Of a stretch of 33,581 nucleotides of DNA, positions 1 to 33,581 are shown in pieces (position 1 is the stretch's first letter; each line of letters opens with the position of its first letter). Source of the DNA: a virus; the IMG/VR virus record IMGVR_UViG_3300032284_000662, positions 1 through 33,581 of that record; one strand, written 5' to 3'. The translations under genes were made by a program, and so were the position numbers. Below the pieces are notes generated by a model. It worked only from the letters and a program-made list of their open reading frames with translations, had not been told where the DNA came from and did not search any database.

Positions 1-45
1 ATTGATGCTTGGTGTATAGGTATCGGTTACTAAAGTAATTTTCAA
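1..45 (-). CDS. N-terminus of a GT4-type glycosyltransferase (partial)
   Basis: Only the first 15 codons are in the window; the gene runs off the left edge. Starting at a TTG codon the frame reads MKITLVTDTYTPSIN, which resembles the N-terminus of GT-B glycosyltransferases of family GT4 (VTDTY-P-IN-G pattern, as in MgtA-like mannosyltransferases). The TTG overlaps the TGA stop of the endonuclease gene (TTGA), and an AAGGA lies about seven bases upstream, inside the last codons of that endonuclease. An in-frame stop a few codons upstream rules out a longer N-terminus. In bacteria such glycosyltransferases often sit beside LpxH-like phosphoesterases, as here once the endonuclease is ignored. 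The call rests on 15 residues. Confidence 0.5.
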   Translation of the reverse strand, partial: MKITLVTDTYTPSIN

Positions 46-779
46 TTTAAATCCTTTAAATTACAATTATCAAAGTGCCATCTATACATACTTCCAGCAC
101 CTCCTAATTTTTTACAATGTGGGCATTCTATTTTAAGTTGTGGTTTATTTTTTAAAGCAAGAGACCTTTTTTTAAGATGCTCTTCTGATTGCTTGCCTGT
201 TTTTTTACCTTTATTCCATATATTTCTTGTTAATTTTCTTTTTTCATATTCTTCTGCTGTATATTTGCGACCTTTTCTTGTTTTATATATTTCTGCTTTT
301 TCTTCTTCATTCCAATTTCTTTTTAATCCATATGATACATGAACGACTTCCTTAGATAACCATCTTGGGTCGTCATTTGTTACGTGAAATATATTTCCAT
401 CTTTATCTTTTACTGTTATTTTTCCTTTATTGACGGTTCGTTTTTTATATTCGTTATATTCTTTTTTATTATATTTTTTAGATAATTCGTACTGCCAAGA
501 TGAAATGATTCTATTATCTATACCATTTGTATTACTCATGCTATTAAAAGCAAACAACATTTTCATTTTATTTTGACCATTTGTCATTTTTATTAATAGC
601 CAATGACATATAAAATGTTCTCTATATGTCAAGGCAACAATATTACTTTTATTATTATTTCCGCCAATAGATTTTGGTATAATATGATGTTTTTCAGTAG
701 GGGTTGTTAAAATATTTCTGTTTTTAGCATTTGTAATAATCTCGTTATACCAATTTGTATATTTGCTGTTATTAAACAT
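42..779 (-). CDS. Free-standing HNH homing endonuclease
   Basis: A 245-residue protein. The HNH nuclease core is near the N-terminus: KHHIIPKSIGG at residues 30-40, the NxxN segment that follows, and REHFICHW at 53-60. The middle is Lys/Arg-rich and probably binds DNA. The C-terminus carries a zinc-finger-like module, CPHC at 219-222 with RWH ending at 235 and Cys239, also seen in the endonuclease-like gene at the right end of the window. Such genes make a double-strand cut that promotes their own spread. The start follows AAGGA and a late-type promoter. The gene looks more AT-rich than its neighbours, in line with a recent arrival, and separates a phosphoesterase from a glycosyltransferase. 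No intron or intein features are visible. Confidence 0.85.
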   Translation of the reverse strand: MFNNSKYTNWYNEIITNAKNRNILTTPTEKHHIIPKSIGGNNNKSNIVALTYREHFICHWLLIKMTNGQNKMKMLFAFNSMSNTNGIDNRIISSWQYELSKKYNKKEYNEYKKRTVNKGKITVKDKDGNIFHVTNDDPRWLSKEVVHVSYGLKRNWNEEEKAEIYKTRKGRKYTAEEYEKRKLTRNIWNKGKKTGKQSEEHLKKRSLALKNKPQLKIECPHCKKLGGAGSMYRWHFDNCNLKDLN

Positions 780-796
780 AAAGTATTCCTTTTGTT

Positions 797-804
797 TATT
801 TATA
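797..804 (-). promoter_or_regulatory. T4-type late promoter (TATAAATA)
   Basis: On the minus strand this is a perfect TATAAATA, the T4 late promoter -10 octamer read by the phage sigma gp55. It lies 17 bases upstream of the HNH endonuclease ATG, leaving room for a short leader with an AAGGA ribosome site. No -35 is expected for this class. Confidence 0.6.
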
Positions 805-809
805 CAAAC

Positions 810-1553
810 TCAGTAATTAGTGTTATCCGCATAATATATTATTTCCCACGTTCCGTCTAAGTTTTCTACAAGAGCAGTGCAGCTTTCTACCCAGTCTCCG
901 CTATTCATATATGTAATATCGCCTATCTGGCGGATATTTGCGTGATGAATATGTCCGCATATAATACCATTGGCACCACGACTGTGTGCATAGTTGCTTA
1001 AGTTTTCTTCGTAATCGCCAATAAAGTTTACTGCTTGCTTAACTTTATATTTTGCCCACGCACTTAAACTCCAATGGGGTAGGTTTAGTTTATTACGGAA
1101 CCATGATACAATAACATTTATATAAATTAGTATATCATACCCCCAGCTACCTAAGTGTGCTAACCATTTCATGTTACTGATAACTGCATCAAATTGGTCA
1201 CCGTGCATGATAATATATCTCTTACCATCAACACCAGTATGTATAATGGTATCAATTAACTGAACATTACCAAACTTATGCTCGCCAAAGCTGCGTAAGA
1301 ACTCATCATGATTTCCTGGAAGATATACAACATGTGTATTTTTTCTCGCAATACGCATTAACTTTTGTATCACGTCGTTGTGTGCCTGTGGCCAATAGAA
1401 TGATTTAGTCATTGCCCAACCATCAATAATATCGCCCACAAGATATAATTTTTCGCATTCGAAAATTTTAATAAACTCAAGCAATTTCTCTGCTTGGCTC
1501 ATTCGTGTTCCTAAATGAACATCACTTATGACAACTGTTTTATATTGTTTCAT
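810..1553 (-). CDS. LpxH-like metallophosphoesterase
   Basis: A 247-residue calcineurin-like phosphoesterase with every metal-binding motif in order: DVHLG (11-15), GDIIDGW (40-46), GNHDE (80-84), HGD (117-119) and GHIHH (200-204). The SGDWVES segment near the end is typical of the UDP-2,3-diacylglucosamine pyrophosphatase family (COG2908, LpxH-like). In bacteria LpxH hydrolyses UDP-2,3-diacylglucosamine to lipid X in lipid A synthesis; relatives in this family have other or unknown substrates. The length is normal and the protein appears complete. It precedes an HNH endonuclease and a GT4 gene, so an envelope-glycan role is plausible. The phosphoesterase fold is certain; the exact substrate is not. 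Confidence 0.85.
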   Translation of the reverse strand: MKQYKTVVISDVHLGTRMSQAEKLLEFIKIFECEKLYLVGDIIDGWAMTKSFYWPQAHNDVIQKLMRIARKNTHVVYLPGNHDEFLRSFGEHKFGNVQLIDTIIHTGVDGKRYIIMHGDQFDAVISNMKWLAHLGSWGYDILIYINVIVSWFRNKLNLPHWSLSAWAKYKVKQAVNFIGDYEENLSNYAHSRGANGIICGHIHHANIRQIGDITYMNSGDWVESCTALVENLDGTWEIIYYADNTNY

Positions 1554-1578
1554 ACAGTATATTTACCCACTGTAAATG

Positions 1579-1818
1579 TCATAACCAACGCAACACAAAC
1601 GCAGTCATTATCTTTTCATCGTTGAATACGATTGTATAATACGGCATTTCACTGTAGTCTATAGAAGGAGTATGGTCTACGTGCCAATCTACATTATACG
1701 TATACCCCTGTTCTACCATCCAGTCATATATTTCTGGATTAGGATGCAACTGTGTAAATCCTGTTTCATAGTATAGCAACTCACGCACCTGTGCACGTGT
1801 CAGTACAATAGTATTCAT
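1579..1818 (-). CDS. Small LRW-family protein 5 (unknown function)
   Basis: Last of five tandem small genes; 79 residues from ATG (MNTIVLTRAQ). The start was chosen because GAGGTGG, encoded by the last codons of the preceding gene, lies just upstream. It ends in FVLRWL, the family's C-terminal signature, after a FNDEKIM segment matching the acidic stretch before the signature in its paralogues. Here LRW is encoded by TTG CGT TGG, which does not form a Shine-Dalgarno site, so the motif is kept at protein level even without a close downstream partner. No known domain, signal peptide or membrane segment is seen. Similar small proteins may be common in marine phages, but I cannot name a family. 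Confidence 0.7.
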   Translation of the reverse strand: MNTIVLTRAQVRELLYYETGFTQLHPNPEIYDWMVEQGYTYNVDWHVDHTPSIDYSEMPYYTIVFNDEKIMTAFVLRWL

Positions 1819-2018
1819 GTTGCCCACCTCACTAAGAACAGTGCATACATAGACTCATCGAAGAAATATATAGTTTCCCAACCATACCAACCAAAAGTGT
1901 GTGCTGGCAGTGTGTTCTCACACCATTCTAAAATCTCTTCTATCGGAGCCGCACCATTGTATTGCCATTGTTTTTCATATGAGAATTTATCTCGCAATTT
2001 CCCGTAAATTATGCCCAT
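1815..2018 (-). CDS. Small LRW-family protein 4 (unknown function)
   Basis: A 67-residue protein ending LVRWAT. It starts at an ATG nested in the LRWA codons of the gene before it, overlapping that gene by 10 bases, and lacks the strong upstream ribosome site of its siblings, so it probably depends on translational coupling. Its last codons (GTG AGG TGG) supply the ribosome site for the next gene. It is rich in Trp and Tyr (GWYGWETIYFF) ahead of the signature. Function is unknown. Confidence 0.65.
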   Translation of the reverse strand: MGIIYGKLRDKFSYEKQWQYNGAAPIEEILEWCENTLPAHTFGWYGWETIYFFDESMYALFLVRWAT

Positions 2019-2197
2019 CGCAGCACAAATGTCATCCTATCTTCTGGTTTAGGTATAAGCAGCATTGCACCAATACCAGCTTCAACACCCTCGGAACTCA
2101 TAATTTCATCTGCATTATCATGAAACCATTTTGGGTCTATTATAATACATAATTCTGGTGCATCCAAATCATCACAGAAAGAAAACTTCTGTTTCAT
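2009..2197 (-). CDS. Small LRW-family protein 3 (unknown function)
   Basis: 62 residues from the ATG beginning MKQKFSFCDD; a GTG two codons earlier is the alternative start. AAGGTGG lies just upstream, inside the Arg-Trp codons of the preceding gene, whose TGA overlaps this ATG (ATGA). It ends FVLRWA. The N-terminal part shares little with its paralogues beyond size, so the family is mainly defined by the C-terminus. Function is unknown. Confidence 0.65.
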   Translation of the reverse strand: MKQKFSFCDDLDAPELCIIIDPKWFHDNADEIMSSEGVEAGIGAMLLIPKPEDRMTFVLRWA

Positions 2198-2415
2198 GAC
2201 CACCTTACCGCAAACATTGCTGCATCCTGTTTATCACCAAAATAGTAGGTGATACGGTCGTATTGTGATACGGCATGGACCCCTTTTATCTCTACTCGAT
2301 CTCGATCCATATCCCGTATCACGCTGTTGGTTATATAACTTGGACAATGTTCCTTTGCCCATTTCAATGCCTCCCAATATGGATCGTAATCCAGAGTTAT
2401 AGCCGTTTCCTTCAT
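2194..2415 (-). CDS. Small LRW-family protein 2 (unknown function)
   Basis: 73 residues from the ATG (MKETAITLDY), with GAGGTGG upstream inside the coding end of the previous gene and an ATGA overlap with its stop. It ends DAAMFAVRWS, very close to DAALFALRWS of its upstream neighbour, which makes these two the clearest pair of paralogues in the cluster. A YYFGDKQ segment precedes the signature. No catalytic motif is visible. Function is unknown. Confidence 0.7.
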   Translation of the reverse strand: MKETAITLDYDPYWEALKWAKEHCPSYITNSVIRDMDRDRVEIKGVHAVSQYDRITYYFGDKQDAAMFAVRWS

Positions 2416-2651
2416 GACCACCTCAGTGCAAATAATGCTGCATCTTCACTCTTATCAAACTCACATGCAGTTACCACATATGTAGGAGTGCTGACAGTTG
2501 ATGTGTGATACAATTTCCAATTTGGACCATAATACTCATTTGGCTCAGCACCAAACCGCATAGGATTGCCAATGTTAAGCATCAGCCACTGTAGCACATC
2601 ATATACATCTTCTTGTGTAGAAAGATAATTTACTGTTACTCCATATGTCAT
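2412..2651 (-). CDS. Small LRW-family protein 1 (unknown function)
   Basis: First gene of the five-gene series, 79 residues from the ATG (MTYGVTVNYL). GAGGTGG precedes it, with the GAGG core five bases from the ATG. It ends DAALFALRWS, its Arg-Trp-Ser codons forming the ribosome site and stop/start overlap of the next gene. A sigma70-like promoter and a strong hairpin lie directly upstream, so the cluster should be transcribed from there, probably through to the phosphoesterase. Function is unknown. Confidence 0.7.
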   Translation of the reverse strand: MTYGVTVNYLSTQEDVYDVLQWLMLNIGNPMRFGAEPNEYYGPNWKLYHTSTVSTPTYVVTACEFDKSEDAALFALRWS

Positions 2652-2662
2652 GACCACCTCAT
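2648..2662 (-). promoter_or_regulatory. Ribosome-binding junction unit of the LRW cluster, with mini-ORF MRWS
   Basis: The leader of the first small gene reads ATG AGG TGG TCA TGA, a five-codon frame (MRWS, stop) that reproduces the Arg-Trp-Ser-stop end of the paralogues and carries the same GAGGTGGTCATGA ribosome-site/start junction. It looks like the repeat boundary of the duplicated gene unit. Whether it is translated is unknown. Confidence 0.45.
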
Positions 2663-2690
2663 AAAAAACAGGGCCATTTCTGGCCCTGTT
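2663..2690 (-). terminator. Rho-independent terminator or 5' hairpin
   Basis: A perfect 10-bp stem (arms 2667-2676 and 2681-2690, four-base loop) is followed on the minus strand by six Ts. It fits a terminator for the DUF805 gene. It also lies directly after a promoter -10 box, so it would be the first structure of the small-gene transcript, acting as an attenuator or a 5' stabilising hairpin. Confidence 0.75.
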
Positions 2691-2719
2691 ATACTACACC
2701 ATACTGCGCTTATTGTCAA
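2691..2719 (-). promoter_or_regulatory. Sigma70-like promoter of the LRW cluster
   Basis: TTGACA (2714-2719), a 17-base spacer and TAGTAT (2691-2696) on the minus strand. The -35 box contains the TGA stop codon of the DUF805 gene. Transcription would start at about the base of the hairpin that follows. Confidence 0.65.
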
Positions 2720-3126
2720 GCAGGTTTTGGGCCATACTGGTTATCACCTACACTAGGCGTAAACAGCATCCAGAGGGCCACACCGAAGCTGGCAAGGCTC
2801 ATAAGGACACCCAGAGCAGGTGCACTGGCTGAAACCGCTCCACTGCCGAAATTAAGCAGGTAAATCCAAATCATATGTGTGCCTGGAAGCCCCATATCGT
2901 GCAACCGCTTGATACCGATTGCCAAACCAACCCATGTGCCAAAGACCAGAGCAGCAATAAACAGGATAACCCCAAGGGTAATACCACCACCATCACCAGA
3001 AGACATTGCAGCAAATCCAATACCAAATCCCATAAACATAATAAGTGTCATCAAACAGGCATAGCCAAAGTATGATAGCCGTCCAAGTCGTCCGTCAAAG
3101 CTAAAAAGTGCGTTACTAACCGTCAT
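2716..3126 (-). CDS. DUF805 integral membrane protein
   Basis: 136 residues from the ATG beginning MTVSNALFSF, preceded by GGAAAGG at good spacing; a TTG six codons upstream is the alternative. DUF805 hallmarks are present: FDGRLGRLSYF near the N-terminus, IGIKRLHDMGLPG in the middle and a PSVGDNQYGPKP tail. About four hydrophobic segments (roughly residues 18-40, 48-72, 82-104 and 105-122) predict an inner-membrane protein. The function of DUF805 is unknown; it is widespread in bacteria, so this copy may be host-derived. It has its own strong promoter and downstream hairpin, making it a single-gene unit. Confidence 0.85.
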   Translation of the reverse strand: MTVSNALFSFDGRLGRLSYFGYACLMTLIMFMGFGIGFAAMSSGDGGGITLGVILFIAALVFGTWVGLAIGIKRLHDMGLPGTHMIWIYLLNFGSGAVSASAPALGVLMSLASFGVALWMLFTPSVGDNQYGPKPA

Positions 3127-3157
3127 ATTAAAAAACCTTTCCAAAGTTTGTTTTTAC

Positions 3158-3177
3158 ACTGTCAATATTACGACAGT
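3158..3177 (-). promoter_or_regulatory. Inverted repeat over the DUF805 -10 box (operator candidate)
   Basis: ACTGTC (3158-3163) and GACAGT (3172-3177) form a 6-bp inverted repeat that brackets the -10 hexamer of the DUF805 promoter. A dimeric repressor could bind here. No matching regulator gene is recognised in the window. Confidence 0.35.
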
Positions 3178-3193
3178 TTTGTGATTGTGTCAA
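3165..3193 (-). promoter_or_regulatory. Sigma70 promoter of the DUF805 gene
   Basis: A near-consensus promoter on the minus strand: TTGACA (3188-3193), 17-base spacer, TAATAT (3165-3170), starting transcription about 30 bases before the DUF805 ATG. Confidence 0.8.
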
Positions 3194-3201
3194 GTAAAAA
3201 A

Positions 3202-3936
3202 TTAAAAGCCAGATTGTTCAAGAGCATACCTGACTATTGCCGCATCTGCTGAATAATCACGAATCTTTTTCAACCAGAAATCAGGCTCAATATACCGTAT
3301 AGTCATGGCAACGTGCTCATCGTTGAAAGTGTCTAACTTTTCAATACCACTGTCACAACAGTATAATACCCAAGGTGAAATGCGACCATTAACGATATGA
3401 TTTACAAGTGTGCCATTACCAATAGAACGGAAATAGTTGCTGAGTTCGGCACTGTGGTCTTCTGCCCATTCCTGCATAAGACTAACACCTCGCTCAAGTG
3501 CGTCTTCATATGATTCTGTTCGTAACAGATTAAAAAGATAATCTTCGTAAAGTTTCTCACGGCACCAGTGATCAACCTTAAACTGATTCTTAAGAATGTA
3601 ATCAATAAATTGGTTTACCTTGATGGCATTGATGCTAACACAGTGTCGGCCAAACTTTACAAACGCATTGTAGAACTGGTTGTTGCTAAAATCATCATAA
3701 GTCTTAGTCTGTGCACTACCCTGTGTAAGTTCATAAAACCGTAGCCATGTTTGGAAACCAATCATGACACCTTTTTCACTCTTTTGATTTACACGACGTT
3801 TAGGTTCACATAGGTGTGCAGCAAGAGTTGTTTCACGAACAAATCCCTTACCACAATATTTGCAAACATGTTCGCCAGGCTTTAAATCCCGTCGTGCCTC
3901 TGCTGCAATTTTACGCAATTCATTACCTACGCTCAT
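3202..3936 (-). CDS. Conserved phage protein with N-terminal zinc finger
   Basis: 244 residues. A single CCHC-type finger is near the N-terminus: Cys25, Cys28 (CKYC), His41 and Cys43 (AAHLC), with the GKGF-ETTL pattern between them typical of nucleic-acid-binding fingers. The remaining 200 residues are mostly helical in character, with the segments NNQFYNAFVKFGRH and DHWCREKLYEDYL; I recall similar proteins in marine T4-type phages near uvsW but cannot name a function. It overlaps the gene before it by ATGA, so it is translated with the 3933-5393 series. A role in DNA metabolism or gene control is inference only. Confidence 0.7.
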   Translation of the reverse strand: MSVGNELRKIAAEARRDLKPGEHVCKYCGKGFVRETTLAAHLCEPKRRVNQKSEKGVMIGFQTWLRFYELTQGSAQTKTYDDFSNNQFYNAFVKFGRHCVSINAIKVNQFIDYILKNQFKVDHWCREKLYEDYLFNLLRTESYEDALERGVSLMQEWAEDHSAELSNYFRSIGNGTLVNHIVNGRISPWVLYCCDSGIEKLDTFNDEHVAMTIRYIEPDFWLKKIRDYSADAAIVRYALEQSGF

Positions 3937-4157
3937 TTTGTCACGTCGTGTAAAACTTTTGCCTGTCGTAGCGTATCCATAACGGTTGGGTCTTTGCTCT
4001 TAAAGATTGGACCCCACTCAACCCACCAATCCATAATTTCGTATAGCTGGCCCGTAATGTTTATTTGAAGTTGTTGCCCACCATAGGTCTCGGTAATGGT
4101 GCAATATCCAATACTTTTATTTCCTGAATCATTAACATACACATGTTTAATTGTCAT
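3933..4157 (-). CDS. Small hypothetical protein (74 residues)
   Basis: The start overlaps the stop of the preceding gene (ATGA) and its own stop overlaps the next start in the same way, so it is a member of a translationally coupled series. The sequence is mixed beta in character (GYCTITETYGGQQLQINITG) followed by a Trp-rich helix (YEIMDWWVEWG). No family is recognised. Confidence 0.6.
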   Translation of the reverse strand: MTIKHVYVNDSGNKSIGYCTITETYGGQQLQINITGQLYEIMDWWVEWGPIFKSKDPTVMDTLRQAKVLHDVTK

Positions 4158-4615
4158 TTCATTGCCTCTTTAATATTTTTATCAGTCCAGCCATGCCGTG
4201 TCAATAATTGCTTTAATTCTGCATCAGGTATTTTCTTGGCAAGCAGTTCAGCATCATCATCTTTTAATTCTGGATAAAGTTCCAACATGAGTTTAACACG
4301 TTTATTTTTAGATACCTTACTATTATATGTCAACCAATCGTGTCGTTGAACGCCCATGTTAGGCGAAATAGTCGTAGCCAACAACCACTGCAGTTTAGGA
4401 TGTTTGGCAATGTCAAAGAAATGCTTATTCAATCGTTCATTGGTGGCACACAGGTAATACTGCTGTAGTTCTGGTATACCACTAACATTACTACCCCAAC
4501 GCAACATCAGATAGTTGCTGAACTTCTTGCGCTCATCATCGTCCAGAGAATCGTAGAAGTCACGATTCTTTGTATCCAACTGTCGCATTTCATTTGCAAT
4601 ATCAAGTTTATCCAT
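4154..4615 (-). CDS. Conserved hypothetical phage protein (153 residues)
   Basis: A soluble, mostly helical protein with strong blocks: FSNYLMLRWGS, YYLCATNERLNKHFFDI, HPKLQWLLATTISP and GVQRHDWL, then a charged C-terminal helix pair. The block order (Arg-x-x-Ser, Asn-Glu-x-Asn, aromatic-rich helix, Arg-x-x-W-L) distantly recalls the small clamp-loader subunit gp62 of T4-type phages, but the match is too weak to assign. It lies in the uvsW-led series, overlapping its neighbours at both ends. A replication role is possible but not shown. Confidence 0.6.
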   Translation of the reverse strand: MDKLDIANEMRQLDTKNRDFYDSLDDDERKKFSNYLMLRWGSNVSGIPELQQYYLCATNERLNKHFFDIAKHPKLQWLLATTISPNMGVQRHDWLTYNSKVSKNKRVKLMLELYPELKDDDAELLAKKIPDAELKQLLTRHGWTDKNIKEAMK

Positions 4616-4880
4616 CTAATACTATTCCCGCCCACGACCCTGTTAATTGTGTCTCTTTTTGTTTTGGTTCTCTACTTAATTCATACACTGTTTTTATTTC
4701 TTTAACAAGTTCTGCAAGTGTTGGATTGAACCGTGATTCAATGAGTATATCTAACCACGCATCGACTTCTTCACGCTGCCGTTGTTGACTTTCATATACT
4801 TCATTATTGAAAGATAATGTCCCGCTACCTTGTGGCTTTGCATTTGCTGTTATCATTTTATTACTTAGTAATAAAATCAT
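4608..4880 (-). CDS. Small hypothetical protein (90 residues)
   Basis: The coding frame runs to a stop that overlaps the next start by eight bases. Two starts are possible: the first ATG at 4880, with a weak GGTAG upstream, or the ATG at 4856 (MITANAKPQG), which drops a short hydrophobic MILLLSNK stretch. The body is charged and helical (REEVDAWLDILIESRF, LAELVKEIKTVYEL). No family is recognised. Confidence 0.55.
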   Translation of the reverse strand: MILLLSNKMITANAKPQGSGTLSFNNEVYESQQRQREEVDAWLDILIESRFNPTLAELVKEIKTVYELSREPKQKETQLTGSWAGIVLDG

Positions 4881-4892
4881 TTTACTACCATA

Positions 4893-5393
4893 TCATACGA
4901 TGTTTTGAATGTCAATCAATTCACTTGCACGGCTGATTTCTTTTACAAAGTATGCACACACTGGTTTTGGACCATCACTGAGTGGCACACATAGTAGCTG
5001 ACCATTCTTAATCTTGGGGAAATACCAACGCACATCTTGATACACATCTGTAATTTCAATATTCATAAAAGCTGCACGGAAACTACTAATGGGATTAAAT
5101 GTAAATGCTTGGAATCCACGATCATTAAGTTTTGTTAGTGGTAGTGCTTCAAGGTCACCTATCTCTGCTTCGCCAATTAGGATACGCCAATTATATGGCA
5201 TCATTATTTTATAATTTCCAATTTTTAATACTAGTGCTGGATCATTAAAACTTTCCATGAACACCAGTGGTAAGAAATAATAATCTGCTTCAGAGGGGTT
5301 ACTATTATCCAGAACGCAAAATCTTAAATCTTCAACCTGTTCTGGTAGGTTATTCATTTCAAAAACTGTATTTTCAACTGTAAGTATACGCAC
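4893..5393 (-). CDS. Conserved uvsW-linked phage protein (166 residues)
   Basis: The start is GTG, preceded by AAGGA at six bases. The protein looks well conserved in character: YYFLPLVFMESF, KIGNYKIMMPYNWRILIGE, LTKLNDRGFQAFTFNPI and DVRWYFPKIKNGQLLCVPL, with a C-terminal PVCAYFVKEIS. I believe proteins of this type follow uvsW in other marine T4-like phages, which would make it a partner gene of the recombination and replication set; no catalytic motif is seen and no function is known to me. Confidence 0.65.
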   Translation of the reverse strand: MRILTVENTVFEMNNLPEQVEDLRFCVLDNSNPSEADYYFLPLVFMESFNDPALVLKIGNYKIMMPYNWRILIGEAEIGDLEALPLTKLNDRGFQAFTFNPISSFRAAFMNIEITDVYQDVRWYFPKIKNGQLLCVPLSDGPKPVCAYFVKEISRASELIDIQNIV

Positions 5394-5402
5394 GTTAATT
5401 CC

Positions 5403-6851
5403 TTATTTGTATGTAGATTTTTCTTGTGTAAACGGATAGTTTGCATCTTTATAAAATACTTTTCGTTTAGTTAAATGTCGCTTTGCAAATTTACAATCGC
5501 CTGTTATGTCCCAGATTTGGACAAAATCTTTGTCTTCTGCCTTACGAATGCCACGACCGATTGACTGAATGACACGAACGAATGACTTACCTGGCTCAAT
5601 AAGCACAAGATTGAAAATACGGGGTATGTTAATACCAACAGCAGCAACGCCATAGGTTGCAACAATAATCTTATCATCAACATTTGCAATTTCATCATAA
5701 TGTTCTTTTCGGTTTTCGTTTTTCATATCTCCGTGAACAAATACGCTATTAGGCAATCGTAGTATCAATTCTTCGCCACACTCTTTACGGTCAACTAGAA
5801 CAAGTGTATTGCCAGTCTTAATGATTTCCCCAATAAGACCGCCAAGATGATCAAGACGTGCTGAGTCACTGGTTAGATATTTGAGTTCACTCTGATAATT
5901 TTTAAAATCAGCATGTTCGACTGTCTGCACAATGTTTACGTGACAGTTAGAGAGAACACCCTTTTCTTGTAACTCACTGGCACTAAGTTGGTTGATTACC
6001 TTGCCGATACTGACCAACAACGATACAAACTCAAACTGCTCCTTTGGAACTGTCCCTGTCAGACCCCAACGAATTGGAACATCGGCGAAGTCACCTGTTA
6101 ATAATGTTTTTAGAACCTCGGCCTTGGCCTGATGAACTTCATCAACAATAATTGCAACGACGTTTATCATTGCTGTCCATTCAGCACCATCGCCATCTTG
6201 TGTTTTCTTTTGTAGTGAGTTAAGACTTTGCCATGTGCAGATAGTATGTGTGCGACCTAACTCTTTACGCTCACCATAATATACACCAACATCTAATCCA
6301 AGGTTGATGTAATCTGCTTCAGTTTGGGTAACCAGTCCCTTGTTAGGTACAATGACAATAGTTCTGCCATATGGTTCAACCATGAGGCTCATAGCAGCCG
6401 TCATAATGGTCTTACCAGCCCCTGTGGCGACCTCTTGGATACACTGTGTATCACCTAAAAAGTTATTGATAATTTCAATTTGGTAGTCACGCAACACAAT
6501 AGGCTGTCCTGCTTGTGGGTGACCTTTGGGCCATGTCTTGTGTGAGAAGGTGTTCTCATCTACCTGAGAAAACTCAAACGTTTGACGTGCTACTCGCTCG
6601 TCTTCTAACTCAATATCCCAATTACGGTCGGTTAGATATTCAATGATTTCTGGAAGTAAGTTGATGTATGTAGTGCCACCAAGGTTAAAATACGCTACCT
6701 TGCCATCCCATCGTCCAAGTTTAACACTAGGCAGATGACGTGCGTATGGGACTTCGTACTTGAACTTTGCCACAAGCCTACGACGTGTGTCTAAATCAAG
6801 TCCCGCAATTTTGCAATTTACTTCGTCACGAACAATAATTTTACAATGCAT
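5403..6851 (-). CDS. uvsW: UvsW-type SF2 DNA/RNA helicase
   Basis: 482 residues, close to the T4 enzyme in size. After an N-terminal substrate-binding domain (LGRWDGKVAYF at 45-55) come the SF2 motifs: Q-like RDYQ (121-124), Walker A ATGAGKT (142-148), DEVH (237-240), LTGT (264-267) and QSIGRGIRK (429-437). In T4, UvsW unwinds branched DNA such as forks, Holliday junctions and R-loops, and turns off origin initiation late in infection in favour of recombination-dependent replication. The start MHCKIIVRDE matches where family members begin. There is no clear ribosome site, and the promoter ends only a few bases upstream. The reading frame is intact. Confidence 0.95.
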   Translation of the reverse strand: MHCKIIVRDEVNCKIAGLDLDTRRRLVAKFKYEVPYARHLPSVKLGRWDGKVAYFNLGGTTYINLLPEIIEYLTDRNWDIELEDERVARQTFEFSQVDENTFSHKTWPKGHPQAGQPIVLRDYQIEIINNFLGDTQCIQEVATGAGKTIMTAAMSLMVEPYGRTIVIVPNKGLVTQTEADYINLGLDVGVYYGERKELGRTHTICTWQSLNSLQKKTQDGDGAEWTAMINVVAIIVDEVHQAKAEVLKTLLTGDFADVPIRWGLTGTVPKEQFEFVSLLVSIGKVINQLSASELQEKGVLSNCHVNIVQTVEHADFKNYQSELKYLTSDSARLDHLGGLIGEIIKTGNTLVLVDRKECGEELILRLPNSVFVHGDMKNENRKEHYDEIANVDDKIIVATYGVAAVGINIPRIFNLVLIEPGKSFVRVIQSIGRGIRKAEDKDFVQIWDITGDCKFAKRHLTKRKVFYKDANYPFTQEKSTYK

Positions 6852-6858
6852 AACTGTT

Positions 6859-6887
6859 AATATAATGCATTACGATACATAATGCAA
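6859..6887 (-). promoter_or_regulatory. uvsW: Candidate promoter of uvsW with inverted repeat in the spacer
   Basis: TTGCAT (6882-6887), 17-base spacer and TATATT (6859-6864) on the minus strand. A 7-bp inverted repeat, TGCATTA (6866-6872) and TAATGCA (6880-6886), fills most of the spacer and could be an operator. The start of transcription would fall almost on the uvsW ATG, so the mRNA would be nearly leaderless. Confidence 0.45.
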
Positions 6888-6888
6888 T

Positions 6889-6911
6889 AAAAAACAGGGC
6901 TAATAGCCCTG
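6889..6911 (-). terminator. Rho-independent terminator
   Basis: A 7-bp G+C-rich stem (6895-6901 with 6905-6911, three-base loop) is followed by six Ts on the minus strand. The TAG stop of the small membrane protein gene lies in the loop region, so the gene ends inside its own terminator. Confidence 0.75.
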
Positions 6912-7187
6912 CTCTTTCATTTTAAGATGTGCTTTATCTAACTCAGTTCTTACATATACAGTAAGTTCATCGATAGTTGCTGGTCGCTCTTCACCATCTT
7001 CTAAGTCGGTATATGTGCCAGTTATCAAATCTCGTTTCTTCATCCATTCAATTGTGTGATATACGCCAGCCATATATCCACCATTGGCACCTTTAACAAA
7101 TCCACGACGATGATTTGTCCACACTGCTAACATTAGTGTAACAAACCATGCGGCAATTAAAACCCACTCAGTATTTGTGAATATCAT
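6900..7187 (-). CDS. Small membrane-anchored protein (95 residues)
   Basis: An N-terminal membrane segment (about residues 8-23, WVLIAAWFVTLMLAVW) is followed by a basic stretch (NHRRGFVKG) and a charged soluble domain ending in a helix (VYVRTELDKAHLKMKEQGY). By the positive-inside rule the body is likely cytoplasmic. The start overlaps the stop of the upstream 56-residue gene by one base (TAATG). It is last in the unit that begins with the AAA ATPase. Function is unknown. Confidence 0.7.
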   Translation of the reverse strand: MIFTNTEWVLIAAWFVTLMLAVWTNHRRGFVKGANGGYMAGVYHTIEWMKKRDLITGTYTDLEDGEERPATIDELTVYVRTELDKAHLKMKEQGY

Positions 7188-7357
7188 TATTTTTTCTTTT
7201 CTAAGATTTTCTGGAAAGTTACCTTTCCGCCCATACCATACTGCATTTCAACCAGTCGTTTTGCAGACGACTGGTCATTTGCGTTTACAGTTACAGAGAA
7301 CTGATAGGTTGGTGTGTTTGGCTTAATCACCACGCCTTTAATATCGTATGTCTTCAT
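7187..7357 (-). CDS. Small hypothetical protein (56 residues)
   Basis: A short gene fills the gap between the AAA ATPase and the small membrane protein. Its ATG overlaps the ATPase stop (ATGA), with GGTGG just upstream, and its TAA overlaps the next start (TAATG). It begins MKTYDIKGVVIKPNTPTYQF and continues with VTVNANDQSSAKRLVEMQYG before a Lys-rich end. The pattern of a beta strand pair, then a helix and a strand recalls small ferredoxin-like folds, but no family is recognised. The tight overlaps at both ends argue strongly that it is real. Confidence 0.75.
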   Translation of the reverse strand: MKTYDIKGVVIKPNTPTYQFSVTVNANDQSSAKRLVEMQYGMGGKVTFQKILEKKK

Positions 7358-8373
7358 CCACCATTCCTCATCACCGTGATTTCAGCCACACGCTGCCAAC
7401 GAGTAGGCTGAGACTTACGAAGGTCAGCAAGTTTCAGAGCGGTACGAAGGCTCATCTCACGGAACTTCCTTGCATTGTCCTTCATGAAGTGAAGGATTTC
7501 AGCTTGTGCGCTTTCGTCCATGTCATAATCTTTGAACAGTTTTCCGCTCTCAGCAATCTGACGAATACGCAAATATTTATCGTGCTCGGTGTCAAGCGTT
7601 AGGTCAATGTAGTGACAACGTGACTGCAGTGCACCAAGATGGTCCTGCAACTTCTTGGAACGAATGTTCTCAAACTTCAAATTGGTGATGAAGATGACAC
7701 CACCCTTGAAGTCAAACTTGTTAGGAATACCCGCACGATGCAACATAGAGCTATCGGCGTTCCAATGAATAGTACGCTTCTTGCCACTGTCAAGTGCAGC
7801 CTTGAGAATGTTCAGTGACAATTCATCCATGAGGATGCTGTCACAATCATCGAACACCAACACGCTACCGCTGTCAGCAAACTCATACAGTTTAGCATAC
7901 AGACCAAGTGCAGTCATAGCACCTTTAACAACCTGATATTTGACCTTACCTGCAATTTCATCATACAGTGAGGCTTCGTCAAGTTTTTTCTGGATGCCGT
8001 ATGACTTACCAACGCCTGGAGGACCAACAACAATCATAGCACGAACGTCACCTTCTTTAACGGCCTGTGCCATATCTTCAAGGATTTCAAACCGCTCGCC
8101 GATACGAGTCATAATTTCTTCGTCAGTCTCTTGCTTTTTAGCAGCAGACGGCGTAGCAGTAGCCATAGGAGTAATTACCTCATCACTGTATTCAATGTTA
8201 TGTGGACCGTTAAGGTGAATACGGCAACGCTTGCGATTAAAGTGCTCGCTACCGTCAACCGAAATCCACCCATTACGACCATTACCAGTATATTCGGTAA
8301 GCAGTGGAAAAGTCAAATTTTCAATAGTCTGACCGTTGAAAACACCAGACTTGACAAGAACTGAATTAGGCAT
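7354..8373 (-). CDS. AAA family ATPase
   Basis: 339 residues. After about 110 residues of N-terminal domain comes a P-loop ATPase core: Walker A GPPGVGKS (117-124), Walker B VLVFDDCD (171-178) and a sensor-1-like FITNLKFEN further on. It is a single-ring-type AAA protein of a kind common in phage genomes, where roles range from DNA metabolism to remodelling of partner proteins; the target cannot be read here. AAGGG precedes the ATG. A sigma70-like promoter overlaps the end of the gene upstream, and two small genes follow with overlaps, suggesting that they work with it. Confidence 0.8.
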   Translation of the reverse strand: MPNSVLVKSGVFNGQTIENLTFPLLTEYTGNGRNGWISVDGSEHFNRKRCRIHLNGPHNIEYSDEVITPMATATPSAAKKQETDEEIMTRIGERFEILEDMAQAVKEGDVRAMIVVGPPGVGKSYGIQKKLDEASLYDEIAGKVKYQVVKGAMTALGLYAKLYEFADSGSVLVFDDCDSILMDELSLNILKAALDSGKKRTIHWNADSSMLHRAGIPNKFDFKGGVIFITNLKFENIRSKKLQDHLGALQSRCHYIDLTLDTEHDKYLRIRQIAESGKLFKDYDMDESAQAEILHFMKDNARKFREMSLRTALKLADLRKSQPTRWQRVAEITVMRNGG

Positions 8374-8404
8374 GGGTAAATCCCTTGTTTAGAGTTGATA
8401 ATGT

Positions 8405-8432
8405 AAGATACCACATATTGCTGCAGTGTCAG
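8405..8432 (-). promoter_or_regulatory. Sigma70-like promoter of the AAA ATPase gene
   Basis: CTGACA (8427-8432), 16-base spacer, TATCTT (8405-8410). The -35 box contains the TGA stop of the upstream gene. The block is nearly a copy of the promoter at 8782-8809, sharing GTGC, TGACA, AATATRTGGTAT and TTATCAACT. Confidence 0.55.
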
Positions 8433-8755
8433 GCACTTTCTTCATCAAAATGTGGGTCATTTTGATGGAGTCGGGTCCATTCCTCGTCCATAAACCGCTG
8501 ACGTTCATCAGCCAACCAACGGGCTTGCTGAGCCAATTTTGGGTCAGCTTCCTCAATAATCCAATTATTACAACGGAGTTCCTCACGGCCCTCAAACGTC
8601 TCCTTCATACGCTCAATGGCAGAGTCAATATAGTCAATCTGCTTCTGGAGCCATGTGGCATCGTTCCACAGGTCAGCCGTAGGACGTGGGCGGAAACCGT
8701 AGAAATCCTTGTGATAGTCAGAGAAATAGGACTGAAGGTCGGAAAGGTGTGTCAT
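8429..8755 (-). CDS. Hypothetical protein with FRPR motif (108 residues)
   Basis: A small acidic, helical protein. The N-terminal YFSDYHKDFYGFRPRP stretch is a recognisable motif of small phage and plasmid proteins whose function is unknown; two long helices follow (WLQKQIDYIDSAIERMKETF and QQARWLADERQRFMDEEW). GGAG seven bases before the ATG sets the start. It has its own sigma70-like promoter, so it is probably expressed early. Confidence 0.7.
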   Translation of the reverse strand: MTHLSDLQSYFSDYHKDFYGFRPRPTADLWNDATWLQKQIDYIDSAIERMKETFEGREELRCNNWIIEEADPKLAQQARWLADERQRFMDEEWTRLHQNDPHFDEESA

Positions 8756-8781
8756 TTGTCATCTCCATCAGTTGATAAATC

Positions 8782-8809
8782 ACAATACCATATATTACGG
8801 TGCTGTCAA
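8782..8809 (-). promoter_or_regulatory. Sigma70-like promoter of the FRPR-motif gene
   Basis: TTGACA (8804-8809), 16-base spacer, TATTGT (8782-8787), about 30 bases before the ATG. Confidence 0.6.
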
Positions 8810-8816
8810 GCACTTT

Positions 8817-9095
8817 TTATGCTGCTTCCCGAAAATTCTTTCCTGAAAACTTCTCCAGTGCACTGAAAAACCAGTCCTCATTCATGTCCTTGAGGATGGT
8901 CAAGGGTGCCTTGCCCTGCTCCATAGCCAAGAAATAGCTCTCTACCGTATGGTTAGCAATCAATTCCTTGAGGAACTTGGCCTTGGTGAATGGACCATTA
9001 TGCTTGAAACGTGCCACAAAGGTGCGTTTTCCATTGACTGGGTAGAACAGATATTCGCCAGAGGTTTCAAAAAGGTTGCGATTAAAGTTCTGCAT
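8817..9095 (-). CDS. Hypothetical protein (92 residues)
   Basis: A small soluble protein with AGGAG at eight bases before the ATG. An N-terminal beta-rich part (SGEYLFYPVNGKRTFVARFKH) precedes a helical part ending DWFFSALEKFSGKNFREAA. No family is recognised. It is transcribed from its own promoter and lies in a run of small, separately promoted genes, typical of early host-interaction genes in T4-type phages, which is inference. Confidence 0.65.
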   Translation of the reverse strand: MQNFNRNLFETSGEYLFYPVNGKRTFVARFKHNGPFTKAKFLKELIANHTVESYFLAMEQGKAPLTILKDMNEDWFFSALEKFSGKNFREAA

Positions 9096-9127
9096 ATCAC
9101 CATCTCCTCGTTGCTGTCTATATTATA

Positions 9128-9155
9128 ACAATAACACAGAACTACAGACTGTCAA
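9128..9155 (-). promoter_or_regulatory. Sigma70-like promoter of the 92-residue gene
   Basis: TTGACA (9150-9155), 16-base spacer, TATTGT (9128-9133). A TATAAT occurs a few bases further downstream but at a 22-base spacing, so it is the weaker choice. Confidence 0.5.
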
Positions 9156-9165
9156 GCGAAAAGTT

Positions 9166-9173
9166 CATAAATA
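9166..9173 (+). promoter_or_regulatory. Late-type promoter (CATAAATA)
   Basis: CATAAATA on the plus strand, one base from the T4 late octamer, 23 bases upstream of the only plus-strand gene of this part of the window. The leader retains a GGGAG ribosome site. Confidence 0.45.
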
Positions 9174-9196
9174 TTTTCATAATTTGGGAGATAAAA

Positions 9197-9586
9197 ATGG
9201 CTATTAAAAGAACCACCGTCGTAGTTAAAAAAGATATTAACAAACTATGGAGATATTGGGTTTCTCCTGAAGAAATATTTACTACGCCTTATTCCCCATG
9301 GGAAGAACACCTACAAGCACAAGCAGCCAAGGGAAATATTCTCTGGACTGGCATTGACGATCATATAACGATTAGTGACGATGAATTAACAAAAACCGAA
9401 ACGTTAATATTCAAAGATGTTGAGGCTATGATAGATTTTTACACAAGTTTCAGAGTTTATGTAAAAGACAGTCAACTAGATTCTGATGAAAATGATCGTT
9501 GGGCATACGAAAATGGGTTTTTTAAAACTGTAACAACAGATTATAACTACGTTACAGATATCCCATTTGCAACACCACCAGCATAA
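9197..9586 (+). CDS. Hypothetical protein (129 residues), plus strand
   Basis: One of two plus-strand genes in the window. GGGAG precedes the ATG at proper spacing. The protein is hydrophilic with several aromatic residues (NKLWRYWVSPEEIF, ENDRWAYENGFFKTV) and no known motif. Its late-type promoter hints at a virion or late function. The last 40 bases overlap the convergent glycosyltransferase-like gene, so the two transcripts run into each other. Function is unknown. Confidence 0.6.
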   Translation: MAIKRTTVVVKKDINKLWRYWVSPEEIFTTPYSPWEEHLQAQAAKGNILWTGIDDHITISDDELTKTETLIFKDVEAMIDFYTSFRVYVKDSQLDSDENDRWAYENGFFKTVTTDYNYVTDIPFATPPA

Positions 9587-10287
9587 TTGCTACGAGGATA
9601 ACGTTCACGATAATGACGCTCGCCAGGCTCTAAACTTCTGGCGAGTTCTTTATATGTAGGGTTCTTAGAACATATCCATGCTTCGTGATCAAACCGCCAG
9701 TGTGGATTTGTAGGATGCGGAGCAAACTGTGTCATACCACGATTCAATTTATCTTCTGGATGCATTAGCGGGTCAAGCGTTTTAATGTAGTCGCTATTTG
9801 CCCACCAAAAATTACCAGCAAAGTGATTCCATGGTGTCGTATTGTAATTAGTACCAACTGCTTGAACGCCAGTATCAAGTGCAGCAACATTGTCTTTCCA
9901 CCGTTCAATTGTGTAATAATTCATAAACTCACGCCAATCATCAACGTTTGGATCACCCCAACGTAGCAATCCTTTAAGATGGATATAACATGCATAAAAA
10001 GGCGCATCTGCAGATATTGATTGGTTATGCAAGTAGTTTAGAGTAGGATACTCATGAAATGCAGCATCCTTGTTAACACTTACCAGCTTAAGTTTTCCAT
10101 TAGGATCATTCGTATTCTTAGATTGTAACCAATCAGTAAATGTCCAAGGTTGACCATTAATGCAAATATTGATCTCAATTGCTGCGTCACGTAATCCACT
10201 ACTATTGATCAAATCCCACTGTTGGTCCATAACGTTGTGCCAACCTGCTAATTCGTTTACGTGCCAGAAAATCTTTATTTGAGTCAT
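9547..10287 (-). CDS. Probable glycosyltransferase
   Basis: 246 residues from MTQIKIFWHV, chosen because AAGG lies about seven bases upstream and because longer versions would run into the tRNA. The segment WNHFAGNFWWANSDYI (about residues 155-170) is a pattern found in a set of phage and bacterial capsule or O-antigen glycosyltransferase-like proteins; the N-terminus (IFWHVNELAGW) and HYRERYPRSNY near the end also fit that group. It borders the sugar island and is probably co-transcribed with the tRNA upstream. No nucleotide-sugar motif can be assigned with certainty. Confidence 0.6.
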   Translation of the reverse strand: MTQIKIFWHVNELAGWHNVMDQQWDLINSSGLRDAAIEINICINGQPWTFTDWLQSKNTNDPNGKLKLVSVNKDAAFHEYPTLNYLHNQSISADAPFYACYIHLKGLLRWGDPNVDDWREFMNYYTIERWKDNVAALDTGVQAVGTNYNTTPWNHFAGNFWWANSDYIKTLDPLMHPEDKLNRGMTQFAPHPTNPHWRFDHEAWICSKNPTYKELARSLEPGERHYRERYPRSNYAGGVANGISVT

Positions 10288-10304
10288 GCTATTGCCTTGT
10301 TGAT

Positions 10305-10379
10305 TGGTGGACCGTTGGAGAATCGAACTCCAGCCTTCGCCGTGCAAAGGCGACGTGCTCCCATTATCACTAACAGCCC
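10305..10379 (-). tRNA. tRNA-Ala (anticodon UGC)
   Basis: A 75-base cloverleaf on the minus strand. The acceptor stem pairs GGGCTGT (10373-10379) with ACGGTCC (10309-10315), followed by discriminator A and an encoded CCA (10305-10307). The anticodon stem TCGCC/GGCGA holds loop TTTGCAC, giving anticodon TGC. The T arm is TGGAG/CTCCA with loop TTCGATT. The D stem is weak, with three clear pairs. It is the only tRNA seen in the window. A sigma70-like promoter starts only a few bases before its 5' end, and the next start codon lies 17 bases after its CCA, so it sits in a protein-coding transcript's leader. Confidence 0.9.
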
Positions 10380-10388
10380 ATTTGAGTC

Positions 10389-10417
10389 ACTATATTATAT
10401 ATGCATAGAATTGTCAA
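10389..10417 (-). promoter_or_regulatory. Sigma70-like promoter of the tRNA and downstream gene
   Basis: TTGACA (10412-10417), 17-base spacer, TATAGT (10389-10394). The -35 box includes the TGA stop of the 67-residue gene. The predicted RNA start is about three bases from the mature tRNA 5' end. Confidence 0.65.
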
Positions 10418-10617
10418 GCAGAATTTTTATTAGAGTTAATAAGGTACATCAGCAATTCTTTATATTTTTCTCGTGCTGGCTCATATACTTCTTTACGAAG
10501 TTTTTCTACTTCACGATAATTTGAATACTTTTTTTCCTCATGCATATCATCATTTGCACGAATTAGATTGTCCAATGCATCAATAAAATCATCAGCGAGT
10601 TTATCAATATCTTCCAT
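10414..10617 (-). CDS. Small helical hypothetical protein (67 residues)
   Basis: A highly charged, probably all-helical protein (DKLADDFIDALDNLIRAND, then REVEKLRKEVYEPAREKYKELL) with possible coiled-coil character. AAAGGAAAG precedes the ATG. No family is recognised. It follows the methyltransferase gene by 11 bases and ends inside the tRNA promoter. Confidence 0.6.
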   Translation of the reverse strand: MEDIDKLADDFIDALDNLIRANDDMHEEKKYSNYREVEKLRKEVYEPAREKYKELLMYLINSNKNSA

Positions 10618-10628
10618 ATTTCTTTCCT

Positions 10629-11360
10629 TTATACTGCCAAAATACTAACACTACGGTCGATCCATTCGACCACCAAATCTGTTTCTTGAAATCTATTAAA
10701 GCCGTGTATGGGTGCATCTAAACATTCTGGTAACAAATCTGCATCTTTAAGGTCGTACCAACTATTATATTGTTTTGGTTCAGATTCTGTGCGATATACA
10801 GCCGCACGTATCCAACCATGTTCACGATCCATTTGAAAATGTGCACGACGACAATCAAAACCAGCACTTGCAAGCTGTAGAATTAAACTACCAAGGGTAT
10901 GAACATGATAAACTCCAGAATCATAAGTTGCATTAACTTTTAATCTATCAACATGATCATCAATACTAAGTTTATATGGAATCTCAATTAATAATAAACC
11001 GTCTACTCGTAATAAATTATGCCAACGCCACAGCGTAGCAACTGGGTTTAAACTATATTGAAAGGCATCATGACACCAAATAATATCCTGTGGCGGAAGT
11101 TCAACTATATTGTAATCTTCAATACGCCATTTCATATTTCCTACAATAGGAGTATAACCAACTGGAGTAAGTTCTACGCTAGTAACGTTAAAATTATATT
11201 TGCGACCTTCTGGACTTTCTAGGGTGGCCCACCATACAGAATCTAGTCCTCGACCAGCGCCCATATCGCAAATATTTTTAATTCCGATTAGATAATCGTC
11301 GAGCTTTGCAATGTGATTAAGAGTTATTAAACTATGTTGGTGACTTTCTTCGGGGGTCAT
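10629..11360 (-). CDS. Class I SAM-dependent methyltransferase
   Basis: 243 residues from MTPEESHQHS; this ATG has GGAA upstream, and longer N-terminal extensions are hydrophobic and lack a ribosome site. Motif I is ICDMGAGRGLDSVWWA (30-45), followed by an acidic post-I region and DIIWCHDAFQYSLNP, the usual motif IV position, then LRVDGLLLIEIPY. The fold is therefore a small-molecule-type methyltransferase (Methyltransf_11/25-like). Placed at the edge of the sugar island, it may act on a sugar or glycan, which is inference. It is transcribed divergently from the plus-strand SDR gene. Confidence 0.75.
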   Translation of the reverse strand: MTPEESHQHSLITLNHIAKLDDYLIGIKNICDMGAGRGLDSVWWATLESPEGRKYNFNVTSVELTPVGYTPIVGNMKWRIEDYNIVELPPQDIIWCHDAFQYSLNPVATLWRWHNLLRVDGLLLIEIPYKLSIDDHVDRLKVNATYDSGVYHVHTLGSLILQLASAGFDCRRAHFQMDREHGWIRAAVYRTESEPKQYNSWYDLKDADLLPECLDAPIHGFNRFQETDLVVEWIDRSVSILAV

Positions 11361-11378
11361 GTTTTTTCCAATTAAATA

Positions 11379-11407
11379 TTGATATAGATTATATATTAAC
11401 ATATTAT
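11379..11407 (+). promoter_or_regulatory. Candidate promoter in the divergent methyltransferase/SDR gap
   Basis: TTGATA (11379-11384), 17-base spacer, TATTAT (11402-11407) on the plus strand. The start of transcription would lie very close to the SDR ATG and after the AGGG ribosome site, so the true signal may be shifted. The gap is so AT-rich that chance matches are likely; minus-strand TATAAT boxes also occur there. Confidence 0.3.
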
Positions 11408-11415
11408 AGGGTATC

Positions 11416-12216
11416 ATGAAAATATTAATTACAGGCGGTAACGGATTTATTGGAAAATATCTGCACAAATATTATGCAGAGTATGGACACCACGTGCTAG
11501 CACCAAAACGAGATGAACTTGACTTACTGGATTTAAACTCAGTGCACAATTATTTTACTGCTCATCCAGTTGATGTTGTTATCCACACAGCATTATATGG
11601 TCGTGAGTTAATTAACAGTGATGAAATTGATATGTTTAATAAAAACATGGAGATGTTTGATAATCTGTATGCACAACGCAGTCAATACAAAAAGTTTATC
11701 AATCTTGGAAGTGGATACGAATACGACATCTCTCGCAATATTGATAATGCTGACGAAGATGATATTCTGTATGTTGAACCTAGTAACCCATATGGCAAAG
11801 TAAAGAATCTGATTGCTCAACGCTGTCGTAATACTGATAATTTTTATACCTTGCGATTGTTTGGAGTATTACACTATACGGAATCTGGCAGTCGGTTCTT
11901 CAGAAAATTATATGAATCACGTGAGTTTCATATCACTGAAAACAAACGCTGTGATTACTTCAATCTTGAAGATTTACCAACAGTTATTGATTTAATTTTA
12001 AATGACCAATGTAAACATCGTGAAATGAATTGTGTATATGAAAACAAATATACGCTCGCAGAACTTGCAAAACTATTTTGTGATGTTAAAAATATTGATC
12101 CATCACGTATTATCATTGATAGTGAGGGTGAAAAAAGTTATACTGGCGATAATTCAAAAATCGCCAGTTATAATCTGCCATTTCTTGGTTTAGAATTAGC
12201 CATGCTTAGGTATTAA
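11416..12216 (+). CDS. NAD(P)-dependent sugar reductase/epimerase (extended SDR)
   Basis: 266 residues. The Rossmann motif GGNGFIG (residues 7-13) opens the protein, NLGSGYEY holds the active-site Ser region and PYGKVK carries the Tyr-x-x-x-Lys pair. The size and short C-terminal domain resemble reductases that convert 4-keto-6-deoxy nucleotide sugars (RmlD or GDP-fucose-synthase type) more than large epimerases. In this island it could reduce the product of Gmd. AGGG precedes the ATG. It is the second plus-strand gene, and its last 21 bases overlap the convergent glycosyltransferase gene. Confidence 0.7.
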   Translation: MKILITGGNGFIGKYLHKYYAEYGHHVLAPKRDELDLLDLNSVHNYFTAHPVDVVIHTALYGRELINSDEIDMFNKNMEMFDNLYAQRSQYKKFINLGSGYEYDISRNIDNADEDDILYVEPSNPYGKVKNLIAQRCRNTDNFYTLRLFGVLHYTESGSRFFRKLYESREFHITENKRCDYFNLEDLPTVIDLILNDQCKHREMNCVYENKYTLAELAKLFCDVKNIDPSRIIIDSEGEKSYTGDNSKIASYNLPFLGLELAMLRY

Positions 12217-13203
12217 TTTACCATCAGCGTCAAACAATATTTCTGCAAAGCGTTTTTTACAGGATTCGGCGTTCCATGCCTGTTGCATTTTAGCAACTTG
12301 TTCGACGCCTATCTCAATTGCTTTTTTGAAACTAATTTCAGGATATGGTGGTATATATTGATGAATGTGACGGAAAGCGTGGTCACTACTACATATCATT
12401 GGTCTACCAACCATTAGTGCTTGATCAGTGGCGCTACTAATGCCAGTAGTATTACGTGCGTAGAAGAATACATTAAGTGTATTTTGTGCTAACCATTCTA
12501 ACAATTCTTGGTCTGATAGATAATTTTCAGTTAATTGGATTTCAATTCCAGGATTTGCAATTGGTAGGCATTGTGTTGCAACTTCCATTCGTGCATAGCC
12601 ACCAACATCGCCATAATACGAGCCTGGAGCATAATTCATTCTAATAATAGCTCTATCAAACTCAGAATTAACTGCACGAACAAGGTTACCTAAGTTTCTA
12701 CCGTGTCCTGCAAGACCATAGGTTCCAATAACAGGTATATCTTTTTCTACATACGGTTTAACTTTGGCTGTACCAAGTGGACGTGGGAATGAATAAAACC
12801 GTTTATCATGAAAGTTACTTGTTGGGTCTACCCAAAAATATGCATCAAAATCATCAAGATTGACACCCTCTAATCCAGCATATGGATTGTTTGGAAATCC
12901 TTCAAAGTGAAAGCAAAACTTCATGCCTAGCAAGTTCTTACTAATCATTTCACTCTTTACGCCGCTTTGGTCACGCATAGTAGAGATGTGATAGTTAAAG
13001 AAATACGCATCGTATGGTTCACGTTCTTTCCCACGATGAATTACTTTACCATTATTCAGTGCATCTATATCCAAATCATTTGTTTCAACATAATCAATGG
13101 TATAATTGTCGGCACCTTTGAGAACAGTGTGTAGCATTCTGCCAATAGTTGACATACTACATGCACCACGGTCTTTATTAACAAGTAAAAACTTATATGT
13201 CAT
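12196..13203 (-). CDS. GT-B glycosyltransferase, paralogue A
   Basis: 335 residues. One of three related proteins in the island. Shared landmarks: an N-terminal MTYKFLLVNKDRGACS, FFNYHISTMRD in the first Rossmann domain, SFPRPLGTAKV before the linker, EKDIPVIGTYGL at the start of the second domain, EFDRAIIRMNYA, and LLEWLAQNTLNVFFYARN with GISSATDQALMVGRP, the site expected for nucleotide-sugar binding in GT-B enzymes. It is most like paralogue C (15147-16130). The start overlaps the stop of paralogue B (ATGA). Donor and acceptor are unknown. Confidence 0.75.
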   Translation of the reverse strand: MTYKFLLVNKDRGACSMSTIGRMLHTVLKGADNYTIDYVETNDLDIDALNNGKVIHRGKEREPYDAYFFNYHISTMRDQSGVKSEMISKNLLGMKFCFHFEGFPNNPYAGLEGVNLDDFDAYFWVDPTSNFHDKRFYSFPRPLGTAKVKPYVEKDIPVIGTYGLAGHGRNLGNLVRAVNSEFDRAIIRMNYAPGSYYGDVGGYARMEVATQCLPIANPGIEIQLTENYLSDQELLEWLAQNTLNVFFYARNTTGISSATDQALMVGRPMICSSDHAFRHIHQYIPPYPEISFKKAIEIGVEQVAKMQQAWNAESCKKRFAEILFDADGKLIPKHG

Positions 13204-14180
13204 ATTCCCAATCTTTCAAAAATCTTTGTATAGTCGTCCCACAGTTGTTCCCTAGTAAACTTCTTATACATAGGCTCAAGTGGTGTAATTCCATTAGTAA
13301 TAATCTGCTTTAATGATAACTCATCAACTATAATAGTTGGATTTAGATTCCAATACGTTTTAAATTGAAAACTTTTAGTAATCGCAATAGGGCGACGAGC
13401 AGCTAACGCATAATCAATACTGCCACTCATTCCTGCATTTTCAAGATAATCATAAAAGTAACAGTTTATAGTATTTTGGCCAAGCCAATCAATAATTCCC
13501 TGTTCATCCATCCAGTCATTAGAAACTTCAAGTTTAATTCCTGGCTTAGTAATAATAGATTTAACCTGTGCAACAATTTCGGGACCGTGAACATTTTTAG
13601 GTTCAGTAAAGAAACCATCTGGCATATGTAAGCGTATAATTGCTTCATCAAACTCACGTTGAACCGCATATGCAATTCTTGGAACTCCTTTCCAAGGTGC
13701 AGGAAATCCCTGCCAACCAATGACAGGTATATCTTTTTCTTCATATGGCTTACTTGGTCCACGTGGTAATATATGCGTAGTAGGAAACACATAGTCGGTT
13801 TCTTTGACAAAATTATCATATGTCAGCATATACTGCCACACTTTGCTACTGTTTGGATTCCAAGTTTCTGCTATATTCTGTGTATTATCATATACTATGC
13901 ACAAGGATTTGATATGTGGGTAAAACTCACGCACAGGCAACTGGGCCATCCATGGATTTACTCCTGGGTGATAGTTAAAAATTATAACCTTTGGATCAAA
14001 AGTTTTAATTTTAGCCATAGTTTCAAATTGACTGTCCGTATACAATACCTCTACATTGTATATTGGGTGTTCTTTAAGAACATCAGCCAACAACGATCCT
14101 GTTAAACTTTCTCCACTACGACACCTACCGTTTTCAACAGTGTTTGGTGCAGTTACGTATAGAACTTTTGATCTTTTCAT
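13200..14180 (-). CDS. GT-B glycosyltransferase, paralogue B
   Basis: 326 residues. The most diverged of the three paralogues: it keeps IFNYHPGVNPWMAQ, ILPRGPSKPYEEKDIPVIGW, EFDEAIIRLHMPDG, IIDWLGQNTINCYFYDYLEN and GMSGSIDYALAARRP, in the same order and spacing, but has a different N-terminus (MKRSKVLYVTAPNTVENGRC). Its start overlaps the stop of the epimerase gene (ATGA). The GT-B fold is inferred from the repeated pattern of domain landmarks, not from a catalytic residue. Confidence 0.7.
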   Translation of the reverse strand: MKRSKVLYVTAPNTVENGRCRSGESLTGSLLADVLKEHPIYNVEVLYTDSQFETMAKIKTFDPKVIIFNYHPGVNPWMAQLPVREFYPHIKSLCIVYDNTQNIAETWNPNSSKVWQYMLTYDNFVKETDYVFPTTHILPRGPSKPYEEKDIPVIGWQGFPAPWKGVPRIAYAVQREFDEAIIRLHMPDGFFTEPKNVHGPEIVAQVKSIITKPGIKLEVSNDWMDEQGIIDWLGQNTINCYFYDYLENAGMSGSIDYALAARRPIAITKSFQFKTYWNLNPTIIVDELSLKQIITNGITPLEPMYKKFTREQLWDDYTKIFERLGI

Positions 14181-15145
14181 TGTTGTTCCGCTATCTGGTT
14201 TTTAATCCAATTATATGTTTTCTCAATGTCACTACGAAGATGCTGTTTTGGTGACCAATTTAATTTTTCTTTTATTAAATCATTATTGCTATTTCGGCCA
14301 CGAACACCCTGTGGACCAGCTATATATTTCTTATTCAAGGTCTTACCAGCAACGTCGCATACTAAATCAACCAAATCGTTGATAGAGATAAGACGATCAC
14401 TGCCGATATTAACTGGACCACTAAAATCGCTGTCCATAAGACGCATAATGCCATCTACGCAGTCATCAATATGTAGGAACGAGCGTGTCTGTTGGCCGTC
14501 TCCCCAGATTTCAATTTCACCGCCATTTTCTGCCATTGCCACTTTTCTACAAACGGCTGCTGGTGCTTTTTCTTTACCGCCCTGCCATGTTCCTTCTTCT
14601 CCAAAGATATTATGAAAACGTGCCACACGATTACGCATACCATACTGACGATTATATGCGAGATACAAACGTTCACTAAAGAGTTTTTCCCAGCCATATT
14701 CAGTATCAGGATGTGCAGGATATGCAGTTGACTCACGACAGTCTGGATTATTGCGGTCTAACTGATTGTACTCATTGTATACACAAGCACTGCTGCTAAA
14801 AAATACTTGTTCGATGCCTTGTTGCCGTGCTGTATCTACGACACTAAGATTAATTTTTGCACTGTTGTTCATTACATCAGCATCGTTTTCACCTGTACCA
14901 ATATATCCAATACCGCCCATATCAGCAGCAAGTTGGAATACTCGGTCAACCTTCTGATCAATTATAAAATTAACCACCTGTGGATTTCTACAATCACCTA
15001 TGAAAAACTCATCACATGTAGTTGGACTAAAATCTGGAGTTTTCAAATCAACGCCACGGACCCAATAGCCATCTTGTTTTAATCTCTTAGCAACATGGCT
15101 ACCAATAAAACCACCTGCACCTATAACAATTGCTCTCTTTTCCAT
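14177..15145 (-). CDS. GDP-mannose 3,5-epimerase-like enzyme
   Basis: 322 residues from MEKRAIVIGA, chosen for the GAGG six bases upstream. NAD-binding GAGGFIG is at 9-15. Landmarks match plant GDP-mannose 3,5-epimerase closely: ADMGGIGYIG, SSSACVY with Cys121 (117-123), Tyr150-x-x-x-Lys154 in YGWEK, RFHNIFGEEGTW, GGKEKAPAAVCRK with Lys193, WGDGQQTRSFLHIDDCV and GPQGVRGRNSNNDLIKEKL. Cys121 and Lys193 correspond to the acid/base pair of the plant enzyme. It would convert GDP-D-mannose to GDP-L-galactose or the 5-epimer. Bacterial relatives can act on other sugars, so the substrate is likely but not certain. Confidence 0.82.
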   Translation of the reverse strand: MEKRAIVIGAGGFIGSHVAKRLKQDGYWVRGVDLKTPDFSPTTCDEFFIGDCRNPQVVNFIIDQKVDRVFQLAADMGGIGYIGTGENDADVMNNSAKINLSVVDTARQQGIEQVFFSSSACVYNEYNQLDRNNPDCRESTAYPAHPDTEYGWEKLFSERLYLAYNRQYGMRNRVARFHNIFGEEGTWQGGKEKAPAAVCRKVAMAENGGEIEIWGDGQQTRSFLHIDDCVDGIMRLMDSDFSGPVNIGSDRLISINDLVDLVCDVAGKTLNKKYIAGPQGVRGRNSNNDLIKEKLNWSPKQHLRSDIEKTYNWIKNQIAEQQ

Positions 15146-15146
15146 T

Positions 15147-16130
15147 TTAATCCTCGCTCGTGTCAAATATAATGTCAGTTAATCTCTGAATACATGCTTC
15201 TGCAGACCATGATTTTTGAATGTTACTAACATATTCAACGCCATTTTTAATAGTATCTCGTAAGTTCATTTCAGGATATGGTTTCTGATACTGTAAAATA
15301 TGTCTAAATGTAGGATTACTAGATACCGCTATCGGACGACCACTTGCAATAGCCTGATCTGGTGCAGCAGCAATACCTAAAATATGACGTTGATAGAAGA
15401 ATGCATTAACTGTATTCTGACTGCACCAATCTATTAGTTCATCATTACTTAAAAAATCATGAGTAATGCGTAGTTCAACTTTATCACCTGCTTCTGCCTG
15501 ACATTTTTGCAGCACATCTGCAAGTAAAGATTTATTATGATCTGCATAGCTTGCTTGTGGGAGATTAATCCGAACGATTGAACGATCAAACTCTTCTCTT
15601 GCTGCCCTAACAATTAGTTCAAAACCTTTGTCAACTGTAACATATCCATAACAACCAATAATTGGAACTTCTGGTTCAATTTGTTGTCCAGTTAATACCT
15701 TCGGTAGAACTCGTGGAAAGTTATGAAATCTTGGATTACCAAACTTCTTAGTTGGGTCAAGAACTATATAACCGTTAAAACTATCTGGAACATTATCAAC
15801 AACAGGATTGTTTTCGTCTCGTATTTCTTCAACAACCATACAATATTTTACGCCAAGTAGATTACCAAAGTTTCTACACTCAATACCTTCCAACTCACGC
15901 ATTGTATATGGATGATAATTGAAAATAATAACATCATACTGTGGAGGTGTCTGTCCGTCCACAAGAACAATACGTCCTGCATGAAGTTCATTACGATTGA
16001 GATAATTTATCTCAACGTAATCCATAGTCCAATTAGGAGACTTCTCCATTAAATTGAAGAATGTTAACCCTTTTTCGTATATACTACAAGCAGCTTCTCT
16101 TGTATTGACGAACAGAAACCTATATGACAT
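15147..16130 (-). CDS. GT-B glycosyltransferase, paralogue C
   Basis: 327 residues, close to paralogue A along its length: MSYRFLFVNTREAACS at the start, IIFNYHPYTMRE, NFPRVLPKVL, EPEVPIIGCYGY, EFDRSIVRINLP, LIDWCSQNTVNAFFYQR and GIAAAPDQAIASGRPIA. AAAGGA precedes the ATG. It is separated from paralogues A and B by the epimerase gene, so the triplet is interleaved with a sugar-nucleotide enzyme rather than being a simple tandem array. Confidence 0.75.
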   Translation of the reverse strand: MSYRFLFVNTREAACSIYEKGLTFFNLMEKSPNWTMDYVEINYLNRNELHAGRIVLVDGQTPPQYDVIIFNYHPYTMRELEGIECRNFGNLLGVKYCMVVEEIRDENNPVVDNVPDSFNGYIVLDPTKKFGNPRFHNFPRVLPKVLTGQQIEPEVPIIGCYGYVTVDKGFELIVRAAREEFDRSIVRINLPQASYADHNKSLLADVLQKCQAEAGDKVELRITHDFLSNDELIDWCSQNTVNAFFYQRHILGIAAAPDQAIASGRPIAVSSNPTFRHILQYQKPYPEMNLRDTIKNGVEYVSNIQKSWSAEACIQRLTDIIFDTSED

Positions 16131-16139
16131 TTTTATCCT

Positions 16140-17054
16140 TTAAACGTTTCGATAACCAGAGGAGTACTTACCGTTGATTATATCTTCCATAGCATCACGA
16201 ATAATACCAGCCGCTGGAGATGAGTATGTAGTATTACTGAATCTAAAACTTGCTGAAATATCCAACCCAAATGGTAGCGTATCTTCTGCTTTATGACTAA
16301 AGTTAATAAAAATCTTTTGAGGATTTTGTAAATTTTCTTTAGTTTGGGCGTAAGTAAATGGTCCACTATTGTTACCAACGATCAGATTAGTTTTAGTGCT
16401 AAGATAGCTGATTTCACACAGATCATTTGGAATATTAAAAATATCACTAGTAAAGAAGATATTACTTGCCTTGGTCTCAAACTTTTCAGTTACTACAAAT
16501 GCATGATCAGGATGTTGCTTAGCAAGAAGTTCAATAATCTTTTGCATATTATCCATGCTGCTCTGTTTACTTGCAGGTGCGCTGTTGCAGAATAGATAAA
16601 AGTTGGGATGTTCCAATATAAACTTATTGGCAGCACTAACATCAAAAAAATTATAATCAATAGTTGGAACATAATCCCATACATTGTCACTTAGTTTAAG
16701 GTCAATACCAAACTGCTGACGAATGTCATTATAACATTCTGCAAATATGCGATGATGGCTAATATAAGATGGATGAGTATTTGCCCATAATCCCATATAT
16801 GCACCGACCCACGTATTAATTAGGATAGTGTCATCATCACTGCCAAAACGGTTCCATTGGCTAACGCCGTCAAGAACCGCCTTATTATTTTCCTCATCCA
16901 AAGTTTCTACAAGGTCTGATACTGCATGACCGTTCTTATTATGGGCATAGTAATATGTCATGTCTGGCAACTGCCGCTTAATATCGGCAACCAATCCTCT
17001 TGTTGAGAATAGGTCGCCGTAATGCCAATGGTTAAAAAATACAATATTTTCCAA
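16140..17054 (-). CDS. GT9-like glycosyltransferase (probable)
   Basis: 304 residues starting at a TTG directly after the stop of the C-methyltransferase gene; no other start keeps the N-terminal strand (IVFFNHWHYGDLFSTRGLV), and AGG lies upstream at usable distance. The N-terminal GD-F-TR-L pattern and the C-terminal SYLSTKTNLIVGNNSGPFTYAQ resemble ADP-heptose:LPS transferases (family GT9), in which a G-(N/D)-S-G-P loop sits near the sugar nucleotide. The ligand is unknown. The neighbours support a role in glycan assembly. The match is moderate. Confidence 0.6.
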   Translation of the reverse strand: MENIVFFNHWHYGDLFSTRGLVADIKRQLPDMTYYYAHNKNGHAVSDLVETLDEENNKAVLDGVSQWNRFGSDDDTILINTWVGAYMGLWANTHPSYISHHRIFAECYNDIRQQFGIDLKLSDNVWDYVPTIDYNFFDVSAANKFILEHPNFYLFCNSAPASKQSSMDNMQKIIELLAKQHPDHAFVVTEKFETKASNIFFTSDIFNIPNDLCEISYLSTKTNLIVGNNSGPFTYAQTKENLQNPQKIFINFSHKAEDTLPFGLDISASFRFSNTTYSSPAAGIIRDAMEDIINGKYSSGYRNV

Positions 17055-18281
17055 TTATAAACCTATAATCTGAAACTGTGGGCAAGGAACTACCAGCTTA
17101 CCACCGTTAGCAATAAAGTCTTGCTCACGTTTAACAAACTCATCAATAAAGTGCCATGGTAGCACAAGTAGATAGTCTGGTTTAGCTGCTCGCATTTCTT
17201 CTTCACTACAAATTGGAATATTAGTGCCAACTGTTTTCAATCCGAACTTATATGGACTACGTTCTGCAATAGCTACTAGTAGGTCTGGAGTAATGCCAAA
17301 CAACTGTAGCAGCGTGTTACCCTTAGTAGAAGCACCATACCCATAGACCTTCTTACCATCCTTCTTAGCCTGTTGCAGGAAGTTGATTACCTGAGTTTTA
17401 AGGTCTTCAATATTTTCACCGAATGCTCGCCAAAGTTCTGGTTTTGAAATATCCCAGTGGCTTTCTTCAAGTGCGAGTGTGCTAGCAATGCGGAAGTCAC
17501 ATACGTCACGTAGTGGTGCAGTTGCAAAGTTTCTCTTATTTGATGTATTCTTCTGGAAATACACACGGAAAGAACCACCATTGGTATCATTCAGTGAGCA
17601 ATCACGTAACACAAACCCCTCATCTTCAAACAACTGCTTAATACTGTTGAGTGAATAGTAATAAACGTGTTCGTGACAGATATTATCAAATGCTAACTGT
17701 TTCAACATAAGTGGAGTATAGCTCATCTGTAGAACAAATACACCATCATCTTCAAGAATGTTATACGCATCACGAATGAATGGACGTGGATTATCAAGGT
17801 CATAGAACATAGCAATGCATGTAATAACCTTTGCCTTGCGACCAGCAAATCCAGTGCGATTGAATGCATCAAGACTAAAGAAATCCTGAACAACACTGGT
17901 TGCTACCTTACGACTTTCGGCAAGATAACTGTCATCGGCTGGATCAATACCAATCTTAATCATGTTATTAGGAACCTGACGTAGCAGGGTTCCGTCATTA
18001 CATGCAATATCCAACCAAATGTCATCATCATTGATCTTTACACGACCTGTAATTTCATTGACAATTTCACCCAATTGCTTGGTCATACTTGCATTAATAC
18101 CACTGCGATACCAATACTGACCATACATCTTGTCAAGCGGGGCAACGCCATCAAGACGTGCTGCACCAATAGTTTCGTCAAGATATAGGTCTAAGCTCCA
18201 TGGTTTAGTTTCACGCATATCAGCGCCTGGCTTTATGAAATCAGATACGTAATGCTCGCCTAATTCTAATAGTTTCTTCAT
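17055..18281 (-). CDS. Sugar C-methyltransferase
   Basis: 408 residues. The three-part layout of nucleotide-sugar C-methyltransferases (NovU/TylC3 type) is visible: a short N-terminal region, a SAM domain with WLDIACNDGT (89-98), the family signature HEHVYYYS (203-210) and NGGSFRVYF, and a C-terminal Methyltransf_14 domain with YGYGASTKGN (313-322) and LPWHF (374-378). Known members add a methyl to a ring carbon of a 4-keto-6-deoxy nucleotide sugar. The cysteines that bind zinc at the N-terminus of many members are missing here. Gmd, two genes away, makes a suitable class of substrate. The start overlaps the next gene's stop (ATGA). Confidence 0.85.
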   Translation of the reverse strand: MKKLLELGEHYVSDFIKPGADMRETKPWSLDLYLDETIGAARLDGVAPLDKMYGQYWYRSGINASMTKQLGEIVNEITGRVKINDDDIWLDIACNDGTLLRQVPNNMIKIGIDPADDSYLAESRKVATSVVQDFFSLDAFNRTGFAGRKAKVITCIAMFYDLDNPRPFIRDAYNILEDDGVFVLQMSYTPLMLKQLAFDNICHEHVYYYSLNSIKQLFEDEGFVLRDCSLNDTNGGSFRVYFQKNTSNKRNFATAPLRDVCDFRIASTLALEESHWDISKPELWRAFGENIEDLKTQVINFLQQAKKDGKKVYGYGASTKGNTLLQLFGITPDLLVAIAERSPYKFGLKTVGTNIPICSEEEMRAAKPDYLLVLPWHFIDEFVKREQDFIANGGKLVVPCPQFQIIGL

Positions 18282-18700
18282 TTTAATCCCTCGTTGATGT
18301 ATGATTTTGTTTCTACAATATCACTATTATAGAGTTTATTGATATCTAATTTATATTGGCAGCGGTCTTTATTTCCCTGATGAACATCGGTTACCAGCTT
18401 AATAAACTCACTGTCGTATGGTTTCAAGTCTGAACCATATGTTCTTACAACGTCTTCATGCCGCCAAATCATATGATTTACTGCTTTGAGATTTTTAACT
18501 ATGTCATCGACTGGAGCACTTGGTTGGTCAAGACTGTCAATAATCTTCATGAGTTCTGCTAATTCTTTATTAACATACTCAATCTTAATGCGATTGGCAG
18601 GACTGTCTACCTTACTATATTCTTCTAACTTAATGTTAAGAATAGTAATCTTGTCCCACAAATCGCCAACGCTAATTGGTGCAAATACTAACTGGCCCAT
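18278..18700 (-). CDS. DUF6165 family protein
   Basis: 140 residues. The N-terminal SVGDLWDKITILNIKLEEY block followed by ANRIKIEYVNKELAELMKII is typical of the DUF6165 family, helical proteins of unknown activity that often lie among LPS and capsule genes. It sits between Gmd and the C-methyltransferase with a two-base gap on one side and an ATGA overlap on the other, so it is very likely produced with them. Function is unknown. Confidence 0.7.
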   Translation of the reverse strand: MGQLVFAPISVGDLWDKITILNIKLEEYSKVDSPANRIKIEYVNKELAELMKIIDSLDQPSAPVDDIVKNLKAVNHMIWRHEDVVRTYGSDLKPYDSEFIKLVTDVHQGNKDRCQYKLDINKLYNSDIVETKSYINEGLK

Positions 18701-18702
18701 GC

Positions 18703-19722
18703 TTAACCCTTCTTAGCTAAGTTATAATCATTCTCACACATGTCATTGACAAGTGCGTGAACGTCATATTCTGGTGTCCAATTAAGAACACGGCGAACCT
18801 TAGTGGCATCGCCCTGAATGTTAACAACGTCAACTGGACGATAGAAATCAGGGTTAACCCTAATCACAACTTCGCCAGTTGCAGCATTTCTAGCAACCTC
18901 GTCTACGCCTTCACCTTCCCAATTTAATTTAATGTCAAAATATTGAGCGGTGTAGTTACAGAAATCACGAATGCTTGTCTGAACACCCGTTGCAACAACG
19001 TAATCAGCAGGTGTACCATGCTGCAACATCATCCACATTGCACGAACATAATCTTTAGCATGACCCCAGTCACGTAGGCTATTCATGTTACCAAGTTCAA
19101 GAACCTTCTGCTTACCAAGAACCATGTTAGCAAACGCCTTGGTAATCTTACGTGTTACGAACAACTCGCCACGACGTGGAGATTCATGATTGAACAGTAG
19201 ACCGTTGCAGCCAAAGATGCCATAACTTTCACGATAGTTAATCGTAATCCAATATGCATAAATCTTTGCTGCACTATATGGAGAGCCTGGATAAAACGGA
19301 GTATCTTCATTCTGTGGATTATACTTCTGAATACCAAACATTTCGCTGGTAGAAGCCTGATAAAACTTGGTTTCTTTTTCCATCTTGAGAGAGTGGATAC
19401 TATCTAAGATACGTAGTGGACCAAGAGCATTCGTATCACCAGTGAGTTCTGGCATTTCAAAGCTAACTTTAACATGGCTCTGTGCTGCAAGATTATAGAT
19501 TTCAGTAGGACGAATCTTGTCAATAAGGTTACGGATACTATTACCGTCACTCAAGTCGCCATTGTGAAACTTGACACGATCCTTAACATTCTGAATATTT
19601 GGATGGTCAAAGTTTGCACTGCGACGAATTAGACCATGAACTTCATAACCTTTGTCGAGTAACATTTCTGCCAGATAGCTGCCATCTTGACCAGCAATAC
19701 CTGTGATTAGTGCTTTATTCAT
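18703..19722 (-). CDS. gmd: GDP-mannose 4,6-dehydratase
   Basis: 339 residues, full length for the family. NADP-binding GIAGQDGSYLAE (8-19), active-site ASTSEMFG (123-130, with Thr125 and Glu127), Tyr149-x-x-x-Lys153 in SPYSAAKIY, and the GDP-mannose region FNHESPRRGELFVTRKI (178-194) are all intact. It converts GDP-D-mannose to GDP-4-keto-6-deoxymannose, the branch point to GDP-fucose, rhamnose, perosamine and C-methylated sugars. GGAG precedes the ATG. Gmd is a common auxiliary gene of marine T4-like phages, usually explained by host LPS or virion glycan modification. It appears to lead the 10629-19722 sugar operon. Confidence 0.95.
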   Translation of the reverse strand: MNKALITGIAGQDGSYLAEMLLDKGYEVHGLIRRSANFDHPNIQNVKDRVKFHNGDLSDGNSIRNLIDKIRPTEIYNLAAQSHVKVSFEMPELTGDTNALGPLRILDSIHSLKMEKETKFYQASTSEMFGIQKYNPQNEDTPFYPGSPYSAAKIYAYWITINYRESYGIFGCNGLLFNHESPRRGELFVTRKITKAFANMVLGKQKVLELGNMNSLRDWGHAKDYVRAMWMMLQHGTPADYVVATGVQTSIRDFCNYTAQYFDIKLNWEGEGVDEVARNAATGEVVIRVNPDFYRPVDVVNIQGDATKVRRVLNWTPEYDVHALVNDMCENDYNLAKKG

Positions 19723-19776
19723 TCTAAACTCCGTTGATATGTGTATATATGGTTGATTATATGTGTAGTTAAATTA

Positions 19777-20235
19777 TTAGATAGATACGTCTTCCATACC
19801 AGCAGCACGAAGACGGGTAATATGCCCAAGCATAAAGTTTTTACTTTCTAGTGCTTTCATGACACCTAACCAACGATTACGTAGCAATGCTACTTCGTTG
19901 ATAATAGTTTCAAAATCGATAACTTCTGGCTCGCCATCAACGTATTTCTCGGCATCACGAGATGTAAGTGCACGAGCGTAGTGTTCTAAGTATTTTTGAA
20001 AATGCTTACGTCGAATCTTACGAAGCTGTAAATTGAGTTGATGTAATACCGCCTCAATTTCCTGTAATTGATTATATCGATGCTCAGTGATGCCTGGAAG
20101 TGCAGCCATATTTTTCTCAAGATTTCCCCTAGATGAAATATCACCCTGTGCACGAAGTAACTCGCTTTCATAGTGATCTATGAAATCGGGAATATGCGAA
20201 ATATCTTGGCTTACCTTAGTATACCAACTACTCAT
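19777..20235 (-). CDS. uvsY: UvsY recombination mediator
   Basis: 152 residues, slightly longer than the T4 protein. The all-helical sequence with IEAVLHQLNLQLRKIRRKHFQKYLEHY in the middle (a helix-rich basic stretch, roughly residues 61-88) and VIDFETIINEVALLRNRWLGVMKALESKNF at the end fits the UvsY family. In T4 it forms a ring that loads UvsX onto gp32-covered single-stranded DNA. Its start overlaps the stop of a radical SAM gene (ATGA). It lies downstream of uvsX on the same strand, separated by two genes. Confidence 0.85.
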   Translation of the reverse strand: MSSWYTKVSQDISHIPDFIDHYESELLRAQGDISSRGNLEKNMAALPGITEHRYNQLQEIEAVLHQLNLQLRKIRRKHFQKYLEHYARALTSRDAEKYVDGEPEVIDFETIINEVALLRNRWLGVMKALESKNFMLGHITRLRAAGMEDVSI

Positions 20236-21485
20236 TTAAAGTGACTTTCTAACCATGGATAATAATCTATCCACTGTATATTACGCCTTTTTGAGATTTC
20301 TTCAATAAAAATCTTCAATTTTTTCAATTTTATTTCATTACCACTGCTGTTTGTTTTTTCTATGTAGGTTTTTAAGTTTTCAATTCGCTCACGTTGCCAA
20401 GTATGATGTTGTATACTGTCAATATATTCAATAGACTTTGACAAAAACGGAATAAGGAAATGTGAGGGTAATGTATCCAAATCTAGATAGTCCTGACTTC
20501 TTTCATGGGTTTCCACTCGTGCACCACTTAAATCTACTTCTCGTATATTATTCCACTCGGCCCACTTTTTCATAAGTTCTGGCATAGATGGTATGCTTAT
20601 GCACGTTGCAGTAAAGTTAATACACAGTTTTAAACTGGTATTATTGAGCAAATATAAAAAGTTTTTTTCAAATAAATCTAGGGATAGTCCGTATCGTTGA
20701 AACTCTATGGATTTGTCCCAACCATCAATGCTAGCATTTATTTTTACACTTTTTAATTTTCCAGAATCTTGTAATTGTTGTAATCTGTTAACATCATTTA
20801 CGAACTTTTCATGTGGTATATTGATATTACTAACGACAGTTAAATCTAAATCTTTTGATGGATTTTGATCAATAAAATCAATTAATTGATTGAGTTCGTC
20901 TATCAAGAACGGTTCACCACCTAATATATTCAATTCTTTTAGCGTAGGTAATATTTCAACAAGATTTTTCCAAAAATGTGATAATATTTCGCTATAATTG
21001 TCTTCATTATAGTTTGATTTCTTGATGACTACACCATCATTATCAAACTCTCCATATTTGTTTAATTCACTCATAAACTTACTTGAAAGTCTAGGTGAAC
21101 AATAAATGCAACTCATGTTGCATGTATTTCTAAAATAAACTTCCAACACAGTTGGTTTTATTTCAACGATATTTGGATTATTTTTCAACTCTTGTGGAAC
21201 CAGATGTTGAAACTTGTTATGTAAATGTCTATCACTTGTTGAACCTAAATCCTCAACTTGTTTACAAACATAACAACCTGTTGGCCACCGACCAGCAAGC
21301 ATTTCTTTTCTATCATTGATAATTTGATCTATATTATGAAAGTTTTGAATAGTAGATGGCGTTAGTGATATTGCTGGATTTTTAAAACAACTTTTTGTTC
21401 TAGCACCATTGAACAGTTGAACAGTAGACCACGCCCACTTCAAAACACATTGGGTATCTGTAGTGGGCGACCAGTCATTGTTCAT
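20232..21485 (-). CDS. Radical SAM protein A (twitch/SPASM-like)
   Basis: 417 residues. The 4Fe-4S/SAM motif is Cys122-x3-Cys126-x2-Cys129 (CNMSCIYC), followed by LGGEPF (188-193). Four N-terminal cysteines (13, 33, 71, 74; CYVC) could hold an auxiliary cluster, as in twitch-type enzymes that modify peptides, proteins or sugars. Protein B (24309-25625) has the same C-x17/19-C-x37/42-CxxC layout before its SAM motif, so the two are related. It is wedged between uvsX and uvsY by overlapping or abutting stops and starts, and looks more AT-rich than those genes, suggesting acquisition. The substrate is unknown. Confidence 0.8.
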   Translation of the reverse strand: MNNDWSPTTDTQCVLKWAWSTVQLFNGARTKSCFKNPAISLTPSTIQNFHNIDQIINDRKEMLAGRWPTGCYVCKQVEDLGSTSDRHLHNKFQHLVPQELKNNPNIVEIKPTVLEVYFRNTCNMSCIYCSPRLSSKFMSELNKYGEFDNDGVVIKKSNYNEDNYSEILSHFWKNLVEILPTLKELNILGGEPFLIDELNQLIDFIDQNPSKDLDLTVVSNINIPHEKFVNDVNRLQQLQDSGKLKSVKINASIDGWDKSIEFQRYGLSLDLFEKNFLYLLNNTSLKLCINFTATCISIPSMPELMKKWAEWNNIREVDLSGARVETHERSQDYLDLDTLPSHFLIPFLSKSIEYIDSIQHHTWQRERIENLKTYIEKTNSSGNEIKLKKLKIFIEEISKRRNIQWIDYYPWLESHFK

Positions 21486-21707
21486 TTATTCATCCATATC
21501 TTCATCAGATTCTTCTACTTCAACATGCTCACTGATTGCATTCATCATACTACGATCTACAGCAAGTTCGTGTAGATCGCTATCAGTGATGCCAATATCC
21601 ACAAGTTCATTGACTACGTGGTCAGCAGCAAGTTGTCTATCTTTAACAGGGATATACTCTTTAATCGTCTGCCAAAATTGTACAAGAAGTTCACTAGTAT
21701 CACTCAT
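21486..21707 (-). CDS. Small acidic uvsX-linked protein (73 residues)
   Basis: It overlaps the end of uvsX by eight bases and is followed without a gap by radical SAM A (TAAATG). The sequence is helical (LLVQFWQTIKEYIPVKDRQLAADHVVNELVDIG) with a strongly acidic tail (EHVEVEESDEDMDE). I recall similar small proteins just after uvsX in other marine T4-like phages, which would suggest a partner of the recombinase; this is not shown here. The acidic tail could mimic DNA or bind UvsX or UvsY. Confidence 0.7.
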   Translation of the reverse strand: MSDTSELLVQFWQTIKEYIPVKDRQLAADHVVNELVDIGITDSDLHELAVDRSMMNAISEHVEVEESDEDMDE

Positions 21708-22767
21708 TGTCTTCGTTTTCCTCTGGTTTAGACTGAGAACGACTCAGTTCCGCATACTTAGCAGAAAACTCTGACATAACCTGATCTAATTGCTCGTCTG
21801 TCCAATTTTTACGAAATGCCTTGATTACTTCACCTGTAACAGGGCTAGTATACTGAAGCATGTTTCCAGCTTTTACAAGAATACCCTCATCTTCAAACAT
21901 TTCAATAAGACCACTGTATGGATTCATACCAGTATCATACGGAATCTTGATTTGAACACCTTCAAATGGCTTGGCATAACGGGTTTTCATAACCTTACAG
22001 GCACTACGAATACCGTGAACTTCGCTTGTCTTGTTACCATCTTCGTCTTCTTTTAGCTTCAACTTACGCATTGCCACGACGATAGACGATGCGTAGATAA
22101 ATCCTTGCCCACCAGAGATTTTATCATCTGGATCAAACATATCCTGTGAAGCATATGTATGATTTGTGCAGACCATGCCAATGTTGTAACTACCAAACAT
22201 ATTAACACAGTTGCGGACAAGTGCAGTCAACGCCTTTGGCTTACGACCCATGTCACCCTTCAAATCACCAGCTTCAAACTGGTTGATATCGGTTGGAGTG
22301 AGCAACATGCCAAGACTGTCAATGACAAACAGTACTTTAGGACGTTCAGCGTCAGACATTGCTTTAAGCATATCCATAGTATTTGTAATAAACTTGGCAA
22401 CATCATCGATCATTGCCATGTTTACCTTCATAAGTTTATCTTCACTAGTATCAACGCCTAACGCATGTAGCCATGCCTCATCTAGTGCATTTTCACTATC
22501 AATAAGGAATACATAGATTCCCTGTTCTTGTGCATTTTTTACAATATTGCCACTGCAAATATAACTCTTACCTGCGCCAGATTCACCAGCAAACACGGTT
22601 ACTTTGCCAAGTGGAATGCCACGTTTAAAATCGCCACTAATGCGATAGTTAAGGGTATAATTCCCTGTGCTTACCCAATCAGTTGGATCATTATATCCAA
22701 TACTCATGCCTGGAATAGCTTTAGTTAAATCTTTACGAAACTTTGATACGTCAAATGGTCTAGCCAT
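21700..22767 (-). CDS. uvsX: UvsX RecA-like recombinase
   Basis: 355 residues. Walker A GESGAGKS (61-68), the catalytic-region LIDSENALDEAWL (88-100), Walker B VLFVIDSLGML (145-155), a SGGQGFIYASS segment and TRYAKPFEGVQIKIPYDTG make this a full RecA/UvsX-family ATPase. It polymerises on single-stranded DNA and drives strand exchange and recombination-dependent replication with UvsY and gp32. The C-terminus is acidic (PEENEDNE). A TTGACA/TATAAT promoter lies upstream, partly within the hairpin after gp32. AAAGG precedes the ATG. Confidence 0.96.
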   Translation of the reverse strand: MARPFDVSKFRKDLTKAIPGMSIGYNDPTDWVSTGNYTLNYRISGDFKRGIPLGKVTVFAGESGAGKSYICSGNIVKNAQEQGIYVFLIDSENALDEAWLHALGVDTSEDKLMKVNMAMIDDVAKFITNTMDMLKAMSDAERPKVLFVIDSLGMLLTPTDINQFEAGDLKGDMGRKPKALTALVRNCVNMFGSYNIGMVCTNHTYASQDMFDPDDKISGGQGFIYASSIVVAMRKLKLKEDEDGNKTSEVHGIRSACKVMKTRYAKPFEGVQIKIPYDTGMNPYSGLIEMFEDEGILVKAGNMLQYTSPVTGEVIKAFRKNWTDEQLDQVMSEFSAKYAELSRSQSKPEENEDNE

Positions 22768-22796
22768 GATTAATGCCTTTACAAACTTTATAAATT

Positions 22797-22826
22797 ATTA
22801 TAATGAAAATGGGGCAGATTTGTCAA
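22797..22826 (-). promoter_or_regulatory. uvsX: Sigma70 consensus promoter of uvsX
   Basis: TTGACA (22821-22826) and TATAAT (22797-22802), 18-base spacer, on the minus strand. The -35 box occupies the loop of the hairpin that follows gp32. Confidence 0.75.
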
Positions 22827-22839
22827 TAAAATCTGCCCC
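22811..22839 (-). terminator. Hairpin after gp32 (probable terminator)
   Basis: A perfect 11-bp stem (22811-22821 with 22829-22839, seven-base loop) follows the gp32 stop by 14 bases. The downstream T run is short and interrupted (CATTTTCATT), so termination may be partial. Confidence 0.65.
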
Positions 22840-22853
22840 TATATTACAGAATA

Positions 22854-23864
22854 TTATTCTGCAGTTTTACGATTCTTGATCATAGCAAGAATATCTGCAG
22901 CTTTCTGGCTGCTAGAAGGCTGGGAAGTGCTAACAGGAGTAGATGCAGCCTGTGTGCCTTCTTCCCATGGAGGAGTCTGTTCTACGCTTTCAGTTGCGGC
23001 ACGAATTGGTGTCACGTTTGAAGAAGTATTACGTGCAGATGTTGAATAATCACCACCACCAGCATCTGTATCACCATTACGCATTCCAGATGGCTTGTAG
23101 AATGAACCCCAACGTGCTTCATCGTATGTAGCACCATCAACAGATGCTTCAAACATCTCCTTGATGACCTTAAGTTCAGCATCATTTGGCTTCTTAGGCA
23201 AGAAGTCATTAAGGTTAAAGAGACCATACGCATCAATTGCTGCACGTTCTGAGTCAGTCAGTGCGCTCTCTTTGCGAGACCACTTAGAAGTAGTATAATC
23301 GCTATACTGCCCCTTTGTAGTCTTAGTGATGTAGAAGTCAAGACCACGATCATAATCTGTAGGAAGTTCTTCCAACTCTGGGTCTTTAAGAGCCGTAATA
23401 ATAAGAGGCTGAATGCTTGGGCTAATAGTAAAACGACGAATTGGATTTTCAGGAGAGTTATCATCCTTCAGTGCGTTGTCACGAACAAAACCCTGATAGA
23501 TGTAAGAACGCTTCTTCCAATACTTGTTTGCCATTTCGGTAAGTGAACTATCCTTATACCAAGGACGAACCTCTGTCAAAATAGGGCAAGTTTCACCATA
23601 CATTTCCATGCAAGGAACCTGAACAACAACAGGCTTACTGCCCATCTGTCCCTTAACTCCTGCGAATGGAAGACGAATCATTGCACGTTCAACCCAGAAG
23701 AAATCATTCTTCGTGTTACCATCTGGAAGAAAACGCACACGTGCCGTGCTGCCTTCAGAAATATCCCAGAATGGGTAAATTGCGTTATCTCGACCGCCGC
23801 CGTTTCCGTTTGCACGGTTCTCTTGTTGTGCGAGTTTCGCACGGATGTCTGCCAATGAAGCCAT
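22854..23864 (-). CDS. 32: gp32-type single-stranded DNA-binding protein
   Basis: 336 residues from MASLADIRAKLAQQE, with AAGGA upstream; a longer frame adds 13 unlikely residues. The OB-fold region contains STARVRFLPDGN, FFWVERAMIRLPF and a Cys85-x7-Cys93 pair (CMEMYGETC) where T4 gp32 binds zinc, followed by RRFTISPSIQPLIITALKDPELEELPTDYDRGLDFYI. The tail is a Ser/Thr/Gly-rich linker ending KAADILAMIKNRKTAE, so it lacks the acidic C-terminus through which T4 gp32 recruits partners. It covers single-stranded DNA at forks and recombination intermediates. A late-type promoter lies upstream and a hairpin follows. Confidence 0.9.
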   Translation of the reverse strand: MASLADIRAKLAQQENRANGNGGGRDNAIYPFWDISEGSTARVRFLPDGNTKNDFFWVERAMIRLPFAGVKGQMGSKPVVVQVPCMEMYGETCPILTEVRPWYKDSSLTEMANKYWKKRSYIYQGFVRDNALKDDNSPENPIRRFTISPSIQPLIITALKDPELEELPTDYDRGLDFYITKTTKGQYSDYTTSKWSRKESALTDSERAAIDAYGLFNLNDFLPKKPNDAELKVIKEMFEASVDGATYDEARWGSFYKPSGMRNGDTDAGGGDYSTSARNTSSNVTPIRAATESVEQTPPWEEGTQAASTPVSTSQPSSSQKAADILAMIKNRKTAE

Positions 23865-23928
23865 AATGTTTTTCCTTTCAATGCCAATATGAGCCAAATG
23901 CAATCGGTTAATTCCTACTGCATATAGT

Positions 23929-23936
23929 TATTTATA
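23929..23936 (-). promoter_or_regulatory. 32: T4-type late promoter (TATAAATA) of gp32
   Basis: Perfect TATAAATA on the minus strand, 64 bases before the gp32 ATG, leaving an untranslated leader of about 55 bases. T4 gene 32 is also transcribed from a late promoter among others, and its leader binds gp32 itself. Confidence 0.6.
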
Positions 23937-23983
23937 CACCGTCGTGAAGGTAAATGCAAATTATTTCTTAAATAATTTTGAAA

Positions 23984-24352
23984 TTAAAAAACTGCCCCTT
24001 GACCAGTAATTTCTTGATGCCAAGAATAAAAAGGAGCAGGTATTACAAATCTCCAATCAATATTCTCTAGCCAATTTGTTGGCGGAGTTCCGTGATTTAG
24101 ATATAGTGGTAATATATGATGGCCATTTACGCTTATATCTACAATTTCTAATGCGCCATCCCCACCTAAGTTTTTATATTCAAATACCAAATCATCCAAT
24201 AAATCAAAATACATTATAGTATTTGCAAACTTTCCATTTACTGTAAAGATATAATTTGGTTCACGGTGTATTTTTATATCTATTGTAACAATTAATTTAT
24301 TTTGAGTATCAATATCCATAATGTCGGAGAAACTCTGTATATCTTGGGGCAT
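23984..24352 (-). CDS. Small protein overlapping radical SAM B (possible substrate)
   Basis: 122 residues. The start, preceded by AGGAT, lies 44 bases inside the end of the radical SAM B gene, so the two are translated together. The sequence is beta-rich (LIVTIDIKIHREPNYIFTV, then ALEIVDISVNGHHILPLYL) and ends with an aromatic segment, APFYSWHQEITGQGAVF. No domain is recognised. Overlap with a radical SAM enzyme suggests an enzyme/substrate or enzyme/partner pair; the C-terminal tail, rich in Tyr, Trp, His and Gln, would be the obvious place for modification. This is inference only; it could equally be an independent virion or regulatory protein. Confidence 0.65.
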   Translation of the reverse strand: MPQDIQSFSDIMDIDTQNKLIVTIDIKIHREPNYIFTVNGKFANTIMYFDLLDDLVFEYKNLGGDGALEIVDISVNGHHILPLYLNHGTPPTNWLENIDWRFVIPAPFYSWHQEITGQGAVF

Positions 24353-25625
24353 ATTCTGTTATCCTATTGTTATGAATCTGCTCAAATGCTTTTAAAAACT
24401 TAATTAAATTATATCTGTCATTTTCAACATTAAATGAACTTTTATAATTGCATAAAAAATCATAATATTCAATAATAGTATTAGAAATGTTTTGATCTAT
24501 CAAATGATAGTTACGAATATTAACTAATGACGGGTCTTTTTGTAAACTATAATCATCTATTAATGTTTTAAACTTTGTAATAGTTTCTTGGCGTATATCA
24601 TCTGGTAGTAGTTCCATTCGTAAAACACTTGGCTTGGTTAATATATTACAACTTTCGGCAGACAGTTTGTTTTCTATCATAAACCTAGCAAGCAGATCAA
24701 ACTCATATATTGTAAAAATGTTTGGGGTTATTCGCAAGTTTAAGAATAAGTTTTGATTATTATCTCTTAGCATTTTAAACTTATTAACAATATCTAGAAC
24801 ATTGGTTATTTTACTAGGATGACGAATATAATCATTTAATTCAGTTACAGTTTCTATGCTAACTCCTAAATGGAACTGTTTAAAGTTTTTAACATAGTGC
24901 TCTATTTTTTCATTATAAACTGTGCAGTTAGTAGTTGTCCCAATAATTACATTCTTTGATAACCCATTTTCTATTAACTTGTCGCATATTTTATAAAAAG
25001 CAGGATCATATAGAGTTTCGCCACCTAATAAATGTATGTAATTTAATCTTGGTATTTGTCCTAATTCTTCAACAAACTTATCGACCAATGCATCGTCTCT
25101 AGTCCAACTACGACTACGAGATGAGGCATTAAACATATCTGGTTGGAGTTTATTTAAACTCTTATACTCATTTTCAAGACGACTACTATATTGCGGAGAG
25201 CACATAATGCAACTGCTGTTACATGTATTTCCTAAGTTTATTTGCAAGTCTACTGGATAATAATCACTGTTTCCAGAGTTTTCCCAACTATATTTGAAAT
25301 TATTATAGTGCGGACTTGCACGTGTTTTGTCTGGAAAGTTATCAAATGTTATGCCACTTTTTAAAAGTTGTTTTGTTCTACCAGTTAGCTTATTAAACTT
25401 GTCTTCATAATAACATGCTGAACACTTATCACTGGGATTTCCAGAAAGCAAATCTAGACGAAACTTAGACATTTCTGGACCATTAAAGAAATCCATTAGA
25501 CTAGTATTCTGAATATTTTTAACGGTATCACCTAGAGTCGATGACCATCTACATAAATTGTAACTACCATCGTGATTTATCTTGATGTGCAACCACGGAC
25601 TTGAACAAAAAGTATCTTGAAGCAT
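24309..25625 (-). CDS. Radical SAM protein B (twitch/SPASM-like)
   Basis: 438 residues. The N-terminal FCSSPWLHIKINHDGSYNLC (Cys7, Cys25) with Cys68 and Cys71 (CSAC) resembles the auxiliary-cluster module of twitch/SPASM enzymes, here placed before the core. The SAM motif is Cys135-x3-Cys139-x2-Cys142 (CNSSCIMC), with LGGET at 200-204. It probably makes a 5'-deoxyadenosyl radical to modify a peptide, protein or sugar; the substrate is unknown. The ATG lies in the 3' arm of a small hairpin (CATAAC/GTTATG), which could limit translation. It is AT-rich next to gp32. The downstream gene overlaps it by 44 bases. Confidence 0.8.
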   Translation of the reverse strand: MLQDTFCSSPWLHIKINHDGSYNLCRWSSTLGDTVKNIQNTSLMDFFNGPEMSKFRLDLLSGNPSDKCSACYYEDKFNKLTGRTKQLLKSGITFDNFPDKTRASPHYNNFKYSWENSGNSDYYPVDLQINLGNTCNSSCIMCSPQYSSRLENEYKSLNKLQPDMFNASSRSRSWTRDDALVDKFVEELGQIPRLNYIHLLGGETLYDPAFYKICDKLIENGLSKNVIIGTTTNCTVYNEKIEHYVKNFKQFHLGVSIETVTELNDYIRHPSKITNVLDIVNKFKMLRDNNQNLFLNLRITPNIFTIYEFDLLARFMIENKLSAESCNILTKPSVLRMELLPDDIRQETITKFKTLIDDYSLQKDPSLVNIRNYHLIDQNISNTIIEYYDFLCNYKSSFNVENDRYNLIKFLKAFEQIHNNRITEYAPRYTEFLRHYGY

Positions 25626-25648
25626 AACCTATTTAAGTTATGTTATTT

Positions 25649-25852
25649 TTAAGAAATATAAACTGGTGTACCGTCAATTTGGTCACCAGTTATAATAACA
25701 AAATAGCGTCCATCGTCTGTTGGACCCATATGAACAGAGTGGTTTGGAAAATTAGGCATAACTTCACTAATAACTTTCCAACTCATAGAACCGCTATCAG
25801 TATACGTTTGTTTTGATGCCCAATCTTGTAACCAAACTAAATCGTAAATCAT
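25649..25852 (-). CDS. Small hypothetical protein (67 residues)
   Basis: The start overlaps the stop of the 78-residue gene before it (ATGA). Aromatic-rich N-terminus (MIYDLVWLQDWASKQTY) and a compact beta-like end (DGRYFVIITGDQIDGTPVYIS). It is the last gene of the late block that begins with terminase and lacks the RRLAGL-type tag of its neighbours. No family is recognised. Confidence 0.6.
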   Translation of the reverse strand: MIYDLVWLQDWASKQTYTDSGSMSWKVISEVMPNFPNHSVHMGPTDDGRYFVIITGDQIDGTPVYIS

Positions 25853-26085
25853 AGACCACCAGTACGTTTAATCTTATCTAAAAGTAGTATAACAGGATAT
25901 AAATCTTCAACAATACTGTTGGCAAGTTCTGCAGTGTATTCACGAGTCAATTGCTGATTCTTTGCAGTTTGACGTAAATTAGAAAGAACACTAATAGCAT
26001 CATCAATGCTACTAACGTCCGCTTCGTTTACTGTCACGGATTCATTTAATCCACTTAATCTTTTGAGATCAGTTAAACTATCCAT
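25849..26085 (-). CDS. Small tagged protein (78 residues), probable virion component
   Basis: It opens with MDSLTDLKRLSGLNESV, a variant of the repeated leucine-rich tag, here followed at once by LNE. After a possible cut at LNE the rest would be a helical protein of about 63 residues (AISVLSNLRQTAKNQQLTREYTAELANSIVEDLYPVILLLDKI). No family is recognised. The tag and the position after three tagged genes suggest it is packaged in the head, which is inference. Confidence 0.6.
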   Translation of the reverse strand: MDSLTDLKRLSGLNESVTVNEADVSSIDDAISVLSNLRQTAKNQQLTREYTAELANSIVEDLYPVILLLDKIKRTGGL

Positions 26086-26089
26086 TGTA

Positions 26090-26629
26090 TTATTTCAATC
26101 CTGCAATATCTTTCATGCGCTGAATAGCTTCAGCAACTTGACGATCTTCATCCGCTTTATCTTTTCCGAAAGGCTTTCCTGATTTAGCAGCAGCCTTGGC
26201 ACGTGAACCCCAAACTTCATCTTTGTTGGATTCAACTTCGCCATCACCATCATAATCTTTATCAGCTTTCTTTTCTGCTGCTTCCATAGTCTTTACATCA
26301 CCCTGTTCATGGCGTGACTTCATAACTTCAGTTGCAGTTGAAAGATAATCCTGTGCCTTGGTAATCTTGGCCTGAATCCATTCAGGTAGATTTTCATTAC
26401 CGTTTAGTAGGTCTTCGAGTTCTTTAGCAGCACGTTCGATGGTTTCAAGTTGGTCTTTTGCCATACCAGATTCATCATCGTACTCACCATCTACACTGTC
26501 TTTGCTGTCAGTTGCAATCTGATCAGGAGCAGTGTCTTCAGCTTCATCTTCCTGTGCATAGATGTAATTTTCATCTAATTGCTTTAAACCAGCGAGTCTG
26601 GCAATGTCTTCTAAAATTGTTTTTTTCAT
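26090..26629 (-). CDS. Tagged acidic protein (179 residues), probable head-internal protein
   Basis: The N-terminus is MKKTILEDIARLAGLKQLDE and the C-terminus IQRMKDIAGLK, so both ends carry the repeated tag. Between them lies a very acidic, probably disordered or helical region (TAPDQIATDSKDSVDGEYDD), a helix (IERAAKELEDLLNGN) and a DKDYDGDGEVESNKDE stretch that resembles a single calcium-binding loop (DxDxDG). The start has GGGAG upstream. An N-terminal tag followed by LDE recalls T4 internal-head proteins that are cut by the prohead protease. No family is recognised. Confidence 0.7.
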   Translation of the reverse strand: MKKTILEDIARLAGLKQLDENYIYAQEDEAEDTAPDQIATDSKDSVDGEYDDESGMAKDQLETIERAAKELEDLLNGNENLPEWIQAKITKAQDYLSTATEVMKSRHEQGDVKTMEAAEKKADKDYDGDGEVESNKDEVWGSRAKAAAKSGKPFGKDKADEDRQVAEAIQRMKDIAGLK

Positions 26630-26630
26630 T

Positions 26631-28571
26631 TTATTCTCCCTTTAGACCTGCTAGTCTGCGTAAGTTATTTATCTCAACCGACTCGCCAGTTGGGTTCTTC
26701 AAACCATAATACTTTACTGGGTCTTTATTAATTTGTGTTCGTAATTGTGTTTGACTTGGATTATCTTTTAAATGCTGATCTGGTGCTTGAATTTTTAGAG
26801 GTTGATTTGTTCGTGCATCAATTTGACCAGCAATAGGTGCGGGTGATTTAATAATATTATTAGTTATTTCACTGCTTGGATCACTTGTATCTTTTGAAGC
26901 ACTGTCTGTTCCACGAATGACACTATTAACATAGTCACTTCTTTCTTGATCTGTGCCTTTTAATTGACCTGGATGCATTAATGGTTCAGCAGGTTCTTCT
27001 TTAATTCCTGCTAATTTACGCATAGAGTTTAATTCAACAGATTCATCTTTTTGAGGTAGTATACTTGAAGGCGCAATTCCAGCTTTAACCAATGGTTCTC
27101 TTACATTCGTATCCATCCAATCATTGGCAGATGATGCTGCACTTGATATTGTATCTCCAGCAGTTCCGCTTAATGTTTTCAACCAATCAAGTGTTGATGG
27201 TTCTGGATTTGCAGAACCTGGACCAGCCTGTGGAGGTGTAGCTGCTTGTTGTCTTGCCTTTTCATCAGCATCCCACTTTTTATCAAAATCGTCCATACCT
27301 TTTTTAATATCTGCTGGCTCCATATGTGGCGTACTAGCATCAGAAGATGATTGGGATGTTGGTTCGTCGCCAGTAGCAAGTAAGTTTAAATCAATATCGT
27401 GGTCAACTCCAGCTTTGCGAAGAGTATTAATAAGATTTTTTTGATAATCATTGGCTCCAGTTGGATAAGGTTTACCCATTGGGTCAACTTCTGTTGAAGG
27501 AACGTCTTTTGGCAATTGATTAACAGCAAGTGGCGCATCGGCTTGCGTAGTGTCAACTGACGGAAACTCACCACCTGATGCGGGAGTATCTTTTTTATCA
27601 CTAACAACTTGTCCAAGACCAGTTAATATGCGATCATGCATGTTTTTTAATTCGTCATCTGGGTATGCATTAGTTGAACTAACTGGTTTTTCAGTATCTG
27701 GTGAAACAGTGCTCGGCATTGGTGGGGCTGGTGGGAATACTGGAACCTGACCTTTTATCTTACCACGAGAAATATTCCACAAATTATCATTTTTTGCAAT
27801 AGTGTATGAACTACCGTCTGGAAGAGTAATCTTGTCACCTGGGTTAATAATAGTATTCACATTATTTTTAAAACGAGGATTTGCTGCTACCAATGAATCT
27901 AATGGATCGGTCCCACTTGTGCTAGCAGTTGAGGTAGACGTAGGAACTGATGGAGTAGGCGTTGGTGTTGGTGTATGCGGCACATTTGGTTGTGATACAG
28001 ACTTTGGTATTTCGGATGCAGGATTAGAAGAAGTTGTAGCAGTTGATTGTTGTGCTGCTTTTGCCGCTGGTTGAACTGCAGTGGTTGATGTTTTTTCAAT
28101 AGGTGCAGCACTCAGTGCTTTATTAACTGGATTCACATCATCAGGATTATTAACAAGTGTAACATGATTGCCATAGTGTTTTAATCCATGACTATCCAGT
28201 ATACCAAGTTTTGCCATTTCACGAGCAGCAGGTGAGTCTAGTGCAAAACCTTTTTCATGTGGGCTAGAGCCTGGATCAGCAGGTTCATGTTCAATACCCT
28301 CTCTGTCGCCACTATTCCATCTATCTTTTAATTTTTTCTGATATGCCGTAGTTCTATGTGCCGATATAACTGGAACTCTTTTTCCAGTTACTTTATAATA
28401 ATCATCCGCTGCGCCTTGAAATGCTTGTTGCAACTCTGTACGAGTTCCCTCCCAACTTGTATTATTTTGAAAATCAATAGGAGTTACATCCTCTGGCGGT
28501 ACGGGATTATCCTCATTAAGAGAACGAAGTCCTGCCAATTTCATGATATCTTCGAGCAACGGTGTTTTCAT
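26631..28571 (-). CDS. Tagged virion protein with M15 peptidase and LysM-like regions
   Basis: 646 residues. The N-terminal tag MKTPLLEDIMKLAGLRSLNE is followed by an M15 (VanY/D-Ala-D-Ala carboxypeptidase-like) region: ISAHRTTAYQ (69-78), SPHEKGFALD (103-112, zinc ligands His105 and Asp112) and YGNHVTL with His136. A Pro/Thr/Ser linker leads to a LysM-like region (about 221-275, NPGDKITLPDG and YTIAKNDNLWNIS). Further tags occur at about 511-524 (ELNSMRKLAGI) and at the C-terminus (VEINNLRRLAGLKGE), separated by low-complexity acidic stretches. It is probably a peptidoglycan hydrolase carried in the particle and used at DNA entry, or else a late lysin. The enzyme class is well supported; packaging is inferred from the tags. 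Confidence 0.75.
   Translation of the reverse strand: MKTPLLEDIMKLAGLRSLNEDNPVPPEDVTPIDFQNNTSWEGTRTELQQAFQGAADDYYKVTGKRVPVISAHRTTAYQKKLKDRWNSGDREGIEHEPADPGSSPHEKGFALDSPAAREMAKLGILDSHGLKHYGNHVTLVNNPDDVNPVNKALSAAPIEKTSTTAVQPAAKAAQQSTATTSSNPASEIPKSVSQPNVPHTPTPTPTPSVPTSTSTASTSGTDPLDSLVAANPRFKNNVNTIINPGDKITLPDGSSYTIAKNDNLWNISRGKIKGQVPVFPPAPPMPSTVSPDTEKPVSSTNAYPDDELKNMHDRILTGLGQVVSDKKDTPASGGEFPSVDTTQADAPLAVNQLPKDVPSTEVDPMGKPYPTGANDYQKNLINTLRKAGVDHDIDLNLLATGDEPTSQSSSDASTPHMEPADIKKGMDDFDKKWDADEKARQQAATPPQAGPGSANPEPSTLDWLKTLSGTAGDTISSAASSANDWMDTNVREPLVKAGIAPSSILPQKDESVELNSMRKLAGIKEEPAEPLMHPGQLKGTDQERSDYVNSVIRGTDSASKDTSDPSSEITNNIIKSPAPIAGQIDARTNQPLKIQAPDQHLKDNPSQTQLRTQINKDPVKYYGLKNPTGESVEINNLRRLAGLKGE
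26666..26673 (-). promoter_or_regulatory. Late-type promoter (GATAAATA)
   Basis: GATAAATA on the minus strand inside the last codons of the M15/LysM gene, 36 bases before the ATG of the 179-residue gene. The octamer encodes part of the C-terminal tag (Glu-Ile-Asn), so it may be coincidental. Confidence 0.35.
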
Positions 28572-28580
28572 AATAAAACC

Positions 28581-31550
28581 TTATAGTCCTGCTAGTCTTC
28601 TTAATTCAGTTAGTTTTGAATCACCGTGATTATTAGTTTTAGAATCAGTGGTTATTCCAGTTTTAGTGTCGCCAACTCCGCCATCAGCCGCTGATGCTGC
28701 TGGTGGGGTTGCTACAGTAGGAGAATTATCAAATTTTCCAGGTGGTGTTCCAATTGGGTTTGAAGAACCACCCGATGGCTTTATAAATCCAGTATCATCT
28801 TTTCCAATTGGTGTTGGACTAAGTGCACTTGGTGCAGAAGGTGCTGCTGTAGCAGGTGTTGCAGGGGTTGCAGGTGGTGTTGCTGCTTGTGCTGCATTTG
28901 GGTCTGGTAATCTTGCACCACCAAGAGCAACAGATGTAGGAGAACCACTTTGTCCAGTTAGTGCTCCCATAAATGAACTACTCTTAGCTGCTGCATCAAG
29001 ACTTGCTTGTGGAGTTCCTGCAGCTTGTGTTGGACGTGCTGCATTTGATGCTGCTTGTGCTGCGTCTAGACTTGCTTGCGGTGTTCCTGCAGCTTGAGTA
29101 GGTCTATCAGATGGTTTAGCTGCTTGTGCAGTAGTAGCAGGGTCTAAACCTGCACCACCACTATTTGATGCATTTCTAGCAACATTTGGATCAAATGCTT
29201 GCACTGGGCTTTTGCCTGGAGGTGGGTTTGTATTGTTTCTTGCTTGAATTACTGCAGGGTCATTATTACCACCCTTGATTGCAGTTTTGCCCTGAATAGC
29301 GTTCATTGCTTGACCGACTGTTGCACCTGGATTTAATCTCTGGAAATCCTTAATAGTTCCCTGAAATTTTTGTGATGCTGCTGGTGCATTTGCTCTAGTA
29401 ACTGTTCCTCCAGCAGGTGCTTTCGGTGCTACTGGTGGGGCTTCAGAAATATTATATTCATTTAGTAAGTGTAATCCAGCAAGGCGACGTAAATCATTTA
29501 ATGATTCACGAACTGGATATGTTTTTCCGTCAACCTCAAATGATTTCTTTCCAGCCGCACGTGCAGCAGCAAGCGATCCACTAAATTCATTGCCTTCCAT
29601 TTCAACTCCTTCTTTTGGAACAGTAAATTCTTTATCAAATCCGCCGCCATCTTTATAAACTGGCTGATCTGGTTCAAATGTTTGTTTTGGTCCCATACGT
29701 TTTGGGTCAAACATTGATGGTTCATTTGATTTTGACGTAGCTGGATTATATTTTGGTGTTGAAGGATCAGCATCAAGTGCTTGAATTTTTGTTCCGATTG
29801 GATCAGGGTCATCTGCTGGTGGAACTGGCTTATCACCATAATCATGCGCCACTTCATCAACTCCACGTGCGTCTTTTGCTTTTTGTGCTGCTTCTTCAAC
29901 ATCATCCCAACGCTTGTCATCAGCATCTGGGTCTGCATGTTCTGGCGCATCGGCTGGACCTGCTTCTTTCATATATTTGTCACGAATGCGACCTAATTCT
30001 TCTTGGCTTGCACCGTCACGACCTGCTTTTGCAAGTGCTTCCATGCCGTCTTTACCATACTTTTTCTTACCAGTATAGTATTGAAGTCCGCTTTCTTCTA
30101 CTTCTGCTTCGCCAATGCTCATGATGCTTTCTTCAAACTCATCTGCCTCAGTTGAAGCATTAACTGGACCACCACGACGATTTGGTTCAACACGAACAGT
30201 GGCAGCATATTCAGGGTTTTTTACAACTTCACCCAAATCTTTCATATACTTTTGTGCAAGGACAATTGCTAATTTTTTGTCACGTGCATATTCTTTGTCG
30301 GGTGTCTGTGCAAATGCTTCGCCTTCGCTGCTGATTAGATCACCCATAAGTGATGCAAAGTTTGCAACATCATCGCCATCTTTTGCCATTAGACGGTTTG
30401 CAATATCACCAAGAATAGCACTTAGTAGTGCAGTCTTGTCAGTATATTGACGACTGACCATTAATTTATCAAGAGCAGAATCTTTCCTCAATACTAGCTT
30501 GAAATTAGGGTCAAGAATCTTTTGTTCAACCGCACCAGCAGCTTCGGACAACTTTGTCATTGCATTTTCCTTTAATCTTTTATATGCACCAGCAGCACTG
30601 GCTAGGTAATTGTCTAGGTTTTCATTATATGTTTGTTGTGTGAACCAACCTTTTACTTCACCCAAATCTTCAGGTGTTTCACTGATCAGATTTGCAAGTT
30701 CTGTTAGGCTTTCACTAAAACTACGACTATTGTTGCTCAAGCGATTGAGGTGACGCTTGATGCTTTCTTTCATCTGAATAGCAGACTTAATGACATTACC
30801 AGCCTCTGCAGCTTCAAATGTCTTATTGTTTGTAGTGCGAACAAAGCGACCAAGATTACGCATTTCATTTACTGCACGACCAATTAGCTGGCCTTGTGGA
30901 TCATATGGGTTACCACCACGGGATACGTGATTTGCCATAGCTTTAGCACCGCTTATGCTCTTAAAAGGTAGTAGGAACTTTTCACCACTTTCATTTACTA
31001 GGTAAATTCGGTCTACTTTAAGTAGACGATTGTTAGTATTCTCAAGCATTTTTTCGTTATGAACAACATGAATGCGAACATTGTTTAGGTCGCCTTCGCT
31101 TATCTTTCCACGACGCTGCCATAGAACACGGCTTTCTTCTAATGATTCTTTCATTTTTTTCTTCTCTGGATTGAGGGTTTGCATATACTTGTAATCTTGG
31201 CGACTAAGCGTGTCTTTGGTAATGTCACGCACGTCAAAGTTTAACATATGACTTTTTGCATAACGACGCAACTCACGAAGGAACATATACCAGTAGCTTT
31301 TATCTTCTGGCAACATACGTTCTGTGATAGCAGTATCAAAGAAAACTTTAAGTGAATCACCACTGATTAGTGAACAAGTAATGTCACCATATGGTCTTTT
31401 ACTTTCTTTATCGGTATATAAAAAACTAAAAAAGCGAGCATTTTCTGGATCAACGATAGGTGTGCCATTCTCGTCTCCCATTTTTACCTGTGGAAAACGA
31501 TTTCTTAATTTAAAAAATAAATCTTCTGCTGCTTGGTTAATTTCACTCAT
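28581..31550 (-). CDS. Large tagged late protein (989 residues), probable virion protein
   Basis: The N-terminal half (to about residue 480) is well-ordered in appearance: FFKLRNRFPQVKMG, ARFFSFLYTDKESKRPYGDITCSL, YWYMFLRELRRYAKSHM and LLPFKSISGAKAMANHVSRGG, with helical stretches to about 470. The rest is low-complexity, rich in Ala, Pro, Gly, Asp and Lys. A tag, ESLNDLRRLAGLHLLNE, lies near residue 690 and another ends the protein (LTELRRLAGL). A 16-residue repeat occurs twice. If cut at the internal LNE the protein would give two parts. It lies directly after terminase. I know of no named family; N-terminal homologues in marine T4-like phages seem likely. Confidence 0.75.
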   Translation of the reverse strand: MSEINQAAEDLFFKLRNRFPQVKMGDENGTPIVDPENARFFSFLYTDKESKRPYGDITCSLISGDSLKVFFDTAITERMLPEDKSYWYMFLRELRRYAKSHMLNFDVRDITKDTLSRQDYKYMQTLNPEKKKMKESLEESRVLWQRRGKISEGDLNNVRIHVVHNEKMLENTNNRLLKVDRIYLVNESGEKFLLPFKSISGAKAMANHVSRGGNPYDPQGQLIGRAVNEMRNLGRFVRTTNNKTFEAAEAGNVIKSAIQMKESIKRHLNRLSNNSRSFSESLTELANLISETPEDLGEVKGWFTQQTYNENLDNYLASAAGAYKRLKENAMTKLSEAAGAVEQKILDPNFKLVLRKDSALDKLMVSRQYTDKTALLSAILGDIANRLMAKDGDDVANFASLMGDLISSEGEAFAQTPDKEYARDKKLAIVLAQKYMKDLGEVVKNPEYAATVRVEPNRRGGPVNASTEADEFEESIMSIGEAEVEESGLQYYTGKKKYGKDGMEALAKAGRDGASQEELGRIRDKYMKEAGPADAPEHADPDADDKRWDDVEEAAQKAKDARGVDEVAHDYGDKPVPPADDPDPIGTKIQALDADPSTPKYNPATSKSNEPSMFDPKRMGPKQTFEPDQPVYKDGGGFDKEFTVPKEGVEMEGNEFSGSLAAARAAGKKSFEVDGKTYPVRESLNDLRRLAGLHLLNEYNISEAPPVAPKAPAGGTVTRANAPAASQKFQGTIKDFQRLNPGATVGQAMNAIQGKTAIKGGNNDPAVIQARNNTNPPPGKSPVQAFDPNVARNASNSGGAGLDPATTAQAAKPSDRPTQAAGTPQASLDAAQAASNAARPTQAAGTPQASLDAAAKSSSFMGALTGQSGSPTSVALGGARLPDPNAAQAATPPATPATPATAAPSAPSALSPTPIGKDDTGFIKPSGGSSNPIGTPPGKFDNSPTVATPPAASAADGGVGDTKTGITTDSKTNNHGDSKLTELRRLAGL
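28989..29105 (-). repeat. Two 48-base coding repeats (RPTQAAGTPQASLDAA)
   Basis: Copies at 28989-29036 and 29058-29105, 21 bases apart, encode the same 16 residues in the Ala/Pro-rich tail of the 989-residue protein. Several codons differ at third positions, so the duplication is not brand new and the peptide has been kept. Confidence 0.85.
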
Positions 31551-31555
31551 AAGAC

Positions 31556-31563
31556 TATTTATC
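31556..31563 (-). promoter_or_regulatory. Late-type promoter (GATAAATA) before the 989-residue gene
   Basis: GATAAATA on the minus strand in the 21-base gap between terminase and the next gene, five bases before that gene's ATG, which lacks a Shine-Dalgarno site. If used as a promoter the mRNA would be nearly leaderless. Confidence 0.35.
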
Positions 31564-31571
31564 TGGAAATG

Positions 31572-33137
31572 TTAAAGCATAACAAATGGCATAGGCGGAA
31601 TAATATCTGATTTGTCCATTTCTAATGATCCACTGATACGAGAATCGTACATTCGTAGGTGTAATATCATACGAATTGCCAATAGTGTAGCTGCTACAAG
31701 GTCATCAGTTTCACCAACTTTAGCCTCATAACTTACACCATGTGCTACGTATGTTTTTAATTCACTAATTAAGTTCTTACTACGTAGCTTAATTTTACCT
31801 GTTTCTGCCCAAAGTTTAAACTTAGAACACGCACCTATCTTACTTTTAGGTGTTGTATTAAATCCTTTGCGATATCGACGACCAGCACTTGCACCATTTG
31901 GTTCACTAAGGAAACTGCCTGGAATATTCTCTTCACCTAAGTCTGCTACTGCCATAAGTGCAGCTTCGCCTATTGAATTGTTTTCAACACTATAATATAT
32001 ATTACCACGATCACCAGTAACTTCAAGGATATACTGACATATTTCAGATAGTATACCAACCTGACGTTGAATGATTGTTAGATTATGTCGCCACTCTGCT
32101 ACTTGATTCATTGTGGTGGCATCATATACTTGTATTGCAGCATAGTCACCACCTGTTCCTAAACTTGGGTCAAGTGCAACAATATAGATATGATTCTTTA
32201 CAGGTTTTTCATACCAACGAACTTGGCCCTGTTTTTCAATAGGCTCAACACCATTCATATCTACTAGAACGCCTGGAGCAATAAGCGTTTCGTCATAAAT
32301 GATAAACTCGCAATTGTGCTCACGACGGAAACGATCAACGCCGACGCTTGACATTTCACGATTTGCCCAATCTTGGTCACGTTCTGGATGACGATCCCAT
32401 GTTGCAAGATATGGACTAAATCCATTACGTCCAAGTTCAGTTTCATTACCGAACTCGTCAAACTTTTTGTTAGCTTCACGCCAAATATCTGCAAATTGGT
32501 CTTCGTCGCTATTTGGGGTAGATGTAATAATTGCCTTACCACCAGTTGACAGCGTAGGACTAATAGAAGTCCAAAACTCATGTGCAATAGTAGGTCGCAC
32601 GAACGCCAACTCGTCACAGTATAGTAGTGAGATAGACATACCACGACCAGTGGTTTCAGTAGTGGTGGCACTTACAATACGACTATCATTATCAAACCCA
32701 ATATTACCCTTATTATAATCAATAACACCTGCACGAATGTGATCTGAACAGTTTTCATATGCGTATCTAATACGCTGCATGATTTCCTGTGCACCAGTAT
32801 ACTTGTTACTTGCTACAAGAATAGTCGCATCAGATATAAACATCGCATACCATAGCAGATATCCTGCTGCAATTGTGGTCTTACCCATTTGGCGACCAAG
32901 CATATTAATGCTAAAACGATAATTATGATAATTTGTTAATAGTTCCTCTTGGTAATCAAACGGAACAAACTTTTGTTTTCCTCGTGTAGGATGCTGAATA
33001 TAGAAGAAGTTTTTAATAAAATATTCTGGACCAGTCACTGGGTCCGCACAAAGACTAAATTCCAACAGTTCCTGTTGGCTCATCTTGGTACGTCTATGTG
33101 GTTTCTTAACGAGGTTATTTTCTGGTTCTTTTGCCAT
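31572..33137 (-). CDS. terL: Terminase large subunit (gp17)
   Basis: 521 residues from MAKEPENNLV; the frame is open for 32 more codons, but those overlap the upstream gene and look unrelated. ATPase motifs: Walker A GRQMGKTT (81-88), Walker B LLYCDE (171-176) and coupling motif TSTPNS (205-210). The RNase H-like nuclease follows, with acidic residues at Asp323 (ALDPSLG), Glu385 (SVENNS) and Asp478/479 (TDDLVAATLL). It packages DNA into the prohead and cuts concatemers. It is shorter than T4 gp17 (610) but has all key residues and no intein. An endonuclease-like gene directly precedes it, where gp16 would be expected in T4. Confidence 0.96.
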   Translation of the reverse strand: MAKEPENNLVKKPHRRTKMSQQELLEFSLCADPVTGPEYFIKNFFYIQHPTRGKQKFVPFDYQEELLTNYHNYRFSINMLGRQMGKTTIAAGYLLWYAMFISDATILVASNKYTGAQEIMQRIRYAYENCSDHIRAGVIDYNKGNIGFDNDSRIVSATTTETTGRGMSISLLYCDELAFVRPTIAHEFWTSISPTLSTGGKAIITSTPNSDEDQFADIWREANKKFDEFGNETELGRNGFSPYLATWDRHPERDQDWANREMSSVGVDRFRREHNCEFIIYDETLIAPGVLVDMNGVEPIEKQGQVRWYEKPVKNHIYIVALDPSLGTGGDYAAIQVYDATTMNQVAEWRHNLTIIQRQVGILSEICQYILEVTGDRGNIYYSVENNSIGEAALMAVADLGEENIPGSFLSEPNGASAGRRYRKGFNTTPKSKIGACSKFKLWAETGKIKLRSKNLISELKTYVAHGVSYEAKVGETDDLVAATLLAIRMILHLRMYDSRISGSLEMDKSDIIPPMPFVML

Positions 33138-33144
33138 GTTAAAA

Positions 33145-33152
33145 TATTTATT
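33145..33152 (-). promoter_or_regulatory. Late-type promoter (AATAAATA) before terminase
   Basis: AATAAATA on the minus strand, seven bases before the gp17 ATG and overlapping the stop of the endonuclease-like gene. It would give an almost leaderless mRNA, so it is a weak call. Confidence 0.3.
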
Positions 33153-33581
33153 GACATGTAAATTTCTTAGGACATTTATTTCCATGCCACCTTGAATATA
33201 AAGGCAAACTACACGTTTTTTTACAATATTCACATGTTATTTTTGTTTGAGAAGGATGTGTCCCATCTGCTAGTCTTTTATTTGATAAAGATGCACCTAT
33301 AAAATTATGCTCTCCATTTTTTACTCTTTTATTAGCAACTTCTTTAGATTTAATGGAAATACTTTTTACTTTTTTCTTTTGTAATTCACTTCTTCTTTGA
33401 TTTATTATTTGATTTTGAGAATTGTGAGTTCCATTTAATACTTGTTGTTTTACGGTTTTGCTTCGTTGTATATTTGATTCGGGCGAAGACGGACTCATAG
33501 TCCCATTTTTTCTTTTAGTTTCTAATGTTTTTTTAACAATATCGTCTGGCATCGCTCCGCCATCGCCCTCTTCTAGTCTAA
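33148..33581 (-). CDS. Homing-endonuclease-like protein, C-terminal part (5' end outside window)
   Basis: The frame is open to the right edge, so the N-terminal, presumably catalytic, region is not visible. The visible part has repeats of a basic helix followed by NGTH/NGEH (KTLETKRKNGTMS, KTVKQQVLNGTHNS, NKRVKNGEHNF, NKRLADGTHPS), which are DNA-binding modules typical of the C-termini of GIY-YIG and HNH homing endonucleases. It ends in a zinc-finger-like CEYCKKTCSLPLYSRWHGNKC-type module. An internal ATG at 33552 could also start a shorter protein. It is AT-rich and sits immediately before terminase. Nuclease type is unknown. Confidence 0.65.
   Translation of the reverse strand, partial: RLEEGDGGAMPDDIVKKTLETKRKNGTMSPSSPESNIQRSKTVKQQVLNGTHNSQNQIINQRRSELQKKKVKSISIKSKEVANKRVKNGEHNFIGASLSNKRLADGTHPSQTKITCEYCKKTCSLPLYSRWHGNKCPKKFTCQ

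Follow-up and report, generated by a model that had tools for sequence, protein, structure and literature searches.

Tagged proteins next to the terminase gene

The window analyzed here, a stretch of 33,581 nucleotides (IMG/VR record IMGVR_UViG_3300032284_000662), is a fragment of a lake jumbo myophage. Adjoining its terminase gene, which served as anchor for comparing relatives, four tagged proteins, designated A to D, are encoded on the minus strand at positions 25849–31550 (Table 1). The eight copies of a leucine-rich peptide reported in the initial annotation for N-termini, C-termini and internal sites are all present in these ORFs, and the four copies said to run into LNE or LDE indeed do so, as LNES, LDEN, LNED and LLNEY. 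In short, the copies can be described as [LI]xx[LIM]x[RK]LAG[LI]; seven of the eight fit the strict pattern [LIMVF]xx[LIMVAFY]x[RKQ][LIMV][AS]G[LIMVF], the eighth, IQRMKDIAGL of protein C, being a variant. The description of the tagged proteins as four unrelated ones holds only in part: there are four ORFs, but A and C are fused in relatives, so that they represent three or four evolutionary units.

Table 1. Coordinates of the terminase gene, the tagged genes, the tags and the predicted protease sites in the window
Feature	Position	Strand	Remarks
Terminase large subunit	31572..33233	-	phrog_36964, E=1.9e-114; Pfam Terminase_6N
Protein A, 989 aa	28581..31550	-	conserved N-terminal domain and long disordered arms; two tags
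Tag LNDLRRLAGL, internal in A	29472..29501	-	AlphaFold: short helix, residues 684–690
Predicted protease site LNE, after internal tag of A	29457..29465	-	from sequence; enrichment seen for N-terminal tags
Tag LTELRRLAGL, final ten residues of A	28584..28613	-	AlphaFold: helix 975–986 ending disordered arm
Protein B, 646 aa	26631..28571	-	M15/VanY-like peptidase region; three tags
Tag LEDIMKLAGL, N-terminus of B	28527..28556	-	
Predicted protease site LNE, after N-terminal tag of B	28512..28520	-	
Tag LNSMRKLAGI, internal in B	27003..27032	-	
Tag INNLRRLAGL, C-terminus of B	26643..26672	-	followed by KGE; profile score 21.7
Protein C, 179 aa	26090..26629	-	
Tag LEDIARLAGL, N-terminus of C	26585..26614	-	
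Predicted protease site LDE, after N-terminal tag of C	26570..26578	-	
Variant tag IQRMKDIAGL, C-terminus of C	26096..26125	-	fused relatives end LTWLQAVAGIKSK
Protein D, 78 aa	25849..26085	-	7 homologues, all tagged N-terminally
Tag LTDLKRLSGL, N-terminus of D	26047..26076	-	
Predicted protease site LNE (then S), directly at tag end of D	26041..26049	-	

Protein A matched phrog_13484 (“virion structural protein”) at E=0.002, and the L021 homologue did so at 1.8e-8; the homologue in phage PA5oct, EST35_0206, is ESI-MS/MS positive. Protein B showed similarity to phrog_2649 (endolysin, E=4e-8) and to Pfam VanY (E=6e-5, just under the VanY cut-off), while a sequence search of the PDB returned nothing useful for it. 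For C and D, no family above cut-off was found in Pfam, NCBIfam and PHROGs, nor was a domain corresponding to the tag. When the AlphaFold model of A was searched with Foldseek, the PDB contained no match at E<=0.001, and the matches in BFVD were all to unnamed phage proteins.

Conservation of the tag

Shuffling of the window proteins (2000 shuffles) yielded a mean of 0.08 and a maximum of 3 strict matches, as compared to 7 observed. Pairs of copies are identical at only 11–23 of 30 bases, indicating conservation at the protein level and not a DNA repeat; as the copies do not share codons, a DNA repeat or recent duplication was rejected as their origin. Among 80 terminase-adjacent relatives, all 63 motif matches fell on the coding strand, the opposite one being free of them. 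The peptide is not confined to the window: the tail of the prohead scaffold described below is the most striking further case, and eight genomes with such scaffolds contain 37 strict matches (29 excluding the scaffolds themselves) versus about 7 expected. A chance or low-complexity likeness of leucine-rich helices, whose probability we regard as negligible, is refuted as explanation of the whole tag set by these numbers and by conservation of the motif across distant phages. Some strict matches are nevertheless accidental: those in ClpA-like ATPases of genomes G024 and G027, at position 84953 of G024, and in EST35_0300 of PA5oct were judged to be chance, as probably is the strict match in the PA5oct ATPase EST35_0335. 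The PA5oct protein at 192184 (FVELKRKAGF), which has a high profile score and carries no MS note, was also taken as chance.

The tag and the tail of the prohead scaffold

All 78 of the related loci have, in front of the gene of the major capsid protein (MCP), an ORF that ends in ..NVI[DE][LIM][KR]RLAGL or in a close variant. This ORF is identified as the scaffold by the T4 gene order, being located between the gp21 protease and the gp23 MCP, with portal, protease and MCP identified by PHROG matches; the counterpart in 121Q is annotated as “scaffolding (T4 gp22-like)”. Judged from the sequences, the gp22-type prohead scaffold of this phage group has the LAGL tag as its C-terminal tail, so that the question raised initially, whether the gp22 equivalent carries the motif, is answered positively. 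Since the window is a fragment without a scaffold gene of its own, the match between tag and scaffold rests on relatives.

L-A-G-L is invariant in an alignment of 27 scaffold sequences. The tail is preceded by a poorly conserved linker, with a gp21-type site LxE↓S mostly 30–38 residues from the C-terminus. Directly before the stop codon, the scaffolds of PA5oct, Atu_ph07, Phosso and Vibrio phage 2.275.O read VEELRRLAGIK, INDLKRLAGIKK, HELRRLAGIEK and LDRLTKIAGIRK, respectively; 121Q has a diverged tail, LKELDVLSGI, and few cargo tags. AlphaFold modeled the scaffold as a coiled coil followed by disorder (residues 325–352) and a helix (353–361), and the tail, conserved in all 78 cases, is thus modeled as a helix at the extreme C-terminus on a flexible linker. 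Particles of phAPEC6 yielded two peptides of its scaffold; the PA5oct scaffold, EST35_0153, has no ESI-MS/MS note.

Tagged proteins in related genomes

A profile built from the 27 scaffold tails alone ranked family A, family D and a terminase-upstream family near the top of 3700 proteins from seven genomes. This bears on the idea that the tag is a helix for oligomerization in general or for contacts with the host, with a role following ejection, and that it resembles the scaffold tail only by coincidence. Short amphipathic helices are common, and tags at several positions could confer multivalency; however, retrieval of cargo by a scaffold-derived profile would not be expected of an incidental likeness, T4 and S-RIM2, with their different scaffold tails, lack the motif (one strict match and none, respectively), and the cut sites that follow the tags imply that these would be lost before ejection. 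We therefore consider a post-ejection role highly improbable.

Genome G013 has the scaffold tail, and its cargo shows no strict match and one looser one, LMRLKELAGI. Two tag sets, LAQILKLAGM and LTWLQAVAGI, deviate from the exact sequence of the scaffold. The final tag residue was I or V in 9 of 10 tags accompanying LAGI scaffolds versus 4 of 16 accompanying LAGL scaffolds (Fisher p=0.004), a covariation of scaffold and cargo that, having been counted by hand and post hoc, is only suggestive. In PA5oct, the tagged proteins EST35_0203, EST35_0206 and EST35_0235 are ESI-MS/MS positive, i.e., virion proteins. All four of the tagged PA5oct proteins counted were MS-positive (p=0.002, uncorrected), a value that is inflated because MS-positive proteins exceed average length; two of the four are probably chance matches.

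Predicted protease sites beside the tags

A site [LIVM]xE[SAGNDQYT] comes after 23 of 25 N-terminal tags, comprising seven of eight families (background 0.10). Within 16 residues after these tags, [LI]xE occurs in 20/25 (background 0.15) and [LIVM]xE in 23/25 (background 0.22). Predicted cut sites stand out less beside tags in C-terminal or internal position, ES being present at most 16 residues upstream in 12 of 44, many of them homologues (background 0.05).

Given that nearly every N-terminal tag has an LxE site beside it, and that the scaffold, itself a protease substrate, is tagged, the tag could alternatively be an exosite or substrate mark which brings gp21 to proteins needing cutting, and not a head address. 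This is improbable in our view, since the MCP is untagged although it is a major substrate and has a site of its own (in genome G003, LAE↓S as read from the sequence), proteins with the T4-type peptide MRAxEFITE have cut sites but no LAGL tag, and T4 gp21 requires little besides L/I-X-E (PMC9026906).

Comparison with T4 and proposed mechanism

The proposal of the initial annotation, a head-targeting tag cut by a gp21-like protease, is supported in part, strongly but indirectly, by the match to the scaffold tail, the [LIVM]xE enrichment and the MS data on PA5oct virions; the tag is, however, not the T4 capsid-targeting sequence (CTS) itself. The LAGL tag does not resemble the T4 CTS, MKTYQEFIAE, whose counterpart MRAxEFITE is present as a separate peptide in the same genomes. 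Moreover, the T4 CTS is N-terminal and not copied from the gp22 tail (T4 gp22 ends IVSVYAKVASRF), whereas the LAGL tag is also found C-terminally and internally, with up to three copies per protein. What the systems share is head gene order, protease family, and a short peptide common to sequence-unrelated proteins (IPI, IPII, IPIII and Alt in T4) and followed by L/I-X-E; like the CTS, an N-terminal peptide of 10–19 residues, the N-terminal LAGL copies are shared by unrelated proteins, in eight families. C-terminal propeptides with a presumed role in head targeting have precedents in T4 Alt and gp21 and in SPN3US gp245 (PMC9026906, PMC7411985).

The tag thus probably acts as a ticket into the new head that is afterwards cut off. 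It is likely, in our opinion, that the LAGL peptide is a docking tag common to cargo and scaffold, by which cargo is enclosed and then freed by the protease. The sequences show how closely tag and scaffold tail resemble each other, which families are tagged, where the tags are placed and that cut sites are enriched beside them, and MS shows tagged proteins in PA5oct virions; binding partner, recruitment, cutting and any later ejection we infer. The scaffold of this T4-related clade of jumbo phages would be a long coiled coil; at its end, a flexible linker would carry a mildly basic, short amphipathic helix, [IV][IV]x[LIM][KR]RLAGL, and the target of this helix is most likely a fixed receptor within the nascent prohead, namely, the inner face of the shell protein. 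Cargo proteins (A to D and the family upstream of terminase) have between one and three copies of this helix, situated N-terminally, C-terminally or on internal arms that are disordered, and would be enclosed through the contact that the scaffold itself uses. At [LIVM]xE beside the tags, and in the scaffold about 35 residues before its end, the gp21-type prohead protease would then cut, freeing cargo inside the head and allowing scaffold pieces to leave.

A less likely receptor is a site on the core: the scaffold tail would bind another part of the scaffold or a core protein, with cargo joining the core like the T4 internal proteins. CTS peptides of T4 show core affinity, the internal proteins are purified together with gp22 (PMC9026906), and the tail could itself serve core-core contacts. 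Since the scaffold C-termini of P22 and herpesviruses bind coat (PMC9962691, PMC8539031), and since the tail, as modeled, lies apart from the coiled coil as a helix of its own, joined by a flexible linker, we view core docking as possible, albeit rather doubtful.

There is about an even chance that, throughout a T4-related clade of jumbo phages, the C-terminal scaffold helix serves as a position-independent address code for any protein with one or several copies, be they terminal or on a loop, which the protease subsequently frees; this would represent natural mimicry of a scaffold by cargo, alongside N-terminal targeting of the T4 type. The wider question is how giant phages choose the proteins packed into their heads. 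If docking via the LAGL peptide is correct, tagged cargo could be listed from sequence alone, ten residues would define the docking contact of the scaffold, and large phage heads could be loaded by means of a short, portable peptide that works at both protein ends. The cultured phages PA5oct and Paride, among others, make the proposal accessible.

Comparison with other systems

In P22, coat is bound by a basic C-terminal helical segment of the scaffold, and fusion to the scaffold leads to encapsidation of cargo (PMC9962691). The principle is that of the LAGL proposal, achieved there by engineers, and the segment is a helix-turn-helix of about 36 residues as compared to a ten-residue helix here. 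No natural P22 cargo is known to copy the coat-binding segment. In herpesviruses, scaffold and protease have common C-terminal ends that bind the MCP (PMC8539031). This common tail arises from overlapping genes, whereas here unrelated cargo genes have separate copies, and the G003 protease does not end in the tag. The herpesvirus maturation cut, located upstream of the MCP-binding tail, releases this tail.

Encapsulin cargo resembles the tagged proteins as proposed here in that short C-terminal peptides dock it inside the shell (PMC7925596). Unlike in the LAGL proposal, neither scaffold nor protease is involved. Many head proteins of SPN3US and phiKZ have removable propeptides, as is predicted here, and the C-terminal propeptide of SPN3US gp245 was proposed to target the protease (PMC7411985); no common short motif identical to a scaffold tail is described for these propeptides in the passages considered. 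Cleavage in phiKZ follows S/A-X-E (PMC9026906).

Motif copies in the window and in related loci

Re-reading of the sequence bore out the initial annotation, which had described eight copies of a leucine-rich peptide on four proteins (A–D) encoded near the terminase gene. Seven of these copies fit the strict pattern [LIMVF]xx[LIMVAFY]x[RKQ][LIMV][AS]G[LIMVF] (0.08 expected from shuffling), and their DNA differs, with just 11–23 of 30 bases identical. The terminase of the 33,581-base IMG/VR fragment shares 80–84% identity with that of many IMG/VR contigs; its nearest relatives from isolates belong to Pseudomonas jumbo phages of the PA5oct/Paride group (53% identity). In 80 terminase-adjacent loci, 63 motif matches were found on the coding strand, as compared to 0 on the opposite strand.

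The motif as the tail of the prohead scaffold

Piece-by-piece examination of G003, the 338 kb genome of a relative, located the clearest match outside the terminase cluster at the C-terminus of a 365-aa protein, whose gene has a gp21-type protease gene (phrog_207, E = 1.6e-58) on one side and the gene of a gp23-type major capsid protein (MCP; phrog_138, E = 4e-99) on the other. A gp20-type portal gene (phrog_213) precedes these genes, corresponding to the T4 order 20-67/68-21-22-23, and the same protein of phage 121Q is annotated as “scaffolding (T4 gp22-like)”. The search of the gp22 equivalent suggested by the initial annotation was positive: the ORF directly upstream of the MCP gene ends in the motif in 78 of 78 further loci (70 distinct 20-residue tails). 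An alignment of 27 scaffolds shows no variation at the residues L, A, G and L. In a 73-sequence alignment the tail is preceded by a poorly conserved linker, and every scaffold contains [LIVM]xE within its last 70 residues, most often 34–36 residues from the end and commonly as LTE, ITE or INE followed by S. The AlphaFold model predicts long helices (residues 16–202 and 209–283), disorder (325–352), and a short helix (353–361) formed by the tail. The tail is clearly kept in isolates of other hosts (PA5oct, Atu_ph07, Phosso, Vibrio 2.275.O) and present in diverged form in GAP32 and 121Q; the scaffold ends of S-RIM2 and T4 are unlike it.

Tagged proteins proposed as cargo

Seven genomes (3700 proteins; five shuffles each) were screened with a profile derived solely from the 27 distinct scaffold tails. 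For the most part, the proteins ranking next below the scaffolds were those of family A, D, the protein encoded upstream of terminase, EST35_0235 and EST35_0203 of PA5oct, and a “virion structural protein” (phrog_13138) of G003 that bears the tag at its C-terminus. In total, 37 strict matches (29 without the scaffolds) occur in eight genomes that have such scaffolds, versus 6.95 expected; at protein ends there are 18 (10 without the scaffolds) versus 1.65. T4 has one strict match, which is internal, and S-RIM2 has none. Clustering with the tags masked resulted in 20 groups, one being the scaffold; five were set aside as chance matches.

The PA5oct record lists 93 gene products as ESI-MS/MS positive; the scaffold lacks this note, whereas its neighbours carry it. 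All four non-scaffold proteins with strict matches are MS positive (p = 0.002, uncorrected for the greater length of these proteins), as is the family-A homologue EST35_0206 with its slightly looser tag ATDLKRLSGV. Since two of the four strict matches, EST35_0300 and EST35_0335, are probably due to chance, the firm cases are EST35_0203, EST35_0206 and EST35_0235.

A 64-aa protein of the related locus L002 has a LAGL N-terminus, but its L006 homologue (48% identity over 42 residues) starts differently, and the N-terminal tag of C is internal in relatives in which A and C are fused, indicating that the tag moves with modules and occupies several positions. As B separates A and C in the window, B looks inserted, unless the fusion arose by deletion. 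Locus L278 looks like a second cargo cluster distant from terminase: its four genes all start MKI[KNT].., the first two also end in a LAGL-type tag and the third has such a tag near its end, so that a single protein may bear tags of both kinds.

Predicted cleavage sites and relation to T4 targeting peptides

According to PMC9026906, T4 internal proteins are directed to the core by propeptides of 10–19 residues, which are then removed, and gp21 cleaves after L/I-X-E. Four copies had been noted to run into LNE or LDE, and this holds. Among 25 distinct N-terminal tags, selected blind to the presence of such sites, 23 (from 7 of 8 families) have [LIVM]xE plus a small or polar residue within the next 16 residues. 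Against a background of 0.10, conditioned on a hydrophobic first residue, the binomial p by family is about 1e-6. The proposed T4-like targeting logic is retained in part: the LAGL tag appears to work like a capsid-targeting sequence, but differs from that of T4 in sequence. A T4-type peptide is separately present as MRAxEFITE on 5–8 proteins per genome in five genomes (≤0.15 expected). The proteins headed by such sequences, some of them distant from head genes, constitute a second list of candidates for packaging.

Proposed mechanism

In the simplest reading, the helix of the scaffold tail would dock on a prohead receptor, and cargo bearing copies of the tail would be enclosed along with the scaffold. 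The receptor might be the core; however, the C-termini of the P22 and herpesvirus scaffolds bind coat protein (PMC9962691 and PMC8539031, respectively), so the shell is favoured. B carries three copies of the tag, and A and C two each. A is modelled by AlphaFold, with low overall confidence, with long disordered arms and the tags as short helices, which would be compatible with several contacts per molecule. Cleavage at LxE would free the cargo of its tag. There is a real chance that such natural mimicry of a scaffold by cargo is a new principle; the motif was not found mentioned in the portions of the literature searched, mostly outside subscription journals, which is weak evidence of novelty. 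B shows a weak match to M15/VanY-type peptidases, and one may guess that this activity could suit opening of the cell wall at infection.

Coordinates of features in the window and in loci (L) and genomes (G) of relatives
Feature	Location	Remarks
HNH-type and intron-type endonuclease-like genes	window 42-779 and 33148-33552	at the fragment ends; 33148-33552 directly upstream of terminase gene
Five small tandem ORFs	window 1579-2651	62-79 aa, common ending ..F..RW; probably diverged duplicates
Sugar-nucleotide/glycan-type gene block	window 11416-19722	on a phage fragment; includes NAD-dependent epimerase and C-methyltransferase
Radical SAM/SPASM protein (PF04055, PF13186)	window 24309-25625	adjoins tagged cluster; similar-sized gene at corresponding place in L002 and L021, direction opposite to terminase; no corresponding gene in L006
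A and C separated by VanY-like B	window 26090-31550	
A and C as one polypeptide	L002:11592-14570; L006:11586-14828	in many relatives
Cargo cluster L278	G027 158973-164073	four adjacent genes, all starting MKI[KNT]..
T4-type N-terminal sequences (MRAxEF[IV]xE, MRISEIIVEA and similar)	L006:6581-9429; G003 20660, 232144, 243515, 297068, 298696	on proteins of G003 and G024-G027
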